Source of the DNA: Propionispira arboris
Lineage (GTDB): Bacteria > Bacillota > Negativicutes > Selenomonadales > Selenomonadaceae
DNA length: 64,000 bases
Reading direction: 5' to 3'
Assembly (NCBI RefSeq): GCF_900109225.1
Contig: NZ_FNZK01000008.1
Coordinates: forward strand, 62,001-126,000
Shown here piece after piece: positions 1 to 64,000 of this stretch. Each line of letters begins with the position of its first letter. Position 1 is the first letter of the stretch. A program made the translations under genes and the position numbers. Under the pieces are notes generated by a model. That model was not told the DNA's origin. It was given only the letters and a program-made list of their open reading frames with translations, and did no database searches.

Positions 1-2894
1 AAGGCAAACTCCCTGCCGGCGATTATGAATTTAAAATTGCGATTGGTGGTAGTTGGAGCGAAAACTACGGTGATAAAGGGCAGCCTGATGGAGCAAATAT
101 AACACTACATCTTAAATCTGCACAAAACGTGACATTTGATTATGATGGGATTACACATATTGTTACGTATAGCTATGCTGGGATGGCTGAGCCACCAGCC
201 GGAAAAAAAGAAACTACTGTAGTTGAGCAGCAAAGAAAAATAATGGTTGCAGGAAATTTGCAGCGTCAGCTTGGTGCAGCTAAGGATTGGGATCCCGGCG
301 ATATGAAAACGCAGATGAAAGATTTGGGGCATGGCTTTTACAGCTATACGACAAATTTGCTTGCAGGGTCTTACAGCTATAAAATTGCCGTCAATGGAAG
401 CTGGAATGAAAACTATGGTTTGAATGGCAATGCGGATGGTTCTAATATCCAGATGACTTTGACTAAGCCGCAGACAGTGACATTTTACTACAATGATACA
501 ACACACAAAATAAAAGACAGCAACAGTTACAAGTTGTTACCGGATCAGGATTTACCTATCGTCAGCGGCGATTTTGCAAAGATGGCCAAAGGTGATCTTT
601 TGATGCGAGATACAATTCTTGATGAATTTTATACGACAAGTCTTGAGGCAAAAGCCGGAACCTATCATGTGACGATCAGGCAAAAAGGCAAGCAGCTGGC
701 AGAGCAGCCCGTTATCGTAACGAAAGACAGTAAGCTGACACTTTATTTTGATGCAAAAAGTGGCAAACTGCTGGTTGACGATGGCAGTATTCATGAAGAT
801 AAACTTTATCATAATACTTGGGAACTTTCGAGTCGGCAGCCATTTGAAGCAATTAAAGCGGGTGATAGTGTGACTTTGGCTATCAGAGGACAAAAAGGCG
901 ATATCAAAAAAGCACAGCTCATGTTATTCAAATCAAGAATTGTAGCCAGAGGTGGCGATGAATATAATATTGACTACAGTGCTGGTACGAGGACGGTTTA
1001 TGATCTGGATTTTGTTGGCAGTCAAAACAATCAAGATATTTGGTCCAAAAAAATTCAAATTAACGATAATGGAGTTTATGGCTATAAATTTATTCTTAAT
1101 GGAATTAAAGAATATGGTGATGATGCAAAACCAGGACAGACGGGAATGGTTACATTGCGGGATGCAAAACCATTTCAACTGACTGTTTACCGAGCCGATT
1201 ATAAGACACCGAATTGGGCGAAAGAAGCGGTAACTTACCAGATTTTCCCGGATCGTTTCTTTAATGGTGATCCGAGTAATGATAATGCGAAGACAACTGC
1301 TCGAGGTCTGCAGCCGATTCAACATAAAAACTGGAATGAATTACCAACAAATCATTCCAGAACACCACAACTTGATGGGGATTCCTATGAATGTAATGAT
1401 TTTTTTGGTGGTGATCTAGTCGGGATTACGAAAAAATTAGATTATTTACAAGATCTTGGCATTACTGCAATCTATGTGAATCCAATCATGGAAGCAGCAT
1501 CAAACCATCGTTACGATACAGTGAATTATGAAAAGATTGATCCCTTCCTTGGCACACAAAAAGATTTTGATAATTTGATTAAAGAGATGGACAAACGTGG
1601 GATGCACTTAATTATGGATGGTGTGTTCAATCATGTCGGCGATGATTCAATCTATTTTGACCGCTATGGTAAGTATAAAACGGTGGGTGCCTATGAATAC
1701 TGGTCAAGAGTTTATGATTTTATGAATACGAAACATATGAAACAGTCTCAAGCTGAAGCGGCTGCAAAAAAATCTTTGGTGGCGGAAGGTCAAGTGTTCA
1801 GTTCCTACAATTGGCAGAATTGGTTTGACATATCAAATGAAAAAACTATCGATGAAATGGGAACGACATATAAATATCATTCATGGCAGGGTTATTCAAA
1901 TCTTGTTCCGTTTAAAGATTTTCCGCCAACCGCGGATTCACCTGTGAAAGATGAGCCAAATCAGCTAAACAATATCGACCTTGATAAATATTTTATCGAT
2001 GATGATAATGCTGTCATTACAACCTGGTTTAAAAAAGGGTTGGCTGGTTGGCGATTTGATGTGGCCAAAGAAGTTCCGGCGGAATTTTGGGAAGCTGTGA
2101 GAGCTAAGGTGAAGACAATTAAAACCATACAGGGTGATGAACCCTTGCTGCTTGGCGAAATATGGCAGGATGGATCACAGTTCCTTACGGGGGATCAGTT
2201 TGATTCCGTCATGAACTATAAACTCAGCTTTGCCGTAGGCGATCTGTTTTTGAATAAAGGCGATGCAGCCGCAGCGGATGCTGAACTCAAAACTTTACAG
2301 CAAAATTATCCGAAAGAAGCTCTGTATGATTTGATGAACATCGTGGATTCACATGATGTGGTTCGCGCTATTTTTAAATTTGGCGGCGGCCAGGATAGTG
2401 TCACGCAAGCTTCTTTGAAAGATTTTAACTATGAAGAAGGTAAGGCTAAACTTAAGCTGGCAGCGACTTTCCTTATGGGTTATCCGGGAATGCCGACAAT
2501 TTATTATGGTGATGAAGTCGGTGTATATGGAAGCTCAGATCCGGATTGTCGTAGAACTTATCCTTGGGGACATGAAGATCAAGAGTTATTAAGCTATTAC
2601 AAAAAAATTATTAAAGTCAGGAATGATCACAAGCAGCTCTTTGCGCATGGTGATGTATTTACCTTAAAAGCAGATGGTGATGTTTATGTTTATGGACGCT
2701 CGAATCAAGGTGAAGACGCTATCATAGCCATGAATCGCGGTAACTCCAAAGAAATTGTTTTGGATGCATCGAATTTTGCTGAAGGGACTCTCTTCAAAGA
2801 TGCACTGGATGATAACTATATAGTTTCGGTGCAAAATGGCAGGCTGACACTTGAACTCGGTACCTTAAAAGCCAGAATGCTGCTAAATAAATAG
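1..2894 (+). CDS. Glycoside hydrolase family 13 alpha-amylase/neopullulanase with tandem X25 modules (5' end outside window)
   Basis: The reading frame is open from base 3, so the gene starts before the window. Residue numbers here count from the Met codon at 129. Two X25-type starch-associated modules sit in tandem (motif GSWSENYG near base 51 and GSWNENYG near base 397), then further beta-rich domains, then the GH13 barrel beginning at EAVTYQIFPDRFF. Conserved GH13 regions are visible: DGVFNH (about 497-502), GWRFDV with nucleophile D644, LLGEIW with acid/base E677, and NIVDSHD with D743. All three catalytic acids are present. It should cleave alpha-glucans (starch, pullulan or maltodextrin), probably outside the cytoplasm; a signal peptide cannot be seen because the start is missing. 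The next gene, a GH4 enzyme 69 bases downstream, fits maltose use. Amylase versus pullulanase specificity cannot be told. Confidence 0.88.
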   Translation, partial: GKLPAGDYEFKIAIGGSWSENYGDKGQPDGANITLHLKSAQNVTFDYDGITHIVTYSYAGMAEPPAGKKETTVVEQQRKIMVAGNLQRQLGAAKDWDPGDMKTQMKDLGHGFYSYTTNLLAGSYSYKIAVNGSWNENYGLNGNADGSNIQMTLTKPQTVTFYYNDTTHKIKDSNSYKLLPDQDLPIVSGDFAKMAKGDLLMRDTILDEFYTTSLEAKAGTYHVTIRQKGKQLAEQPVIVTKDSKLTLYFDAKSGKLLVDDGSIHEDKLYHNTWELSSRQPFEAIKAGDSVTLAIRGQKGDIKKAQLMLFKSRIVARGGDEYNIDYSAGTRTVYDLDFVGSQNNQDIWSKKIQINDNGVYGYKFILNGIKEYGDDAKPGQTGMVTLRDAKPFQLTVYRADYKTPNWAKEAVTYQIFPDRFFNGDPSNDNAKTTARGLQPIQHKNWNELPTNHSRTPQLDGDSYECNDFFGGDLVGITKKLDYLQDLGITAIYVNPIMEAASNHRYDTVNYEKIDPFLGTQKDFDNLIKEMDKRGMHLIMDGVFNHVGDDSIYFDRYGKYKTVGAYEYWSRVYDFMNTKHMKQSQAEAAAKKSLVAEGQVFSSYNWQNWFDISNEKTIDEMGTTYKYHSWQGYSNLVPFKDFPPTADSPVKDEPNQLNNIDLDKYFIDDDNAVITTWFKKGLAGWRFDVAKEVPAEFWEAVRAKVKTIKTIQGDEPLLLGEIWQDGSQFLTGDQFDSVMNYKLSFAVGDLFLNKGDAAAADAELKTLQQNYPKEALYDLMNIVDSHDVVRAIFKFGGGQDSVTQASLKDFNYEEGKAKLKLAATFLMGYPGMPTIYYGDEVGVYGSSDPDCRRTYPWGHEDQELLSYYKKIIKVRNDHKQLFAHGDVFTLKADGDVYVYGRSNQGEDAIIAMNRGNSKEIVLDASNFAEGTLFKDALDDNYIVSVQNGRLTLELGTLKARMLLNK

Positions 2895-4289
<1,395 letters not shown>

Positions 4290-4293
4290 AAAT

Positions 4294-4340
4294 AAGTAAA
4301 ACAAGCTGGATACCAATGCGGTATCCAGCTTGTTTTACTT
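4294..4340. terminator. Bidirectional intrinsic terminator between convergent genes
   Basis: Perfect 21-bp inverted repeat (4294-4314 and 4320-4340) with a 5-base loop AATGC. A-rich and T-rich flanks on both sides suit termination of glvA (+) and of the NUDIX gene (-). Confidence 0.9.
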
Positions 4341-4419
4341 TACGATTGTCCCATGCATAAATTTTTCATTCACCAATACACACATTTCATCGGTGAAAAT
4401 TCAGTGATTTTAAACAAGC

Positions 4420-5079
4420 TTAAGGCCGCAGTTTGCAGCAGATATCACGAATAATTCGTGCGGTTAAGCCCCAGATAACACCTTCGTTTGTTTGATAGGT
4501 GAAAATACGCTGGCGAAATTGTCCCCAGGGTTTTTGATATTGTTCCGGCAAGCCTAATTTCCTTGCTGGTAATAACTGGACTTCTTCGTTCAGATGATTG
4601 ATATAGGATGGATGGTTTTTTAAGATAACGTTATAGGTAGAGGGGGGATTTTTTTCAAAAAAGGATATGGGCAGTGTGAAGGCGTGCTCTACCTCGGCCG
4701 GGTTTGATTTTATATCGGCAAGCGTGTAGTCTGCCGTAGCGATAAAGGTATCGATCGTTTTTCCCAGGGGGACAACCAGCGTATCGAGTTGACCAATGAT
4801 AGAAATTTTGTCAGGGCAAAGTCCGAGTTCCTCTTCTGTTTCGCGTAAAGCAGTTTGCCTTAGTGATATGTCTTTTTGGGGGTCGTATTTGCCGCCAGGA
4901 AAACAAATTTCACCAGCTTGCGAAATAAAGGCACTTCTTTTTTGCAGCAGAAAATGGTATTCATTTTCTATTGGCAGTAATAAAACGAGTACAGCCGCAG
5001 GCATATATTCATCGATTCCCTGAATACCAGGAACCTCAGGTAAGGACTTTTTTAGACTGGATAGGTCGTTTTCTTGCAT
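4420..5079 (-). CDS. NUDIX hydrolase, CoA pyrophosphatase type
   Basis: A 219-residue NUDIX protein of the NudL/YeaB group, which splits coenzyme A or acyl-CoA into phosphopantetheine and 3',5'-ADP. The Nudix box reads GGK...TALRETEEELGL, preceded by QKRSAFISQAGEICFPGG; the L-KR-x6-GE-x-FPGG pattern is typical of the CoA pyrophosphatase subgroup. The ATG at 5079 has GAGGTG about 9 bases upstream, so a longer in-frame start at 5115 is less likely. It is a lone gene on the minus strand, convergent with glvA. Family is clear; exact substrate is inferred. Confidence 0.85.
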   Translation of the reverse strand: MQENDLSSLKKSLPEVPGIQGIDEYMPAAVLVLLLPIENEYHFLLQKRSAFISQAGEICFPGGKYDPQKDISLRQTALRETEEELGLCPDKISIIGQLDTLVVPLGKTIDTFIATADYTLADIKSNPAEVEHAFTLPISFFEKNPPSTYNVILKNHPSYINHLNEEVQLLPARKLGLPEQYQKPWGQFRQRIFTYQTNEGVIWGLTARIIRDICCKLRP

Positions 5080-5351
5080 AAGAGAATACACCTCGATTAT
5101 GGTATGTAAATACAATTAACTATATATACGATAACATAGTCTGATGGTTTGAGAAAGGGGTTCATTAAATTCAATCCAATATTAAAGATTGAACAATCTG
5201 AAAATATTTATTTTTCTTTTAATAAGTATGGTAGAATATAAATTACAAATTTGTATTCGCATATTTATGAATACATATATAAGCGTGCTTTATTTAGGAA
5301 TATGAACTTTTCTGTCCTGTGATAGAGAAAATGTAAGGAGTGTGTATATAG

Positions 5352-8015
5352 TTGCAACAAGAATGTAGTGAAATAAGAAAAAATCGTGTTTTAAATCAAT
5401 TGATTCAAATGACGGATCTTATAGTAAATCAGCTTAATACCTCGTTACAAGTTGGTTTTTCCACCAAAGATATTGCTTTGCAACTGAATTTATTGCGAAA
5501 CAATGTAAGTATGGAATTAAATATTTTGGTAAGGGAAAAAAAGGCTATTAAAGTAGCAGGAAAACCAGTTTTATATCTAGCAGTTTGTTCAGTAGAAAAA
5601 GCTGTTCAGATACATTTTGAAAGTGTTGCTTTTCCAAATGTAGAGGCTTTTAAATCTGCTTTGGGATTTGAAGCTGGAGCGTTGCTGTCTTTAGATAAAA
5701 TATCACAAAAAGTGGTAGAGATAAAGCAGCCGCTTATGGCGAAAGTGAAAAATAAACATAAATTAGATCCAGCGGAAGGCATACTGGAGAAAATTATCGG
5801 TGTACATGATGATCTACAAACGCAAATCAAACAGGCAAAAGCAGCTATTTTATATCCGCCAAACGGATTACATACATTGCTTATTGGTCCGACCGGAAGT
5901 GGGAAAACGACATTTGCTGGTGTTATGCATCAATATGCCATTGAATCTGGGAAATTACCAAAAGAAGCGCCTTATGTAATCTTTAATTGTGCAGATTATG
6001 CTGAAAATAAACAATTGTTGATTTCACAATTGTTTGGCTGTATTAAAGGTGCTTATACAGGCGCAGGACAAGAACGACGTGGTTTAGTGGATAAAGCGAA
6101 TGGTGGTATTTTATTTTTAGATGAAATTCATCGTTTGCCTCCGGAAGGGCAAGAAATGTTATTTTCTCTCATTGACAGGGGAACATATCAAAGACTTGGT
6201 GAAACCGATCAAACTCATTTTGCTAATGTACTGATTATTGCTGCTACTACGGAAAACCCTGAATCGGCAATTTTACGAACTTTTTTACGGAGAATTCCTT
6301 TAACTATTGCACTTCCTGGGATTAATGAAAGACCGCTAAAAGTAAGAATGCTTTTGATTTGTCAGTTTTTTCGTGAAGAATCTATGAAAATTAAAGTTCC
6401 ACTCACGGTAGCCAAGGAAGTTTTAAAAGTGTTGCTGCTATATAAATGTCCAGGTAATATTGGTCAATTACGCAATGACATTCAACTCATTTGTGCTAAT
6501 GCATTTATTGAATATGTTACAGCTGGAACAGAAGGAGTGCAGATCAAATTATCACAATTAACAGATCAGTTAAAAGAAGGATTTTTCTCTTTGGATGAAA
6601 AACGACAGGAAATTATGCAAAATTTTAATTTGAACGATTGCGAGACCATTACCTTTAATGGTAGTGAAAATGATTTGAATGAAAATCTGCATGATATTTT
6701 ACTCTATGATGACTATCAAATGGATGATACATTTTATGAGTTTATTTTGGAAAATGCGCAAAAATTATATAAAAAAGGATGTTCTATACCGGAAATAAAA
6801 AAAAGCATCAGGACAAAGATGCAAAAGCGCATGCATGAGATTGTACCAAAAGCTTTGAAATGTAACTTACAAGTTGATAAAGAAGTACTGTCTAAACTTG
6901 CAACACCAGAAATTGTTCATATTATTGAAGAACAGTTAAATGCAGCTCCAAAGTTATTTGGTCCGGTTGTTGATACAAAACTTATTTATAGTTTGGCACT
7001 GCATATGGAGACTTTGGTTGAAAGAATTCGACAGGGAGAAATCACCATATATCCTAATATATCTGAAATTAGCAATAAATATCCAGATGAATACCATGTT
7101 GCAAAAAAAATAAAAACCGCAGTAGGAGAAGTGCTCTCTATTAACATACCGGAAGATGAGGTTGCTTTTATTGGTGCATTCTTGTATTCGATACGGCATA
7201 GTAAAGTGGATGGTAATATACAGGTCCTGGTCATGGCACATGGTCAGTCAACTGCAAGTAATATGGTAGAAGTTGCAAAAACTTTATTGGGGTATGATTG
7301 TCTTCATGCTTTAGATATGCCAATGGAATCAAAAGTTGAGGTTACTTTGCAAAAAGCAGTTGAATTTGTTAAGAGAATTCATCGTGGCAGTGGTGTTTTA
7401 ATTTTAGTTGATATGGGATCGCTGACTACATTTTCTGAGATTATTACAAAAAAGACAGGGATACCAACTAAAACAATTCGGATGGTTAGTACACCGATGG
7501 TAATTGAGGCGGCACGTAAAGCAATGATGCCCAATATGGTTCTTGATGAGCTGGTTAAAAGTGTAATTACAATGAGTCCGTTTATAGGTGAAAGAATTAA
7601 AATTACGGATATGTCGCTGCATGAGGAAGAATATCGTGAACAGAAATTTCCGATCCAGCCGGCATTTACCAATAACGTATTTAAAATGTTGGAAAATATA
7701 TTAGTTTTTTTAAATGTGAAAAAGACGTATAAAATTTTAGAGGCTGTTTTAAACCATATACTTGCCGACTACGAACAAGCTGCGGATGAAGTTATTCGCC
7801 TTAAATTTTTTTTCCATTGCTCTTGTATGTTAGAGCGTGTTATTCGGAAAGAACCATTGCCTTATAAAAATTTTATAAAGGTTCAAAAAGAAAAAGAACA
7901 TTTATTTCATATTGTGAAATTGGATTTCGTGCTGGCAGAAGAGTCATTTGGTATTTCGATTCCCAATACAGAAGTTACTTATGTTGTTGAAATGCTATAC
8001 TTACATTTTTATTGA
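5352..8015 (+). CDS. LevR/ManR-type sigma-54-dependent transcriptional activator with PRD and PTS EIIA domains
   Basis: An 887-residue regulator with the LevR architecture: N-terminal winged helix (about 1-85), sigma-54 AAA+ domain with Walker A GPTGSGKT (about 179-186), the sigma-54-contacting loop GAYTGA (233-238, a variant of GAFTGA) and Walker B GGILFLDEIHR. These are followed by a PTS regulation domain with H551, a mannose-type EIIA domain with H630 in MAHGQST, and a C-terminal PRD with H822. Such activators open sigma-54 promoters of mannose-family PTS operons and are controlled by PTS phosphorylation of these histidines. The start is TTG at 5352 with AAGGAG at 5335-5340; a GTG at 5340 in frame runs into a stop. 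A matching -24/-12 promoter and PTS operon follow directly. Confidence 0.92.
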   Translation: MQQECSEIRKNRVLNQLIQMTDLIVNQLNTSLQVGFSTKDIALQLNLLRNNVSMELNILVREKKAIKVAGKPVLYLAVCSVEKAVQIHFESVAFPNVEAFKSALGFEAGALLSLDKISQKVVEIKQPLMAKVKNKHKLDPAEGILEKIIGVHDDLQTQIKQAKAAILYPPNGLHTLLIGPTGSGKTTFAGVMHQYAIESGKLPKEAPYVIFNCADYAENKQLLISQLFGCIKGAYTGAGQERRGLVDKANGGILFLDEIHRLPPEGQEMLFSLIDRGTYQRLGETDQTHFANVLIIAATTENPESAILRTFLRRIPLTIALPGINERPLKVRMLLICQFFREESMKIKVPLTVAKEVLKVLLLYKCPGNIGQLRNDIQLICANAFIEYVTAGTEGVQIKLSQLTDQLKEGFFSLDEKRQEIMQNFNLNDCETITFNGSENDLNENLHDILLYDDYQMDDTFYEFILENAQKLYKKGCSIPEIKKSIRTKMQKRMHEIVPKALKCNLQVDKEVLSKLATPEIVHIIEEQLNAAPKLFGPVVDTKLIYSLALHMETLVERIRQGEITIYPNISEISNKYPDEYHVAKKIKTAVGEVLSINIPEDEVAFIGAFLYSIRHSKVDGNIQVLVMAHGQSTASNMVEVAKTLLGYDCLHALDMPMESKVEVTLQKAVEFVKRIHRGSGVLILVDMGSLTTFSEIITKKTGIPTKTIRMVSTPMVIEAARKAMMPNMVLDELVKSVITMSPFIGERIKITDMSLHEEEYREQKFPIQPAFTNNVFKMLENILVFLNVKKTYKILEAVLNHILADYEQAADEVIRLKFFFHCSCMLERVIRKEPLPYKNFIKVQKEKEHLFHIVKLDFVLAEESFGISIPNTEVTYVVEMLYLHFY

Positions 8016-8060
8016 AATTTTTCGCAAGGCAAATAAACATACATAGTTTAGTCTCCGACA

Positions 8061-8105
8061 AAAGGATTCAACCTCAAAATGCACATGAGGTTGAATCCTT
8101 TTTAA
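8061..8105 (+). terminator. Intrinsic terminator after the LevR-type regulator
   Basis: 15-bp perfect inverted repeat (8061-8075 with 8087-8101), loop of 11 bases, followed by a T run. It separates regulator and PTS operon into two transcription units. Confidence 0.88.
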
Positions 8106-8254
8106 TACACATTGTGATACACATTAACAAAGAACAGTAATACACATAATACTTTATCTATACTGAGACAGATTTTTATTAAATCAGGAAAAATATTGGT
8201 GAAATACATTTATGAAATGTTATATAGAAAGGCCATTTTACTCTTAATACACAT
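8105..8254 (+). promoter_or_regulatory. Four copies of ATACACAT upstream of the sigma-54 promoter (candidate activator sites)
   Basis: The octamer ATACACAT occurs at 8105-8112, 8117-8124, 8140-8147 and 8247-8254, all on the same strand, in the interval between the regulator's terminator and the -24/-12 promoter. The position fits enhancer-like upstream activating sequences for the LevR-type protein. The repeats are seen directly; their role is inferred. Confidence 0.5.
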
Positions 8255-8265
8255 AATCATCTGTA

Positions 8266-8282
8266 TTGGCATAATATTTGCA
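8266..8282 (+). promoter_or_regulatory. Sigma-54 (-24/-12) promoter of the PTS operon
   Basis: TTGGCATAATATTTGCA matches the sigma-54 consensus TTGGCACN5TTGCA with exact spacing: GG at 8268-8269 and GC at 8280-8281. It lies 52 bases upstream of the EIIA start and directly downstream of the gene for a sigma-54 activator. Transcription should start near 8293, so a longer in-frame EIIA start at 8196 can be excluded. Confidence 0.88.
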
Positions 8283-8333
8283 TTAATAAAGATTGTAAAG
8301 TTATATTGGAATACAGAGATAGGAGGTGATAAG

Positions 8334-8741
8334 ATGATTGGTATTTTGCTATTAACACATGAAGATTTTGGGGCAGGAATGATAAAAAGTGCTGAATTGA
8401 TTGTTGGGAATGTACAACATACGCTGTCGCTTGGCTTGCATCGTGGTGATGATATTGCAACATTTAAACTTAAAGTACAAACCGCAATTATGGAGCTCGA
8501 TGAAGGAGGTGGTGTACTTGTCTTTGTAGATTTATTTGGTGCAAGCCCATATAATGCAACAGCTATGGCAAGTCAGAATATTAAACCCAAATTCCGTTGT
8601 ATCACAGGACTGAGTTTTCCAATGTTATTAGAGGCTCTGACGATGCGTGGCAATTATGAATTGGTGGAGTTAACTACACATTGCATGCAGGTTGGTATCG
8701 ATGGTGTAAAAGAATTATTTTCTGAAATGGGTTTGTTATAA
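8334..8741 (+). CDS. Mannose-family PTS EIIA component
   Basis: A 135-residue cytosolic phosphocarrier. The phospho-accepting His is H9 in LLLTHEDFG, at the usual position for EIIA-Man/Lev proteins; it takes phosphate from HPr and passes it to EIIB. The segment VFVDLFGASPYNA is the family's second signature. The ATG at 8334 has a strong GGAGGTGAT at 8322-8330, and the mapped sigma-54 promoter lies downstream of an alternative start at 8196, so 8334 is preferred. First gene of an operon EIIA-EIIB-EIIC-EIID followed by three sugar phosphate enzymes. Confidence 0.93.
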   Translation: MIGILLLTHEDFGAGMIKSAELIVGNVQHTLSLGLHRGDDIATFKLKVQTAIMELDEGGGVLVFVDLFGASPYNATAMASQNIKPKFRCITGLSFPMLLEALTMRGNYELVELTTHCMQVGIDGVKELFSEMGLL

Positions 8742-8766
8742 ATTTAGTCAAAAAAGGATGTTTTAT

Positions 8767-9240
8767 ATGTTGAATATTGTATTAACGCGCATTGATGATC
8801 GATTAATTCATGGTCAAGTTGTTACCGCCTGGTCGAAAACAACAAAAGCAAACCGTATCATTGTTGTGGATGATGAAGTTGCTCAAGATGAATTTATGAT
8901 TAAAATTTTACAAATGGCTGCACCGAATGCCTTTAAAATTGGTATTCATACCATTGAAGTGGCCGCTGAAATTTTAAAAGGCGAAGATATCGGCGAACGC
9001 GTTATGGTTTTGGTGAAAACACCCAAAACGGTTGAAGCACTTATCGAGGGCGGAGTTGATATCAAAACATTAAATCTTGGTGGTATGGGGGCTGTTGTCG
9101 GAAGAAAACAATTGTATCGCAATATTTCTATTTCTGAAGCGGAAAAAGAATGCTTTAAGAGATTGATCTTACGTGGAATTCATGTTTATGTACAGATCGT
9201 ACCAGATGCTTCAGCCAAAAACATTGAAACATTATTTTAA
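8767..9240 (+). CDS. Mannose-family PTS EIIB component
   Basis: A 157-residue EIIB of the mannose/fructose/sorbose family. The phosphorylated histidine is H15 in RIDDRLIHGQV, a near-invariant motif of the family; EIIB transfers the phosphate to the incoming sugar. The ATG at 8767 is 9 bases from AAAGG; an ATG at 8758 directly abuts that site and is rejected. It is a separate polypeptide rather than fused to EIIA as in E. coli ManX. Confidence 0.93.
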   Translation: MLNIVLTRIDDRLIHGQVVTAWSKTTKANRIIVVDDEVAQDEFMIKILQMAAPNAFKIGIHTIEVAAEILKGEDIGERVMVLVKTPKTVEALIEGGVDIKTLNLGGMGAVVGRKQLYRNISISEAEKECFKRLILRGIHVYVQIVPDASAKNIETLF

Positions 9241-9266
9241 TAAAATATTTTGAGGGGGAATAAGAG

Positions 9267-10031
9267 ATGGAAGTATCATTTTTCCAGGCAGCATTGATTG
9301 GATTTTTCTATTATCTTTCATGGAGTCCTTGGTGTACGTATGTAGGTTTTTTCACATTGAATCGTCCACTGGTAGCGGGGTTTATTACTGGTATCATTTT
9401 AGGACATCCAATGGAAGGCGCATTGATTGGAGCCGGTATTAATGTTATTTATTTAGGGTTTATTTCAGCTGGTGGTGCCCAAATGGGAGATCCATCATTT
9501 GCGGGTTATGCTGGGACAGCACTAGCAATTATTTCAAATCTTGATGTCAGTACAGCGATGGCTATTTCGGTTCCACTCGGGACAATTGCCACGGTTTTAT
9601 GGATTGCAAAAATGACTGTCAATTCCTTTTTTGTTCATTGGGCAGATCGAGAAGTAGAAAAAGGGAATATTAATAGGGTGGCATTTATCAATGTTGTACC
9701 GCCACAAATATTATTGTTTGTTGTTAGTTTTATTCCGGCAACCTTGGTTGTATATTATGGACCAAGTGCTGTGAATGGCATGTTAAGTATTTTAACGGAT
9801 AATGTTTTACATGTTTTTAATGTAATTGGAGCCATGTTACCTGCTTTAGGTATTGCTATGAATCTGAAATTGATTGGAAATTCTTTTACTATGCCATTTT
9901 TTGTCTTAGGGATACTTTTGGCTGTTCAGTTTAAAATGGATATCATTATTATATCAATTATAGGTGTAGTTATTGCTTTAACAATTAGTGCAATGAAAAA
10001 TAGTTCACAATCCGGCGAAGGGAGGATGTAA
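9267..10031 (+). CDS. Mannose-family PTS EIIC membrane component
   Basis: A 254-residue polytopic membrane protein of the EIIC-Man family. Family hallmarks include the Gly-rich GHPMEGALIGAGINVIYLGFISAGGAQMGDP region near residues 50-80. With EIID it forms the translocation channel. A GAGGGGG element lies about 10 bases ahead of the ATG. The EIID start follows two bases after its stop. Confidence 0.92.
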   Translation: MEVSFFQAALIGFFYYLSWSPWCTYVGFFTLNRPLVAGFITGIILGHPMEGALIGAGINVIYLGFISAGGAQMGDPSFAGYAGTALAIISNLDVSTAMAISVPLGTIATVLWIAKMTVNSFFVHWADREVEKGNINRVAFINVVPPQILLFVVSFIPATLVVYYGPSAVNGMLSILTDNVLHVFNVIGAMLPALGIAMNLKLIGNSFTMPFFVLGILLAVQFKMDIIIISIIGVVIALTISAMKNSSQSGEGRM

Positions 10032-10033
10032 TT

Positions 10034-10849
10034 ATGTCAAATCAAAAATTAGTTAAAAGTGATGTCATAAAATCTTGGTTCAATTGGTTTATGTTTGCTC
10101 AATCGAATTATAATTATGAACGTTTGCAAGCGACAGCATTTGCACACGCCATGTTACCGGTTATCAAGAAGCTCTATAAAGAACCGGCAGAACAAAAAGC
10201 AGCGATGCAGCGTCATTTATCTTTTTTTAACACAGAACCTATTTGTGGGTCTGTAATTCATGGTGTTACTGTTGCTATGGAAGAAGAACGTGCCAACGGA
10301 AAACCAATTACTGATCAGGCGTTTAATGGTATCAAAACGGGTTTAATGGGACCCCTTGCTGGTATTGGTGATACATTAACACAAGGTGTTATCACACCGA
10401 TTATGCTGGCTATTTGTATCGGAATTACGAATAATAATAATATTGCCGGACCGATTATTTTTATTTTGGCTCAGTTTATCATAATGACAACAATTTCTTT
10501 TAGTATGTGGATGAATGGTTATAAATATGGACGTTTAGCAGTAGAACAAATTATGTCAGGTGGGAAGATAAACCGTGTGATTGAAGCGGCGTCTATTCTA
10601 GGAACTTTGGTTATGGGTGGTCTGGTAGGACGATTTATTCCACTTCAGTTTGCTTTTACATTTGATTTGGGTGCAGGTTCGATCTTTAGTTTACAGACAG
10701 ATTTATTGGATAAACTATTTCCCGGCATGATACCTCTCGTTTTGACACTGGTGGTTTTAAAAATGGTAAAGGCCGGTGTTTCTCCAATTAAATTAATGGG
10801 TATTTTGATTTTGTTTGGAGCGATTACGGGTGCATTAGGAATTTTTTAA
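10034..10849 (+). CDS. Mannose-family PTS EIID membrane component
   Basis: A 271-residue EIID protein, the subunit unique to the mannose PTS family. The N-terminal part carries SWFNWFMFAQSNYNYERLQATAFAHAM, and the centre has GLMGPLAGIGDTLTQGVITPI, both diagnostic. The C-terminus is hydrophobic with predicted transmembrane segments. It completes an intact four-subunit transporter. A GGGAGGATGTAATT region lies ahead of the ATG, inside the end of the EIIC gene. Confidence 0.93.
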   Translation: MSNQKLVKSDVIKSWFNWFMFAQSNYNYERLQATAFAHAMLPVIKKLYKEPAEQKAAMQRHLSFFNTEPICGSVIHGVTVAMEEERANGKPITDQAFNGIKTGLMGPLAGIGDTLTQGVITPIMLAICIGITNNNNIAGPIIFILAQFIIMTTISFSMWMNGYKYGRLAVEQIMSGGKINRVIEAASILGTLVMGGLVGRFIPLQFAFTFDLGAGSIFSLQTDLLDKLFPGMIPLVLTLVVLKMVKAGVSPIKLMGILILFGAITGALGIF

Positions 10850-10883
10850 AATAGTGAATGCGTAGAAAGGTGTATTAGTTATT

Positions 10884-12242
10884 ATGAAATTAACTTTAGA
10901 AAATATAGATCAATGTTCTTTGTCTGATTTATTAGGAGAAACGATGGAATGCCAATGTGGACAAAAACATCAGATTACTATGAAAAAAGTGATCATTGAG
11001 CCTGGAGCTATTCAAAAAACAGCAACCGTTTTAAGAGAACTTGGATATAAAAAAGCTCTATTAATTTCTGATTCAATTACGTGGAATATTGCTGCTGAAA
11101 AAGTGGCAGATGTTTTAAAAAGAGATCACTTTGATTATAAAATCTACATTTTAGAAGGACGCATTATTCCCGATGAAAAAACGGTGGGGAATATTTTGAT
11201 CCATACTGAAAAAGATTTTGATGTTATTGTTACGGTTGGTACTGGTGTTTTAAATGACCTTGGCAAATTTGTCAGTTTTAAAATGGGTATTGATAATATT
11301 GTAGTTGCTACGGCACCGTCCGTTGATGGATTTGCTTCACAGCATGCCGCACTGGTAATTGGTAATCTTAAAACATCCTATAATACAGCTTGTCCAAAAG
11401 TTATTATTGGTGATGTTGATATTTTAAAAGCGGCACCGATGCCAATGATTATGGGTGGCTGGAGCGATATTATGGGAAAATATTCGGCACTTAGTGATTG
11501 GAAAATCAGCCGCATTGTAAATGATGAGTATTATTGCGATGTTATTTATGAAATGGTGCATAAATCGGTACAAACATGCCGGGATAATATCGAAAAAATT
11601 AAACAACGAGATCCAGAGGCTATTCAATATGTTATGGAAGGGCTTGTCTTAACGGGAATCGCAATGAGCTTTTTAGGAAATTCGCGACCTGCTTCTGGTT
11701 CAGAACATCATTTATCGCATTGTTGGGAAATGCGTTCATTAGCAGACCATACTAATTTGGCACCGCATGGGGTACAAGTTGGTGTAGCGACAACAATCAT
11801 CACGAATTTATACAAAAAGTTGGCAAACATCTCTGTGAATTTTGACGATGCTAAAGCGAAAGCAAAAACATTCAATGAAGTTTCATGGGAAAAAGATGTA
11901 ACGAGTTACTACCATGACAGTGCAAAAGAAATAATTGAAGAAATAAAAACGGAGCAAAGATATTCAGTACAAAACAGATTAATACGTATTCAACGTTTGA
12001 AAGATCATTGGAAGGAGATTCAAGTCATTTTAAATACGATTCCATCTTCGCAACAAATTAGTAATATGCTCAAATCTGCAGGTGCACCAACAACACCAGA
12101 AGAAATTGGAATAACGGTTCAAGATGCGGTAGATTCAATTCGTATGGCAAAAGAAGTGCGATCCAAATATACTATTTTAGGGGTTTTGGATGATCTTGGT
12201 TTATTGGATCGTTTTGCTGAAGAAATAAAAAAAGAATTTTAA
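10884..12242 (+). CDS. Glycerol-1-phosphate dehydrogenase-like (AraM/EgsA family) sugar/polyol phosphate dehydrogenase
   Basis: A 452-residue member of the iron/nickel/zinc-dependent dehydroquinate-synthase-like superfamily, AraM/EgsA branch. Visible features: nucleotide-binding GTGVLNDLGKF, ATAPSVDGFAS, and likely metal ligands in GWSDIMGKY (Asp), SGSEHHLSH (His) and HGVQVGVAT (His). Known AraM/EgsA proteins interconvert glycerol 1-phosphate and DHAP with NAD(P)H. Here it sits between a PTS and an RpiB-type isomerase plus transketolase, so a more likely role is oxidation of a PTS-imported polyol phosphate to a keto-sugar phosphate. That reassignment is inference from context only. It starts 34 bases after EIID, with AGAAAGG upstream. 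Confidence 0.82.
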   Translation: MKLTLENIDQCSLSDLLGETMECQCGQKHQITMKKVIIEPGAIQKTATVLRELGYKKALLISDSITWNIAAEKVADVLKRDHFDYKIYILEGRIIPDEKTVGNILIHTEKDFDVIVTVGTGVLNDLGKFVSFKMGIDNIVVATAPSVDGFASQHAALVIGNLKTSYNTACPKVIIGDVDILKAAPMPMIMGGWSDIMGKYSALSDWKISRIVNDEYYCDVIYEMVHKSVQTCRDNIEKIKQRDPEAIQYVMEGLVLTGIAMSFLGNSRPASGSEHHLSHCWEMRSLADHTNLAPHGVQVGVATTIITNLYKKLANISVNFDDAKAKAKTFNEVSWEKDVTSYYHDSAKEIIEEIKTEQRYSVQNRLIRIQRLKDHWKEIQVILNTIPSSQQISNMLKSAGAPTTPEEIGITVQDAVDSIRMAKEVRSKYTILGVLDDLGLLDRFAEEIKKEF

Positions 12243-12280
12243 AAAGATAAAAGGTTATGCGTCTTGAAAGGAGTCATAAT

Positions 12281-12736
12281 ATGCAGCAAATTATTGTAAT
12301 TGGTAGTGACCATGCAGCGTTTGAATTAAAAACATTTTTAACCAAGCAGCTTCAGACAAGTGGATTTATTGTGGAAGATGTGGGAACGTATAACCAAGAA
12401 TCAGTGGATTATCCGCAATTTGCGCAAGCCGTTGCTGAGAACATAGCTAATGCGCGAGGGGGGAAAAAAGGAATTTTATTATGCGGAACTGGTGTGGGAA
12501 TGTCTATTATGGCAAATAAAGTAAAAGGTGTTCGGGCGGCACTGATTCATGATTTATTTTCGGCGAAATTAACAAGAGAACATAATGACTCAAATGTTTT
12601 ATGTATGGGTGCAAGAGTCATTGCCGCGTCGATGGCATGGGAGATAGTTAACGTCTGGCTGTCAACGCCATTTATAGGAGGAAAACACCACAATCGTATT
12701 GCATTTATTACAAATTATGAACAGAAAAATCTATAG
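12281..12736 (+). CDS. RpiB/LacAB-type sugar-phosphate isomerase
   Basis: A 151-residue cytosolic isomerase of the RpiB/LacA/LacB family. The catalytic Cys lies in LLCGTGVGMSI and the N-terminal GSDHAAFELK phosphate/sugar-binding motif is intact, as is HDLFSAKLTREHNDSNVLCMGAR with its His and Arg. Family members interconvert ribulose- and ribose-5-phosphate, or related sugar phosphates such as allose-6-P or galactose-6-P. The ATG at 12281 has GAAAGGAG at 12266-12273; an earlier in-frame ATG at 12257 lacks a site. Context (PTS, dehydrogenase, transketolase) favours a pentose-phosphate substrate. Confidence 0.88.
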   Translation: MQQIIVIGSDHAAFELKTFLTKQLQTSGFIVEDVGTYNQESVDYPQFAQAVAENIANARGGKKGILLCGTGVGMSIMANKVKGVRAALIHDLFSAKLTREHNDSNVLCMGARVIAASMAWEIVNVWLSTPFIGGKHHNRIAFITNYEQKNL

Positions 12737-12777
12737 CTGGAGTGGATGGATTGAAGAGAAAGGGGAATAAAGGTAAA

Positions 12778-14769
12778 ATGGGAAAAATAGAAGAATCATG
12801 TGTGAATGCATTACGAATTTTGTCCGCAGATCAAGTTGAAAAAGCACAATCTGGTCATCCTGGAATGCCGCTTGGCAGTGCTCCGGCAGTTTATGAATTG
12901 TGGGCAAAGCATATGCGGCATAATCCTAAAAATCCAGAATGGGTCAATCGAGATCGTTTTGTTTTGTCAGCAGGTCATGGGTCGGCACTTTTATATAGTT
13001 TGTTGCACCTTTTTGGCTATGGTCTTACGATTGATGATTTGAAAAATTTCCGTCAGGATGGGTCTTTGACACCAGGACATCCTGAATATGGACATACGAT
13101 GGGAGTTGAAGCAACAACGGGTCCGTTGGGAGCGGGTATGGCAATGGCTGTTGGGATGGCTATTGCTGAAGCGCATTTGGGAGCAATCTTTAATAAACCG
13201 CAGTTTCCGATTGTCGATCATTATACCTATGTTTTAGGTGGAGATGGCTGCTTAATGGAAGGAATTTCATCAGAAGCATTTTCTCTAGCCGGAACGTTGG
13301 GACTTTCTAAATTGATTGTTTTGTATGACAGTAATTCAATTACGATTGAAGGCAGTACAAATCTGGCATTTACAGAAGATGTATGTAAACGTATGGAGGC
13401 TTTTGGGTTTCAAACCATCACCATTGAAGATGGAACGAATTTAGATCAAATTAGCCAAGCTCTTATAGCAGCAAAAGCCGAAAAAGACAAACCATCTTTT
13501 ATAAAAATAAACACTGAAATTGGTTATGGTTGTCCGCCAAAACAAGGGACACCAAGTGTGCATGGAGCACCATTAGGGGCGGAAAATATAAAAATTTTGC
13601 GCCAAACATTGGGTTGGGCTGATTTTGAAGCCTTTAAAATACCAGCGGCTGTTTATCAGCATTATCAAGATATCACACAGATTAAAGTGAAAGAGGAAGA
13701 AGCTTGGGCTGAAATGTTTCAGTCTTATAAAAAACTTTATCCCGAAGCTGCGAAACAGTGGGAGGTTTATCATCAAAAAGGAAATGCAAAATCGTTGTTA
13801 CATGATGAACAATTTTGGGCGTGTGAAAATAAACCGGATGCAACAAGAAATATTTCCGGGCGGTGTATCAATTATTTAAAAGATATTTTTCCTAATTTAA
13901 TTGGTGGCAGCGCAGATCTGGGGTCGTCGAATAAAAGTGTAATGAAAGACAGCGGTGATTTTAGTGCAATTGAATATAAAGGGCGCAATCTACATTTTGG
14001 CGTAAGGGAACTAGCTATGGCTGGTATTGGCAATGGTATTTTATTGCATGGTGGTCTGCGAGCGTATGTAGCAACTTTTTTTGTTTTTAGTGATTATATC
14101 AAACCCATGGCTCGTTTAGCAGCGATTATGCAGTTGCCATTAATCTATATCTTGACACATGATAGTATAGGTGTAGGGGAAGACGGGGCGACACATGAAC
14201 CTATAGAGCAACTCGCTATGCTTCGGGCAATGCCAAATTTTACAGTCTTTAGACCAGCCGATGCAGCTGAAACGGTGGCAGGATGGTATTGTGCCATGAA
14301 TAGTGAAAAAACACCATTTGCATTAGTCTTGACTCGACAAAATTTACCGCAATACGCTGGATCGGGCAAAAAAGCGTTAGCAGGTGCTTATATTATAGAC
14401 CAAACAGACCAGAAAAAACTCGATGGTATTTTAATTGCCAGTGGTTCGGAAGTTGCACTGGCAGTAGCAGCAAAAAAAGAGCTAGCAAAAGAAAATATAG
14501 CAGTTAATGTTGTTAGTATGCCATCTATGGAATTATTTGAACAACAATCGCTGGAATATAAAGAAAGTGTATTGCCAGCTCATATTAGATCGAGAGTTGC
14601 CATTGAAGCTGGTTCTGATTTTGGTTGGGGAAAATATGTTGGTTTAGATGGTGCAGTTATTACGATGCACGAATTTGGTGCATCAGCACCAGCAAATATT
14701 TTATTTGAAAAATATGGCTTTATGGTAGAAAATGTTACAGAAACTATGAAAAAAGTTTTAGGGAAATAA
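12778..14769 (+). CDS. tkt: Transketolase
   Basis: A 663-residue full-length transketolase, a thiamine-diphosphate enzyme transferring two-carbon units between sugar phosphates. Motifs seen: QSGHPGMPLG near the N-terminus, TGPLGAG, the ThDP motif starting GGDGCLMEGISSEA and ending DSN, and HDSIGVGEDGATHEPIEQLA in the pyrimidine-binding domain. The ATG at 12778 gives the N-terminus MGKIEES usual for the family; in-frame GTG (12742) and TTG (12751) are alternatives. As the last gene of a PTS operon it is probably a substrate-induced, not housekeeping, copy. A terminator follows. Confidence 0.93.
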   Translation: MGKIEESCVNALRILSADQVEKAQSGHPGMPLGSAPAVYELWAKHMRHNPKNPEWVNRDRFVLSAGHGSALLYSLLHLFGYGLTIDDLKNFRQDGSLTPGHPEYGHTMGVEATTGPLGAGMAMAVGMAIAEAHLGAIFNKPQFPIVDHYTYVLGGDGCLMEGISSEAFSLAGTLGLSKLIVLYDSNSITIEGSTNLAFTEDVCKRMEAFGFQTITIEDGTNLDQISQALIAAKAEKDKPSFIKINTEIGYGCPPKQGTPSVHGAPLGAENIKILRQTLGWADFEAFKIPAAVYQHYQDITQIKVKEEEAWAEMFQSYKKLYPEAAKQWEVYHQKGNAKSLLHDEQFWACENKPDATRNISGRCINYLKDIFPNLIGGSADLGSSNKSVMKDSGDFSAIEYKGRNLHFGVRELAMAGIGNGILLHGGLRAYVATFFVFSDYIKPMARLAAIMQLPLIYILTHDSIGVGEDGATHEPIEQLAMLRAMPNFTVFRPADAAETVAGWYCAMNSEKTPFALVLTRQNLPQYAGSGKKALAGAYIIDQTDQKKLDGILIASGSEVALAVAAKKELAKENIAVNVVSMPSMELFEQQSLEYKESVLPAHIRSRVAIEAGSDFGWGKYVGLDGAVITMHEFGASAPANILFEKYGFMVENVTETMKKVLGK

Positions 14770-14772
14770 CAC

Positions 14773-14815
14773 AAAAAGCAAAGTATTCTCAATAGGGATA
14801 TACTTTGCTTTTTCT
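14773..14815 (+). terminator. Intrinsic terminator of the PTS/transketolase operon
   Basis: 13-bp stem (14773-14785 with 14801-14813) ending in a T run. It also lies upstream-compatible with the convergent minus-strand MocR gene's end. Confidence 0.85.
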
Positions 14816-14855
14816 GTTACCATAGTGTTGATTTGAAAAAATTTTAAAGTGCAAC

Positions 14856-16364
14856 TCAAATCAGAGGAAGTCCTGCTGCCGGACAGGGCTGTATTTTGTT
14901 TGTCGATAAGGTCATAAGTAACTGACCGATACGGCGTATGCCTTCTTTAAGAAGTTCTTCATTGTGTGTTGCAAAACAGAGTCTGATCTCATTGCTGTGC
15001 GTGCCGTTCGTGTAAAAGGCGATACCGGGAACAAAAGCAACTCTGCTGACAGCGGCACGGTGCATGAGTTCAGTAACCGATATCGGATGTTTTATTTTAC
15101 ACCAAATGTAAAAGCCGCCAGCTGGTACGGAAAAATCAATCGTTTCCTTACAATAACGTCGGAGTGCATGAACCATTGCATCCCGGCGTTTTTTATATTC
15201 ACTGCGAACTTTGGTCAGATGATCGGCAAGAATATTTTCTTCGATACAGACCAAAAGAATGAATTGTGCCAGATTATTGCTGTGCAGGTCAACATGTTGT
15301 TTTTCTTGGGCTAAGCGATTTATTACTGGTTGTGCCGCTGTTACCCAGCCAGTTCGGAGTCCTGGCAGCAGTGTTTTTGAAAACGTACCAATATAGATGA
15401 CACCGCCATAGGTATCAAGACTTTTTAAAGAAGGTGGTGCTGGCTTTTCATAATATAATAAACTATAGGGGTCATCTTCGATGATGACTAAGCGATAACG
15501 TGTGGCAAGTTCAATTAAAGCCTGCCGGTCATCTAATGACATCACACGACCAGTTGGATTTTGAAAAGTCGGAATCGTATACATTAATTTGGGACGATAA
15601 CGGATCAAGTAATCTTCCAAAAGTTCCAGATCTAAATGGTCAGAATCCGGTAATGTTAAGATGCGGGCACCGGCGGCTTCTAAAGCTTGAATGGCACCTA
15701 AATAAGTTGGTGATTCGACGATGACGTAGTCCTGCTGTTCAATAAAAGCTTTTACAGTCAAATAAAGACCTTGCTGTGAGCCGGATACAATGAGGATTTG
15801 ATCTGGTGTTGCCTGACTGCCAAATTGTGACTGCCATTTTGCTATGGCTTGTCGTAAGGGAAAATAACCTTCAGTGGCTATATAGCCGTAGTCCGTGCGA
15901 GTGAAATCATCTTTTCTTTTCGTGAAAGCCAATTCAATCAGGTCAAGCGGGTAAAAGCTTGGATCTGGCATACCAGCCGCCAGTGAAATGGTTTCCTCGG
16001 CGGTTGGCGCTGCAATTAATGTTCGTAAGAGTGAAGCCATTGGCGATTTATATTGAGGAGAAAACAATTGATCCCAGGCCATGGAACCATCAACAGTTGG
16101 TTTTGTACTATCGTTCACATAGGTGCCACTGCCCATTTTTGATTGGATAAGACCACGTTCTTCCAACAAACGGTAGGAACTGAGTGTAGTTGTACGGCTT
16201 ATCTTTAACATTTTTGCCAGTTCTCGTTCAGGCGGTAGTTTCGTACCTCGAGGCAATGTAGAATCTTTAATTTTAGCGGCTAAACAATTTGCTAATTGTA
16301 CATAGAGCGGTGCATCATGTGAAGTGGAAATATGAAGACCAATTATTATTTTAGTGATATCCAT
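14856..16364 (-). CDS. MocR/PdxR-family regulator (GntR HTH fused to class I aminotransferase)
   Basis: A 502-residue fusion. Residues about 1-75 form a GntR winged helix (PLYVQLANCLAAKIKD, LPRGTKLPPERELAKMLKISRTTT, GSGTYV). The rest is a fold-type I aminotransferase domain with the PLP lysine in GTFSKTLLPGLRTGW. Such proteins sense PLP or an amino-acid-derived ligand and regulate a divergent gene. Here it is divergent from an aminotransferase gene at 16548, which is the likely target together with the racemase behind it. The start ATG at 16364 keeps a complete HTH. Confidence 0.9.
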   Translation of the reverse strand: MDITKIIIGLHISTSHDAPLYVQLANCLAAKIKDSTLPRGTKLPPERELAKMLKISRTTTLSSYRLLEERGLIQSKMGSGTYVNDSTKPTVDGSMAWDQLFSPQYKSPMASLLRTLIAAPTAEETISLAAGMPDPSFYPLDLIELAFTKRKDDFTRTDYGYIATEGYFPLRQAIAKWQSQFGSQATPDQILIVSGSQQGLYLTVKAFIEQQDYVIVESPTYLGAIQALEAAGARILTLPDSDHLDLELLEDYLIRYRPKLMYTIPTFQNPTGRVMSLDDRQALIELATRYRLVIIEDDPYSLLYYEKPAPPSLKSLDTYGGVIYIGTFSKTLLPGLRTGWVTAAQPVINRLAQEKQHVDLHSNNLAQFILLVCIEENILADHLTKVRSEYKKRRDAMVHALRRYCKETIDFSVPAGGFYIWCKIKHPISVTELMHRAAVSRVAFVPGIAFYTNGTHSNEIRLCFATHNEELLKEGIRRIGQLLMTLSTNKIQPCPAAGLPLI

Positions 16365-16441
16365 TGTGCATAAAACCCCATTTTTATTTAGAATTATTCG
16401 AATTGGTACTTTATTTATATTATATTGGATATTTACGAAGA

Positions 16442-16460
16442 ATACTATCTTTGTTAGTAT
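16442..16460. promoter_or_regulatory. Inverted repeat in the MocR/aminotransferase divergent promoter region
   Basis: ATACTA at 16442-16447 and TAGTAT at 16455-16460 form a short dyad in the 183-bp intergenic region. It is a candidate operator for the MocR regulator; no experimental or alignment support. Confidence 0.35.
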
Positions 16461-16547
16461 AAATAAAATAAAAAAACTTCTGTGGGAATTTATTGATAGC
16501 CGAAAAACGGTTCACATGGAAACAAGATGATAAGGAGTGGAAAAGTT

Positions 16548-17759
16548 ATGACGGTTACTTTTGCCAGAAGAATGGATGGGCTCAAAGCATCCGAAATACG
16601 TGAAATATTAAAACTTACTCAACAAAAAGATATGATATCTTTTGCTGGAGGGCTGCCAGCGCCAGAATCTTTTCCAGTTGAAGCAATGCAAAAAGTTGCT
16701 CAGAAAGTTTTAGAACAACAGGGCAGTCAAGCGCTTCAATATTCGACTACAGAGGGCTATGAGCCGTTGCGGGAAAAAATCGCTGAGCGAATGAATCGTA
16801 AATTTGCGACAAGTGTTCAGGCGAACAATGTTTTAATCACTTGTGGTTCACAGCAGGCCTTGGATTTTTCAGGAAAATTGTTTTTGAACGAAGGCGACAT
16901 TGTATTATGTGAAAGTCCAACCTATTTGGCGGCAATTAGTGCCTTGAAAGCTTATCAACCGCGCTTTATTGCGATACCAACCGATGCGCAGGGAATGGTG
17001 CTGGCCGAACTCGAGAAAACATTAGCTTCACAGAAAAATGTGAAATTGATTTATGTAATACCGGATTTTCAAAATCCAACAGGCAATTCATGGCCTTTAG
17101 AACGGCGCCGCGGTTTTATGGAAATTATCAATCGATATCATATTCCGGTGATTGAAGATAACCCATATGGTGAATTGCGTTTTGAAAACAAAATTATTCC
17201 AGCTTTAAAGTCAATGGATACGAATGGTTTGGTTATTTTTACCAGCACTTTTTCCAAAACATTTTGTCCGGGACTACGTATCGGTTGGATTGCTGCCGAA
17301 GAAAAATTCATTGAAAAATATGTATTGATTAAACAAGGTGCAGATTTATGCACTTCAATCCGCGGTCAAATGGAAATTGCAACATATATGGACGATTATG
17401 ATTTTGAAGAAAATGTGGAAAAATTAATTCAATTGTATCGAGTCCGGCGCGATGTTATGATTGAAATGTTAGAAAAAAAACTCCCTCAAAATGTGACATT
17501 CACGCACCCACAAGGGGGCCTGTTCCTTTGGGTGCAGCTGCCAGAAGATATAGATGCCAGCGAATTGTTGCAAGATTGTTTAAAAAAGAAAGTTGCTTTT
17601 ATACCAGGCGAGTCTTTTTTCCCTAATGGTGGTGGGAAAAATACATTTCGGCTCAATTATTCCAATATGGCTGAGCTGAATATTCGTGAGGGGATAAAAC
17701 GGCTGGTACAGGCTATTCTTGAATATCAAACTGACTCGAAAAAAAGAGTTGTTGGATAA
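16548..17759 (+). CDS. PLP-dependent class I/II aminotransferase (LysN/2-aminoadipate type)
   Basis: A 403-residue fold-type I aminotransferase. Recognisable features are ISFAGGLPAPESFPVE, YSTTEGYEPLRE, ITCGSQQALD, PDFQNPTGNSW and the PLP lysine in TSTFSKTFCPGLRIGW. This pattern is that of 2-aminoadipate/aromatic/branched-chain aminotransferases of the LysN-like group; the amino acid used is not clear. The ATG at 16548 has AAGGAG at 16532-16537, so an ATG at 16527 is rejected. Divergent from a MocR regulator of similar fold and followed 44 bases later by an amino acid racemase. Confidence 0.87.
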   Translation: MTVTFARRMDGLKASEIREILKLTQQKDMISFAGGLPAPESFPVEAMQKVAQKVLEQQGSQALQYSTTEGYEPLREKIAERMNRKFATSVQANNVLITCGSQQALDFSGKLFLNEGDIVLCESPTYLAAISALKAYQPRFIAIPTDAQGMVLAELEKTLASQKNVKLIYVIPDFQNPTGNSWPLERRRGFMEIINRYHIPVIEDNPYGELRFENKIIPALKSMDTNGLVIFTSTFSKTFCPGLRIGWIAAEEKFIEKYVLIKQGADLCTSIRGQMEIATYMDDYDFEENVEKLIQLYRVRRDVMIEMLEKKLPQNVTFTHPQGGLFLWVQLPEDIDASELLQDCLKKKVAFIPGESFFPNGGGKNTFRLNYSNMAELNIREGIKRLVQAILEYQTDSKKRVVG

Positions 17760-17803
17760 AATGATTATATTTGAAATTTCAATAAAATGAAGGGGCGATA
17801 CCT

Positions 17804-18502
17804 TTGAAAACAATTGGTTTAATAGGTGGTATGAGCTGGGAATCTTCGGTAGATTATTATAAAATAATCAATGAAACAGTCAAAGCTAAACTGGGGGGAC
17901 TTCATTCAGCAAAATGTATTTTATATTCGTTTGAATTTGATCAAATCGAATCGTTGCAGCATCAGGAAAATTGGCAGGAACTTACGAATATTATGGTCGA
18001 TGCAGCAGAAAAATTAAAAAAAAGCGGTGCCGATTTTATTGTAATTTGCACTAATACGATGCATAAAATGGCAGGCGATATTGAAAAACGTGCTGGTATT
18101 AAAGTTCTACATATTGCTGAAGTAACAGCTCAGCAAATTGTTGCTCAAAAAATGAAAAAAGTGGCACTGCTTGGTACGAAATTTACGATGGAACAGGATT
18201 TTTATAAAAAGATATTAACGGAAGATTATCATATTGAAGTTGTAATCCCGAATGAACAGGAACGAAATATTATTCATGCTGTTATTTATAATGAACTTTG
18301 CCAGGGTATTATAAAGGCGTCCTCTAGAGAAGAATACCAGAAAATTATCAATCGTCTGATAGCAAGTGGGGCGGAAGGTATTGTTTTAGGCTGTACGGAA
18401 ATCCCATCTTTAATTCAAGAAAAAGACTGTATGGTGCCACTGTTTAATACAACCAACATCCATGCTGTAGCTGCTGTTGAATTTGCATTAGGGAAAAAAT
18501 AA
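17804..18502 (+). CDS. Aspartate/glutamate racemase family protein
   Basis: A 232-residue PLP-independent racemase of the Asp/Glu/hydantoin family (YgeA-like). The two-cysteine active site is intact: first Cys in VICTNTMHK, second in VLGCTEIP. The N-terminus IGLIGGMSWESSVDYY is typical. The start is TTG at 17804, 8 bases after GAAGGGG. Co-orientation with the aminotransferase suggests a shared role in D-amino acid or amino acid conversion under MocR control; the substrate is unknown. Confidence 0.87.
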   Translation: MKTIGLIGGMSWESSVDYYKIINETVKAKLGGLHSAKCILYSFEFDQIESLQHQENWQELTNIMVDAAEKLKKSGADFIVICTNTMHKMAGDIEKRAGIKVLHIAEVTAQQIVAQKMKKVALLGTKFTMEQDFYKKILTEDYHIEVVIPNEQERNIIHAVIYNELCQGIIKASSREEYQKIINRLIASGAEGIVLGCTEIPSLIQEKDCMVPLFNTTNIHAVAAVEFALGKK

Positions 18503-18517
18503 AAATTTGCCAATAAA

Positions 18518-18556
18518 ACGCAAGATTATATCATCAAGGTATCGTCTTGCTTTTTA
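18518..18556 (+). terminator. Probable intrinsic terminator after the racemase gene
   Basis: Stem GCAAGA (from 18520) with TCTTGC (18545-18550), partly extended with G-T pairs and followed by TTTTTATTT. Moderate strength. Confidence 0.6.
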
Positions 18557-18557
18557 T

Positions 18558-18618
18558 TTGACAAGTTATTTGTAGTGGCATAATATTAATCGCAAAGCGA
18601 GATTAATATTATGCCACT
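18558..18618 (+). promoter_or_regulatory. Sigma-A promoter overlapped by an 18-bp perfect inverted repeat, upstream of the chromate transporter genes
   Basis: TTGACA at 18558-18563, a 17-base spacer and TAATAT at 18581-18586 form a near-consensus promoter. A perfect inverted repeat (18574-18591 and 18601-18618, 9-base loop) covers the -10 box and the start of the transcript. This is the position of a repressor operator; the same sequence would also form a hairpin at the 5' end of the mRNA. Confidence 0.7.
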
Positions 18619-18646
18619 TGGTTTTATAGCGACTGGAGGGATGAAA

Positions 18647-19303
18647 ATGGAAACAGAGGAAAAAACAGCCTGTACTGGAGACATCGCAACGATTGAAATG
18701 GATTCTTTGGCGGGTCTTGAACGAGAGGATTTAACAATTCTAAAATTGTTTTTAACGTGGCTTAAAATAGGTTTTACTTCGTTTGGGGGTGGTGCGATTA
18801 CGCAGTATCTGATTCAAGAGAATTTTATTTATAAACATAAATGGATTACGGCTGAATCATATGCGAATATTATTGGCATGTGCCAAATTACGCCGGGGAT
18901 TAATATAATCGCTTATACCATACTTATTGGTAAGCAGCTGGCTGGTTGGCCGGGCATTCTTGTTTCAGTCCTAGGACTTATTTTGCCAAGTGCCGCTATT
19001 ACCGTTGGCATCTCGGCTATTTATGTGAGTCTCAGTCAATTCCATCGGGTACAATCGGCGTTACATACGGTATTTGCAGCAATTTTTGGTATTTCGCTGG
19101 CAACAAATTGGCGCAACATCAGACCAATTTTACAGAATAATCGCCAGCAAGGTCTTTTGGTATTCAGCGTGTCTTTGGTGATTTTGATTGGCAGCGGTTT
19201 AATTTATGTATTCTTCAATCCATCGGTCATCGTTTTATATCTTTTAGGTGGATTAAGCGGTGCTTTTATTTATTGGTATGCTGCCAGAAAAAAGGTGAAT
19301 TGA
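18647..19303 (+). CDS. Chromate transporter, N-terminal-half subunit (short-chain CHR family)
   Basis: A 218-residue membrane protein of the short-chain CHR family, which functions as a pair of homologous half-size proteins. Motifs: KIGFTSFGGGAITQYLIQE and CQITPGINIIAYTILIGKQLAG. The first about 45 residues are hydrophilic and not recognised. The ATG at 18647 is 7 bases after GGAGG; upstream in-frame ATGs at 18611 and 18641 lie in the operator hairpin or abut the ribosome site. The partner gene follows with a 3-base gap. Chromate efflux is the family label; the physiological substrate in an anaerobe is unproved. Confidence 0.87.
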   Translation: METEEKTACTGDIATIEMDSLAGLEREDLTILKLFLTWLKIGFTSFGGGAITQYLIQENFIYKHKWITAESYANIIGMCQITPGINIIAYTILIGKQLAGWPGILVSVLGLILPSAAITVGISAIYVSLSQFHRVQSALHTVFAAIFGISLATNWRNIRPILQNNRQQGLLVFSVSLVILIGSGLIYVFFNPSVIVLYLLGGLSGAFIYWYAARKKVN

Positions 19304-19306
19304 TAG

Positions 19307-19813
19307 ATGAATTGGTTTTTGTTCTTTTGGGTTGTTTTTAAAGCAATTTTATTTTCAACAGGCGGCTTTGGTCCGCTGCCGAGTCTACATACGGATTTTT
19401 TAGCAAATGGCTGGGCGACGGAAACGCAGTTTGCGGAAGCTTTGTCAATTGGGCAGATAACACCGGGCCCCAATGGCCTTTGGGTGGTTAGCTTATGCTA
19501 TTTAGTAGCAGGAATTCCGGGAGCAGTCTTATCTTGTATTGCTTTGCTCGTACCGCCGCTGTTTGTTTTGTTTGTTCAGCAGTGTTACAATCGGATTGCA
19601 CATCTTCCGGCAACACAAGGTTTATTGGATGGCGTAGTGCTCGTTATCGCCAGTTTTAGTATAATTGTTCTTATGGGAATGTTTCAAAGCAGTGGTCTGG
19701 ATGCTTTGACGGTGGTCATTGCCAGTGTGAGTGCAATACTCGCGGTTACTCGCCGGGTATCGATCAATCTTATTTTGCTATTTGCCGTTGTGATCGGTGC
19801 CGTCATGGGATGA
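19307..19813 (+). CDS. Chromate transporter, C-terminal-half subunit (short-chain CHR family)
   Basis: A 168-residue polytopic protein, second member of the CHR pair. Motifs: STGGFGPLPSLHTDF and SIGQITPGPNGLWVVSL, matching the family repeats FGG and QxxPGPN. It starts three bases after the first subunit's stop, indicating translational coupling. Both halves are probably needed for one functional transporter with antiparallel topology. Confidence 0.88.
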   Translation: MNWFLFFWVVFKAILFSTGGFGPLPSLHTDFLANGWATETQFAEALSIGQITPGPNGLWVVSLCYLVAGIPGAVLSCIALLVPPLFVLFVQQCYNRIAHLPATQGLLDGVVLVIASFSIIVLMGMFQSSGLDALTVVIASVSAILAVTRRVSINLILLFAVVIGAVMG

Positions 19814-19861
19814 TCGCCAGCGGAAAAACGAGTTTGTTTCGACATTGCGCAAAGGATTGAT

Positions 19862-19890
19862 TTGTTTATAGTATGCCAGAGTATTATAAT
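19862..19890 (+). promoter_or_regulatory. Sigma-A promoter for the DJ-1/PfpI gene
   Basis: TTGTTT at 19862-19867, 17-base spacer, TATAAT at 19885-19890; 60 bases upstream of the start codon. Confidence 0.65.
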
Positions 19891-19950
19891 GGAAGTATAG
19901 CAAATTACAGGTGCTAAGTTTCTTTAGAAGTAAGAGAGGATGTAAGGCAT

Positions 19951-20493
19951 ATGGTGATTTTATATTTAGCGGATGGTTTTGAAGAAGTCGAAGCAATTAG
20001 TGTAATTGATGTTTTACGCAGAGCTGATATTGAGCTTCAAACCGTTTCAATCATGGGGAAAAAAGAAGTAGCTGGAGCACACGGCATTTCCATTTTCGCA
20101 GATATGATTTATGAGGATGTAGATCATTCTAAAGTATCTATGATCATTTTGCCTGGTGGTGGACAAGGCACGAAAAATCTCGATCAGCATGGCGGGGTCA
20201 ATGTACAACTATTGAAAGCGGCTGAACAAGATAAATATATCGCAGCTGTATGTGCGGCACCAAAGGTTTTAGGGCGTTTGGGACTTTTGAAAGGGAAAAT
20301 GGCAACATGTTATCCTGGTAATGAAAAATATTTAATTGGTGCGGATATAAGTGCGCCAGGCAAGACAATTGTGGATGGCAAGATCATTACTTCGCGCGGT
20401 CCGGGGACTTCATTAGATTTTGCCCTTACGATTGTAGCTGTTTTAAAAGGGCAGGCACTAGCCGATACGATTCGAAAGGCACTGGTTCTCTGA
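19951..20493 (+). CDS. DJ-1/PfpI family protein (YajL/ThiJ-like)
   Basis: A 180-residue DJ-1 superfamily protein, close to the usual 180-195. The conserved Glu is in DGFEEVEAI and the nucleophilic Cys in AAVCAAPKVLG (about residue 100), followed by ITSRGPGTSLDFAL. Relatives act in protein or metabolite deglycation, or as oxidative-stress chaperones; which applies here is not determinable. It has its own promoter and terminator and sits beside other stress-type genes (ArsC-like, MsrA). Confidence 0.88.
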   Translation: MVILYLADGFEEVEAISVIDVLRRADIELQTVSIMGKKEVAGAHGISIFADMIYEDVDHSKVSMIILPGGGQGTKNLDQHGGVNVQLLKAAEQDKYIAAVCAAPKVLGRLGLLKGKMATCYPGNEKYLIGADISAPGKTIVDGKIITSRGPGTSLDFALTIVAVLKGQALADTIRKALVL

Positions 20494-20530
20494 TTTTTCA
20501 TTCGTAAATAAAATAGTACAAGCAATATAT

Positions 20531-20568
20531 TCCCTGCTGATTTTTAAAAATTTAGCAGGGATTTTTTT
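20531..20568 (+). terminator. Intrinsic terminator after the DJ-1 gene
   Basis: TCCCTGCT (20531-20538) pairs with AGCAGGGA (20554-20561), followed by seven T. Confidence 0.88.
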
Positions 20569-20629
20569 ATGTAAAGAGGAAATAGAGAATGCAGAGATAG
20601 ACTTGATTTAGTATAGGAGGTTTTTCATC

Positions 20630-20989
20630 ATGAAACAAAATTATTTGTTTGTAGAATATCCCAAATGCGGCACTTGCCAAAAAGCGAAAAAGTGGCTCGA
20701 TGACAATAGTTTTAGTTACGAAAAACGAGATATAAAAGAGCAGAACCCTACAGCGGAGGAACTGAAAATTTGGTGGCAGAAAAGTCAACTACCATTACGT
20801 AAGTTTTTTAATACGAGTGGTCTTGTTTATAAATCACTGGGGCTAAAAAACAAATTGCCGACGATGACGGAAGTCGAGCAGCTGGCTTTACTCGCAACAA
20901 ATGGGATGCTGGTTAAGCGACCAATTTTGATTGGTGAGGAACAGGTAGTGGTTGGTTTTAAAGAAGCAGATTGGAATAAATTAAAGTAA
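20630..20989 (+). CDS. ArsC/Spx-family thioredoxin-fold protein (arsenate reductase-like)
   Basis: A 119-residue protein of the ArsC/Spx/YffB family. The N-terminal active site is YPKCGTCQKAKKWLDD, a CXXC version as in Spx/MgsR-like proteins, and the C-terminal part has LLATNGMLVKRPILI with the cis-Pro segment typical of the family. It could be a glutaredoxin-type reductase or an Spx-like regulator; the CXXC and RPI motifs do not separate these. AGGAGG precedes the ATG by 10 bases. Confidence 0.85.
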   Translation: MKQNYLFVEYPKCGTCQKAKKWLDDNSFSYEKRDIKEQNPTAEELKIWWQKSQLPLRKFFNTSGLVYKSLGLKNKLPTMTEVEQLALLATNGMLVKRPILIGEEQVVVGFKEADWNKLK

Positions 20990-21089
20990 ACGGATTGAAG
21001 TTTATGCTTTACTTTAATGCCTGAACGTTATACGATTTAAGCGAATGAAAGTGTACGTTTTTAGGAGCGTTAAATCGGGAGGAAATACC

Positions 21090-21416
21090 ATGAATGGATA
21101 TGTTTTTTTAGGTCTGGCAATTTTGCTGGAAATTTTTTCAACCTCAATGTTAAAAGCTTCAGATGGGTTTACCAAAATGCTTCCCAGCTTTGTTTTTGCG
21201 GCTGGTATGGGATTGTCATTTTATGCTTTTTCACAGGCATTGCAACTCATTCCACTCAGTATTGCCTATGCAATCTGGTCAGGGGCGGGAACCGCGCTAA
21301 CGGCAGTGATTGCGGTGTTGATTTGGAAAGAGTCAATCAATATTTATACAGCGATCGGAATTGTTTTAATCATTAGTGGTGTTGCTTTGCTTAATATCAA
21401 GGGCACTGTTCATTGA
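21090..21416 (+). CDS. Small multidrug resistance (SMR) family exporter
   Basis: A 108-residue protein with four hydrophobic segments. The membrane Glu in ILLEIFSTSMLK (TM1) is the proton/substrate-binding residue of EmrE-type proteins, and YAIWSGAGTALTAVI is the family's TM3 signature. It likely works as a dimer exporting cationic drugs or related compounds. The ATG at 21090 has GGGAGG at 21077-21082; an ATG at 21045 would add an unrelated 15-residue hydrophilic stretch. The short leader contains an 8-bp inverted repeat CGATTTAA/TTAAATCG, of unknown meaning. Confidence 0.88.
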   Translation: MNGYVFLGLAILLEIFSTSMLKASDGFTKMLPSFVFAAGMGLSFYAFSQALQLIPLSIAYAIWSGAGTALTAVIAVLIWKESINIYTAIGIVLIISGVALLNIKGTVH

Positions 21417-21473
21417 CAGATTTTTATATTCATGGCTGTTAACGCGATATATATTATATAAGTTGCATGAAAT

Positions 21474-21573
21474 ACTCTATAAGACAATCGTCAGGAATGG
21501 GGTATAGGGCTCCGTGGCGTTACGGAGGAAGCAAACGATGCCCTATATCCCATTTCTGGCAGACTGATAGAGT
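21474..21573 (-). repeat. Palindromic intergenic repeat, copy 1 (inverted relative to copies 2 and 3)
   Basis: Bases about 21484-21566 are, in reverse complement, nearly identical to the cores of copies at 24771-24912 and 25833-25981. Nested inverted repeats: ACTCTAT/ATAGAGT at the ends and GGAATGGGGTATAGGGC against GCCCTATATCCCATTTC inside, around an asymmetric centre containing GTGGCGTTACGGAGGAAGC. No coding capacity; a MITE- or REP-like element. Confidence 0.8.
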
Positions 21574-21616
21574 GGATATTATTATATCTAAGGCGAAAAG
21601 GGGAGCGTGAATCCAG

Positions 21617-22123
21617 ATGGATCAAGAAACTAAAGGGCTTTTATGGCTGGCTGGTGGATGCTTCTGGGGTGTAGAAGCATATATCGGCAAAATAAGTGGT
21701 GTGCTAAAAACGAATGTTGGTTATGCGAATGGTCATACGAAAAATCCTACTTATGAGGAAGTTTGCTCAGGAAATACTGGTCATGCGGAAACGGTCTATG
21801 TTGAATATGACCGTCAGCAGCTTGCACTTTCAACTTTGTTACATTATTTTTTTACCGTTATCAATCCAACTACTTTAAATCAACAAGGTTATGACGTAGG
21901 CACACAATATCGAACGGGTATCTATTACAAGGATATAGCGGATAAAGCTGTTATCGAACAGCTTATTTGCCAAGAACAACTAAAATATAAGATACCGATT
22001 GTCACGGAAGTTTTGCCACTGCTCAATTATTATGTGGCGGAAGAATATCATCAAAAATATTTGCAAAAAAACCCGAAAGGGTATTGTCATATTAATTTAA
22101 ATCAAACACCCGATCAGCTATAG
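21617..22123 (+). CDS. msrA: Peptide methionine sulfoxide reductase A
   Basis: A 168-residue MsrA. The catalytic Cys is in [11 protein letters not shown] near the N-terminus; [27 protein letters not shown] and [13 protein letters not shown] are the substrate-pocket signatures. It reduces methionine-S-sulfoxide in proteins or free methionine using thioredoxin. No MsrB domain is fused and none lies alongside. A repeat element lies just upstream and a strong terminator downstream, so it is probably a single-gene unit. Confidence 0.93.
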
Positions 22124-22146
22124 TTTGGGCAGGCGGGCCCTTGCGT

Positions 22147-22188
22147 AAAAAACTGTCACTTAGAATATTCATAAGTGACAGTTTTTTT
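22147..22188. terminator. Intrinsic terminator after msrA (also usable by the convergent aconitase gene)
   Basis: 16-bp stem (22147-22162 with 22172-22187) around a 9-base loop, A run before and T run after; effective in both directions. Confidence 0.9.
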
Positions 22189-22218
22189 ATAGCTTAATAC
22201 CGTAGAAAAAAAGCTGGT

Positions 22219-24534
22219 TCATTGTTTTTTATTGTAGTAATTGATTAGGCAGCCATCGGCAATAATTTGTCGTTCCCCGGCTGATAAATTTTCCAGCTTT
22301 AAGGTTATTGGAATTCGCTGACTGTGTTTGACGATTTCGCCTTGTATGGTTGTTTTTTCGCTGTTGATCGCTTCGCGAATACCGGCGATATAAATTAAAT
22401 CGTCATCTTCTAAAAGTAGGAGGTCTTTTTGATCCATCGTAAATGGAATCATCCCCCAATTGATTAAATTGCTGCGATAACGTTTGGTGGCATATTCTAC
22501 AGCGATATTGGCATCACCGCCTAAAACACGTTGACAAGAAGCAGCTTGTTCTCTGGCAGAACCATCACCTGGTTTGATAGCTACGATAACACTGCCAATG
22601 CCAGTTGAAAGCATCTGTTCACGTGTATTATTCGGAAAAGCTTTGTTAAACAGCGGGATTATATCACTGACCGTTGTTTTTTCTTCTAGTACTTGTTGAC
22701 GCTGTATTTCTTCTTTTTGTACAGCTTTGGCCCGATTTACATATTCTGGTATTTTACGTGACAAGGTAAATTCCGCTAGTCTCAATGGATTGGAGCGGTA
22801 GGATGAGGTTTCGCCGGATGGAATCAGTTCATCGGTTGTTGTGACAGCATCATGGATAACAGCGCAGACTTTAAGCAGCAGGTTATCAGGCAGAGACCGT
22901 ATTTTGGGCCAAGCAATGATATTCGGTCCAGTGATAAGTTCTTCTTGTTCATCTGCCTTAGAAAATCCCTGATATACACGATTTTCATAGATTTGGTTCG
23001 TATACGTATACTCAGGAATCGTGATTGTTTCCTCGGAAGCAGCTGTGAGCAGACCACCATTTTTAGCGGTGGCAGCAATAGAACGTGCATCCATTAAAGC
23101 TACATAGGATATTTGATCGTCCGCTGGTTTTGAACCTTCACGATGCGGGAAATTACGCGTTGTATGGCGGATACTGAAAGCGTTGTTAGCAGGTACATCA
23201 CCAGCACCAAAACATGGACCGCAGAAGGCCGAGCGGATGGTCGTTCCAGCCAGTGTCAAATCAGAAATAGTACCAATTTTCATCAATTCGAAGAAAATTG
23301 GCTGACTGGCAGGATAGACGTTGAGATCAAAGCTGTTTAATGGAGTTTGACCCAGAATTTTGGCGGCGGATACTAGATTTTCATAGGAACCACCAGCACA
23401 ACCAGCAATAATTCCTTGATCAACTTTTAACCTGCCATTTTGTAGTTTATCCAATAAATTGACTTTAATATGGGGATTTTCGATTTGCTGCTTAACTTGT
23501 ATTTCGATTTGGCGTAAAATATCAGCGGCGTTGGCATTGACTTCGGCAATTGTATAAACGTTGCTTGGATGAAATGGCATAGCAATAACCGGTTCGATTT
23601 CAGCTAAATCTACTTCCACAACACCGTTATAATACGTTATGTCATTTGGCTGCATTGGTTGGTAGTCTTCAGAGCGTCCATGAATTTTATAATATGATTC
23701 AGTTTTTTCATCAGTACACCAAATAGAACTTAAACAAGTGGTTTCCGTTGTCATGACATCGATGCCGTTACGGAAATCCATGCTGAGATTGTAAATACCA
23801 GGACCGACAAATTCCATGACTTTGTTTTTTACATATCCTTTATTGAACACAGCTTTGATGATGGTTAGGGCAATGTCCTGCGGACCGACATTCGCCGCTG
23901 GAGTTCCTTTTAAATAAATGGCGATGATTTCCGGATATTTTATATCATAGGTATGGCTCAGGAGCTGCTTGACAATTTCTCCACCGCCTTCGCCAATCGC
24001 CATTGTTCCTAAAGCTCCATAACGGGTATGGCTGTCAGAACCAAGTATCATTTTGCCGCAGCTGGCCATCGTTTCACGCATAAATTGATGGATAACAGCC
24101 TGATGCGGCGGTACAAAAATCCCACCAAATTTTTTCGCTGCGGAATAACCAAAAACATGATCATCTTCATTGATGGTTCCACCGACAGCACACAGGGTGT
24201 TATGGCAATTGGTTAGTACATAGGGTACGGGAAATTTTTTCAGACCGCTGGAAATGGCTGTTTGTAAAATACCGACAAATGTAATATCGTGAGAAGCTAA
24301 GGCATCAAATTTAATTTGCAAATTCTGGATGTTGCTGCTGGTATTGTGTTGTTTTAAAATTTGATAAGACATTGTTCCGGCAAGTGCTTTTTCTTTTTGG
24401 GGTGAAGCTTGGAGTGGTTTTAAACCATCGGTAGTTAATCGCTGGTTTAAGTTATCTAGATCCAGGCGGTTATTTTCTTTAATTAATAGTTGACCACGCA
24501 ATAGATAGGCGCCTGTATCGAATAATTTGATCAT
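22219..24534 (-). CDS. Aconitase-family hydratase (YbhJ-like)
   Basis: A 771-residue aconitase-superfamily protein. The three 4Fe-4S cysteines are visible in [11 protein letters not shown] and [14 protein letters not shown]. Other landmarks are [29 protein letters not shown] and, in the swivel domain, [10 protein letters not shown] (GxSREQA-like). The sequence looks closer to the YbhJ-type putative hydratases than to housekeeping AcnA. It may isomerise citrate/isocitrate or hydrate a related acid. The ATG at 24534 has GGAGGTA at 24541-24547; a TTG at 24549 overlaps that site. Divergent from a LysR regulator and close to the citrate lyase operon, whose promoter shares a 12-base motif with this one. 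Confidence 0.85.
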
Positions 24535-24633
24535 AAAGTATACCTCCAAATTGTTGTATATTTTAAATTGTTAGATAGTTAATTTTATTCTGTCTTTAAG
24601 TATAAAGAGTAAATGGATGTTCAACCAATAGAG

Positions 24634-24663
24634 ATAAGTTATTTCTAAGCATAAATATTTAGA
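24634..24663. promoter_or_regulatory. Candidate LysR site shared with the citrate lyase promoter
   Basis: ATAAGTTATTTC (24634-24645) recurs exactly at 26120-26131 upstream of citD. It is followed by a dyad TTCTAA/TTAGAA. The site lies just upstream of the hydratase's probable -35, a normal place for a LysR activator. Confidence 0.45.
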
Positions 24664-24770
24664 ATGCGTTGCTGCGTATTTATGCTGGTAATATGGCAGT
24701 TGGTAGTTTTTACACTTTGCTTGAGCAGGATATTTCAGTTTGAGTACGAAATCAAACTGAAATAGATCTA

Positions 24771-24912
24771 TATATAATGCATTAAAGAAATTGCATCTAG
24801 CCTATTAGGCTGCCAGGAATGGGGCATCGTTTGCTTCCTCCGTAACGCCACTCAACCCTATACCCCATTCCTGACGATTGCCATATAAAATATTTAATTC
24901 AACTTATATATA
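24771..24912 (+). repeat. Palindromic intergenic repeat, copy 2
   Basis: Same element as 25833-25981: CAGGAATGGGGCATCGTTTG, then a core with CTTCCTCCGTAACGCCAC, then CCCTATACCCCATTCCTGAC. Compared with copy 3 it lacks a few bases next to GGGG in the left arm and has CTCAA in place of CGGAG. Its ends (ATTAAA/TTTAAT) are less perfect. Confidence 0.82.
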
Positions 24913-24964
24913 TTGAAGGGTAATGAAAGGATTGCCGAAGAAAAATGATTCGGCTGGGTGTTTT

Positions 24965-25825
24965 ATGGAAAATAAAGATTGGGGTATTCTTTTAACTTTA
25001 TATGATGAAAAAAATATAACAAAAGCGGCACAGATTTTATATATGTCACAACCAGCTCTTACTTCAAAAATCAAACATATCGAGCAGGAATTGGGTGTGC
25101 AGCTGATTTTTCGCGATGCGCGAGGTATCCGTTTTACCCCGGAAGGTAACTATATGGTTAAAAAAGCAACGGAAATGGTAGCTCAGTTTGAAATAATCAA
25201 AAATGAGCTCAGCGGATTTTCCAATGAGCTTTCGGGAACGATTGAAATTTGTGCATCGCATTATTTTACAATGTATCGCCTGCCAAAAATATTGAAATTA
25301 TTCAAGCAAAAATATCCAGATGCCGATTTTAAAGTGATGACGGATTGGTCTAAAAATTTATTTAGTATTGTCAATAGTAAAAAAGCACATATCGGGTTTG
25401 TAAATATTGATTATGGCGGATGTGAGCAAATGCATATGTTGTATGAAGAGTCCGTGTGTGTTACAGCCATGGAACCATTTGAATTAAAAGAACTGGTTCA
25501 ATTGCCGCGTATTGAATATAAGCGTGACTATATATTAAAAATGCAGATCGATAAATGGTGGCGTAATAATTTTTCAGCCCCACCACTCATTAGCATGTAT
25601 GTCGATAAAATCACAACATGTCGGGAAATGGTATCATATGGTCTTGGTTATGGTATATTGCCAGAGTTTATTATCCGTGATATTCCAGATATTCATAAGG
25701 CTTATTTATTTGATAAGAACGGTGTTAAAATTACACGCAAGACTTGGATGATTTACAACGAAGCAGATTTTAGCCTGCCAATACTGCCGATTTTCATTGA
25801 ATTTGTAAAAAATATGCAATTTTAA
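24965..25825 (+). CDS. LysR-family transcriptional regulator
   Basis: A LysR protein of 286 residues from the ATG at 24965 (300 from an ATG at 24923; neither has a strong ribosome site, and the shorter form matches the usual distance to the HTH). N-terminal HTH: ILLTLYDEKNITKAAQILYMSQPALTSKIKHIEQELG. The substrate-binding domain carries ASHYFTMYRLPKILKLF and GLGYGILPEF. It lies between a divergent aconitase-family gene and the citrate lyase operon, flanked on both sides by copies of the same repeat. Control of citrate metabolism is a reasonable inference. Confidence 0.87.
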   Translation: MENKDWGILLTLYDEKNITKAAQILYMSQPALTSKIKHIEQELGVQLIFRDARGIRFTPEGNYMVKKATEMVAQFEIIKNELSGFSNELSGTIEICASHYFTMYRLPKILKLFKQKYPDADFKVMTDWSKNLFSIVNSKKAHIGFVNIDYGGCEQMHMLYEESVCVTAMEPFELKELVQLPRIEYKRDYILKMQIDKWWRNNFSAPPLISMYVDKITTCREMVSYGLGYGILPEFIIRDIPDIHKAYLFDKNGVKITRKTWMIYNEADFSLPILPIFIEFVKNMQF

Positions 25826-25832
25826 AATAAAC

Positions 25833-25981
25833 TATATAGAACGCATTAAATAAATTGCATCCAGTCGATCAGTCTGCCAGGAATGGGGTACAGGGCATCG
25901 TTTGCTTTCTGCGTAACGCCACGGAGCCCTATACCCCATTCTTGACGATTGTCATATAAAATGTTTAATGCGTTCTATATA
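25833..25981 (+). repeat. Palindromic intergenic repeat, copy 3 (best-preserved)
   Basis: A 149-base element with perfect 18-bp terminal inverted repeats (25833-25850 TATATAGAACGCATTAAA with 25964-25981). Nested inside is a second dyad, CAGGAATGGGGTA (25878-25890) against TACCCCATTCTTG (25932-25944). The centre is asymmetric. It starts eight bases after the LysR stop codon. Confidence 0.85.
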
Positions 25982-26107
25982 TGTTGCAGTGAAGGGGCAC
26001 TTTGTTTAGATTTTTTTATTTTTCGATAAATGAGATAAATGATATTATCTGAATTTTCTATTGTAAACAATAACAAATCTTTATTTTTTTTATTCTGATA
26101 ATTTGGC

Positions 26108-26138
26108 TATAATAAAAATATAAGTTATTTCATAACTT
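26108..26138 (+). promoter_or_regulatory. Citrate lyase operon promoter region with palindrome
   Basis: TATAAT at 26108-26113 is a good -10 box, although the -35 is poor, as expected for an activated promoter. A 17-base palindrome AAGTTATTTCATAACTT (26122-26138) follows and overlaps the 12-mer shared with the hydratase promoter. Confidence 0.5.
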
Positions 26139-26268
26139 GCAAGGAGAATCAATTAAATCTCAGCTATGATCTTTTATGATTGATCTGATTATGGTCTGAT
26201 GCATATTTTAGGGCAAAGAATTTGGCAATCGGCAATGATTGTACTTACGGAAAAGAAGGTGAATAGAG

Positions 26269-26559
26269 ATGGAGTTAATCTCGAAGGGAAGAGCCGGGAC
26301 GTTAGAATCTGGTGATATTTGTGTTGTTGTTGAAAAATGCAGTGATAAGGGCATTTTGATTGACTTAGACAGTTCCGTTGCTAGTTTATTTGGCAGAGAA
26401 ATCAAAGCAGTAATTACGAAAACCATCCAAGATCTTGGCTTTACAAGTGGAGTTAAGGTTACAGCCACGGATAAGGGTGCACTAAATTGCACAATTGCAG
26501 CTAGAATAACAGCAGCTGTATATCGGGCGGCGGAAAGTACTGAATTTAGCTGGAAATAA
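26269..26559 (+). CDS. citD: Citrate lyase acyl carrier protein (gamma subunit)
   Basis: A 96-residue CitD. Ser14 in KGRAGTLESGDI is the attachment site of the 2'-(5''-phosphoribosyl)-3'-dephospho-CoA prosthetic group. It carries the acetyl and citryl thioester during cleavage of citrate to acetate and oxaloacetate. First gene of citDEFXCG; GAAGGTG lies ahead of the ATG. Confidence 0.95.
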   Translation: MELISKGRAGTLESGDICVVVEKCSDKGILIDLDSSVASLFGREIKAVITKTIQDLGFTSGVKVTATDKGALNCTIAARITAAVYRAAESTEFSWK

Positions 26560-26589
26560 ACAGCAGATAAAGGAAGGAATGATCACAAG

Positions 26590-27492
26590 ATGGCTATTAA
26601 ACAGAGATTGCGCAGAACGATGATGTTTATTCCCGGGAATAATCCGGGTATGATGCGTGATGCACATATATATGGTTCAGATTCATTGATGTTTGACTTG
26701 GAAGATGCAGTATCTATGGCGGAAAAAGATGCGGCTCGGCTGTTGGTGTTTAATGCACTGAAGACAATTGATTATGGCGACATGGAAATTGTTGTTCGGA
26801 TAAATCCACTCAATACGCCTTATGGTAAAGCTGATATTGAAGCAATGGTGGTTGCTGGTGCGCATGTACTGCGTATGCCAAAAACGGAAACAGCAGAAGA
26901 TATTACCGAATGTGAAGCTTATATCGCTGAAATGGAAGTGAAACATGGTATTCCAGTAGGCAGAACACTGATGATGGCAGCGATTGAAGGTGCGCTTGGT
27001 GTTATTAATGCGTATAAAATTGCTACCGCTTCAGATCGTTTAATTGGTATTGCTTTAGGTGCAGAAGATTATTGTGCGAACTTAAAGGCAAATAGAACGA
27101 AATCGGGTATTGAACTGCAATTAGCTCGTGAAACAATTCTGGTTGCTGCTCGTGCTGCCGGAATTGATGCACTCGATACCGTGTTCTCCGATGTAAATGA
27201 TGAAGAACAGTTGATTTATGAAGCACAATTGGTAAAAGACATGGGATTTGACGGAAAATCTGTTATAAATCCTCGTCAGATCGGACCGGTACATAAGGTT
27301 TTTGCTCCGACGGAAAAAGCAATTGAAAAAGCAAAACGTATTATTGCCGCGATCAAAGAAGCTGAAGCAAAAGGCTCAGGTGTTATCAGCTTAAATGGTA
27401 AAATGGTCGACAGACCAGTTGTAATTCGTGCCGAACGCACAATTGAACTGGCAATTGCATCTGGTGTTTTATTACCAGAGGAGGTAGAGTAA
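26590..27492 (+). CDS. citE: Citrate lyase beta subunit (citryl-ACP lyase)
   Basis: A 300-residue CitE of the HpcH/HpaI aldolase superfamily. It splits citryl-ACP into oxaloacetate and acetyl-ACP. Motifs: RRTMMFIPGNNPGMM, DSLMFDLEDAV with acidic metal ligands, VVRINPLNT, MAAIEGALGV and GFDGKSVINPRQI. AAGGAAGG lies ahead of the ATG at 26590. Its stop overlaps the start of citF by one base (TAATG), a mark of translational coupling. Confidence 0.95.
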   Translation: MAIKQRLRRTMMFIPGNNPGMMRDAHIYGSDSLMFDLEDAVSMAEKDAARLLVFNALKTIDYGDMEIVVRINPLNTPYGKADIEAMVVAGAHVLRMPKTETAEDITECEAYIAEMEVKHGIPVGRTLMMAAIEGALGVINAYKIATASDRLIGIALGAEDYCANLKANRTKSGIELQLARETILVAARAAGIDALDTVFSDVNDEEQLIYEAQLVKDMGFDGKSVINPRQIGPVHKVFAPTEKAIEKAKRIIAAIKEAEAKGSGVISLNGKMVDRPVVIRAERTIELAIASGVLLPEEVE

Positions 27493-29027
27493 TGAAAAAC
27501 GAAATCAATCATGAAGTTTCAGCAGACTTACTCAAGCATTTAGGCTTAGAATTTTATAGCGAACCCGAACAGGGCAAAGATTGCTCTACATTAAATGAAC
27601 GCCTTCTGAAAAATGGTAAATTTCTTACTTCTTTAGAAGAAGCAATTAAAAAATCAGGCTTGCAAGATGGCATGACGATTTCATTTCATCATCATTTTCG
27701 CAATGGTGACTATATTTTAAACATGGTTTTGGATACATTGGCTAAAATGGGTCTCAAACATTTAACGGTTGCCTCATCAAGTCTTTCGACTGCGCATGCA
27801 CCGTTGATTGAGCATATCAAAAGTGGTGTTGTAAGCAAAATTGAAAGTTCCGGGATGCGCGGCGATTTAGCCGATGCAATTTCGCATGGATTAATGAAAG
27901 AACCAGTTATTTTCCGCAGTCACGGTGGCCGTGCCGCAGCGATTGCGAATGGGAGTTTGCATATTGATGTTGCTTTTCTCGGGGCTCCATCTGCGGATGT
28001 AGTAGGCAATTCCAGTGGTGTTTATACAAATGAAGAAGGTAAATCAATCTGTGGTTCTTTGGGTTATGCCAAAGTGGATGCACGTTATGCAGATAAAACG
28101 ATTATTCTTACGGATAATGTGGTTCCGTTTCCAAATTCTCCAGCATCAATTCCGGCAACGGATGTTGATTATGTTGTGAAAGTGGATGCACTTGGCGATT
28201 CCAGTAAAATTTCTTCAGGAGCTACTCGCTTTACCAAAAACCCACGTGATCTACTGATTGCGGAAAATGCCGCAAAAGTTATTCAAGAATCCGGCTATTT
28301 TAAAGATGGCTTTTCCATACAAACCGGTTCCGGCGGAGCCGCACTTGCGGTTACACGTTTTATTACCGATGAGATGATCAAACGTAATATCAAGGCTCGT
28401 TTTGCACTTGGCGGGATTACCGGTCAGATTGTGAAATTATATGAAGAAGGTTTGATTGGGAAAATTCTTGATGTACAAGGCTTTGATACAATTGCTGCTG
28501 AATCCTTGCGCGATAATAAAGACCATATTGAAATTGATGGCAATCAGTATGCAAATCCATTTAATGAAGGTTCGGCAATCCATCAGCTTGATATTGTTAT
28601 TTTATCGGCCTTAGAAGTTGATGTGAACTTTAATGTCAATGTGTTGACTGGTTCAGATGGGGTTATTCGCGGTGCGATCGGTGGACATCCAGACACAGCT
28701 AGTAAAGCAGCATTAACCGTATTGGTGTCGCCTGTTATTCGTGGCCGTATTCCTTGTATCTTAGACAAGGTAAATACGCTTGTTACACCTGGTTCTGTTT
28801 GTGATGTACTGGTTACGGATCAGGGCGTTGCTGTAAATCCTAGCCGTCCGGAAATCAAAGCAAGATTGATAAAAGCTGGCTTGAAAATAACAACAATTGA
28901 AGAACTTAAAGAAAGTGCTGAAAAAGTTGTTGGTAAACCGGATGCTTTGCAGTTTAAAGATAAAGTCGTTGGCGTTGTTACGCATCCCGATGGTCGTGTC
29001 TTAGATGTGATCCATGAAGTGAAGTAA
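27492..29027 (+). CDS. citF: Citrate lyase alpha subunit (citrate:acetyl-ACP transferase)
   Basis: A 511-residue CitF, the usual length. It exchanges acetate for citrate on the acyl carrier protein. Landmarks: GMTISFHHHFRNGDY, RSHGGRAAAIANG, FLGAPSADVVGNSSG, NPFNEGSAIHQLDIV and GAIGGHPDTA. No truncation or altered motif is evident. It overlaps citE by one base and is followed closely by citX. Confidence 0.95.
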   Translation: MKNEINHEVSADLLKHLGLEFYSEPEQGKDCSTLNERLLKNGKFLTSLEEAIKKSGLQDGMTISFHHHFRNGDYILNMVLDTLAKMGLKHLTVASSSLSTAHAPLIEHIKSGVVSKIESSGMRGDLADAISHGLMKEPVIFRSHGGRAAAIANGSLHIDVAFLGAPSADVVGNSSGVYTNEEGKSICGSLGYAKVDARYADKTIILTDNVVPFPNSPASIPATDVDYVVKVDALGDSSKISSGATRFTKNPRDLLIAENAAKVIQESGYFKDGFSIQTGSGGAALAVTRFITDEMIKRNIKARFALGGITGQIVKLYEEGLIGKILDVQGFDTIAAESLRDNKDHIEIDGNQYANPFNEGSAIHQLDIVILSALEVDVNFNVNVLTGSDGVIRGAIGGHPDTASKAALTVLVSPVIRGRIPCILDKVNTLVTPGSVCDVLVTDQGVAVNPSRPEIKARLIKAGLKITTIEELKESAEKVVGKPDALQFKDKVVGVVTHPDGRVLDVIHEVK

Positions 29028-29032
29028 CCAAT

Positions 29033-29563
29033 ATGGATACATTATTTTCGGGAATTGAGATAACTTTACAGGAAGTTTTAAAAAATAAAGAAGCCCGCGC
29101 TGCGTTGCAGCGTGAGCTTCTTGCTCAATATAAGGCGCCAATTATTTCTTTTACGATTAATATGCCGGGCCAAGTGAAACTTAGCCCGGCAAGTCGGTTT
29201 TTACATAAAACGGGTCTGGAACGGCTAAAAAAATCCTTAGAAGCTGCAGGTTTGTCCATTCATGCTATCCAGACCGTAGAAAATAATACTGGCCCGGAAG
29301 CCTTTTTTTCTGTTGCGGCAGAGGCTCGGCTTTTGAAAAAAATTGCCTGTCAGGTTGAAGATGAAGATGAAGTGGGGCGTTTATTTGATATGGATGTATT
29401 GGCTATGGATGGTGTGCCAATCAGTCGTACCACTTTAAAATTGCCCCAGCGAAAATGTTTTATTTGTGAGCAGGTCGCTGCAGTTTGTGCGCGGTCACGC
29501 CGTCATACTTCAGCAGAGCTATTGGCTAAAATTAAACAAATTATTATGGCTGTGCAAGGATAA
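29033..29563 (+). CDS. citX: Apo-citrate lyase phosphoribosyl-dephospho-CoA transferase
   Basis: A 176-residue CitX, which attaches the prosthetic group precursor to Ser14 of CitD. The family motif appears as DEVGRLFDMDVL (GxRLxDxDV), followed by PQRKCFICEQVAAVCARSRRH with conserved Cys and Arg/His residues. Here CitX is a stand-alone protein, not fused to CitG as in some species. Its start lies six bases after the citF stop with only a weak ribosome site, suggesting coupling. Confidence 0.93.
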   Translation: MDTLFSGIEITLQEVLKNKEARAALQRELLAQYKAPIISFTINMPGQVKLSPASRFLHKTGLERLKKSLEAAGLSIHAIQTVENNTGPEAFFSVAAEARLLKKIACQVEDEDEVGRLFDMDVLAMDGVPISRTTLKLPQRKCFICEQVAAVCARSRRHTSAELLAKIKQIIMAVQG

Positions 29564-29587
29564 ATTATGCGCAAAGGAGCACGGAAG

Positions 29588-30628
29588 ATGGAATCTTTTT
29601 CGGAAGACACATTTGAATTACAGGAACTGCCCCAATCTTTACGGAGCAGCCGTAAGCTGGTAAAAGATTTTTTGGCGAAATTTGATTTAACGTATGATAA
29701 ACTGGATGCTTATGTTGGTTTGTTTGTTGATGATAAAATGGTGGCGGGTGGTGGTTATCAGGGATCCGTAATCAAATGTATTGCCGTAGATCCTATTTAC
29801 CAGCAATGTGGTTTAGCCAATAAGGTTATCTCCTATTTATGCAGTGAACTTTGGGCGAAGGGATTAGCCAATCTTTTTGTATTTACCAAACCAAATAATA
29901 GTAGTCAGTTTACCGGAATGGGCTTTCATTTGATTGGCAGTGCCGATGCGGCGATTTTACTGGAAAGCAGTAAAAATGGTGTGGCAGATTTTGCGGCAGC
30001 ACTTTTGCCGTATCGCCACAGTGGTGTACAGGGAGCAATCGTGATGAATGCGAATCCATTTACCTTAGGGCATCGTTATTTAGTGGAGCGTGCTATTTCA
30101 AATTGCGACCATTTGCATATTTTTGTTGTGGCCGAGGAAAAATCGATTTTTCCCTTTGCTGTACGAAAAAAGCTAGTTGAGGAAGGTACAAAAGACCTTG
30201 CTAATGTGACCGTGCATAGTGGTGGTCAATACATTATCTCAAGTGCAACTTTTCCCGCCTATTTTATCAAAGAATTATCAGATGTTGCTAAAACCTATGC
30301 GCAGCTTGATATCAATGTTTTTGCCCGGTATATTGCACCAGCTTTATCGATTACAAAACGTTTTGTTGGCAGTGAACCAACCGATGCTTTGACTTGTGCT
30401 TATAATGAAATCATGCAGAGTGAATTGCCAAAATTTGCGATTGAATCGGTGATATTTGATCGTAAAATAAAAGAAAAGCAGCCCATATCGGCATCAAGTG
30501 TGAGGGGATTTCTGACCAAAGGTGATATTGTCGGAGCCAGTCAGTTTGTACCGGCAACTACAGCAGCTTATTTTTCAACACCAGAAGGGCGAATGGTGAT
30601 TGAAAAATTAAAAGGTATAGACGGCTGA
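29588..30628 (+). CDS. citC: Citrate lyase synthetase ([citrate (pro-3S)-lyase] ligase)
   Basis: A 346-residue CitC, which acetylates the thiol of the CitD prosthetic group with acetate and ATP, activating the lyase. An N-terminal acetyltransferase-like part (GGYQGSVIKCIAVDPIYQQCGLANKVISYL) precedes a nucleotidyltransferase domain with MNANPFTLGHRYLVE (HxGH-like) and a late ISASSVRGFL motif (ISxSxxR). The ATG at 29588 has AAAGGAG at 29573-29579; an ATG at 29567 is too far upstream of it. Confidence 0.93.
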   Translation: MESFSEDTFELQELPQSLRSSRKLVKDFLAKFDLTYDKLDAYVGLFVDDKMVAGGGYQGSVIKCIAVDPIYQQCGLANKVISYLCSELWAKGLANLFVFTKPNNSSQFTGMGFHLIGSADAAILLESSKNGVADFAAALLPYRHSGVQGAIVMNANPFTLGHRYLVERAISNCDHLHIFVVAEEKSIFPFAVRKKLVEEGTKDLANVTVHSGGQYIISSATFPAYFIKELSDVAKTYAQLDINVFARYIAPALSITKRFVGSEPTDALTCAYNEIMQSELPKFAIESVIFDRKIKEKQPISASSVRGFLTKGDIVGASQFVPATTAAYFSTPEGRMVIEKLKGIDG

Positions 30629-30641
30629 AAGGAGCAAATAA

Positions 30642-31514
30642 ATGATTATACTACCACAAGAGATTGGCCGTCTGGCAACACAGGCTATTTTATATGAAGC
30701 TGCCGTGTCGCCCAAACCAGGCCTTGTTGATCGACGTAATGCCGGGGCACATAAAGATATGGATGTTTTTACCTTTTTAGCTAGTGCTGCGGCATTGTCA
30801 CCCTATTTTGTCCAGTTTGCCCAAATCGGTATGGAGCATGTAAACCAAGATCCGAAAACTTTATTGCGGGCAATTCGAAAAGTTGGTATCGAAGCGGAAC
30901 AGGCAATGCTGGGGGCGACAGCTGGTGTTAACACGCATAAAGGGGCTATTTTTTCACTGGGGTTGATCTGTGCGGCAGCAGGCAGTCTTGCCACTGCGGA
31001 CATAGATCTTGAACCGCAGACTATTGTCGATTATGTAAGCGACATGACGATGGGAATTTGTGAACATGAATATCAAGGTGTGGAAGTCAAACAAAATCCA
31101 ACCAAGGGCGAACAGATCTATTTGAAATACGGTTTAAGGGGTGTACGCGGCGAAGCACAAGCTGGATTTCCCAATGTTATGAAATATTCGTATCCAGTGC
31201 TTAAACGGTGCTTATTACAGAAACAATCCGGTAACACAAGCATGCTGCAAGCCTATTTGCATTTGGCGGGAAATGTAGATGATACCAATGTTTTGGGACG
31301 CCATGATATGGAAATGTCAAACTATGTTAAATCGGAAACGAAGCGAATTTTAGCGCTTGGTGGTGCCTTAGAACAGAAAAATATGGTTTTGCTTGAAGAA
31401 ATGGATGATGATTTTATCAACAAAAATATTAGCCCCGGTGGTTGTGCTGACTTATTGGCGGTGACACTATTTTTGTTCTTTTTGGCGCATCCTTTGTGGA
31501 AATATAAAGTATAA
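30642..31514 (+). CDS. citG: Triphosphoribosyl-dephospho-CoA synthase
   Basis: A 290-residue CitG. It makes 2'-(5''-triphosphoribosyl)-3'-dephospho-CoA from ATP and dephospho-CoA for CitX. Motifs: EAAVSPKPGLVDRRNAGAHKDMD, ATAGVNTHKGAIFSLGL, GVRGEAQAGFPNV and SPGGCADLLAVTLF. GAAAGGAG is 8 bases from the ATG. Last gene of a complete six-gene citrate lyase set; no citrate transporter or oxaloacetate decarboxylase gene accompanies it. Confidence 0.94.
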   Translation: MIILPQEIGRLATQAILYEAAVSPKPGLVDRRNAGAHKDMDVFTFLASAAALSPYFVQFAQIGMEHVNQDPKTLLRAIRKVGIEAEQAMLGATAGVNTHKGAIFSLGLICAAAGSLATADIDLEPQTIVDYVSDMTMGICEHEYQGVEVKQNPTKGEQIYLKYGLRGVRGEAQAGFPNVMKYSYPVLKRCLLQKQSGNTSMLQAYLHLAGNVDDTNVLGRHDMEMSNYVKSETKRILALGGALEQKNMVLLEEMDDDFINKNISPGGCADLLAVTLFLFFLAHPLWKYKV

Positions 31515-31560
31515 AAAAACATTCTATGTGGTAACATGTTATCACATAGAATGTTTTTTT
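31513..31560. terminator. Intrinsic terminator of the citrate lyase operon (bidirectional)
   Basis: AAACATTCTATGTG pairs with CACATAGAATGTTT, with GTGGTAAC/GTTATCAC extending the stem inward; T runs on both strands. It lies between citG and the convergent MFS gene. Confidence 0.9.
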
Positions 31561-31573
31561 ATTACCTCTAGAC

Positions 31574-32746
31574 TTATAAATGAGTCTTTTTACTTTGCGT
31601 TGCTAATAGATAATACAGTACGGAAGCAAGAATGAGTATACAGGCACTTGCCAGGTACATGGATCGATAGCCAAGCTGCGCAGCGGCCAGACTGAGGATA
31701 AAAGATCCCAGACCTACACTGATATCCAATGCCAAAAAATATGTAGCGGTAGCGACGCCTGAACGTGCTACGGGTGAGTGCTGTATCGCTAATGTTTGAA
31801 ATGCGGGACTCAGTGCCCCAAAGCCAATTCCGAGAACTCCACCGGCTAACAATAAGCCACCTAATGTAGAGATTTGGCTCAAAATTACGAGCCCTATCAG
31901 AAAAACGAGAAAACCTGGATATACTACGAAGTTTGGACCAGCTTGATCAAACAGTTTGCCAACAATGGGACGAGTTATTACGATGACGATCGCAAAAATC
32001 GCAAAAAACATACTTGTGTAATTGGTTAGATCAAGCATTTTCGCATAAAGCGGCATGAAAACTAAAACGCCAGCATAAGCAAAAAAAACTAAACCACCCA
32101 GTAAGGCCATAGGCAAAGCATTTGGTTCAATAAAATTTGTCCATTTAAAAGTTTGATCTTTTTTAGTTACTGGTAGAATAATGTTATTTGGTAATTTTTT
32201 TCGGTTGCTGCACCAAAATGATGCAATAGCTAAGAGCGTACAGCAGGTAAATAAGATGTTGAACTGGTAATAAGAAATAATCAGCAAACTAAAAAAAGGC
32301 CCCACAACCATGGCTAAATTGGAAAATACAGCAAAATAACCAATGCCTTCTCCTTTACGCTGCGGAGGAAGAACTAAGGCTGCGACAGTTGCAGCAGTTG
32401 TAGTTCCTATAGCAAAAACAGCTCCATGTATAAGGCGGATTGCTAATAAAAAAGCTAGATTATCGATACATAAATACAGGATGCTGGTGATTAAAAATAT
32501 AATAGATGAGAGTAAAAGAATTTTCTTTTTATTGAATTCATCAATCCATTTACCAGCCAGCGGGCGGCACAAAACAGCCCCTATCTGGAAAAAAGTCATG
32601 GCTAGACCAGCGGACCAGTCATTGCCATTCAGATTTTCTATAACAAAAATTGGGAGTGCCGTAATTAAAGCATAGTGGGTCATGTATTGGAAAAAGCTAC
32701 TAAAACTCATTCCTAAAAATTCTTGTGTCCATAAAGTTGGTTTCAT
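31574..32746 (-). CDS. MFS transporter
   Basis: A 390-residue protein with about twelve hydrophobic segments, of the major facilitator superfamily. The loop after TM2 reads GAVLCRPLAGKWIDEFNKKKILL (MFS motif A-like), and RPIVGKLFDQAG repeats it in the second half. It looks like the drug/sugar efflux or general exporter type. It converges on the citrate lyase operon rather than being part of it, and its sequence does not suggest a citrate carrier. GAAGGAAC precedes the ATG. Confidence 0.82.
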   Translation of the reverse strand: MKPTLWTQEFLGMSFSSFFQYMTHYALITALPIFVIENLNGNDWSAGLAMTFFQIGAVLCRPLAGKWIDEFNKKKILLLSSIIFLITSILYLCIDNLAFLLAIRLIHGAVFAIGTTTAATVAALVLPPQRKGEGIGYFAVFSNLAMVVGPFFSLLIISYYQFNILFTCCTLLAIASFWCSNRKKLPNNIILPVTKKDQTFKWTNFIEPNALPMALLGGLVFFAYAGVLVFMPLYAKMLDLTNYTSMFFAIFAIVIVITRPIVGKLFDQAGPNFVVYPGFLVFLIGLVILSQISTLGGLLLAGGVLGIGFGALSPAFQTLAIQHSPVARSGVATATYFLALDISVGLGSFILSLAAAQLGYRSMYLASACILILASVLYYLLATQSKKTHL

Positions 32747-33101
32747 TGGGTGTGTTCCTTCTATTCCATGTAGATTTTTTTAAGCGTGAACTGGCCAGAA
32801 ATTCTCGATTGCAGTATGTAATGAATTAAATTTTAGATCTTAGCTCTGGCTAAAGTACAGGTTTTTCTTTTCTGATTATAACATAATATAGAAGAACACA
32901 TGAACAAGTTTGCCCCCTGCAATCCGTTTTGAGGATTGATTATGATCAATTAAATGCGAATAACGTACACGAATTTTGAAATAAAGAAAAGCCGTTTCTC
33001 CAGATATCAGGGGATAACGGCTTTTTTCGATGAAAAGACATGAAAACAAATTATCAAAATGTATCATGTTGAACCCGACGACTTTCATTGTTTTTAGATA
33101 T
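32747..33101. other. Intergenic region between MFS and SMP-30-like genes
   Basis: No supported gene. It contains the upstream region of the MFS gene and, at 32987-33027, the terminator of the SMP-30-like gene. A 111-codon minus-strand frame across part of it has no ribosome site or recognisable domain. Confidence 0.6.
32987..33027 (-). terminator. Intrinsic terminator for the SMP-30-like gene
   Basis: AAAAGCCGTT (32987-32996) pairs with AACGGCTTTT (33016-33025); further weaker pairing TCTCC/GGGGA inside. Confidence 0.75.
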
Positions 33102-34139
33102 TCACTCTTGGTATGCTTTTTTCTCGCCGTGATGAGTTGTAACAACCTTGTATAGTGATTTATTGCCCGTAATGAATAAAACATTGCTTTCAGCTCCGAT
33201 GCCAAACTCACAATTGGTCACAGTTTCAGGAGTTTGAATATACCCCATTTCCTCACCTTTAGGAGAAAGTACTAAAATTCCTGGATGAGATGGGTCATAG
33301 TTAGCGACAAAAATATTTCCGTCGGAATCTATTCTCATTCCGTCCGGTCGAAAGCCCGGAGACTGATAAACTATTTCTCGGAATTTTGCAGTTCCATCCT
33401 CGAGCAAATCATAAGCAAGAATGCCATCGAATCCGCGACGGGTTGCTAAGCCGGCAGTTGATGATCTGTAGTCAAACAAGCCGTTATCGTTAGAATCTAC
33501 ATACAATGTCTTTTGGTCTGGTGAGAGTGCAATCCCATTAGGCTTTCCGGCATTTCCTATAATAAGACGGATTTTTCCATCTCTATCAATCCGATATACT
33601 CCTTGGACAGCTTGATTCATAGCTTCTTTACCAAAATACCTTGGATCGGTAAAATAAATTCTACCAGTGTTGTCTGTCACAACATCATTTGGCGAATTTA
33701 AAGGTTGACCATTAAACTCGGCTGCAAGAATAACTGCCTTACCTGTTTCAAAATCAGTTGCAGTTATACGTCGACCACCGTAGTCTGCGGCTTCTGCCGC
33801 AATTAAGCGTCCCACAGCATCAAAAGCCAGACCGTCTGCTTGACCGCTGGGAGATCGAAAAACTGTAATTTTTTTGGCTTTTGGATCGTACTTCATGATG
33901 TGCCCTCCCAATAATGCACCTTTAGCCAATGAAGAGGGTGTAAGATCACAAAAATATACTTGACCGTCTGGAGCCACGGCAGGTCCTTCTAAATGAGTTC
34001 CTTGGTTATAAATTACTTCAAGCTTTTCTCCGGGGGGAATCAAATTATTATTTATCTCCGCGGACGCAGATAAAGTGAAAATATTTAGTAGCAATAGGCT
34101 CGATATAAGTAATACGGCTGAGCGTAAATATTTAGTCAT
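33102..34139 (-). CDS. Secreted SMP-30/gluconolactonase-like beta-propeller protein
   Basis: A 345-residue protein with a clear signal peptide (MTKYLRSAVLLISSLLLLNIFTLSASA, likely cleaved after ASA). The rest has the six-bladed propeller pattern of SMP-30/gluconolactonase/strictosidine-synthase-like proteins: EGPAVAPDGQVYFCD, ADGLAFDAVGRL, SPNDVVTDNTGRIYFTDPRY, KPNGIALSPDQKTLYVDSND and RPDGMRIDSDGNIFVA. These supply the Glu, Asn and Asp metal ligands of the family. Lactone hydrolysis is possible but not proven. ATGs at 34145 and 34139 are both possible behind GGAGG; the second has the better spacing. Divergent from an HxlR regulator. Confidence 0.85.
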   Translation of the reverse strand: MTKYLRSAVLLISSLLLLNIFTLSASAEINNNLIPPGEKLEVIYNQGTHLEGPAVAPDGQVYFCDLTPSSLAKGALLGGHIMKYDPKAKKITVFRSPSGQADGLAFDAVGRLIAAEAADYGGRRITATDFETGKAVILAAEFNGQPLNSPNDVVTDNTGRIYFTDPRYFGKEAMNQAVQGVYRIDRDGKIRLIIGNAGKPNGIALSPDQKTLYVDSNDNGLFDYRSSTAGLATRRGFDGILAYDLLEDGTAKFREIVYQSPGFRPDGMRIDSDGNIFVANYDPSHPGILVLSPKGEEMGYIQTPETVTNCEFGIGAESNVLFITGNKSLYKVVTTHHGEKKAYQE

Positions 34140-34227
34140 TTTCATTTTTCCTCCTTCTATCATCGTTATATAAACAAAATATTATCATTGTATACTTTTT
34201 GTTGCAAGTACGCATATTTTTAATATA

Positions 34228-34244
34228 TACTATTAAAAATAGTA
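34228..34244. promoter_or_regulatory. Candidate HxlR operator between SMP-30-like and hxlR genes
   Basis: TACTATT (34228-34234) and AATAGTA (34238-34244) form a perfect 7-bp dyad with a 3-base spacer, 25 bases upstream of the HxlR start codon in a 129-bp divergent promoter region. Confidence 0.5.
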
Positions 34245-34268
34245 CTATTAGCTATTGGAGGGTCATTT

Positions 34269-34613
34269 ATGACAAAATCACTCTATCGGGAAGGGAGTTG
34301 TTCGGTATTGGCTGTGCAAAAAATCATTGCTGGTAAATGGAAGCTTTCTATATTGTGGCAGCTCAGTCAAGGCACCAAACGATTTAATCAACTGCAAAAG
34401 CTATTGTCTGAAATTTCACAGGGTATACTCACGCAGCAATTGCGGGAACTGGAACAGGATGGGCTGGTCCATCGAGAAATTTACAGAGAAGTTCCGCCTA
34501 AAGTTGAATATTCATTAACAACGCTTGGTGAAAGTTTCATGCCAGTGCTAGCGACTATACGAAACTGGGGGGATCAGTACTTAAATACTCGATCGGAATC
34601 CCACACTATATAA
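34269..34613 (+). CDS. HxlR-family transcriptional regulator
   Basis: A 114-residue winged-helix regulator of the HxlR/DUF24 family. The N-terminal Cys in SCSVLAVQKIIAGKWKLSILW sits where redox- or electrophile-sensing members carry theirs; SQGILTQQLRELEQDGLVHREIYREVPPKVEYSLT is the recognition helix and wing. GGAGG precedes the ATG by 7 bases. It probably controls itself, the divergent SMP-30-like gene and perhaps the downstream FMN oxidoreductase. Confidence 0.9.
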   Translation: MTKSLYREGSCSVLAVQKIIAGKWKLSILWQLSQGTKRFNQLQKLLSEISQGILTQQLRELEQDGLVHREIYREVPPKVEYSLTTLGESFMPVLATIRNWGDQYLNTRSESHTI

Positions 34614-34760
34614 TATCTGCCATATTTGCCTGATTTGATTGTGAGTAAGATTCATAATCAAAATGTTATTTATAATAAAATGCAGGCTATTATTTTTCTT
34701 TTAATTCTATATAATGAACATAGAAACATAATTTGAAATTCACATGAGGAGGTAGTTTTG

Positions 34761-35414
34761 ATGAAAGTAGTAGCTATTAATGGCAGTCCACGAAAAAAAT
34801 GGAATACAGCTGATTTATTGAATAAAGTACTGGAAGGTGCTGCATCAGAAGGCGCAGACACAAAATTGATCCATCTGTATGATCTAAAATATAGAGGCTG
34901 CATCAGCTGTTTTGCTTGTAAGAAAAAAGATGGAAAAAGTTATGGACAATGCGTAATGGATGATGATCTTACCGCTGTTTTAGCGAAAATAAAAAAAGCA
35001 GACGTTGTTGTTTTGGGATCACCCATTTATTTGGCGAATATTACTGGTCAAATGAAGTCACTTCTGGAACGCATGATTTTTCAATCCATGTTATATGATA
35101 AAGACCATTCTTCATTAGTTGAAAAAAAGAAACCGGTGGCTTTTATTTACACGATGAATGTAAATGACGAAAGAGCGCAGGATTATGATTATATTTATAA
35201 AATGAATGAACGATATTTAAAGCATGTATTTGGTTATGCGGAAAGTTTCCTGTCGACTGACACCTATCAGTTCTCCGATTATAAGAAATATGATACGTCT
35301 TTATTTGACAGCGAAGCGAAAGCGAAACGCCATAAAGAAGTTTTTCCGCAAGATTGTGAAAGAGCATTTGCACTTGGGGCAAAACTGGCGAGAACAAAGC
35401 TGGAAGATTTGTAA
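34761..35414 (+). CDS. NADPH-dependent FMN reductase/flavodoxin-like oxidoreductase
   Basis: A 217-residue flavodoxin-fold protein. The FMN phosphate loop is NGSPRKKWNTADLL, and VVLGSPIYLANITGQMKSLLER is the second FMN-binding segment. A Cys-rich stretch GCISCFACKKKDGKSYGQC resembles the iron-sulfur flavoprotein/NADPH-FMN reductase group. The ATG at 34761 is preceded by GAGGAGG; a TTG one codon earlier is less likely. It follows an HxlR regulator, a common pairing for quinone or electrophile reductases. Confidence 0.85.
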   Translation: MKVVAINGSPRKKWNTADLLNKVLEGAASEGADTKLIHLYDLKYRGCISCFACKKKDGKSYGQCVMDDDLTAVLAKIKKADVVVLGSPIYLANITGQMKSLLERMIFQSMLYDKDHSSLVEKKKPVAFIYTMNVNDERAQDYDYIYKMNERYLKHVFGYAESFLSTDTYQFSDYKKYDTSLFDSEAKAKRHKEVFPQDCERAFALGAKLARTKLEDL

Positions 35415-35448
35415 TATATCTATAGTTTGGAGTATAAAAAAGCAGCCC

Positions 35449-35490
35449 GAATTTCTCAACGGAGAGAAGTTCGGGCTGCTTCCTTTTTTT
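35449..35490. terminator. Intrinsic terminator between convergent genes
   Basis: AAGCAGCCCGAA with TTCGGGCTGCTT, extended by TTCTC/GAGAA inside, followed by a T run. Serves the FMN reductase gene and probably the convergent TIM-barrel gene. Confidence 0.88.
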
Positions 35491-35528
35491 AGTATTGGTT
35501 AAAAAATAAGGGGTTTAGTCGCTGGTTG

Positions 35529-36290
35529 TCAATCATCAAGCCATTTTGTTTTGACTATATCAATATTATGCAAAGCTTGTTCCATCGTTACATGGGCATA
35601 TTCAAAGACCATGACAGCTGTAGGGGCAGCGGTTTTAATATTGGTGAAAATATTTTGCCAGTCAACGGTTCCCTGCCCGATTGCCAGATGTTCATCGATA
35701 ATGCCATGATTGTCATGTAAATGAAAAGCTTTTAAGCGGCTGCCTAGTGATTGGATTAGTTCAGGGAAAGACCAATCATTGACGGCGGCATGACCAATGT
35801 CCAGCAAGGCATTGGCATTTAGATTGATAATTAAGTCGAAAAAATCTTGCTGATCATAAAGCAAAGTCTTTTTATTATAGAGACCAACATTTTCAATCAA
35901 TATCGGTACATTATATAGAGCGGCGAGATTTAAAATTTTGAGCAGACGTTTTTTAACAAGATTTTGCAGCGTATATTTTTCACCAGATAAAGATTCATTG
36001 GTGTGAACAACAACGTAGTCTGCTTGCCACTTTTGGGCGAAAATGAAAAGATTTTTGTAGATGGCTAAATAGTTTTGTTTTTTTATATCTGCTAAATTGA
36101 TGCTGATACATGGTGCATGAATGCTGAATCCTTTGACAGAACCAGCTGGATACAAGTCAGTCAAAACTTGGCTCCAATAATCATCCGAACCGAATTCATA
36201 AAATATTTCAAGTCCCATTGATATAGGCAGCTTTTTTAGGTTCGGGTATTCAAACCCCGCAAAAGACAAATTACTGAGTGCCAGTTTCAT
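35529..36290 (-). CDS. Xylose-isomerase-like TIM-barrel protein (sugar phosphate isomerase/epimerase family)
   Basis: A 253-residue AP-endonuclease-2/xylose-isomerase-like TIM barrel. Probable metal ligands lie in VVVHTNES (His), LIENVG (Glu), LLDIGHAA (Asp, His), AFHLHDN (His, Asp) and VFEYAH (Glu). Such proteins are sugar (phosphate) isomerases, epimerases or hydrolases; the reaction cannot be assigned. It is the last gene of the Ugp-like ABC operon, in the place where ugpQ (a glycerophosphodiesterase) is found in enteric bacteria. AAAGGAGG lies ahead of the ATG. Confidence 0.8.
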   Translation of the reverse strand: MKLALSNLSFAGFEYPNLKKLPISMGLEIFYEFGSDDYWSQVLTDLYPAGSVKGFSIHAPCISINLADIKKQNYLAIYKNLFIFAQKWQADYVVVHTNESLSGEKYTLQNLVKKRLLKILNLAALYNVPILIENVGLYNKKTLLYDQQDFFDLIINLNANALLDIGHAAVNDWSFPELIQSLGSRLKAFHLHDNHGIIDEHLAIGQGTVDWQNIFTNIKTAAPTAVMVFEYAHVTMEQALHNIDIVKTKWLDD

Positions 36291-36311
36291 TGTAAATTCC
36301 TCCTTTGATAT

Positions 36312-37385
36312 TTATTCTGGATAACCAATATTTTCGCCGCTAATCGCATCAAATAAACTTATATGTTTCCAGGAAAAAGAAAGCTGGATGGGGCCTTTTG
36401 CTACGATTTGCTCAGCTGGTACGATACATAAAATATTTTGACCATTATGGGGAAGTGATATGTGAATGCAATGCTGGCTGCCCAGATTTTCGATGAAGTC
36501 GGCAGTTCCGGCAAGCATACATGAATCGGTAACTACAATATGTTCAGGCCTGATCCCTAGCATTAAATTTGTTTTTTTTGCTGCCAGCGGCAGCCATTTA
36601 GCAGGCAGTTCAAGACGTGTGCCATCAATCCACAAAGCACTATCATTACATTCAACCGGGAGCAGATTCATCGCCGGAATGCCAATAAAAGAAGCGACGA
36701 AAGTATTGGCGGGTCTGCTATAAATCATGTCAGGCGTATTCAATTGCTGTAAGAGCCCCTGTTTCATAATCGCAACCCGTTGTCCCACCGTCATGGCTTC
36801 TACCTGGTCGTGTGTCACATACATCATAGTGGGTTGATAGAGTTCATGGATTTTGACAAGTTCGGTTCGGGCTTGCTGTCTGAGTTTTGCATCCAGATTT
36901 GATAGGGGCTCGTCTAATAGGAAAAATGGTGCTTGTTTTACCAAAGCCCGTCCTAATGCAACACGCTGTTTTTGTCCGCCAGAGAGTTCTTTTGGTTTTC
37001 GATTTTCAAAGCCGGATAGATTTAAGATCGAGAGGACTTTTTTTGTTCGGCTTTGAATTTCTTCTTTAGAAACTTTTTGCAGTCTCAAGCCAAACGTAAT
37101 ATTTTCCCATACACTCATATGCGGATAGAGGGCATAGTTTTGAAATACCATAGCAACATTACGCTCACCAGGTTCAACATTCGTAACGATTTTTCCACCC
37201 ATTTTTAAAATGCCAGAACTAATGCTTTCCAATCCGGCAACCATGCGGAGGGTTGTGGTCTTGCCACAGCCAGAAGGCCCTAACAGGATTAAACGTTCGC
37301 CTTGTTTTACTTCTAAGTTTAAATTTTTAATGGCATTGGTATCGTTATAAGATTTGCAGATGTTTTCAAAGATAATTCCATTCAT
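36312..37385 (-). CDS. ugpC: ABC importer ATPase, UgpC/MalK type
   Basis: A 357-residue ATPase of carbohydrate/glycerol-3-phosphate importers. Walker A GPSGCGKTTT, Q-loop MVFQNYALYPHMSV, signature LSGGQKQRVALGRAL, Walker B LLDEPLSNLDAKLR, and a C-terminal TOBE regulatory domain (LGIRPEHIVV). The Met at 37385 gives the normal N-terminus MNGIIFENI; a longer frame to 37508 runs into the permease gene. One ATPase homodimer serves the two permeases encoded next to it. Confidence 0.88.
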   Translation of the reverse strand: MNGIIFENICKSYNDTNAIKNLNLEVKQGERLILLGPSGCGKTTTLRMVAGLESISSGILKMGGKIVTNVEPGERNVAMVFQNYALYPHMSVWENITFGLRLQKVSKEEIQSRTKKVLSILNLSGFENRKPKELSGGQKQRVALGRALVKQAPFFLLDEPLSNLDAKLRQQARTELVKIHELYQPTMMYVTHDQVEAMTVGQRVAIMKQGLLQQLNTPDMIYSRPANTFVASFIGIPAMNLLPVECNDSALWIDGTRLELPAKWLPLAAKKTNLMLGIRPEHIVVTDSCMLAGTADFIENLGSQHCIHISLPHNGQNILCIVPAEQIVAKGPIQLSFSWKHISLFDAISGENIGYPE

Positions 37386-37393
37386 TCGTTGAT

Positions 37394-38221
37394 CTATCCT
37401 TTCACGCCAGATTGTATAAATGAGTTCATGATAAAACGTTGGAAAAGCAGGTACAAAAATAATGGCGGTAAGGAGGTCAGGGTGGCTAATGTCATCGCGA
37501 TGCCCCATTCACTGCCGCCTTCGGCGCTGATAAACATTTGTAGGGCAATAGGCAGTGTATAGCTTGCCTTGTCATTGAGTATCAATAATGGCCAAAAGTA
37601 CTGATTCCAGGAATCAATAAAAAAGATAATCCCCATGGCGAAGATGGCCGGTTTGATAAGGGGCAGCATAATACGATGCAAAATAAGCCAGGCACTGGCA
37701 TTTTCGAGTTTTGCGGCTTCAATAAGCGGTTTTGGAATGCCACGCATTGTTTGTCGCATCAGAAAAATGCCCATACCATCCATTAACTGAGGCAATATGA
37801 CCCCTAGGGGATTATTTAATAAGCCGAGTTTAGCGATCAGCAAATAGTTTGGCATAATTACCACTGTAATGGGAATAAAAAAGGTAAACAGCAGGGCGTT
37901 GAATATTTTTTCTTTATGGCGAAAATCATAATATACAAAGGCAAAAGCAGCTAAAAGGCTTGTGCAGATTTTTGCTAGGGTAATGACACTGGCGATTATA
38001 AATGTGTTGCTGATATAGTTTAGGAGGGGCAATGTTTCTAATACATGCAGGTAGTTATCTAAAACAAAGGGGGCGGGAAAAGGATTTAAGGTAGCTGTGA
38101 ATATTTGATCCATAGTTTTAAAAGAAGTCGACACCATAAATAGCAGGGGCCAAACTTCTATAAGAATGACAACAATCAATAAAAAATGCCACAGCACACT
38201 TCTTTTTTTGTTAATTTTCAT
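37394..38221 (-). CDS. ugpE: ABC importer permease, UgpE/MalG type
   Basis: A 275-residue permease with about six transmembrane segments. The EAA loop EAAKLENASAWLILHRIMLPLIKPA contacts the ATPase. N-terminus WPLLFMVSTSFKTMDQIF is typical of the MalG/UgpE group. Its first 11 bases overlap the end of the partner permease gene, indicating coupled translation. GAAGGTGC precedes the ATG. Confidence 0.88.
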   Translation of the reverse strand: MKINKKRSVLWHFLLIVVILIEVWPLLFMVSTSFKTMDQIFTATLNPFPAPFVLDNYLHVLETLPLLNYISNTFIIASVITLAKICTSLLAAFAFVYYDFRHKEKIFNALLFTFFIPITVVIMPNYLLIAKLGLLNNPLGVILPQLMDGMGIFLMRQTMRGIPKPLIEAAKLENASAWLILHRIMLPLIKPAIFAMGIIFFIDSWNQYFWPLLILNDKASYTLPIALQMFISAEGGSEWGIAMTLATLTSLPPLFLYLLFQRFIMNSFIQSGVKG

Positions 38222-39089
38222 AATGCACCTTCTTGTTTAAAGCCTTGCTTTTTATTACTAAAAAACCAGCGTAGACAATCATTGTAAGTATGGCTAAGGC
38301 AGCGGCTTTTCCGGTTTGGAAAAAGACAAAACCATATTGATATACAATATATACTAAGTTCGTGCTGCTTTGATTGGGACCGCCTTGTGTAAGCATGTTA
38401 AGTGGGACCAATACATATTGTAAGCCAAAGACGATGGTAATGATGAGAACGTAGATAGCTGTTGGTGATGTCATTGGTACAACGATATAACGAAAAATAT
38501 GCCAGTTGGAGGCATTTTCGAGTTTTGCGGCTTCAATTAAATCTTTGGGGACATCAACCATGGCGGCTAGGAGAACAAGGAGATTGTAACCGAATATTTT
38601 CCAACCAATGATGAAACTGATTGCAGCAATGACAAATCCTGGCTCTTTAAACCAACTGGGGGAAGTTAAACCTATACTGGATAACAGTAAACTGATCGGC
38701 CCAGCGAGTGGATTAAAGATCCAAAGAAAAATGATACTGGCTACTGCCAGCGATAATGTACTGGGGATAAATAAGATAGAACGGTAGAAAAACTTGAAAT
38801 GGTGAATACAATGAGCCATAACAAAAGATAACAGATAGGGCAGCAGAAAATTGATGATGACGAGTAATATGATATAAAAAAGCGTGTTTGCAAGAATTTT
38901 AAACAGTTCATCACCAGACATCAATTGCCGATAATTATCAAAACCAACAAATTTCATTGTGGGATTGACCATATTCCAGGAGTGGAAACTCAGCCAAAGG
39001 TCTTGTAGTAAAGGCCAGTACGAAAATAACAAAGACAAGAAAATTGCGGGAGTTAAGAAAAGCCCGGGCTGCCAATAATGACGGTTCAT
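38211..39089 (-). CDS. ugpA: ABC importer permease, UgpA/MalF type
   Basis: A 292-residue permease with six predicted transmembrane segments and the EAA loop EAAKLENASNWHIFRYIVVPMTSPT. The sequence PAIFLSLLFSYWPLLQDLWLSFHSWN is typical of UgpA-like proteins. The ATG at 39089 has AAAGGATT upstream; the frame continues to 39155 through a hairpin and is not favoured. A hairpin at 39121-39159 separates it from the binding-protein gene. Confidence 0.87.
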   Translation of the reverse strand: MNRHYWQPGLFLTPAIFLSLLFSYWPLLQDLWLSFHSWNMVNPTMKFVGFDNYRQLMSGDELFKILANTLFYIILLVIINFLLPYLLSFVMAHCIHHFKFFYRSILFIPSTLSLAVASIIFLWIFNPLAGPISLLLSSIGLTSPSWFKEPGFVIAAISFIIGWKIFGYNLLVLLAAMVDVPKDLIEAAKLENASNWHIFRYIVVPMTSPTAIYVLIITIVFGLQYVLVPLNMLTQGGPNQSSTNLVYIVYQYGFVFFQTGKAAALAILTMIVYAGFLVIKSKALNKKVHYEN

Positions 39090-39120
39090 AAAATCAATCC
39101 TTTCAGGTGCGAAATAAACA

Positions 39121-39159
39121 AAGAATGCCGAATAAGCCGTGGGCTCATTCGGCATTCTT
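39121..39159 (-). terminator. Intra-operon hairpin between binding protein and permease genes
   Basis: Perfect 13-bp inverted repeat (39121-39133 with 39147-39159), with a U-rich stretch after it on the minus strand. Probably a partial terminator or mRNA-stabilising hairpin that gives more binding protein than permease. Confidence 0.7.
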
Positions 39160-39172
39160 TTATTTGGCAGGG

Positions 39173-40471
39173 TTATTGAAGTAAAGTATTTACTTTATCG
39201 GCTGCTTGTTTTAAGGCAGCGGCAGCAGTCTGCTGACCGCTTAAAATTACATCACGGACATCAATCAATGCTTGTTCAGCCTGAAGTCCATTTGCACCAG
39301 GAAAACTTGCCCATTTTACAACATCCGGCATTTGTGACATAGCGGATTGCATGTTTTTATTTTCGGCAACAAAATCTTTTAATCCGTTAGGATCTTCCGT
39401 CACACCTTTGCGTGGGGGAAGGTAACCGGTACCTTTTGTCCAAAGAGCGAGTGCTGAAGGCGATTCAAGAAATTTAACAAAACGCCAAGCAGCTTTTTGT
39501 TTTTCTGGATCTTTAGAGAAAATCATCAGCATATTTCCGCCCGCAGGGACCTTTCTAGGTTTATTTTCAAAAGTTGGAAATAGTGTACTCATAACCGTGA
39601 ATTTTGCACTTTTTTCAAAGTTTTCTCGTTTCCCAATTGTTGTACAAACCATGCCTACTTTGCCACTTAGAAAAGCCTGGAAAGCTTCGTCATTGCTGGA
39701 ATGAAGCCCTGTGCCGACTTTCACCATATCAGCAATAACCTGATATGCCTGAGCAGCTTCCGGTGAGTCAAAAGCTGCAACGGTTTTATTATCTTTTTTA
39801 GTGAGCATTTTGCCCCCATTGGATTCAATTAAAGCTTGTTGAGCCCAGTTATCGGCATATTCCTGCATGAAAAATCCAACGTTGCTAGTTTTTTCTTTGA
39901 TGATTTGTGCGTATTGTGTTACTTCCTGCCAAGTACGTGGCGGTTTATTAGGGTCAAGGCCCGCTTGTTTAAATATCTCGGGATTATAATATAATACTGG
40001 GACACTCACGGAATACGGCACACCGATTTGTTTGCCATCATCGGTTGTTGCCAAAGAAATAATATTCGGCAAAAAATTATCTTGTATGAAGTTTTTATCT
40101 TCAGGCATTTGTGTACTAATAAGTTCTTGAATATCATCATATTTTAAGTTTTCGCCGGCATAATTTAAGTAACTGTAGCCCATTTGCACAACATCAGGAT
40201 TTTTACCTGAGGCCATGGCGGCTTGAAGATTTTGTGTTAATCCCTTATACATATCAGGATTAAATTTTTCGACGACTTCAATATCAGGATTTTCTTTATT
40301 AAATGTTTCAATAAGTTGCTTGACCGTAGCTCCGCCAAAACTTTCGGCATTTACATGCCAATACTCAATGGTTACTTTTTCACTGGTTTTTGTTGTGTTA
40401 CCACAACCAGTAAGTGTAATGAGAAAAAGGCTAAGACATAAAAAGGAAATTATTTTTGTGAATTGTTTCAA
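39173..40471 (-). CDS. ugpB: ABC importer substrate-binding lipoprotein, UgpB type
   Basis: A 432-residue binding lipoprotein. Signal peptide ends in LITLTGCGN with lipidated Cys23. The mature part has the family-1 solute-binding pattern (VTIEYWHVNAESFGGATVKQL, FNKENPDIEVVEKF, VPYSVSVPVLYYNPEIFKQAGLDP, AWRFVKFLES). Known relatives bind glycerol-3-phosphate, glycerophosphodiesters or sugars. A Pho-box-like array upstream favours a phosphate-ester ligand. The start is TTG with AGGAGG 8 bases ahead. Confidence 0.85.
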   Translation of the reverse strand: MKQFTKIISFLCLSLFLITLTGCGNTTKTSEKVTIEYWHVNAESFGGATVKQLIETFNKENPDIEVVEKFNPDMYKGLTQNLQAAMASGKNPDVVQMGYSYLNYAGENLKYDDIQELISTQMPEDKNFIQDNFLPNIISLATTDDGKQIGVPYSVSVPVLYYNPEIFKQAGLDPNKPPRTWQEVTQYAQIIKEKTSNVGFFMQEYADNWAQQALIESNGGKMLTKKDNKTVAAFDSPEAAQAYQVIADMVKVGTGLHSSNDEAFQAFLSGKVGMVCTTIGKRENFEKSAKFTVMSTLFPTFENKPRKVPAGGNMLMIFSKDPEKQKAAWRFVKFLESPSALALWTKGTGYLPPRKGVTEDPNGLKDFVAENKNMQSAMSQMPDVVKWASFPGANGLQAEQALIDVRDVILSGQQTAAAALKQAADKVNTLLQ

Positions 40472-40542
40472 AACAGATACCTCCTACATATACATACACA
40501 ATGTATTATGTATTCAAGTGTAACTTGTTTTTAGCAGCAGGG

Positions 40543-40570
40543 TGTTAAGGCGATGTTAAAAATAAGTTAA
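40543..40570 (-). promoter_or_regulatory. Pho-box-like array: three TTAACA/T hexamers at 11-bp period
   Basis: Read on the minus strand: TTAACT (40570-40565), five bases, TTAACA (40559-40554), five bases, TTAACA (40548-40543). This matches the PhoP recognition pattern known from Bacillus (TTAACA-like hexamers every 11 bp). It lies 72-99 bases upstream of the ugpB start, on the strand of the operon. Confidence 0.68.
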
Positions 40571-40615
40571 AAATTTTCAGCTAATACAAGAGTGATGGCG
40601 AATTTACATAAAGCA

Positions 40616-41329
40616 TCAATGCTGCGATAAGATTTTTGTTGAAATAAACCATTCAAATAAGGTGGCGGAACTGGATTGAGCGATAGGCAGCAATGTTTGT
40701 GCGGCAAAGCGGTATTGGGTAATAGTGGCATTTTCATCAACCCATGGCATGAAATCCGTTGCTATTATCGCATTATTGAGCAATAATTCAAGCGGCTTTT
40801 TTATCGGGATTAGTTCGACTTGCAGTGCGTTAAATTCGTCGTTATGTGTTTGTACCCAATGTTCAAATTTTTTATGTCCATTAAATAAATGACCACAAAC
40901 GTGATGCGGAACAGCCATATCTTGTAATAAATGTGCAGCTGCACCCAGGTAAAAAAAACTATTTGCCAAATCTTTATTTTTCACGAAACGGCAGGCTTTG
41001 GTCAGATAAACAGAAAAATCATATACTGCCGGTGAAAATCGCCATAAGCCTTTGCGCGTGATTGGATTAAAAAAATGATTGATGTTTTTGAATTCTAAAT
41101 CAGCCCACGTAACACCAAGCTGCAAAGCGTTAAGATTTTTTTCTAGGACGCAAGCAACTTCAGGGTACCCATTTTCTCGGATGATCTGCAAAGCTTCGGC
41201 ATTACAGACTTTATGTGTGTGGCATAGTGTGGAATCATGAGGCATATCTAAGATGTATTGAAGCGGGGCTGAAAGCGTGCTGAGAATAGATAATCCTTGA
41301 CTGAAATAACGGGCGGATGTCATCGTCAT
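40616..41329 (-). CDS. Zinc-dependent phospholipase C family protein
   Basis: A 237-residue protein matching the zinc phospholipase C fold (B. cereus PLC, C. perfringens alpha-toxin N-domain). Likely ligands: H39 in CHTHKV, D77 in LQLGVTWADLE, H85 in NHFFNP, H133 and D137 in FYLGAAAHLLQD, H142/H143, and H152 and E156 in GHKKFEHW. Unlike secreted toxins it has no obvious signal peptide, so the usual N-terminal Trp ligand is not generated. It probably acts at the inner face of the membrane, releasing diacylglycerol. Its ATG overlaps the glycosyltransferase stop by four bases, implying coupled translation. Confidence 0.82.
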   Translation of the reverse strand: MTMTSARYFSQGLSILSTLSAPLQYILDMPHDSTLCHTHKVCNAEALQIIRENGYPEVACVLEKNLNALQLGVTWADLEFKNINHFFNPITRKGLWRFSPAVYDFSVYLTKACRFVKNKDLANSFFYLGAAAHLLQDMAVPHHVCGHLFNGHKKFEHWVQTHNDEFNALQVELIPIKKPLELLLNNAIIATDFMPWVDENATITQYRFAAQTLLPIAQSSSATLFEWFISTKILSQH

Positions 41330-42411
41330 AATGCCACCAGCTCTATTGGTGAAATCAAGTGATCTAGAATTTTACGTGAGGCTAAAGAACTTTGTTGAAT
41401 CAACATGTTTTGTGATAGTGAGCTTAGTTGTTCAGGGTTTTCCATGAAAGTGTTTATATAGGCTCTAAGGTCGTTTTCGCATTTAGCCCAACAGCCTAAA
41501 TTCTCTTGCTCTAAGAAACGGGCATTGTCCTCTTCAATACCGGGGATTGGGGAAAATACAAGGATTGGCGTGGCTGTCGCTAAAGCTTCGGTAATGGTAA
41601 GCCCGCCTGGTTTGGTAATGATTAAATCCGATTTTTTCATTAACGAGGCAACTTGATTCGTAAAGCCAATAACGGTGTAGTTTGGTTGATGAATGGCAAT
41701 TTTTTCTAATTGTTTTTGTCGCGGCAGATCATTGCCGGTAACAAAAGTAAAATGGATTGTCCTAGGCAAAGCTTGCAATACATTGAGGATCATCAACATC
41801 GTTTCATCGGTCTGCCAGCTTGTCATGATCAGAATATTATTGAGACTGGCGGAATGAGCAACTGGAGTGAAATTAGGGCCAACGGGGATACCGCTCGGAA
41901 TGATACTCCCGCTTGGATGAAGGGAACTTTTTAACTGATTGACCAATGTGGGATGGGCAACAAAATACTGGTCGACATATGCAACATCCCAAATGGGGTG
42001 GACAATATAGTCCGTTACAATGCCAACCAGTTTAAACGATGAATGATATTTTTTTTTGTAAGCGGCTGCTGCAGCCAGCGGGAAAAAATGTGTACAAAGA
42101 ATCGTGTCTGGTTGGTATTTTTGCACTAAACGACCCATGGTCCGTTGGTTTGTTTTGGCAAGCATGTATTTGACATTGTCGAATGTTTCAATTTCACTGA
42201 TTTTGCAAATTTGCCGAAAAAATGACGGCTTGTATTCAATGAGTGTCTTGTAAGCTTTGCTTAACAGGTTAGGCAGACTATAACGCTGTAATTGCAGAAA
42301 ATCGATGGTTGTTACGGTGTAACCAGATGCCTGCAAATTTTGCTGCATATTGAAGGCAGCCTGATTATGACCGTTGCCGACAGAAACAGTTAAAATCAAC
42401 ACATTATGCAT
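41326..42411 (-). CDS. MGDG synthase/UgtP-type glycosyltransferase (processive diacylglycerol glucosyltransferase-like)
   Basis: A 361-residue GT-B glycosyltransferase. The N-terminus MHNVLILTVSVGNGHNQAA is the MGDG-synthase lipid-acceptor signature and TKPGGLTITEALATATPILVFSPIPGIEEDNARF is the UDP-sugar-binding part (GT28-like). Relatives add glucose or galactose to diacylglycerol to make glycolipids. The Met at 42411 is 8 bases after GGAGG; the frame runs on to 42480 without a better start. It forms a two-gene unit with the phospholipase C downstream, which could supply its diacylglycerol. Confidence 0.85.
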   Translation of the reverse strand: MHNVLILTVSVGNGHNQAAFNMQQNLQASGYTVTTIDFLQLQRYSLPNLLSKAYKTLIEYKPSFFRQICKISEIETFDNVKYMLAKTNQRTMGRLVQKYQPDTILCTHFFPLAAAAAYKKKYHSSFKLVGIVTDYIVHPIWDVAYVDQYFVAHPTLVNQLKSSLHPSGSIIPSGIPVGPNFTPVAHSASLNNILIMTSWQTDETMLMILNVLQALPRTIHFTFVTGNDLPRQKQLEKIAIHQPNYTVIGFTNQVASLMKKSDLIITKPGGLTITEALATATPILVFSPIPGIEEDNARFLEQENLGCWAKCENDLRAYINTFMENPEQLSSLSQNMLIQQSSLASRKILDHLISPIELVAL

Positions 42412-42474
42412 TGTAAACACCTCCGTAATACTTTCTGCTTCCATTATATTTGAAAGCGAGTCAGGATTTATTAT

Positions 42475-42510
42475 GTTCATATTATGATTGTGTTAAATTA
42501 TAATATGAAC
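42475..42510. promoter_or_regulatory. Inverted repeat upstream of the glycosyltransferase gene
   Basis: GTTCATATTAT (42475-42485) and ATAATATGAAC (42500-42510), perfect 11-bp arms with a 14-base spacer, 64 bases upstream of the start codon. Candidate operator; the regulator is unknown. Confidence 0.5.
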
Positions 42511-42689
42511 TTTTCTTGTTTAAGCTAAAATGAAAATAATTTATACTATTTCGCCCGTTTTTCAAAGTAGGGCTTTTCAATTTCATTCTTAAGTAGTAAT
42601 ATTATTAAGGCGATGTTGTCGGGGCTAGTTTTGATTGTCCCAATTGTATTGCAAATTTATGAATATTTTCTGAAGGTGAAAGTGTTAAG

Positions 42690-43280
42690 ATGGATCGTAA
42701 AACTTTTTTATTAAAAACTTTTTATATTTGCAGTGCAATGTGGCTAGCGCCGAATTTGGTTCAAGCTGGTCAGGTATTTGCAAATGCTGCTTCCCTAAAT
42801 AAGGAACCTGTAAAAATCAAAGAAACAAATTTAATATTTGGCCCGCTAACGAAAAGAGTATCAACGAACTTGATCGTAGTTCATCATATTGGGAATACGG
42901 ATGAAGATGTATCGGCTGCTGAAGTACATAAATGGCATTTGGCAAATGGCTGGGCGGGAATTGGGTATCATTTTCTGATACGCAAAGATGGAACGATTGA
43001 ACGCGGTCGTCCAATGGATACCGTTGGGGCACATACTTATGGGTATAATAAAAATTCAATTGGTATTAATATTGTGGGGAATTTTGAAGTTGCGACCCCT
43101 AAACCAGAGCAAATGGAATCGGCTTCGCGTTTGATTGCTTCGCTATGTACGAAATACCAATTTGGTCCTAATAAATATACAGTCCAAGGTCATCGCGACT
43201 TATGTGCTACGCTTTGTCCGGGTGCAAATTTGTATAGTTCAATGAATGATCTTCGAAAAAGCAGTTTTATGTATTTGTAA
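42690..43280 (+). CDS. N-acetylmuramoyl-L-alanine amidase (amidase_2/PGRP fold), exported
   Basis: A 196-residue amidase. The N-terminus has a signal-like stretch (KTFYICSAMWLAPNLVQA). Zinc ligands and catalytic residues are in LIVVHHIGN (His), GAHTYGYN (His) and GHRDLCATLCPG; GYHFLIRKDGTIERGRP is the conserved core. It would cleave the amide between MurNAc and the stem peptide in the cell envelope. Single gene with a terminator; GAAGGTGAAAG precedes the ATG. Confidence 0.88.
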   Translation: MDRKTFLLKTFYICSAMWLAPNLVQAGQVFANAASLNKEPVKIKETNLIFGPLTKRVSTNLIVVHHIGNTDEDVSAAEVHKWHLANGWAGIGYHFLIRKDGTIERGRPMDTVGAHTYGYNKNSIGINIVGNFEVATPKPEQMESASRLIASLCTKYQFGPNKYTVQGHRDLCATLCPGANLYSSMNDLRKSSFMYL

Positions 43281-43283
43281 TGA

Positions 43284-43340
43284 AAAAACGAGCCAAACAT
43301 TCGGTGTTCAATACTTGAATGCTTGGCTCGTTTAATTTTA
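43284..43340. terminator. Bidirectional terminator between amidase and LuxR genes
   Basis: AAACGAGCCAAACATTC (from 43286) pairs with GAATGCTTGGCTCGTTT with one mismatch; A and T runs flank. It overlaps the last codons of the convergent LuxR gene. Confidence 0.87.
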
Positions 43341-44093
43341 TTCTTGAATCATTTTTAGTAATTGTATTCGGTTTTTAATGCCGAGTTTTTTATAGATGCT
43401 CATAATGTGCTTTTTGAGTGTATTGGGAGTGATAATTAATGCACTGCACATTTCCTCGGTGGAAAATCCTTTTGCCATAAGTGAAAGAACCCGCTCTTCG
43501 CGAGCTGTCAATTGAAATTTGATACTACAGTCGAATGTCGATAATTTCGTGCTGGTTTGTTCTTTGGCGAGGTATGCCGTATGCAGCCTCAAGGCGAGAT
43601 GATCTTTTAGCTGGTTTAAAATAAAAGAATCCCGGTACGAAAAATTGATGGATGTTTCACTGCGATAGAGTGACAGAACTCCTAAAAAAGTATTATCAAA
43701 GGCTAAATTGATATGGATAATATGCCGAATGGAATTTGGTTGACATATTTGTTCATAGTAGGTAGATTTTAACCATACTTTTTCGTCACAAATGTCAGAA
43801 TCTAAATATACAATATTATTGGCACTGATTTTAATGCCACGAGAATAGTCATACTGGTAGTAGTGTTCTAAATATTGTTTTACGTATTCGTCAGGAAAAT
43901 TTAAGGTGATTGGTGAGCACAGCGAAAGATCTTGTTCACCAGAGGCGAGATATGAGGTTGCACGATCAAATGGAATGACCCATTGCAGTTGTTTGAGTAA
44001 AATGGAGCGCATTTTATCAATGTTGTGAATACTATGGATTTTATAGATTATATCTGTGAGTACCATCCAAACATTATTACCAAGATAGTCCAA
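43338..44093 (-). CDS. LuxR-family transcriptional regulator
   Basis: A 251-residue protein with a C-terminal LuxR/GerE HTH (LTAREERVLSLMAKGFSTEEMCSALIITPNTLKKHIMSIYKKLGIKNRIQLL). The N-terminal about 170 residues look like a GAF-type sensor domain (FDRATSYLAS..., HIIHINLAFDNTFLGVLSLYRS). The ligand is unknown. The longest start is a TTG at 44093 behind GGTGGTG; an ATG at 44066 is the alternative. It is divergent from the biotin-dependent carboxylase cluster and is its likely regulator. Confidence 0.86.
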   Translation of the reverse strand: MDYLGNNVWMVLTDIIYKIHSIHNIDKMRSILLKQLQWVIPFDRATSYLASGEQDLSLCSPITLNFPDEYVKQYLEHYYQYDYSRGIKISANNIVYLDSDICDEKVWLKSTYYEQICQPNSIRHIIHINLAFDNTFLGVLSLYRSETSINFSYRDSFILNQLKDHLALRLHTAYLAKEQTSTKLSTFDCSIKFQLTAREERVLSLMAKGFSTEEMCSALIITPNTLKKHIMSIYKKLGIKNRIQLLKMIQE

Positions 44094-44404
44094 AATATCA
44101 CCACCATACCTAATTATATAAATAAATCGCTTCTTTGAAGGCTGGAATTTATTATGAAAAATAAGTTATATCGTATATTGGTTAGATTATAACATGTTTT
44201 AATGGATTTCTACTACTTTTTTACCATAAATGCAAAGATCACAAAGGATAGATGGTCAATCGGAGTAATTGAATTTGAGTTGCAGCTAACTTATAATGAA
44301 AATATAAACTTAACAGGTAAGAAAATCAAGGCAAGGGTGCTGATATTTCCATTTATGGAATCAGGACGCTTGTCTTTTTTTATAGAAAAGGGAGGGGCTT
44401 TTAA
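44094..44404. other. Divergent promoter region of LuxR gene and carboxylase cluster
   Basis: No supported gene. A dyad GTTATA (44165-44170)/TATAAC (44188-44193) may be an operator or part of a promoter. A 68-codon frame from 44202 lacks a ribosome site. GGGAGGGG at about 44390 serves the next gene. Confidence 0.5.
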
Positions 44405-45388
44405 ATGAGTAAATATGAGGTTATTCTCGATACATTACCAGCGACACAGGAGAGAACTGAAATTTTATTCCGTCAGGCGGGTGATGGATTTATCCAAGTT
44501 GAATATGGACATGAACAACGAGTGGAATTGTTGGATTCATTTAGAATTTTGGCGGTAGACAGTAAAATTAAGCAGGTTAATATTCAGGGATTGATCGAAA
44601 CCGTACCAAGTTTACGAGCAAATTTGTTTCACTTTGATCCATTGGTTATCTCTCCTGGAAAATTGATTGCAGAAATAAAAAAAGCCGAAGAATCTATTAC
44701 GAGTGTTGAAGAGATGGTGATTGACTCTAGAATCATTACATTGCCGATTGCTTTTGAAGACAGCCAAACAAAAAAAGCAGTGGCATTGTATCAAAAACAG
44801 GTTCGTCCTGATGCACCAAATTGTGTTGATGGCTATAATCTTGAATATATGGCACAGTGTAATGGCTGCTCGGTTGATGATATAAAACATATGCTTTTAG
44901 ATACGTACTGGTATAACAGTGGTTGTGGATTTTGGCCTGGGGGTGGATTTTTTTGGCCGATGGATCCTCGCTGCAAAATGATTGTACCGAAATATAACCC
45001 ACCGAGGATTTGGACACCAGAGGGAGCTGTTGGAATTGGTGGTGCCTGCTTGTTTACGTATACCACCGCAACTGGTGGCGGTTATCAGCTGTTTGGTCGA
45101 ACCATTCCGACATTCCAATTGGCGATGAACCATCCGCAATTCAAAGAAAAACCGTTTTTGTATCATCCGTCAGGAGATCGCTTGAAATTTGTTGAGGTCT
45201 CAGAGGCGGAAATTGATCACATTTATGCACATGTTCACGATAAAACGGATTACAAATATGAAATAGAAGAAAGTAAAATTGTTGTAAAAGAATATTTAGA
45301 GTTTTTGGCTGCACCCGAAGTACAAAAAGGCGCGGAAGATTTTGCGAAACGGCAAGCTAAAGGGGCAGCAAAAGCACCGAAACTTTAA
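44405..45388 (+). CDS. Biotin-dependent carboxyltransferase subunit, KipI/PxpB-like (CT_C_D), urea-carboxylase-like form
   Basis: A 327-residue protein, longer than KipI/PxpB (about 240). Segments RQAGDGFIQVEYG, VPSLRANLFHFDP, RPDAPNCVDGYNLEYMAQCNG, PKYNPPRIWTPEGAVGIGGACLFTYTTATGGGYQLFGRTIP are those of the CT_C_D half of the urea carboxylase/5-oxoprolinase carboxyltransferase domain; from memory the match is nearer to the urea-carboxylase version. With the next protein it should form the carboxyl-transfer site. The substrate is not determinable. GGGAGGGG is 8 bases from the ATG. Confidence 0.83.
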   Translation: MSKYEVILDTLPATQERTEILFRQAGDGFIQVEYGHEQRVELLDSFRILAVDSKIKQVNIQGLIETVPSLRANLFHFDPLVISPGKLIAEIKKAEESITSVEEMVIDSRIITLPIAFEDSQTKKAVALYQKQVRPDAPNCVDGYNLEYMAQCNGCSVDDIKHMLLDTYWYNSGCGFWPGGGFFWPMDPRCKMIVPKYNPPRIWTPEGAVGIGGACLFTYTTATGGGYQLFGRTIPTFQLAMNHPQFKEKPFLYHPSGDRLKFVEVSEAEIDHIYAHVHDKTDYKYEIEESKIVVKEYLEFLAAPEVQKGAEDFAKRQAKGAAKAPKL

Positions 45389-45407
45389 TCGTAAACTGTG
45401 AGGAGGT

Positions 45408-46406
45408 TTGAAGTATATGTTAAAAGTTATAAAAGCGGGAATCGAAGTTTTGGTAGAAGATTGGCCTGGCCGCTTGGGGTACATGGGTTTAGGAATGGCG
45501 GCAGCCGGTGCTATGGATAATTTGGCATTACAGTTAGGAAATGCAGTTTTGCAGAATGAAATCGGTGAAGCTGGGCTTGAAATAGCTGGTGGATACTGCC
45601 AATTTGAATTTATCCAAGCCGGTGTTATTGCGATTTGTGGTGCAGATATGGCGGTGAAATTGAATGGTGAGCCGATTGCTTTATGGGAAGCTATTCCTGT
45701 GAAAATAGGGGATCAGCTAGAATTTGATCATTTTGGGACAACGGGTTTTCGAGCATACTTATGTATTGCTGGCGGTATTGATGTGCCAGTTTATCTTGGC
45801 AGCAAATCAACCTGTTTATTTGGTTCTTATGGTGGATTTCAGGGCAGAAAACTTCAAGTGGGTGATGTGATTGAGGCAGCGGCAAAAGTCAAAGACAGTC
45901 TTGCTGGGCGAAAACTTAACCCTAAATATATTCCTCAATATACGAATGAATGGGAATTACGTGCTATTCCCGGACCAAATTCGGCACCAGATTATGTAAG
46001 CGAAGCCGGTATGGATTATTTATTTTCGACAACAATGAAAATTTCACATAATGCCAATCGGGCGGCCTATCGGTTAGCAGAAGTACCGGATTATTTTTGG
46101 GCACGAGAAGATGGTGGGAAAGGTGGCAGCCATCCTTCTAATATCGTAGATCATGGGTACAATATGCGCGGGGCCATTAATGTGACAGGCAACACACCTT
46201 CATTGCTTATAGCGGATGGACCGACACTGGGTGGTTTTGTCTGTGTTGCAAATGTAATTTATGCTGATTTATGGAAAATTGGGCAAGGAATTCCCTCGCG
46301 CGATAAAGTAAAATTCAAGTTGACGACGGTGGAAGAGGCTGTGTCAGCCCGCCGGGACCGTATCGCTATGCTGGCAGCGGAAGATCTTGTTATTACAAAC
46401 AGATAA
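45408..46406 (+). CDS. Biotin-dependent carboxyltransferase subunit, KipA/PxpC-like (CT_A_B)
   Basis: A 332-residue CT_A_B protein, partner of the preceding CT_C_D subunit. Landmarks: VLVEDWPGRLGYMGLGMAAAGAMDNLALQLGN at the N-terminus, AICGADM, YLCIAGGIDVPVYLGSKSTC, and near the end ITGNTPSLLIADGPTLGGF-like sequence. In PxpABC this pair phosphorylates or carboxylates a lactam for ring opening; in urea carboxylase the same domains carboxylate urea. AGGAGG lies ahead of the ATG. Confidence 0.86.
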   Translation: MKYMLKVIKAGIEVLVEDWPGRLGYMGLGMAAAGAMDNLALQLGNAVLQNEIGEAGLEIAGGYCQFEFIQAGVIAICGADMAVKLNGEPIALWEAIPVKIGDQLEFDHFGTTGFRAYLCIAGGIDVPVYLGSKSTCLFGSYGGFQGRKLQVGDVIEAAAKVKDSLAGRKLNPKYIPQYTNEWELRAIPGPNSAPDYVSEAGMDYLFSTTMKISHNANRAAYRLAEVPDYFWAREDGGKGGSHPSNIVDHGYNMRGAINVTGNTPSLLIADGPTLGGFVCVANVIYADLWKIGQGIPSRDKVKFKLTTVEEAVSARRDRIAMLAAEDLVITNR

Positions 46407-46441
46407 TATGTAATGAAAAAAAGGCAATGGAGGAATGAAAA

Positions 46442-46660
46442 ATGGAATATACATTAAAAGCGCCGATGCCAGGATTGGTTGCAAGAGTTGTGGTAGTGGA
46501 AGGTGAAAGCGTAACAGAGGGACAAGAATTAGCAGTTATTAACTGCATGAAAATAGAAATTAGCTGCCCAACCGGAAAACGTGGTACGGTGAAGAAAATT
46601 CTCGTTGGTGAATGGGATGAAATGGACGTTGATACGCCGATGATCCTTCTGGAAGTTTAA
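46442..46660 (+). CDS. Biotinyl carrier protein
   Basis: A 72-residue biotinyl/lipoyl domain without the long N-terminal part of AccB. The biotinylated lysine is K37 in VINCMKIE, a variant of the usual AMKM. The Pro-rich start LKAPMPGLVARV is typical. It would shuttle carboxybiotin from the biotin carboxylase encoded next to the carboxyltransferase pair. AATGGAGGAATG lies ahead of the ATG. Confidence 0.9.
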   Translation: MEYTLKAPMPGLVARVVVVEGESVTEGQELAVINCMKIEISCPTGKRGTVKKILVGEWDEMDVDTPMILLEV

Positions 46661-46693
46661 ATAATTACTAGATAGAGAGGCGGAAATGCGTTT

Positions 46694-48070
46694 ATGATAA
46701 AAAAAATACTGATAGCAAATCGTGGTGAAATCGTAAGTCGAATTATAAAGACCTGCAATCTTATGGGGATTGCAACGGTTGTTGTATATTCAGAAGCTGA
46801 TAAAGATGCTTCTTATGTTAAACAGGCGAATGAGAGTTATTGCATTGGGGCACCAAGTCCAATAAAAAGTTATTTAAATATTGAATCTATAGTAACTGTA
46901 CTGAAAAAATCGAAAGCAGATGCGGTTCATCCCGGGTATGGATTTTTATCGGAAAACGCTGGTTTTGCAAAAGCTGTTGTAGCATCTGGAGCAATCTGGA
47001 TTGGTCCGGATCCTAAGGTTTTGGAAAATATCGAATCAAAATGCTACTGTCGTAAACTGGCCAGTGAATTGGACTTGCCGGTTACACCGGGAACGATTCA
47101 GCCGATTGAAACGATTCGTGATATTTATAATATTGCTGAATCCGTGGGGGTTCCACTGATGCTGAAGCTCGATAAGGGCGGTGGCGGCAAGGGCATCCAA
47201 CGCATTGATGAAATACAGGATTCAAAAAAAATGCAAGCGATGCTGGATAGTTTGCAGCGGGTCGGTGTGATGGCATTTGCTTCGGGGGATGTGTATGTAG
47301 AAAAAGTCATTGAGCGAGCAAGGCATATTGAAGTACAATTCTTGGCGGATCAGGATCAGCAGGTAATTTGTTTGGGGGAACGAGAGTGTTCAATCCAAAG
47401 GCGTTATCAGAAAATCATTGAAGAATCACCATCGGTGGTTGTTAGTGAAACGGAGCGGCAAAGATTGTTTGCCTATACAAAAAAATTAATTCAGACAATG
47501 CGTTATACGGGTGCCGGCACCATTGAATATCTTAGAGATATAGAGGGATCTTATTATTTTATGGAAATTAATGCTCGGCTCCAGGTGGAACATCCTGTTA
47601 CTGAATATATTACTAAGATCGATATTGTTGAACAGCAAATTCGCATTGCTGCTGGTGAGAAATTGGCGATGCAGCAACAGGATGTCAGTTTTTGTGGACA
47701 TGCGATTGAGTGCCGCATTTATGCCGAAGATCCAGAGACATTCATGCCGTCTCCCGGGATAATCAGGAAACTATCTTTACCAGATACAATCATAAATACC
47801 AGTTTGCGAATTGATTCCGTGGCTGAAGAGGGTGGAAATGTACCACCATATTATGATCCTTTGTTTGCGAAGGTAATCAGCTGGGGCGCGGATCGAGAGG
47901 CAGCGATTGAAATTTTAAAAACAGGCTTAATGTCTTTTGTTGTAGAGGGAATTAAAACAACCATTCGTGCCGATTTGGCAATATTAAATCATCCCAAATT
48001 TGTCGCAGGTGATATCAATACGGCTTTTCTGAGTAAAGAACATTGTTTGGCACAGGCAAAATTGAGTTGA
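46694..48070 (+). CDS. Biotin carboxylase
   Basis: A 458-residue biotin carboxylase (AccC-like). It carboxylates biotin on the carrier protein using ATP and bicarbonate. Motifs: ILIANRGEIVSRIIKTC, ATP-grasp loop KGGGGKGIQ (usual form GGGGRGM), RHIEVQFLAD, ERECSIQRRYQKIIEESPS and MEINARLQVEHPVTEYI. All core residues appear intact. Its place between carrier and PxpA-like genes marks it as a dedicated copy, not the fatty acid synthesis enzyme. Confidence 0.92.
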   Translation: MIKKILIANRGEIVSRIIKTCNLMGIATVVVYSEADKDASYVKQANESYCIGAPSPIKSYLNIESIVTVLKKSKADAVHPGYGFLSENAGFAKAVVASGAIWIGPDPKVLENIESKCYCRKLASELDLPVTPGTIQPIETIRDIYNIAESVGVPLMLKLDKGGGGKGIQRIDEIQDSKKMQAMLDSLQRVGVMAFASGDVYVEKVIERARHIEVQFLADQDQQVICLGERECSIQRRYQKIIEESPSVVVSETERQRLFAYTKKLIQTMRYTGAGTIEYLRDIEGSYYFMEINARLQVEHPVTEYITKIDIVEQQIRIAAGEKLAMQQQDVSFCGHAIECRIYAEDPETFMPSPGIIRKLSLPDTIINTSLRIDSVAEEGGNVPPYYDPLFAKVISWGADREAAIEILKTGLMSFVVEGIKTTIRADLAILNHPKFVAGDINTAFLSKEHCLAQAKLS

Positions 48071-48084
48071 AGGAGGCAGTCCCG

Positions 48085-48843
48085 ATGAAAATTGATGTAA
48101 ATGTCGATATGGGCGAAAGCTTTGGTCGCTATATTTTGGGTGATGATGAAGCCCTAATGCCCTGGGTAAGCTCAGCGAATATTGCTACAGGGTTTCATGC
48201 AGGTGATCCACTGGTGATGGAACGAACGATTGCCTGGGCGAAAAAATATAACGTTGCTGTTGGCGCGCATGTGGGGTTAAATGATCGGCAGGGGTTTGGT
48301 CGCAGGCAGATCAATATATCGGTAGAGGAACTGAAAAGTGATATTTTATATCAATTAGGAGCGATCGATGCTTTTTTGAAGATACACAATATGAAATTAC
48401 AACATATAAAGCCGCATGGGATTTTATATCGTATGGTTGGTGAACAGGAAATATATATTGATGCTTTTCTCGACACCGTGGAATTGTATAATAAAGATTT
48501 GTATATTATGCTGCATACGGGCTGCGAAGCGTTAAAACGTGCACAAAAGCGAGGTTTGAAAACGGCACCAGAAATCTTGATTGATTTGGGCTATGATGCT
48601 GAGGGAAACTGGATTTTAGAAAGAATTAAAAAAGAAAGATCACCACAGGAAGTGGCTGCACGAGCTTTGCGAGCAGTATGCGATCACAAAATCGATACCG
48701 TCGCTGGAGATCTGATCCCAGTAGAAGGGCGTACTATATGTATCCACGGAGATGCACCGAATGCTGTTTCTGTAGCCAAAGCAGTTCGACAGGCATTGGA
48801 AGGGGCGGGCGTTGAACTTGCTGCGCTGGATAAGAGTATGTAA
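48085..48843 (+). CDS. pxpA: LamB/YcsF family protein (5-oxoprolinase subunit PxpA-like)
   Basis: A 252-residue protein of the LamB/YcsF family. Motifs: VNVDMGESFGRYILGDDEALMPWVSSANIATGFHAGDP, VGAHVGLNDRQGFGRR, KPHGILYRM and ICIHGDAPNAV. In E. coli and B. subtilis PxpA works with PxpBC to open 5-oxoproline to glutamate. The ATG at 48085 has AAGGAGG at 48070-48076; a longer frame to 48043 overlaps the biotin carboxylase gene. Confidence 0.9.
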   Translation: MKIDVNVDMGESFGRYILGDDEALMPWVSSANIATGFHAGDPLVMERTIAWAKKYNVAVGAHVGLNDRQGFGRRQINISVEELKSDILYQLGAIDAFLKIHNMKLQHIKPHGILYRMVGEQEIYIDAFLDTVELYNKDLYIMLHTGCEALKRAQKRGLKTAPEILIDLGYDAEGNWILERIKKERSPQEVAARALRAVCDHKIDTVAGDLIPVEGRTICIHGDAPNAVSVAKAVRQALEGAGVELAALDKSM

Positions 48844-48907
48844 TAGACAGTCAGGTGAAGTTTGCATTCTACTTTATAGTGGGAAATTTAGAATAAGGCG
48901 GTGACCT

Positions 48908-49411
48908 ATGAAGAAAATTAATTCTTTAGATATATCGGTGGCTGTATTGGCAGCTCTGTCTTGTTTAGGTGCTTTAGCTGGTTTGCCTATTTGGGCTTTG
49001 TTTATTGGCTGGGCTTGGTATTTCACATTAGGGGCAACGGTTGCTGGTTTTAAACAGGCAATACCACCGATGCTTGCTGGTTCTATGCTGGCGGTGCTGG
49101 CAATTGTCCTGATCGATAGTTTGAGCGGCATGTTATCACCGTTGGGGGCAATGATCTTTGCCGTATTTATCACAGTGTTTTTATTGATGCTGACATTGAA
49201 AATCAAGGGACTCGATTGCTCCTTGGCATCGTTTAATTCTTATTCTTGTATGTTTGCCGGTTATTATGCTGCATCTTTTCCAGTGCAAACTGTATATGTA
49301 TATAATTTGGGGTATGCAGTACTGTGGATTACCGGAGCAAATTTCTTGGGTTTAGTTTTTGGCTGGTTAAGTATTAAATTAGCTGGATTAGGGAAAACAG
49401 CCAGTGAATAA
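48908..49411 (+). CDS. DUF1097-family membrane protein
   Basis: A 167-residue protein with about five hydrophobic segments, fitting the DUF1097 family (KINSLDISVAVLAALSCLGALAGLPIWALFIGWAWYF-type start). The function is unknown. It follows the carboxylase cluster on the same strand by 64 bases, so it may transport the cluster's substrate; this is inference. GGCGGTGACCT precedes the ATG. Confidence 0.75.
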   Translation: MKKINSLDISVAVLAALSCLGALAGLPIWALFIGWAWYFTLGATVAGFKQAIPPMLAGSMLAVLAIVLIDSLSGMLSPLGAMIFAVFITVFLLMLTLKIKGLDCSLASFNSYSCMFAGYYAASFPVQTVYVYNLGYAVLWITGANFLGLVFGWLSIKLAGLGKTASE

Positions 49412-49429
49412 ATTATATAAAGAGCAATC

Positions 49430-49462
49430 AAAAGCTGCGTTTTATTATGACGCAGCTTTTTT
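49430..49462 (+). terminator. Intrinsic terminator of the biotin-dependent carboxylase cluster
   Basis: AAAAGCTGCGT (49430-49440) with ACGCAGCTTTT (49450-49460), 9-base loop, T run. Confidence 0.88.
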
Positions 49463-49471
49463 GTGTGAACT

Positions 49472-49511
49472 AAAAAAGAATGTCTACGCTTTGAGTCATA
49501 GACATTCTTTT
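49472..49511. terminator. Second, bidirectional terminator for the convergent C39-like gene
   Basis: AAAAGAATGTCTA pairs with TAGACATTCTTTT (49499-49511), 12-base loop; T run on the minus strand for the C39-like gene. Confidence 0.85.
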
Positions 49512-49548
49512 GTATGTGATTATCGAAAAATAAATATTTATCAGAGTT

Positions 49549-50301
49549 TTATTGAGGACTTGCAACAACCCATTGTTGATCTTGTTGACCTTGTGGCAGC
49601 ATATGGGCATCAAACCACATGTAAAAAAACTTTTCAGCCGGATTAATTGTATAGCCGTCTTGCTGGTGATCAGCTGTATCATAAGAGTCCGCTAAAATCA
49701 GTACATCATCGGCTATCGTATCAGTTCCCATTGTATCATAGCCAATAATGACACGCCAATGTCCGCCCCATTCAATATTTTCAACCATAATAGGTGTATT
49801 GTTTTTGAGATTTTTCAAAATGAAATTTTTTACATCCTGCGGGTTTGAAAATTTAGGCTGATCAAGACTGGATGAAACATTCCAGCCAATTTGTTTGAAA
49901 AATTTAACCATGCCAGCGGTATCGGTGCCAATGGCTGGTTTTGTATCCATACTAGCCATTAGTTTTTTCTCATCCCAAGTCGTGTTGCCAAAATGGTATA
50001 GTACCGTTAAAGCAGCAGATGGACCGCAGCTTATTTCAGTCGTTTGCTGATAGGTTTTATAATTGCTTAAAATAGTTAAGTTTTTTGTAGACTTTAGATC
50101 ATAAAAATCTAGAACTGAATAGTAAGGTGAGTGCTTTACATTGCCGATTCCATTATAAGCGGATGCACCTTCGCTGGTAAGGTTATAGTCTGGTGGATAG
50201 GAAATTACCTTGTTACTTGCTTGGGCAGAGGTCCCGGTGAAGGTGAAGATTGTCAGAGCCAAGATAGTCGTCATACAGAAAAAATAATTTTTTGCTTTCA
50301 T
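49549..50301 (-). CDS. Exported C39-like cysteine peptidase family protein
   Basis: A 250-residue protein with a signal peptide (MKAKNYFFCMTTILALTIFTF..., cleavage near AQA-SN). The papain-like C39-type triad is visible: Cys in TTEISCGPSAALTVLYHFG, His in EWGGHWRVIIGYD, Asp in LILADSYD. C39 peptidases usually process double-glycine leaders as part of transporters, but stand-alone exported members like this are of unknown role. ATGs at 50304 and 50301 are both possible; the second has better spacing to AAGGAG. Confidence 0.8.
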   Translation of the reverse strand: MKAKNYFFCMTTILALTIFTFTGTSAQASNKVISYPPDYNLTSEGASAYNGIGNVKHSPYYSVLDFYDLKSTKNLTILSNYKTYQQTTEISCGPSAALTVLYHFGNTTWDEKKLMASMDTKPAIGTDTAGMVKFFKQIGWNVSSSLDQPKFSNPQDVKNFILKNLKNNTPIMVENIEWGGHWRVIIGYDTMGTDTIADDVLILADSYDTADHQQDGYTINPAEKFFYMWFDAHMLPQGQQDQQWVVASPQ

Positions 50302-50365
50302 CATATCGCTCCTTTTTCATATAATAGTCTGCAATACAATTATATAAGATTTATTAAGAATTTTG

Positions 50366-51697
50366 TTAATTTGAGAAATTTTTCTTTAAAACACTTTCGA
50401 ATTGGTCCATATGTTTTTTATATTCTTCGATGCTGAAGATTGGTTTGAAATCTTTTTTGATGTTTTTTGCTTTTTCTCCATTTTCTTTTAATAAACGATA
50501 GGCGGTTAATGCCATGATTTTTGCGGTAGCAATATAGGCGATATCTTTGTTGATAATTTTAAAGTCTTTTGAATGGAGATCGCCGCTGACACCGCCTGTT
50601 TCAAACGTTAAGACTGGCATTACGTGTGTTAAATCACCAACATCACTTGAGCCAGCACTGGATTCATGAGGCTGGGCGGTACGTATTGATCCCTGCGGTA
50701 AAATCATTTTGGCAATGTCTAAAATATCACTGGACGGTGCTCGCGGAATGGTTGGTAAATATCCCGGTGAAGTATAGATTTCGAGATTAGCACCCAACGC
50801 CAGAGCACCTGCTTCAAAAGCCCGATCCGTTTTTTGGCTGGCATCTTCGATTGCTTGGACATTGTTAGCGCGTACGAGGCTTTCGATGACCACTTCTTCA
50901 GGAATCACATTAACGAGGCTGCCGCCTTTCGTAAGAATGGTATGCACTCTTACCATATCTTTATCTTGAAAGGTTTCCCGCTGCATCGCTAAGGCGTTTA
51001 GCCCTAATGCTGCGGCATTTAGTGCATTGACACCTAGATGCGGATTGGCTGCGGCATGAGCGGCGCGTCCTTTGTAGCGAATTACTTTTGAAACGAAACC
51101 ATTACTAAGGCGATCACCGACAACCACGTCAGCGGTGCCAGGTCTGGAATGATGGGTTATGGCGATATCAATATCATTGAAAGCACCGATTCGAAGCAGT
51201 TCTGATTTTCCACCGCCATATTTAATCAGGGTTTTTTCTTTTAAGTTAAGTTTGAATTCAACTTCACCATATTCTTCCGAAGGCACGGCGAAAAATGTAA
51301 CATTTCCCGCCAGTGAATTTTTAATTTCTTCATCCGTTAATGCAAGCGCTGCACCAATCATTCCGGCTAATTGACAATGGTGACCACAAGCATGACAGGC
51401 ACCGGTTGTTTTGTCAGCATAAGCGTGATGTGGTGAAGATACGGCATCAAGTTCCCCAATTAAAGCTAGGTTAATTTCATTTTCTTGCGGGTCTTTCAAA
51501 TAAGCTTTTACGCCAGTGATGGCAAGACTTTTTTCTGCTTTTGCGGTGTTTTTTTGCAGGAGGTCAAAAACCTTACTGGCAGTTCTTGTTTCTTTATAGC
51601 CTAGTTCAGGATGTTGATAAATATCTTCCGCAAAATCAATGATTTGTTGTCTGTGTTCATCAATAATTTTAAGAATTTTTTCTTCTATTTTATCCAT
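50366..51697 (-). CDS. M20-family amidohydrolase (AbgB/p-aminobenzoyl-glutamate hydrolase-like)
   Basis: A 443-residue M20D metallohydrolase. Metal ligands lie in GACHACGHHCQLAG (CxHxxxH-type), FAVPSEEYGEV (Glu pair) and near the C-terminus LHSKDF (His). The dimerisation insert begins at SKVIRYKGRAAHAAANPHLGVNALNA. Relatives deacylate N-acyl amino acids or p-aminobenzoyl-glutamate in the cytosol. It starts 29 bases after metQ ends, so it is in the importer operon and may process the imported compound. Confidence 0.87.
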   Translation of the reverse strand: MDKIEEKILKIIDEHRQQIIDFAEDIYQHPELGYKETRTASKVFDLLQKNTAKAEKSLAITGVKAYLKDPQENEINLALIGELDAVSSPHHAYADKTTGACHACGHHCQLAGMIGAALALTDEEIKNSLAGNVTFFAVPSEEYGEVEFKLNLKEKTLIKYGGGKSELLRIGAFNDIDIAITHHSRPGTADVVVGDRLSNGFVSKVIRYKGRAAHAAANPHLGVNALNAAALGLNALAMQRETFQDKDMVRVHTILTKGGSLVNVIPEEVVIESLVRANNVQAIEDASQKTDRAFEAGALALGANLEIYTSPGYLPTIPRAPSSDILDIAKMILPQGSIRTAQPHESSAGSSDVGDLTHVMPVLTFETGGVSGDLHSKDFKIINKDIAYIATAKIMALTAYRLLKENGEKAKNIKKDFKPIFSIEEYKKHMDQFESVLKKNFSN

Positions 51698-51726
51698 ATG
51701 GCATCATTTCCTTTATCTCGGCAATT

Positions 51727-52554
51727 TTATTTTAATTCTTCAGGAATAAACCAGTAGTTGTTTTTGTTGTTTTCTTTCATATAGTCTTTAAATTCTGCTG
51801 ATTTGTAAGCAGCTACGATATCTTTTGCCCATTGGGAATCTTTATTTTTTTCGTCGACGACGACAACCAGTTCCAATTCGCGACTAACATTTTCTTGTAA
51901 TAATCCTTTTGCCGCATCCATTTTAGCTGAATAGACAATACTGCCCGGAATGACAGCAAAATCTAAATCATCGAGTGAACGAGGCAGTTGTGCGGAATCC
52001 ATTTCCATGATTTCAATGTTATGAATATTATCTTTGATGTCATTTTTAGTTAATGTTGTTGGATTTGCCGCATCATTCAGTGTAATCCACCCTGCTTTTG
52101 CCAGAAGTCTGAATGCTCTGGCTGCATTGGAAGGGTCCATCGGAATTCCGACTTTTTGACCTGGGGCAACCTGATCTAAAGATTTGTATTTGTTGGAGAA
52201 AATGGCAGCTGGCACAGTTGGGATTGGCACGATAGGTGTTAATTTCCCGCCTTTTTCTTTGTTGTAATTGTCAGCATAGGCCGTATGTTGTGCTACATTT
52301 AAATCAACGCTGCCTTCAGAAAGAGCTACTTCAGATTGCAATAAATCGGAAAAATCAATAGATTTGACGGTATAACCTTTTTTTTCTAAGATTGGTTTGA
52401 TGGCTTTATCAAAAAGTTCATTATAAGGACCCGGCGATACACCAATGGTGATTTCTTTTTTTTCTTTTGTGTTTTCGGCTTGATTGGAATCTCCACAGCC
52501 CAGTATGGTAAATAGTAATGTTATCAGTAATAATCCGGTAAAAAATCTTTTCAT
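51727..52554 (-). CDS. metQ: MetQ/NlpA-family substrate-binding lipoprotein
   Basis: A 275-residue lipoprotein with signal peptide ending in ILGC (Cys20). The mature sequence has the NlpA pattern (ITIGVSPGPYNELFDKAIKPILEKKGY, SVDLNVAQHTAY, VGIPMDPSNAARAFRLLAKAGWI). Relatives bind methionine and derivatives. The Met at 52554 starts the signal peptide; the frame upstream runs into metI. Adjacent to its permease and ATPase. Confidence 0.88.
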   Translation of the reverse strand: MKRFFTGLLLITLLFTILGCGDSNQAENTKEKKEITIGVSPGPYNELFDKAIKPILEKKGYTVKSIDFSDLLQSEVALSEGSVDLNVAQHTAYADNYNKEKGGKLTPIVPIPTVPAAIFSNKYKSLDQVAPGQKVGIPMDPSNAARAFRLLAKAGWITLNDAANPTTLTKNDIKDNIHNIEIMEMDSAQLPRSLDDLDFAVIPGSIVYSAKMDAAKGLLQENVSRELELVVVVDEKNKDSQWAKDIVAAYKSAEFKDYMKENNKNNYWFIPEELK

Positions 52555-52585
52555 AAAAATAACCTGCTTTCGTTTGTTTTTGTAA

Positions 52586-53239
52586 TTAATGTCTTCTGGC
52601 TTTTTGTGCCAAATGGTTGCCGAAATTTTGAATACACTGGACAAAAATAATTAAAATAAATACAGTGAACACAATAACTTCTGTGTTAAAACGTTGATAT
52701 CCATAGGAAATAGCAATGTCGCCAATTCCGCCGCCACCAATGGTTCCAGCCATTGCGGTAGCACCGATTAAACCGATTGTGGCAGTAGTTAATGATAATA
52801 TGATAGATCCTAAAGCTTCGGGAAGCAAAAAATAACGAATGATTTGTATCGTAGTTGCTCCCATGGCTTGGGCAGCTTCGATGATCCCTTGATTGACTTC
52901 TAACAAAGAATTTTCCACTAAGCGAGCAATAAAAGGAATGATATAGATAATCAAAGGAACAATAGCAGCTTTTGTCCCAATTGATGTACCAACAATCAAT
53001 TTTGTGAAGGGCACGATAGCTACCAATAAAATGATAAAAGGCAAGGAACGTACGATGTTGACCAAATTGTTCAAAGAGCGAAACATAAATGTGTTTTTAC
53101 GTATGCCGCCTGCTTTTGTCAAAACTAATAAAACACCCAGGGGTATTCCGCCGAGAGCCCCGAGCAGCAGGGAGATGCTAACCATTTGTAGTGTTTCAAG
53201 AATCGCTTTGATTATTTGTGCAGTTGTTATGGTTGCCAT
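52586..53239 (-). CDS. metI: MetI-family ABC permease
   Basis: A 217-residue permease with five predicted membrane segments, the MetI length. The EAA loop is EAAQAMGATTIQIIRYFLLPEALGSI. The N-terminus ETLQMVSISLLLGALGGIPLGVLL is typical. Its first 44 bases lie inside the 3' end of metN, so translation is coupled; GAGGTGG in metN precedes its ATG. Confidence 0.9.
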   Translation of the reverse strand: MATITTAQIIKAILETLQMVSISLLLGALGGIPLGVLLVLTKAGGIRKNTFMFRSLNNLVNIVRSLPFIILLVAIVPFTKLIVGTSIGTKAAIVPLIIYIIPFIARLVENSLLEVNQGIIEAAQAMGATTIQIIRYFLLPEALGSIILSLTTATIGLIGATAMAGTIGGGGIGDIAISYGYQRFNTEVIVFTVFILIIFVQCIQNFGNHLAQKARRH

Positions 53240-54257
53240 TTTCTACCACCTCGATTCCTACGTTTTTTTGTAATAAATATTGATGTGTTTTCTCAATGTT
53301 TTCTGGGGTACCATTTAATTCAACTGTTAAATGCCCTAATATATCACCCTGCAATTCCGTTACATTTGCAAATAAAATATTGGGCTGTACACTATATTGA
53401 TAACAAGCTTCACTTAATAAAGCCTGCTGAGAATTTTCACCAATGAATTTTAGTTTTAAGACCAGTTTATTTTTATTGCTGAAATCAAGTGTGTTTAATA
53501 TTACTGGTGGAATTTCATCATGTACGATTGTACGAATGAAATTTTTGGTTGTTTGTTGCTGTGGGTTTTCAAAAATATCAAGCAAAGAACCTTCTTCGAT
53601 AATTTCACCTTTTTCCATAACAGCAACACGATTACAGATTTCTCGAATAACATTCATTTCATGGGTGATGATTAAAATCGTAATCTTGTATTTTTTATTG
53701 ATTTCTTTTAATAGTTGTAAAATGGAGCCTGTCGTTTGTGGATCAAGTGCCGAGGTTGCTTCATCACATAAGAGAATAAATGGGTTTGTTGCTAAGGCTC
53801 TGGCAATGCCGACACGCTGCTTTTGTCCGCCCGATAGTTCATCTGGATAGGCATCTGCCTTGCTGGCAAGACCGACAAAATTAAGCAGTTCTGTAATCCG
53901 TGTATAGATGGTGTTTTTATCCGTTCCCTCCAATAAAAGTGGAATAGAAACATTTTCAAAAACTGTCTTTGACTCCAGCAGATTAAAATGCTGAAAGATC
54001 ATCCCGATTTGCTTGCGCAGCAAACGAAGTTTTTGGGGTGATAAGTTAGAAAGGTTCTGGTCGTTTACGATAACTTCACCGAAGGTGGGTTGTTCCAGAT
54101 AATTTACCATGCGGATCAAGGTGCTTTTTCCGGCACCGCTAAAGCCGATTACACCAAAAATATCACCTTCGTTGATTTTTAAATTGATGTTTTTTAAAGC
54201 TTGAATTTCACTGCTATTTTTATAAAATATTTTTTGTATATTTTTTAATTCAATCAT
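53196..54257 (-). CDS. metN: MetN-family ABC ATPase
   Basis: A 353-residue ATPase with a C-terminal NIL/ACT-like regulatory domain, as in methionine importers. Walker A IGFSGAGKSTLIRM, Q-loop MIFQHFNLL, signature LSGGQKQRVGIARAL, Walker B LLCDEATSALDPQT. The ATG at 54257 has AAGGAG at 54263-54268. First gene of metN-metI-metQ-amidohydrolase, driven by a strong promoter with an inverted repeat. No SAM or T-box riboswitch is visible upstream. Confidence 0.9.
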   Translation of the reverse strand: MIELKNIQKIFYKNSSEIQALKNINLKINEGDIFGVIGFSGAGKSTLIRMVNYLEQPTFGEVIVNDQNLSNLSPQKLRLLRKQIGMIFQHFNLLESKTVFENVSIPLLLEGTDKNTIYTRITELLNFVGLASKADAYPDELSGGQKQRVGIARALATNPFILLCDEATSALDPQTTGSILQLLKEINKKYKITILIITHEMNVIREICNRVAVMEKGEIIEEGSLLDIFENPQQQTTKNFIRTIVHDEIPPVILNTLDFSNKNKLVLKLKFIGENSQQALLSEACYQYSVQPNILFANVTELQGDILGHLTVELNGTPENIEKTHQYLLQKNVGIEVVENGNHNNCTNNQSDS

Positions 54258-54282
54258 TGTTTCTCCTTGCTGCAATCATAAC

Positions 54283-54357
54283 ATAATAAAGTTAATACAT
54301 ATATGTTAAATATGTATTAACTTTATTATATTATAGCATTAATGAAAATATTGTCAA
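54283..54357 (-). promoter_or_regulatory. metN promoter with 20-bp inverted repeat operator
   Basis: On the minus strand: TTGACA (54357-54352), 16-base spacer, TATAAT (54335-54330). Directly downstream is a perfect inverted repeat with 20-bp arms (54283-54302 and 54310-54329) and a 7-base loop, covering the start of transcription and most of the short leader. Confidence 0.78.
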
Positions 54358-54373
54358 CTGAACTTAAAACAGC

Positions 54374-54417
54374 AAAAAAGTCCTGCAACACCCATATAGA
54401 AGGATGCGCAGGACTTT
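54374..54417. terminator. Intrinsic terminator for the minus-strand gene at 54427-55317
   Basis: AAAGTCCTGC (54377-54386) pairs with GCAGGACTTT (54408-54417); T run on the minus strand. Confidence 0.82.
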
Positions 54418-54426
54418 GAAATATTT

Positions 54427-55317
54427 TTAAGCGGAAATAGCGAAGGTATGGTTTGCTAGTTTATAAGAGTGTTTTAGCTGATGCTCAATATGCAAACAGC
54501 CATCTTTGAATTCCAAGGATAGTGGAACCGAAAAATAAATATCATCATCCAGTTCACTGCGTTTTTTTAGTGGTGAAAATGTATCGATTTTATCGCCGTT
54601 CGCATTGAATACATCAATTTGATTTAATGTTTTTAATTTTTTTAATTGATGATTTTCAGTGAATTCAAGTGAATTCGTATCTGCGTGAATGCCGATGCTT
54701 AAAGGATCAAACGCACGAACCTCACCGATTGGAGTTTTGATTTTTGATGGTTTTGCCGGTTCAATTGATTTTAACGTTCCATCAGGATAAAGTGAGAAGC
54801 CAGTTTTGACGACAAACGTACCTAAGGCCGTGGTAAGCGTTACCGTTTCACCAGGGAACAAGGTTAAGCTTTTGAGTTTGCTGTCATTATAGAATGTTAA
54901 ACTGATAATTTTTTTTATGAAGGCACCAAAAGCAAAGTTAAATTTGAGCGGTCGGGTTAATTCGCTTTCCATTTCTTCACTCCAGTAGGCAGATAATTTT
55001 CCATTTAAGGGAAATAGTTTTTTTAGCGTACCATTGGGATGAAATAAAAGCAATTCGGCAGGGAAAATACCCAGCGGCGTTTTTATTTTTGTTATTTGAT
55101 CTAAAGCGATATTTTTTAGTGTGCCATCTGGATAGAAAATAACGGACGGAATGTGTTTATGACGAACATCATCATAATGATATTGCGGAACAAGATCACC
55201 ATAGGCGGTATGAATTGTAGTTTTTTGCTGTACGATACAGCTTTCAAGCTGACCTGCTTTATAATAGCTTGGTGCACAGATATCCAGTAAGGAACCATAT
55301 TTCGTTTCAATGTTCAT
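54427..55317 (-). CDS. Unrecognised beta-repeat protein (conserved hypothetical)
   Basis: A 296-residue cytosolic-looking protein with no signal peptide. I do not recognise a named family. It contains recurring units of the form F/L-YPDGTLK-S/N-I or HPNGTLKKL, alternating with IKTPLG or LTTALG turns (YPDGTLKNI, HPNGTLKKL, YNDSKLKSL, YPDGTLKSI, FTENHQLKKL), suggesting stacked beta-hairpins as in MORN- or YD-like repeat proteins. Similar proteins occur in other Clostridia/Bacillota as conserved hypotheticals, to my recollection. It is a single gene with its own terminator. ATGs at 55320 and 55317 are equivalent; the second is better spaced from AGGTGG. Confidence 0.7.
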   Translation of the reverse strand: MNIETKYGSLLDICAPSYYKAGQLESCIVQQKTTIHTAYGDLVPQYHYDDVRHKHIPSVIFYPDGTLKNIALDQITKIKTPLGIFPAELLLFHPNGTLKKLFPLNGKLSAYWSEEMESELTRPLKFNFAFGAFIKKIISLTFYNDSKLKSLTLFPGETVTLTTALGTFVVKTGFSLYPDGTLKSIEPAKPSKIKTPIGEVRAFDPLSIGIHADTNSLEFTENHQLKKLKTLNQIDVFNANGDKIDTFSPLKKRSELDDDIYFSVPLSLEFKDGCLHIEHQLKHSYKLANHTFAISA

Positions 55318-55496
55318 CATTTATACCACCTAACGTTATATTTTTTGTGCCATGTAAAACCTATCTATTGTAATAAATCCAACTATAATATTTTTATTGT
55401 AAAAAGTCAATACAATAATGTTCACTATGTATTCTGACAATAGACAAAAATACTAAATAAAGAAGATTTATTGGAAGAAAAGCTGGTTGCGAATAA

Positions 55497-55535
55497 AAAG
55501 GTCAATTCACTATTGATAGAGTGAACTGACCTTTT
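55497..55535. terminator. Intrinsic terminator after the pyridoxamine kinase gene
   Basis: AAAAGGTCAATTCACT pairs with AGTGAACTGACCTTTT (one mismatch), 6-base loop, T run on the minus strand. Confidence 0.85.
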
Positions 55536-55547
55536 CTCAAATTTATT

Positions 55548-56399
55548 TTATTTTAACCCTAATGCTTGAGTTAAAGACGGGATATTGGTTTCAAAATTAA
55601 CGCCAAAACGAAGGTCTGTCCCGGCTTCTTTTGTCCAGGCAATACTTTTCACAGTAAAGTCTACGGCAATTTGTGCAGCCTTGGCGAGTGGAATATCATT
55701 CAAGAGTCCTGATAATAAGGCACTGCCAAAGATGTCGCCCGTTCCGTGATAATATCCTTCAACTCGCTCTGCTAAAGCATAACTGATTACACCCGTTTCA
55801 CTATCGTAAGTCGCTGCACCCAGTGCAGTATCATCAAAATAAACACCGGTTAATACAACTTGCTTTGGTCCGATTTTTGCCAGTTTTTTCAATAGATTTT
55901 CAATATATTCTTTCGTATAAGGACCTTCTTTATAGTCTTCATTCAACATTAAAACAGCTTCTGTAATATTTGGTACAATAACGTCAGCTTTTGAACATAG
56001 TTTTTTCATGCCGGCAGGAAAAGTTTTTGGAAAAGACTGATACAAAACGCCATTATCTGCCATTACAGGGTCTACTAAAATGAGACTATGGTCATTTTTG
56101 AAATCATCAAAAAAAGTGGAAACAAGTTCTAGTTGTTCAAAAGAGCCTAAATAACCGGTATAGATTGAATCAAATTCTATGTTTAACGTTTTCCAATGAT
56201 CAGCAATGGGTTGAACATCCGTTGTTAAATCTCGATATGTAAATCCGGTAAATCCACCTGTGTGGGTTGATAATACTGCAGTTGGAATAACACTGCATTC
56301 CACACCGGCTGCTGAGATAATCGGTAATGCCACGGTCAAAGAGCATTTACCGAAACAAGAAATATCATGAATAGCGGCTACGCGTTTTTGTTTTAACAT
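55548..56399 (-). CDS. Pyridoxamine/pyridoxal kinase
   Basis: A 283-residue ribokinase-superfamily kinase of the PdxY/PdxK-like pyridoxamine kinase group. It phosphorylates vitamin B6 compounds for PLP salvage. Motifs: AAIHDISCFGKCSLTVALPI near the N-terminus, DPVMADNG, VPNITEAVLML and the catalytic HGTGDIFGSALLSG with Asp as base. A promoter and dyad lie upstream. Single-gene unit; AGGAGG precedes the ATG. Confidence 0.88.
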   Translation of the reverse strand: MLKQKRVAAIHDISCFGKCSLTVALPIISAAGVECSVIPTAVLSTHTGGFTGFTYRDLTTDVQPIADHWKTLNIEFDSIYTGYLGSFEQLELVSTFFDDFKNDHSLILVDPVMADNGVLYQSFPKTFPAGMKKLCSKADVIVPNITEAVLMLNEDYKEGPYTKEYIENLLKKLAKIGPKQVVLTGVYFDDTALGAATYDSETGVISYALAERVEGYYHGTGDIFGSALLSGLLNDIPLAKAAQIAVDFTVKSIAWTKEAGTDLRFGVNFETNIPSLTQALGLK

Positions 56400-56449
56400 A
56401 ATTCACTTTCCTCCTAAAGACATACTATTGTTTTGCGGATACTGTTTTT

Positions 56450-56506
56450 ATTTTAGGGAGGAAAAGACAGACTGTCAATGTGTAAACAAGGATTGTATTG
56501 ATACAA
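56450..56506 (-). promoter_or_regulatory. Pyridoxamine kinase promoter with upstream dyad
   Basis: Minus strand: TTGACA (56478-56473), 17-base spacer, TAAAAT (56455-56450). Just upstream of the -35 is a palindrome TTGTATTGATACAA (56493-56506), a candidate activator site. Confidence 0.65.
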
Positions 56507-56698
56507 TTTGAATAATATTTTTTTTACGATCTGATTACAGGCTATGATGAAACAGGTGAAACTTTGCAATAATTTACGCAATGATAAAGAATACTCATAA
56601 CCAATGGACATCAATTTTATACAGATAATGCATTTGAAATATTAATGATTAGCTGATAGTATAGTAAATATAAATTATGGATTGAAGATGATAAGTAA

Positions 56699-57916
56699 AT
56701 GAGTCAATATATTGTAACAAATAGTCGGCAATACTGGAAAACGAATATTGCTTTATTTTTAGGGAGTTTTGTTACATTTGCTTTATTGTATTGCGTACAG
56801 CCGCTGATACCGATTTTTTCGCAGGAATTTATGATTTCACCAGCACAGGCGAGTCTGACGGTTTCTGTTGCAACCGCAGGACTCGCCATTTCAATGCTGT
56901 TTATGTCATGGCTATCCGATAAAAAAGGCAGAAAATTTATTATGACAATTGCGCTTACTGGAGCGAGTTTTTGCACGTTTTTATCGGTGCTGATGCCAAA
57001 TTTTTATTTCTTATTGTTGATGCGAACGCTTGCGGGTATTATGCTAGCTGGTTTTCCGGCTATTGCGATGGCTTATATTAACGAAGAATTTGAGCCTGGT
57101 CATGTGGGACTGGTTATGGGAATCTATGTGAGCGGAAATTCAGTGGGGGGATTGCTGGGAAGATTGCTTACAAGCGTTCTTACGGATTTTTTTTATTGGC
57201 AGGTTGCGATTGCGTTTTTAAGTGTACTTAGTTTGCTCATTAGCGGCTGGTTTTTTTTGAATCTACCGGAATCTAAACATTTTACCGTAAGGCAACAGTC
57301 TTTTTCCCATATGATCGTTTCACTTAAAAGTCATTTGAGCAATAAAAGATTAGTTTCGCTATACAGCATTGGTTTTATTATTATGGGGTCTTTTGTGGCT
57401 TTATATAATTACATCAGCTATCCACTTATGGCACCACCCTATAATTTTAGCCAGACGGTTGTCGGCTGTTTGTTTTTTGTTTACTTAATCGGAACGTTTA
57501 GTTCCACTTTTATGGGGAATCTGGCAGACCGTTATGGAAATGGGATGATTTTGGGTATTGGCTTATGCTGCATGCTGCTTGGCGCTTCTTTGACTTTAGC
57601 AGTCAGTATTTATACGAAAGCAGTGGGGTTAGCGGTCTTTACGTTCGGGTTTTTCGGAGCTCATTCTGTGGCGAGCAGCTGGGTGGCAAAATCCGTAACA
57701 ACAAACCGTTCGCAGGCATCGGCGTTATATTTACTTTTTTATTATATTGGATCTAGCATCTTAGGAGCCACTGGCGGCAGCTTTTTGTTGTGGCGAGGCT
57801 GGACTGGTGTTGTGATATTGATTACTGGTATTTTATCGTTGGGAATTCTCATCAACATTCAGTTATGCTGGCAGGAACGAGTGCAAGTTCAGCAGCCTGA
57901 TCACGAAAAAATATAA
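56699..57916 (+). CDS. MFS transporter
   Basis: A 405-residue protein with about twelve membrane segments of the major facilitator superfamily, resembling the YnfM-type group. FMSWLSDKKGRKFIM (motif A) follows TM2 and GNLADRYGNGMIL repeats it in the second half; AGFPAIAMAYINEEFEPG is typical of this subgroup. It is likely an exporter; substrate unknown. The start at 56699 has only a weak ribosome site. Confidence 0.83.
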   Translation: MSQYIVTNSRQYWKTNIALFLGSFVTFALLYCVQPLIPIFSQEFMISPAQASLTVSVATAGLAISMLFMSWLSDKKGRKFIMTIALTGASFCTFLSVLMPNFYFLLLMRTLAGIMLAGFPAIAMAYINEEFEPGHVGLVMGIYVSGNSVGGLLGRLLTSVLTDFFYWQVAIAFLSVLSLLISGWFFLNLPESKHFTVRQQSFSHMIVSLKSHLSNKRLVSLYSIGFIIMGSFVALYNYISYPLMAPPYNFSQTVVGCLFFVYLIGTFSSTFMGNLADRYGNGMILGIGLCCMLLGASLTLAVSIYTKAVGLAVFTFGFFGAHSVASSWVAKSVTTNRSQASALYLLFYYIGSSILGATGGSFLLWRGWTGVVILITGILSLGILINIQLCWQERVQVQQPDHEKI

Positions 57917-58264
57917 CAGAAACAGCCATAAAGCCGTTGCGGCAAGAATCTTTTGCAACGACTCTGTGGCTGTTTTACATTTCGCTGTGGCAGATACTAA
58001 ATACTAACGTGAAAGTTTTAATGGAGGACAAAAACTTTTTAATATTTACTATTTATAAGCAGGAAATTTTCTTGTTTTGTAGAAAAATAAATAATGTATA
58101 ATGGGAATTTTGTCGTATCATATCAAAATTATTTTCGTAAATTGGTTTTTATTGGTAGATATTAGACAGAATTTTTGGAATATATAGTATAATTTTATAA
58201 AAATTCAAAAGAAGGAGGCTTGTTTTGAAGCGATAAGGCAGGTGAGTTACGGGGGGCGTATTTT
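57917..58264 (+). other. Intergenic region with terminator and chemoreceptor upstream region
   Basis: A terminator stem AACAGCCA/TGGCTGTT with inner CGTTGC/TGCAACG lies at 57919-57976. The rest is AT-rich with a TATAAT-like box near 58190 and two purine-rich ribosome-site-like stretches (GAAGGAGG and GGGGGG). No gene or riboswitch was recognised. Confidence 0.6.
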
Positions 58265-60280
58265 ATGTTAAAAAATTTTCGTAAGACAAAAAGCGTGGAA
58301 AAAAGTTTGGTTACAGTTATCTTATTGATTGCTTTTGTGCCAGGAATTCTAGTTGGAATCGGGTCTTATTTTAAGGCAGCGGAAGCTTTAGAAGCAGAAA
58401 ATGCTACAGCAAAACAATATCAAGTTGGTCAAGCCGCTGATAAACTGGATCAATATCTTACGGATGGGGTGGCTGTGATTGCTTCAGCCGCTAAAAATCC
58501 TGTTTTTCAAGCAGGAAAAAATCCTCAAGATCGCATTGAAGTTTTAAAGTCGATTTATGAAGGTACGGGCATGTTTGAATTAGTCCTCTGGGCAGACGAA
58601 AAAGGTTTTGTGGATGGGCAGACATTTCCATATACAGATTTTGGCGGTAAAAAAGATTTTACGGACCGGCAGTGGTGGCGAGATGTTTCAACACAAAAGA
58701 AACCATTGATTTCGGATACATATGTTTCTGCTTTTACCAACCAGGCAACCGCACCAATTGTTGCTCCGGTCATGGATAAAAATGGAACAACAGTTGGTTA
58801 TGTGCTCGGAAATTTGAAACTGGAAAATGTTACGACATTGGCGCAACAGCTCAATGATGGTAATACAGGCAAAGGTATTGTTCTTGATAAAAATTTTTTT
58901 TATCTAACGGATAGTCGTGATGAAGCGAAAGGGAAAAAACATGATCCGTTTGATAATGAAGCCATTTTGCCAATTATTAAAGCAGGAGAAAAGAAAGTTT
59001 TTGACAGCAAAGACGGAAATGAGAATCTTTATATATCGTATACGCCTGTAGGAAATACAGGGTGGTCTATTTTATCAGAGCAAAAGAAAGAAGAAGCACT
59101 GGAAACAATTGGTAAACTACGGACGACGGTTATTTATTCTACGGGGCTTACTGCTTTGGTTTTAGGGGCAGTATTTGGCTTTATCGGTTTAGTGATGATT
59201 CGGCGCCGCTTGATTACGCCGATTAAAGATTTGGCCGCAGAAGCTGAGCGTGTGGCGCAAGGCGATTTGAGTCATGAAATTACCATGAATACAGATGATG
59301 AAGTGGGGCAATTGGCGAATTCTTTTCGGGCGATGGTCGGAAACCTTAAAGGATTAATCCATCAGATTGAAGATAATGCCAAAGCGGTTTCTGCCGCGGC
59401 GGAAGAGCTCAATGCAAATGCGGAATATTCAGCCCAGGCAGCCAGTCAGGTTTCGGCGGCATCGCTTGAGGTTGCGAATGAAAGTGAAAAGGAAGTCACT
59501 TCTGTAAAAAGAACCACGGTAGCAGTTGAACAGATTTCAACAAATATTCAACAAGTAGCCAATAATTCACAAAAAGTAACAGAAATGTCGAATGAGACAA
59601 CATTGGCTGCGCAAAATGGCAGTAAGGCAATTGATACGGCCATTACCCAAATGAAGAATATTGAAAATACGGTGTATGAATCGGCAAAGGTTGTCACAAA
59701 TTTGGGAGATCGTTCTAAAGAAGTAGGGCAAATTATTGATACAATCAGCGGAATTGCCAGTCAAACCAATCTATTGGCATTAAATGCAGCGATTGAAGCA
59801 GCTCGTGCTGGCGAACAGGGACGTGGTTTTGCTGTTGTAGCTGAAGAAGTAAGAAAACTAGCTGAACAATCACAACAGGCTTCAAAGCAGATTGAAATAT
59901 TGATTGGTGAGATACAAAACGAAACAGCACAGGCTGTAAGCGCAATGAATACAGGTACGAAAGAAGTCAATCTTGGGACAGAAGTTGTGACAACGGCTGG
60001 TAAAACATTTAAAGAAATTGAGCAGCTGATTCAGCAGGTTACCTTACAAGTGAAAGAAACGTCCAATTCGATTCAACAAATGGCGACAGGAAGTCAACAA
60101 ATTGTTGGATTGATGCGTGAAATTGATACATTTAGCCGCAATACTTCCGAACATAGTCAAACTGTTACCTCCGCGATGGAAGAACAGTCGGCGGCTATTG
60201 CAGAAATTTCTACATCAAGCCAGGGGCTGGCCACTTTAGCACAAAAGCTGGAAGAAACTTTGACAAAATTTCATATCTAA
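58265..60280 (+). CDS. Methyl-accepting chemotaxis protein with Cache sensor domain
   Basis: A 671-residue chemoreceptor. TM1 (about 19-39), an external double-Cache-like domain ([55 protein letters not shown]), TM2 (about 285-310), HAMP ([26 protein letters not shown]), and the cytoplasmic signalling tip [49 protein letters not shown]. It senses an outside ligand and controls the CheA kinase. No che or flagellar genes are nearby. The organism is therefore probably motile. Confidence 0.93.
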
Positions 60281-60336
60281 AGATGCTCTGGTGCCTTTGT
60301 GAATTTTACGGGATAAATATTTCCGGAAAAACCATG

Positions 60337-60434
60337 TTGACAAGGTGACATACTATGTAATATACTAAATCTAATAGTTGATCAGTATAACTGAAGACTA
60401 AACGTGTTCTTACGGAATACGCTTAGTCTTTTTC
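60337..60434 (+). promoter_or_regulatory. Promoter followed by a leader hairpin/terminator ahead of the DUF2325 gene
   Basis: TTGACA (60337-60342), 18-base spacer, TATACT (60361-60366). A terminator-like hairpin follows, AAGACTAA (60394-60401) with TTAGTCTT (60423-60430) and inner CGTGTTC/GAATACG, then TTTTCG. It either ends the chemoreceptor transcript, attenuates the DUF2325 gene, or makes a short RNA of about 60 bases. Confidence 0.55.
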
Positions 60435-60479
60435 GTTTTCATAAAGCAGGATCTTTTATAAGAATAGGAGGGATAAGCG

Positions 60480-60788
60480 ATGTTGAATATTATGGTAATT
60501 GGTGCGGATCATCTAGGTAATATTGAGAAAAATTTAGCGACGTATAGTGCAGCGAAAATCAGCCATGTAAGTGGTCGTGCAACATTGGATCAAAAAATTG
60601 CCATTCCCCAGACAGCAGGACTGGTGGTTATTCTTACGGACTGTGTGAACCATGGCACAGCAAGACGAGCGAAAGCCGTAGCGAAAGCACAAGGGATACC
60701 GGCTATCTTCAGTAAACGTTCTTGGTGTTGGCTGGAAAAAAAGCTTCTTGCGTCAGGCTTTGAAAGACAAAAGTCAGAATTTTTGTGA
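60480..60788 (+). CDS. DUF2325 family protein
   Basis: A 102-residue protein of the DUF2325 family, recognised by MVIGADHLGNIEKNL, the ILTDCVNHGTARRAKAVAK segment and GIPAIFSKRS near the end. No enzyme activity is established to my knowledge; the pattern suggests a small Rossmann-like fold with conserved Cys and His. AGGAGGGAT precedes the ATG. It has its own upstream promoter and downstream terminator. Confidence 0.82.
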   Translation: MLNIMVIGADHLGNIEKNLATYSAAKISHVSGRATLDQKIAIPQTAGLVVILTDCVNHGTARRAKAVAKAQGIPAIFSKRSWCWLEKKLLASGFERQKSEFL

Positions 60789-60813
60789 GGTGTATTTCTA
60801 TTTTATATAGTAC

Positions 60814-60870
60814 GAAAAAATTCCTATTCGACTGACATGAAGTTTTCATGTAGCGAATAGGAATTTTTTT
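60814..60870. terminator. Strong bidirectional terminator
   Basis: AAAAATTCCTATTCG pairs with CGAATAGGAATTTTT, with an inner ACATGAA/TTCATGT stem; T run on each strand. Lies between the DUF2325 and convergent HxlR genes. Confidence 0.9.
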
Positions 60871-60878
60871 TACAAATA

Positions 60879-61202
60879 TTAAGGTGGATCTAAAGTGATC
60901 CAATTTTCTGCCCATTTTTGGATTTCATCTAGTGCGGGTTGCAGCGCTTTTCCTTTTTCCGTGAGGCAATACTCAATCCTTACGGGTGTTTCAGGATAGA
61001 CATTGCGGACAATAATGCCTAAACGTTCTAATTCTTTAAACCGATCCGCCAAAACTTTGGCACTCATATGTGGAATGATTTCTGATAAAGCAGAGAAACG
61101 TTTTGGACCATCTAAGAGCGAGCGGATGATGAGTCCTGTCCATTTTTTGCCTAATAATTCAAAAGCAATTTCATAACGAGGACATAATGAAAATTTAATC
61201 AT
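60879..61202 (-). CDS. HxlR-family transcriptional regulator (redox-type, YodB/HypR-like)
   Basis: A 107-residue winged helix of the HxlR family. Cys at position 7 (MIKFSLCPRYEIAFELLGKKWTGLII) is where thiol-sensing members such as YodB carry theirs. Recognition helix region: MSAKVLADRFKELERLGIIVRNVYPETPVRIEYCLT. The ATG at 61202 has AGGAG upstream; the frame to 61247 runs through the operator. Divergent from DoxX, whose promoter carries a 14-bp dyad likely bound by this protein. Confidence 0.9.
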   Translation of the reverse strand: MIKFSLCPRYEIAFELLGKKWTGLIIRSLLDGPKRFSALSEIIPHMSAKVLADRFKELERLGIIVRNVYPETPVRIEYCLTEKGKALQPALDEIQKWAENWITLDPP

Positions 61203-61228
61203 AATATATTCAACTCCTAATTTTATTT

Positions 61229-61270
61229 TACCATACTTACTTGACAAAAGTAAGTATGGTATTGTATTAT
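61229..61270 (+). promoter_or_regulatory. DoxX promoter with overlapping HxlR-type operator
   Basis: Perfect inverted repeat TACCATACTTACTT (61229-61242)/AAGTAAGTATGGTA (61248-61261), 5-base spacer. The -35 TTGACA (61241-61246) lies in its centre and TATTAT (61265-61270) is the -10, spacer 18. Binding there would block the promoter. The half-sites resemble CTTACTT-type boxes of Bacillus HxlR thiol sensors. Confidence 0.75.
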
Positions 61271-61340
61271 ATGTTACATAAAGTAACTAGATTATAAAAA
61301 GTAATTTAAATTTTATAAATAAAAAAAAGAGGTGTTTCTT

Positions 61341-61736
61341 ATGACAAATAAATATAATGAATGGAGTATGCTGCTCTTGCGTTTGATTTTAGGAATTACA
61401 TTTTTTGCCCATGGTTTACAAAAAATTTCTGGCTTTGATGGGATTGCCCAATTTTTTGGATCGCTTGGTTTACCGCCATTTTTACCTTACTTTGTAACCG
61501 CGATTGAAACCGGTGGTGGGTTGTTCTTACTTTTGGGGTTTTTGACGAGACTAGCAGCGGCTGGTATTAGTGCCGTGATGCTTGGTGCCATATTTACCGT
61601 GAAACTGGATAAAGGTTTTATTGGTGGCTATGAATCAGAAGTTATGTTATTGGCGGTTGCCATTGCCTTGATTATTTCGGGTAGTCATCTTTTCGCTTTA
61701 GACAATATATGGCAGAAAAAGTCTTCCGCCAAATAA
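61341..61736 (+). CDS. DoxX-family membrane protein
   Basis: A 131-residue protein with four membrane segments. DoxX family features: LLLRLILGITFFAHGLQKISGFDGIAQFFGSLGLP and ETGGGLFLLLGFLTRLAA. Relatives are linked to quinone, thiosulfate or thiol stress redox functions. The ATG at 61341 follows AGAGGTG; a GTG at 61332 lies within that site. Probably induced by electrophiles through the divergent HxlR regulator. Confidence 0.88.
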   Translation: MTNKYNEWSMLLLRLILGITFFAHGLQKISGFDGIAQFFGSLGLPPFLPYFVTAIETGGGLFLLLGFLTRLAAAGISAVMLGAIFTVKLDKGFIGGYESEVMLLAVAIALIISGSHLFALDNIWQKKSSAK

Positions 61737-61750
61737 AATTTGCTTACATT

Positions 61751-61791
61751 AAGCATCTTCAAAATGTAAAAACATGGAGGAGATGCTTTTT
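61751..61791 (+). terminator. Intrinsic terminator after doxX
   Basis: AAGCATCT (61751-61758) pairs with AGATGCTT (61781-61788), T run; long loop of 22 bases. Confidence 0.65.
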
Positions 61792-61793
61792 CG

Positions 61794-61822
61794 TTGACTT
61801 TATAGTTTACCAGGTATATAAT
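61794..61822 (+). promoter_or_regulatory. marR promoter with internal operator TTTACCAGGTA
   Basis: TTGACT (61794-61799), 17-base spacer, TATAAT (61817-61822). The spacer holds TTTACCAGGTA (61806-61816), which recurs inside the perfect palindrome at 62316-62356. Autorepression by the MarR protein is likely. Confidence 0.75.
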
Positions 61823-61864
61823 AAAAATCTCAAATACGTAAAGCAATAGAAGGAGCTTTCTGCG

Positions 61865-62311
61865 ATGCGACAAAGTGAACAGATTTTTAACATATTACAT
61901 AGAATTATTCATAAATCATCAATTTTAATGGCACAGCCACGACCATTTGGCACGGATGATTTGTTGTATTCTTCGGAGATTCATATGATTGATGTCATTG
62001 GCAGACAGCCAGGTATTTGTGTCACCGAAATTGCTAATAAACTGGATATTACAAAAGGTGCAGTGCCGAAGATTATTCGTAAGCTTCTACACAAAGATAT
62101 GATTTATCGCTATCAGGCAATGGAAAATAAAAAAATGGTTTTATTTAACCTGACGGATAAAGGTGAAATTGCTTTTCAGGCACATGCAGCATTTCATGAA
62201 GAGTTGGATCAAAATATTATTCAAAAATTTGACGTGATGCCCGAAAAAGAGTGTCAACAATTTAAAGACATCATGCACGACATAGAAAGTTACATTGATA
62301 AAATGAAATAA
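61865..62311 (+). CDS. MarR-family transcriptional regulator
   Basis: A 148-residue MarR protein. Winged-helix core: QPGICVTEIANKLDITKGAVPKIIRKLLHKDMIYRYQAMENKKMVLFNLTDKG. The N- and C-terminal helices form the dimer interface. GAAGGAGC precedes the ATG. It sits first in an operon with HlyD and EmrB-type efflux genes, which it very likely represses via TTTACC-A-GGTAAA sites found in front of itself and of the hlyD-like gene. Confidence 0.9.
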   Translation: MRQSEQIFNILHRIIHKSSILMAQPRPFGTDDLLYSSEIHMIDVIGRQPGICVTEIANKLDITKGAVPKIIRKLLHKDMIYRYQAMENKKMVLFNLTDKGEIAFQAHAAFHEELDQNIIQKFDVMPEKECQQFKDIMHDIESYIDKMK

Positions 62312-62315
62312 ATTT

Positions 62316-62356
62316 GAGCATCCACAATGTTTACCAGGTAAACATTGTGGATGCTC
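62316..62356. promoter_or_regulatory. 41-bp perfect palindrome between marR and hlyD-like genes
   Basis: Arms 62316-62335 and 62337-62356 match over 20 bp around one central base. The centre TGTTTACCAGGTAAACA extends the motif in the marR promoter. It may be an operator and could also act as a hairpin in the mRNA; no good T run follows. Confidence 0.7.
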
Positions 62357-62388
62357 TTACAACATGCAGGTGTAAGAAAGGACAAGAT

Positions 62389-63441
62389 ATGAAAAAAAAT
62401 ATAAAATTAATGGGTATTATTCTTATTGGGTTTTTAGTTTTGGGTGGAGGAGTATTTTATTTTTACCAGCACCATCAAGAAATTTCAACGGACGATGCTG
62501 CTATTGATGGTAGAACGGTGCTCTTGAGTCCAAAAGTTCAAGGTTATATCAAGTCCATTGCTGTGCAGGACAATCAAGTAGTCAAAGCCGGTGATTTATT
62601 AATGGAAATTGATCCAACAGATTATGAAATAAAAGTGAAACGGGCACAAGCGACATTGGCAGCGGCAAAATATGCTGCTACCAATGCACAAAATAATTCT
62701 GCGAAAACAGCAGTTACTGAACCTGCGGCTATTGATGCGGCAAATTCTCAAGTAGTTTCAGCTCAGGCTGATTGGGAAAAAGCATTGGCAGATCGCCAAC
62801 GAATGGAAACACTGCTGGCAGTAGGCGCTTGTTCGCAACAACAATTTGATCAAGCAGCAGCCAACGAAAAGTCTCTGCACGGGGTCTTGGATCATATGCG
62901 AGCAACGCTGACCTCAGCAAATTCGGCACCAAGTGCTATTGCGGCATCGCAAAATACAGTAGAACAGTTACAATCACAAGTGCAGCAGGCCCAAACGGAT
63001 TTAGAACAGGCGGAAAATGATCTTGCTAATACAAAGATCTTTGCACCAATGGATGGAAGAATCGCCAAACGAAGTGTTGAGGTAGGTAGTTATGTAGAGG
63101 CTGGTACACAGCTAGGATCTCTTGTTGGCAGTGAACTTTGGGTAACTGCCAATTTTAAAGAAAATCAACTGGCGGATATGCGTCCGGGCGATACAGTTGA
63201 TATTGAAGTTGATGCTTTTCCAAATATAAAATTGCATGGACGCCTGGATAGCTTTCAAGCGGGTACGGGGGCACATTTTTCGCTTTTTCCTGCTGAAAAT
63301 GCAACGGGAAATTTTGTTAAAACCGTACAACGTGTGCCGGTGAAAATTACATTTGACCAACTTTCAGAAGATATCATGACATTACTGGGACCGGGCATGT
63401 CCGTTGTTCCAGTTGTCCATACAGGAACCAATCATGTCTGA
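62389..63441 (+). CDS. HlyD/EmrA-family membrane-fusion protein
   Basis: A 350-residue periplasmic adaptor. One N-terminal membrane anchor (LMGIILIGFLVLGGGVFYFY), the first half-lipoyl motif (VLLSPKVQGYIKSIAVQDNQVVKAGDLLMEIDP), a long coiled-coil hairpin (about 85-200), and the second half (IFAPMDGRIAKRSVEVGSYVEAGTQLGSLV). It would link the EmrB-type pump to an outer-membrane exit, fitting a diderm organism. The ATG at 62389 has GAAAGGA upstream; the frame to 62314 crosses the palindrome and is rejected. Confidence 0.9.
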   Translation: MKKNIKLMGIILIGFLVLGGGVFYFYQHHQEISTDDAAIDGRTVLLSPKVQGYIKSIAVQDNQVVKAGDLLMEIDPTDYEIKVKRAQATLAAAKYAATNAQNNSAKTAVTEPAAIDAANSQVVSAQADWEKALADRQRMETLLAVGACSQQQFDQAAANEKSLHGVLDHMRATLTSANSAPSAIAASQNTVEQLQSQVQQAQTDLEQAENDLANTKIFAPMDGRIAKRSVEVGSYVEAGTQLGSLVGSELWVTANFKENQLADMRPGDTVDIEVDAFPNIKLHGRLDSFQAGTGAHFSLFPAENATGNFVKTVQRVPVKITFDQLSEDIMTLLGPGMSVVPVVHTGTNHV

Positions 63442-64000
63442 GGCAGTTACTTCCAAAAGCAGAAGTCCGATGCTAATTGCTGGTGCAGTTAGTTTGGCTG
63501 CTTTTATGGAAGTATTGGATACAACGATTGCCAATGTTGCCTTGTCGCATATATCGGGATCTCTGGGAGCAACATCTGAGGAAAGCACTTGGGTTTTAAC
63601 TTCTTATCTTGTGGCGAATGGGATTATTTTACCATTATCGGGATGGCTGTCGAGTGTTTTTGGTCGGAAGAATTTCTTTTTGTTATGTATATTAGGATTT
63701 ACCATCACTTCGTTTTTGTGTGGTATTGCGACGTCTCTGCCAATGCTCATTGTGTTTCGTATGTTGCAAGGTTTGGCTGGGGGCGGGTTGCAGCCGAGTC
63801 AACAGGCAATTATCAAAGACAGTTTTCCACCGGAAAAACTGGGAATGGCTTTTGCTATCACTGGTATTACAACTGTACTGGCACCGATTTTAGGACCTGT
63901 TACAGGCGGCTATATCACCGATAATTTTAGTTGGCGTTGGATATTTTTTATCAATATTCCAGTTGGTATGCTAGCCTTGTTTTTGGTAAAGGCACTGGTT
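63434..64000 (+). CDS. EmrB/QacA-family MFS drug efflux transporter (3' end outside window)
   Basis: The first 189 codons of a DHA2 (14-TM) MFS pump. Landmarks: LAAFMEVLDTTIANVALSHISG (TM1, motif D1), WVLTSYLVANGIILPLSGWLSSVFGRKNFFL (motif A) and GLAGGGLQPSQQAIIKDSFPP, GPVTGGYITDNFSWRWIFFINIPVG (motif C region). The ATG at 63434 overlaps the end of the adaptor gene by 8 bases, as in emrAB operons. The gene continues past the window. Confidence 0.93.
   Translation, partial: MSEAVTSKSRSPMLIAGAVSLAAFMEVLDTTIANVALSHISGSLGATSEESTWVLTSYLVANGIILPLSGWLSSVFGRKNFFLLCILGFTITSFLCGIATSLPMLIVFRMLQGLAGGGLQPSQQAIIKDSFPPEKLGMAFAITGITTVLAPILGPVTGGYITDNFSWRWIFFINIPVGMLALFLVKALV

Follow-up and report, generated by a model that had tools for sequence, protein, structure and literature searches.

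A PhoP-type promoter array before a Ugp-like importer and a predicted phosphate-controlled glycosyltransferase-phospholipase C operon in Propionispira arboris

In the PHO box, PhoP or PhoB binds head to tail to 11-bp direct repeats that lie before pst and other phosphate genes, and phosphate control of ugp is known in Escherichia coli (PMC4415409). Lipid remodelling of the PlcP-Agt type is also encoded behind Pho boxes, the phospholipase C gene adjoining that of a diacylglycerol glycosyltransferase in various bacteria, marine ones among them (PMC4796936, PMC9239053). The locus described here lies in a window of 64,000 nucleotides of the Propionispira arboris genome (contig NZ_FNZK01000008.1, positions 62,001 to 126,000) and resembles these systems in part (Table 1). 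Like the PHO box, its array is made of 11-bp direct repeats and is found before pst and other phosphate genes, but in this genome of the Negativicutes, which are outer-membrane-bearing Firmicutes, it typically has three TTWACA-like units and a -10 hexamer at a fixed distance of 20 bp. The importer shares with E. coli ugpBAECQ the order of binding protein, UgpA, UgpE and UgpC together with apparent phosphate control, whereas its binding protein is without three glycerol ligands, a PF01261 protein replaces UgpQ (GDPD), and a canonical UgpAEBC with GDPD and an array of its own is encoded separately on contig C11. As in the PlcP-Agt systems of Proteobacteria and other phyla, a phospholipase C gene adjoins a glycosyltransferase gene behind a Pho box; unlike in those systems, the phospholipase belongs to PF00882 and the transferase is MGDG-synthase/YpfP-like. 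The TIM-barrel protein closing the importer operon falls in the AP endonuclease 2 superfamily with the phosphodiesterases endonuclease IV and CbiR and keeps the nine metal ligands of endonuclease IV but, unlike both, it is encoded with an importer. In the open-licence literature we found no earlier description from Negativicutes of this promoter geometry, binding-protein subfamily, TIM-barrel partner or phospholipase family.

Table 1. Coordinates of the importer operon, the adjoining lipid genes and their promoters in the window.
Feature	Position	Strand	Remark
TIM-barrel protein PF01261, candidate phosphoesterase	35529..36290	-	nine endonuclease-IV-type metal ligands
UgpC-like ATPase	36312..37508	-	real start probably near 37385
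UgpE-like permease	37394..38221	-	
UgpA-like permease	38211..39155	-	real start probably near 39092
UgpB-like solute-binding lipoprotein	39173..40471	-	distinct subfamily; TTG start
-10 hexamer TACACT	40517..40522	-	exactly 20 bp past third repeat
PhoP-type array TTAACT-N5-TTAACA-N5-TTAACA, 11-bp pitch	40543..40570	-	kept before orthologous importer genes
Zinc-dependent phospholipase C family protein, PF00882	40616..41329	-	4-bp overlap with glycosyltransferase gene
MGDG-synthase/YpfP-like glycosyltransferase	41326..42411	-	ATG start with Shine-Dalgarno sequence
Second, weaker PhoP-type promoter TTAACA-N5-ATAATA-N5-ATAATA-N20-TATAAT	42443..42496	-	before glycosyltransferase

The array upstream of the importer is confirmed as real and beyond chance. 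Read on the minus strand from 40570 to 40543 it is TTAACT-TATTT-TTAACA-TCGCC-TTAACA, with hexamers at 40570-40565, 40559-40554 and 40548-40543 oriented towards the importer, and the three TTAACA/T hexamers at 11-bp period that the preliminary description reported upstream of the ugpB-like gene are thus exact. Together with the -10 hexamer they form a complete module of three TTWACA units at 11-bp pitch, followed by N20 and TANNNT. A bare search for three hexamers with up to three mismatches was dropped as uninformative, since about 1.3 chance matches are expected per window and loose hexamer matches are weak evidence. The exact array has just two copies in the 4.26-Mb genome, the other of which precedes pstS, and with up to two mismatches it has 17 matches genome-wide versus 7 for the reversed pattern. 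Once the -10 hexamer at 20 bp is added, the window holds one match against 0.08 expected, and the whole module occurs at 18 places in the genome versus 2 for the reversed control. The 20-bp rule was first noticed among other array matches in the genome and then tested over 24 promoters, of which 19 matched TATAAT in at least four of six positions at gap 20 and 0-7 did so at the other gaps from 10 to 35. A matrix built solely from sites of its own genome that do not belong to importers gave the importer site of the window a score of 27.0; in the null of 2389 antisense windows the 99.9% level lay at 13.5 and the highest score was 19.1.

The module marks a set of genes that are overwhelmingly concerned with phosphate. 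It precedes pstB-phoU, pstS, ppx-ppk and DUF47-pit, ugpAEBC with its adjoining GDPD gene, a phnS2-like ABC importer, a PhoH protein, a secreted HAD-type phosphatase and two purple-acid-phosphatase-like proteins, and also another TIM-barrel protein and another ABC binding protein. Three further matches look like chance (C19:67334, C36:142826 and C37:78282), and C18:153800, at an Nramp gene, was ruled out as a Pho promoter for want of a -10 hexamer at gap 20. The gene of a PhoP-like regulator (C23:61446-62159), the best PhoB match in the genome with a score below the curated PhoB cut-off, lies directly upstream of the array-bearing pstB-phoU, and a PhoR-like HisKA/HAMP/PAS kinase is encoded between phoU and pstS (C23:63812-65593). 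The preliminary description had read the repeats as PhoP-type and put the importer in a phosphate regulon, a view that absence of the array from other phosphate genes, or of a PhoPR system, would have undermined; because the module stands at phosphate genes and a PhoP/PhoR-like pair is encoded in the pst region, neither objection applies. The repeat pitch, the company of pst and other phosphate genes and this regulator pair strongly support membership of the window importer in the predicted phosphate regulon.

The promoter is also conserved with the importer. Among 68 loci of related binding-protein genes in named genomes, 65 had scorable upstream regions, and 12 of the 65 scored at least 15/18 at period 11, compared with no more than one when the period was set to another value between 7 and 15; many of the genomes compared are related, so p-values overstate their independence. 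In many other Negativicutes the array likewise precedes importer orthologs, at roughly -85 to -140 relative to the start codon, even in genomes that encode the lipid genes at a different place. With the matrix that leaves out importer sites, the best of these orthologs score 24-31.

The binding protein is likely to take up a phosphate-containing ligand. The operon joins a solute-binding protein, two permeases and an ATPase, all four of which best match Ugp models below curated cut-offs, and the nearest named relative for the binding-protein gene is that of Propionispira raffinosivorans DSM 20765 (98% identical protein). We aligned the binding protein by MAFFT with E. coli UgpB and the glycerol-3-phosphate-bound UgpB of Phaeobacter MED193, taking the ligand residues from the bound structure (PMC12718374). 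On the phosphate side Tyr64, Ser143 and Tyr342 are kept and Ser266 is Thr, and Gly303 and Trp191 are retained; on the glycerol side three ligands are replaced, Glu88 by Tyr/Trp, Trp188 by Ala and Arg393 by Glu, the last assignment being less certain because the alignment is gapped there. Since the phosphate-side residues are largely kept, the ligand is likely a phosphate ester or diester; its tail would differ from that of glycerol-3-phosphate and is possibly cationic. Glycerol-3-phosphate itself is plausible, but with the glycerol ligands replaced and a canonical Ugp elsewhere, the array alone cannot establish it as the ligand. The earlier argument from the array to a phosphate ester such as glycerol-3-phosphate is therefore supported in its general part, through the phosphate-site residues, and not in its specific one. 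A paralogous importer (L093, C35:60000-74000), with a binding protein 40% identical, has no Pho box, and its cluster also holds GlpP (the glycerol-3-phosphate-responsive antiterminator), a HAD protein and a metallophosphoesterase.

The importer operon of the window contains no UgpQ-type GDPD, and the PF01261 TIM-barrel protein occupies that place. Residues H58, H96, E133, D164, H167, H190, D199, H201 and E230 are invariant in 30 of 30 homologs and align with the residues that bind metal in endonuclease IV; in the isomerase IolI several of these are missing. The predicted structure (pLDDT 94.5) is closest overall to MJ1311 and ketose/sugar epimerases, and identity with CbiR was ruled out (33.9 bits versus a curated cut-off of 105). 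Our preferred reading is that the protein is possibly a phosphoesterase standing in for UgpQ; an isomerase role would also be compatible with the modelled fold. In many Bacilli GlpP accompanies the orthologous importer operon, which suggests that the product of the operon feeds the glycerol-3-phosphate pool. That GlpP and the Pho box exclude each other is suggestive only: the cut applied first, at the 99% null level, gave p = 0.065, short of significance, and the 0/20 versus 14/39 (p = 0.0013) at a stricter, afterwards-chosen cut is confounded by phylogeny.

Directly upstream of the importer operon lies the glycosyltransferase-phospholipase C pair, which by family match and gene order unites a phospholipase C and a diacylglycerol glycosyltransferase downstream of a Pho box, as expected for lipid remodelling; the preliminary description had overlooked both these genes and their promoter. 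No Pho box was found directly before the phospholipase gene in the window; the promoter instead precedes the glycosyltransferase, about 31 bp before its Shine-Dalgarno-bearing ATG, and repeats 2 and 3 of its box are degenerate. PF00882 is the only Pfam match of the window phospholipase, in which no signal peptide was seen, whereas PlcP is a metallophosphoesterase of another family. Its residues H39, D77, H85, H133, D137, H143, H152 and E156, the predicted metal ligands of this family, are invariant. Phospholipase homologs were detected in 56 of 300 genomes of the class, spread over 30 of 98 genera. A box score of at least 15 was reached by 32/53 head genes of such phospholipase genes or glycosyltransferase-phospholipase pairs versus 23/321 nearby control genes (Fisher p = 7e-18, optimistic through relatedness and conservative since the controls include likely Pho genes), and 11/53 head genes scored below 8. 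An 11-bp inverted repeat, GTTCATATTAT ... ATAATATGAAC, at 42471-42506 on the minus strand overlaps the glycosyltransferase Pho promoter and could be the operator of a second regulator.

These features fit a common response to phosphate starvation. By analogy with PhoB/PhoP biology, we infer that at low phosphate phosphorylated PhoP would bind the array head to tail and recruit RNA polymerase; its operator would follow a fixed PhoB-type design, with three direct repeats one helical turn apart, then 20 bp, then the -10 hexamer. Such arrays in the window would drive two adjacent operons. Through the importer, SBP-UgpA-UgpE-UgpC, a phosphate ester or diester would enter the cell and be hydrolysed in the cytoplasm by the TIM-barrel protein, while the phospholipase C would strip phospholipid head groups and the glycosyltransferase would add sugar to the diacylglycerol left behind, with glycolipids taking the place of phospholipids. 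As an overall explanation, PhoP control of both operons, combining scavenging with a lipid swap, appears probable to us. A wider proposal is more tentative, and we hold it with slightly less than even confidence: that lipid remodelling triggered by phosphate arose independently in Negativicutes, with PlcP-Agt replaced by a zinc-dependent phospholipase C of PF00882 and a transferase resembling MGDG synthase. In this genome the remodelling would be coupled to an importer of a phosphodiester, which a TIM-barrel enzyme of endonuclease-IV type, rather than UgpQ, would cut.

Other explanations would attach to the regulator, the ligand or the lipid genes. The array might serve another OmpR-family regulator; sites of WalR/YycF-like regulators, for instance, show an 11-bp period too. 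The genome does encode at least 10 full-length OmpR/PhoB-type regulators, several scoring near the best, which itself falls below the curated PhoB cut-off. The array targets, however, are overwhelmingly pst, ppx-ppk, pit, phoH, phosphatase and ugp genes, and the best PhoB match sits directly upstream of the array-bearing pstB-phoU operon, which makes another regulator very improbable. Phosphate control could also be real with an importer that supplies an ordinary sugar for carbon and a TIM-barrel protein that acts as sugar epimerase. Membership of the transporter in the CUT1 family, the resemblance of the TIM-barrel model to epimerase-like structures and the loss of three glycerol-phosphate ligands from the binding protein would suit this. 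Yet the Tyr, Ser and Tyr of the phosphate site are kept and its other Ser is Thr, and glucose-binding proteins are reported not to conserve the corresponding UgpB residues (PMC12718374). The full endonuclease-IV metal set, incomplete in IolI, and the linkage of GlpP to the importer operon in Bacilli likewise speak against this reading, and we regard sugar import as unlikely.

The glycosyltransferase-phospholipase pair, finally, could be a constitutive envelope pathway for glycolipid or anchor synthesis that stands beside the importer by chance behind a fortuitous weak box. Two repeats of the window box are indeed imperfect, and no box was detected in a few of the homologous pairs. Against this, a matrix whose training set contained no importer or glycosyltransferase sites gives the box at 42443-42496 a score of 24.7, well above the null (99.9% level 13.5, maximum 19.1), and the pairs of relatives have strong boxes (26-32) and recurrent linkage to pstS, which several of them adjoin. 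A chance neighbourhood is thus quite unlikely, and joint phosphate control of the importer and the lipid genes is the reading that we favour.

The promoter design gives a precise and searchable signature of phosphate control in Negativicutes. By it, two uncharacterised gene sets would be assigned to phosphate starvation, namely the PF00882-glycosyltransferase pair and the importer with its TIM-barrel partner, and replacement of phospholipids is predicted for this class, on which the open-licence papers searched yielded no such account. The most interesting part, the putative phosphate-controlled lipid swapping, falls just outside 40543-40570.

Several other loci in the genome carry related features. 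A GGDEF-EAL protein gene (L032 5128-7449 = C23:59128-61449) lies directly 5' of the PhoP-like regulator gene. In relatives, long proteins of similar appearance adjoin glycosyltransferase-phospholipase pairs and pstS (L076, L079, L081); together these placements hint at a connection between cyclic-di-GMP and the Pho locus. Two near-identical Pho boxes 4.5 kb apart, at C36:167378 and C36:171845 (L171, L172), precede another PF01261 TIM-barrel protein and an ABC binding protein, and this region is a possible third phosphorus importer cluster. A HAMP/HATPase sensor protein (C23:88146-91364; L033 8146-11364) has the Pho-like promoter TTAACT-TTAATA-TTAACG-N20-TATACT. A secreted Tat-like protein with a weak HD-domain match only (C15:83876-85096; L040 7876-9096) has a strong Pho box and the -10 hexamer TATAAT, and a similar protein (L084 210-1370) is encoded in genome G037, where it shares a contig with the importer ortholog.

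Follow-up and report, generated by a model that had tools for sequence, protein, structure and literature searches.

A six-gene operon of the anaerobe Propionispira (Negativicutes) probably encodes a multi-subunit, biotin-dependent lactam carboxylase-hydrolase. The operon lies on the + strand at positions 44405-49411 of the window (the whole stretch of DNA that we analysed, 64,000 nucleotides). Judging from sequence comparisons, our leading guess for the substrate is 2-pyrrolidinone (γ-butyrolactam), which would be converted to GABA; the next candidate is δ-valerolactam, which would yield 5-aminovalerate.

Lactams whose rings have five or six members are unusually stable, and to our knowledge, few enzymes act on them. 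OplAB has strong activity on δ-valerolactam and only trace activity on γ-butyrolactam, and before that work a mild enzymatic protocol was unreported (PMC11033972). If our proposal is correct, then the operon would break an amide in a new manner, by means of biotin. The route would be useful for nylon-4 and nylon-5 monomers, would aid the understanding of anaerobes that live on nitrogen compounds, would correct widespread annotations (acetyl-CoA carboxylase, allophanate hydrolase, or 5-oxoprolinase), and would suggest an origin for urea and guanidine carboxylases.

Layout of the operon

An initial annotation had described both halves of a carboxyltransferase, a biotin carrier, a biotin carboxylase, a LamB/YcsF protein, and a membrane protein. 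We confirmed all six open reading frames and their families. In order, with flanking features:

43338..44093, - strand: LuxR-family (GerE) regulator, divergent (profile match)
44269..44297, + strand: weak promoter-like TTGAAT-17-TATAAT, 5' of the operon (10/12 matches)
44405..45388, + strand: CT_C_D carboxyltransferase subunit, 327 amino acids (PF02682, E = 2.4e-39)
45417..46406, + strand: CT_A_B carboxyltransferase subunit (PF02626, E = 8e-77)
46442..46660, + strand: biotin carrier, 72 amino acids, with INCMKIE biotinylation motif (Biotin_lipoyl, PF00364, E = 1.3e-13)
46694..48070, + strand: biotin carboxylase, 458 amino acids (Biotin_carb_N, ATP-grasp, and Biotin_carb_C, E = 1e-32 to 7e-57)
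48085..48843, + strand: PxpA-like LamB/YcsF hydrolase, 252 amino acids (LamB_YcsF, PF03746, E = 3.7e-82)
48908..49411, + strand: DUF1097 membrane protein, 167 amino acids, six predicted helices (PF06496, E = 1.8e-20)
49431..49462, + strand: hairpin and T-run 3' of the DUF1097 gene (AAAGCTGCGT, 9 nt loop, ACGCAGCTTT, then TTT)

For CT_A_B, the ATG at 45417 (with GAGGAGG just 5') is better placed than the TTG at 45408 that begins the longest reading frame. Similarly, for the PxpA-like gene, the ATG at 48085 (with AAGGAGG 5' of it) is better placed than the start of the longest frame. The hairpin is likely the operon's terminator; we identified it by reading the sequence, as its 9 nt loop exceeds the limit of our hairpin scan. 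The promoter-like site alone is not significant (24 such sites were found versus 20.0 expected in shuffles). The divergent LuxR-family gene possibly regulates the operon, and a LuxR-family regulator is likewise divergent upstream of related gene cassettes at two other loci (L028 and L038). The DUF1097 protein may be a transporter of the substrate or the product; its AlphaFold2 model had no significant fold match in the PDB.

A predicted carboxylation step

The active-site motifs of the biotin carboxylase are intact when read in the sequence (GGGGKG, RHIEVQ, EINARLQVEHP, and ECRIYAEDP). An ATP-grasp biotin carboxylase with its catalytic motifs is thus paired with a carrier that has the biotinylation lysine, as in biotin-dependent carboxylases broadly. 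The Propionispira genome encodes two biotin ligases, and in several related loci, a gene for biotin ligase, BioY, or BioB adjoins the cassette. Furthermore, the biotin carboxylases of the anaerobes' cassettes, including that of Propionispira, are monophyletic (SH-aLRT 100), even though the position of the gene differs between genomes. Because the relatives have inherited the biotin carboxylase together with the carboxyltransferase subunits, the inference of a true carboxylation step, which the initial annotation drew from the presence of the two biotin proteins, is sound, and the data support a biotin-dependent carboxylation by this operon. The same annotation's contrast with a biotin-free PxpABC was too sharp, as 9 of the 23 classic PxpB loci that we examined also have a carrier and a biotin carboxylase.

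The long CT_C_D subunit had been described as more like urea carboxylase than KipI, and both profile scores and trees agree. The two carboxyltransferase subunits score 228 and 304 bits against the urea carboxylase model (TIGR02712), versus 47 against the PxpB model and 170 against the PxpC model; the latter two scores are below the cut-offs (46.8 versus 145.55 for PxpB and 170.3 versus 500 for PxpC). The genes are split, and the best subunit score for TIGR02712 (457) is below that model's single-polypeptide cut-off of 1303.85. In phylogenetic trees of the carboxyltransferases, which had been suggested as a check, the cassettes from Propionispira and from Thermomicrobia and Actinobacteria group with urea and guanidine carboxylases and not with PxpBC. 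The AlphaFold2 model of CT_C_D (pLDDT 88.5) has as its best PDB match the urea amidolyase/carboxylase of K. lactis (3va7/5i8i; TMq 0.78).

Relatives and the putative substrate

CT_C_D is 76-98% identical in 13 other anaerobe genomes, and every contig of sufficient length there has the same set of genes, so the cassette is not a chance arrangement. Those cassette loci that are long enough to show it include the carrier, both carboxyltransferase subunits, and the PxpA-like hydrolase, and most include the biotin carboxylase; our scan found no carrier at one locus (L048). Similar cassettes are present in Thermomicrobia, Actinobacteria, Alphaproteobacteria, and one haloarchaeon. The homologues are annotated as acetyl-CoA carboxylase plus parts of 5-oxoprolinase or allophanate hydrolase. 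Our literature search found no paper that describes the cassette; one paper (PMC3199775) mentions only split UCT genes next to each other, whose function it gives as unknown.

In related cassettes from Clostridium ljungdahlii, Acetobacterium, Lachnospiraceae, Ruegeria, and others, a gene for 4-aminobutyrate transaminase adjoins, often along with a dehydrogenase that converts the semialdehyde. Of 10 anaerobe genera, 6 have a gene of the GABA-transaminase type next to the cassette, versus none among 21 loci with a classic PxpB (p = 2.9e-4), and 2 of those 21 loci have any class III transaminase (p = 0.006 versus the anaerobes' cassettes), but these p values are optimistic because the loci are related: the association amounts to one clade and a few outside cases. 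The transaminases at L029 and L048 pass the TIGR00700 cut-off, and L048 also has an SSADH-family dehydrogenase. The Ruegeria cassette is accompanied by an annotated GABA transaminase and succinate-semialdehyde dehydrogenase, and the Haladaptatus cassette by two class III transaminases and an aldehyde dehydrogenase. Among the anaerobes, genes for transaminase and alcohol dehydrogenase recur near the cassette. The link to GABA comes from these relatives, because no transaminase adjoins the Propionispira operon itself. Elsewhere in the Propionispira genome, a GABA-transaminase-like gene is accompanied by genes for PucR and an aldehyde dehydrogenase. We also considered a set of genes for PucR, a transaminase, and an alcohol dehydrogenase on contig C21 as a partner of the operon and rejected it, as its neighbours seem to point to a reductive pyrimidine locus.

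From the parts of the operon, their intact motifs, their co-inheritance, and their neighbourhood, we infer the following steps. The 72-residue carrier would be biotinylated by biotin-protein ligase; the biotin carboxylase would form carboxybiotin from ATP and bicarbonate; and the split carboxyltransferase would pass the CO2 on to a small lactam, at the nitrogen of its ring. The N-carboxy-lactam would be an activated amide whose ring could be opened by the PxpA-like hydrolase. Finally, the resulting carbamate would lose CO2 to give a free omega-amino acid, which would serve a class III transaminase as substrate. DUF1097 may move the substrate or the product across the membrane.

The initial annotation proposed a urea-, amide-, or lactam-like substrate, and the neighbourhood favours a lactam. 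Most of the Thermomicrobia and proteobacterial loci sit among different genes (xanthine-dehydrogenase family, TorT-type binding protein, and ABC transporters), and the substrate may therefore vary from lineage to lineage. The cassettes of Thermomicrobium and Sulfitobacter occur with subunits of the xanthine-dehydrogenase-family type, and the Roseateles cassette has a hydantoinase/oxoprolinase and an allantoin permease nearby. These genes would fit the same carboxylase-hydrolase design acting on another N-C=O substrate, such as a hydantoin, a cyclic ureide, or a lactam that a molybdenum hydroxylase makes from an N-heterocycle. We consider this unlikely: no xanthine-dehydrogenase-type, hydantoinase, or allantoin permease genes are near the Propionispira operon or were seen with its anaerobe relatives.

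Comparison to 5-oxoprolinase

The PxpA-like hydrolase is above the cut-off for 5-oxoprolinase subunit PxpA (NF003814; 275.9 versus 226), which is its NCBIfam label, and its His/Asp/Glu motifs are intact. In contrast, the ADR motif, which is present in 14 of 14 classic PxpA proteins, is IDL in Propionispira and [IVP]DL in all members of cassette A. This change might fit a substrate that lacks the carboxylate of 5-oxoproline.

The label, the PxpA-like partner, and a PxpB-type GFxPG loop would all be expected if the operon encoded a second 5-oxoprolinase, with carboxyltransferase subunits that activate 5-oxoproline by ATP, as in PxpABC, and with biotin proteins that are dispensable or serve another enzyme. 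This is improbable given that the carboxyltransferase subunits score far below the cut-offs of the PxpB and PxpC models and do not group with PxpBC, that the biotin carboxylase is co-inherited with them, and that the ADR motif is changed. Also, a classic PxpABC locus is present elsewhere in the genome (on contig C23), and we rejected the operon as the cell's main 5-oxoprolinase on this account.

Key residues of the carboxyltransferase

In our alignment, Asp1584 (K. lactis numbering) is present in 10 of 10 urea or guanidine carboxylases and is absent from all of the cassette and PxpB rows. In Propionispira and every other cassette row, this position is a gap, with the PxpB-type GFxPG loop instead. 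The position of K. lactis 1330 is Asn in the CT_A_B subunit of Propionispira (its GAIN motif aligns to N1330). The signature of guanidine carboxylase is Asp at both 1330 and 1584 (PMC11410670), and Propionispira has neither. Because Asp1584 is missing and the GFxPG loop is in its place, neither urea nor guanidine is a likely substrate.

The overall similarity of the carboxyltransferase subunits to urea carboxylase and the Asn at 1330 are what a split urea carboxylase would show, with the PxpA-like protein in the role of allophanate hydrolase. However, Asp1584 is deleted in all members of the cassette, no allophanate hydrolase was found above the cut-off in the Propionispira genome, and no urea-related gene was recognized among the operon's neighbours, which makes this very improbable. 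A guanidine carboxylase, which requires both aspartates, or stray parts of an acyl-CoA carboxylase, as the automated annotation of homologues as acetyl-CoA carboxylase would have it, is hardly credible, as the carboxyltransferase subunits are of the urea carboxylase/PxpBC type and not the acyl-CoA type. Guanidine riboswitches are common, though not universal, near guanidine carboxylase genes, and no Rfam match to one was found in positions 40000-54000. We rejected urea and guanidine, which the initial annotation had allowed, on the absence of Asp1584, Asp1330, the riboswitch, and allophanate hydrolase.

Returning to the lactam carboxylase-hydrolase, we tentatively suggest that the cassette might be the missing biotin-dependent, N-carboxylating lactamase for unsubstituted 2-pyrrolidinone and, as part of the same proposal, that one-chain urea and guanidine carboxylases might derive from such split enzymes by fusion and the gain of Asp1584. 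This combination is possible but doubtful.

Comparison to known systems

The Propionispira system shares with urea carboxylase (TIGR02712; K. lactis 3va7/5i8i) the biotin carboxylase, carrier, CT_A_B, and CT_C_D components, the grouping of the carboxyltransferases, and Asn1330. It differs in having four separate proteins instead of one chain, a PxpB-type loop where Asp1584 would be, and, as the hydrolase, a PxpA-like protein rather than allophanate hydrolase. As for guanidine carboxylase, its carboxyltransferase family and set of activities are the same, but it has the two aspartates that Propionispira lacks, and we found neither the riboswitch nor an above-cut-off allophanate hydrolase.

With PxpABC, Propionispira shares the LamB/YcsF hydrolase, the split CT_C_D and CT_A_B, and the GFxPG loop, but its carboxyltransferase subunits are on another branch, its CT_C_D is long, it has a dedicated biotin carboxylase and carrier, its ADR motif is changed, and position 1330 is Asn instead of Gln. 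Some classic PxpB/PxpC loci, such as Propionispira's own C23 and pLQ802 of L. plantarum, also have biotin proteins beside PxpABC-type genes; these have PxpB/PxpC-type carboxyltransferases and usually DUF1445 and NRAMP genes, and their biotin carboxylases branch elsewhere in the tree. Finally, CapAB and OplAB (PMC8453981, PMC11033972) resemble our proposal in using ATP to activate a lactam ahead of its hydrolysis and in a role for bicarbonate, but they belong to the hydantoinase/oxoprolinase family and are not biotin carboxylases.

A split carboxylase operon with a PxpA-like hydrolase

ORF calling and family searches bore out all six genes, and their families, that the initial annotation had placed at 44405-49411. 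They lie on a single strand with short gaps between them.

Features of the operon and its surroundings
Upstream of the operon, divergent: LuxR-family regulator
44405-49411, + strand: carboxyltransferase (CT) subunits CT_C_D and CT_A_B, 72-residue biotin carrier, biotin carboxylase (BC), PxpA-like (LamB/YcsF) hydrolase, and DUF1097 membrane protein (no fold match)
ATG 45417, + strand: most likely start of CT_A_B, behind a good ribosome-binding site
ATG 48085, + strand: most likely start of the PxpA-like gene, behind a good ribosome-binding site
3' of DUF1097: hairpin with a T-run

The two closest relatives for which longer loci are available have the divergent regulator as well. Propionispira raffinosivorans has a copy that is 98% identical.

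The carboxyltransferase is of the urea carboxylase type

For both CT subunits the top-scoring model was that of urea carboxylase (228 and 304 bits), ahead of PxpB (47 bits) and PxpC (170 bits). Among solved structures, they are closest to the urea carboxylase and urea amidolyase of K. lactis. An AlphaFold2 model of CT_C_D (pLDDT 88.5) matched these over its whole length (TMq 0.78); for YbgJ of E. coli and for 3mml, a complex from M. smegmatis, the TMq was about 0.5. Maximum-likelihood trees of both subunits separated five groups. The anaerobe cassettes, including the window's (support 100/100), cluster with the Thermomicrobia/Actinobacteria cassettes and the urea/guanidine carboxylases, away from PxpBC (100/100 for CT_A_B and 97/97 for CT_C_D), with weak support for the order inside this branch and several long branches flagged. 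Model scores and trees agree with the earlier claim that CT_C_D is closer to urea carboxylase than to KipI.

Guanidine carboxylase requires an aspartate at position 1584 (K. lactis numbering), and an aspartate at 1330 separates it from urea carboxylase (PMC11410670), which has asparagine there (PMC12186494). In our alignment of 60 CT_C_D sequences, Asp1584 is kept in 10/10 urea/guanidine carboxylases and is deleted in all cassette and PxpB sequences, where the loop reads GFxPG or a close variant. Among 59 CT_A_B sequences, the window's protein and its group have Asn at position 1330, guanidine-type enzymes have Asp, and nearly all PxpC, like the proteobacterial and haloarchaeal cassettes, have Gln. 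The loss of Asp1584, together with the lack of a guanidine riboswitch near the operon and of any allophanate hydrolase over the model cut-off in this genome, makes a urea or guanidine carboxylase unlikely.

Biotin proteins and 5-oxoprolinase

Several features point to a role for biotin in the predicted reaction. The carrier has an INCMKIE motif, and the BC retains its active-site motifs in an alignment with solved enzymes. The BCs of the anaerobe cassettes are monophyletic in a quick tree (SH-aLRT 100). Their position varies: within the operon in Propionispira, divergent in C. ljungdahlii, and upstream in several Clostridia, where the BC is fused to a cytidylate-kinase-like domain. (At Clostridia loci, the additional C-terminal domain is Cytidylate_kin2, PF13189, in L029:3390-5351, - strand, and an extra domain also occurs in L031, L033, L034, L037, and L040; the Propionispira, Selenomonadales MAG, and Family XIII copies have neither this domain nor an adjoining transaminase.) Several cassettes adjoin biotin ligase, BioY, or BioB genes.

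Because contig C23 of the same genome encodes classic PxpB/PxpC pairs and PxpA, 5-oxoproline is already covered. (That locus, L066:6334-14898, has two PxpB/PxpC pairs, NRAMP, and DUF1445, and a 147-residue carrier and a BC adjoin the second pair.) Including this locus, 9/23 classic PxpB loci that we examined have a carrier and a BC, so biotin proteins next to PxpABC-type genes are not unique to the cassette. (The others are L079:4977-10702 from L. plantarum pLQ802, L082, L086, L090, L091, L092, L096, and L097.) Some so-called 5-oxoprolinases may be biotin-linked. In PDB 9yx5, an acyl-CoA carboxylase complex from M. smegmatis binds MSMEG_0435-MSMEG_0436, which is PxpBC-like; this is a precedent for CTs of that kind meeting biotin enzymes.

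Distribution

A sample of 398 genomes of the phylum contained no close copy apart from that of P. arboris itself. A scan of genome contigs found the cassette in 13 other anaerobe genomes and in Thermomicrobia and Actinobacteria. Alphaproteobacterial plasmids commonly carry a second type that is more distantly related; it is also present in Haladaptatus. Public records name these genes as parts of acetyl-CoA carboxylase, allophanate hydrolase, or 5-oxoprolinase. (Two records labelled Acinetobacter phage MD-2021a, H86 and H87, 328-379 kb, contain a CT_C_D homologue, 36% identical and annotated accC_2; their sequence may be bacterial.) Adjacent split UCT genes were noted without a function in PMC3199775. 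We found no paper describing the cassette in the open-licence literature. Judged from sequence, it joins a PxpA-like hydrolase to a biotin-dependent carboxylase that resembles urea carboxylase.

A lactam is the probable substrate

In relatives, the cassette adjoins a transaminase, about 69-94% identical to that of C. ljungdahlii. It is present in 6/10 anaerobe loci (per genus) versus 0/21 control PxpB loci (Fisher p = 2.9e-4; with any class III transaminase, 2/21 controls and p = 0.006), the loci compared being related rather than independent. The transaminases of C. ljungdahlii and L048 score above the cut-off for 4-aminobutyrate transaminase. L048 and a Ruegeria locus, both outside the anaerobe clade, have a GABA transaminase and a succinate-semialdehyde-dehydrogenase-type gene; the Haladaptatus cassette has an aldehyde dehydrogenase together with two transaminases of class III; and several anaerobe cassettes come with PucR regulators and iron alcohol dehydrogenases. 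Transaminases and aldehyde dehydrogenases of this type consume omega-amino acids, which are the products of opening simple lactams.

No transaminase adjoins the window's own operon, and the closest GABA-transaminase-like gene in the genome (47% identical) is on contig C15 with PucR and an aldehyde dehydrogenase. (PucR, a class III transaminase, and an iron alcohol dehydrogenase also occur on another contig, at C21:1-16000; going by the ORF starts alone, this is likely a reductive pyrimidine degradation locus.)

The PxpA-like protein retains the hydrolase motifs, but all members of the window's cassette type have [IVP]DL where classic PxpA has its ADR motif. If the arginine of ADR binds the carboxylate of 5-oxoproline, as we suppose, then its loss would fit a lactam that lacks a carboxylate. 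We tentatively favour 2-pyrrolidinone as the substrate, with delta-valerolactam as the next candidate. (In Thermomicrobia, a xanthine-dehydrogenase-family gene lies upstream of the cassettes L024, L041, L042, L043, L045, L050, and L051, and binding-protein/ABC transporter genes lie in between at several loci, which suggests a different or additional substrate there.)

We propose that BC would form carboxybiotin, which the CT pair would use to carboxylate the lactam nitrogen; the resulting N-carboxy-lactam, an activated amide, would be opened by the PxpA-like hydrolase, and the carbamate would then lose CO2. This would mirror urea carboxylase and allophanate hydrolase. It also broadly resembles mechanism C, a route that PMC8453981 considered for caprolactamase, whose proteins belong to another family.
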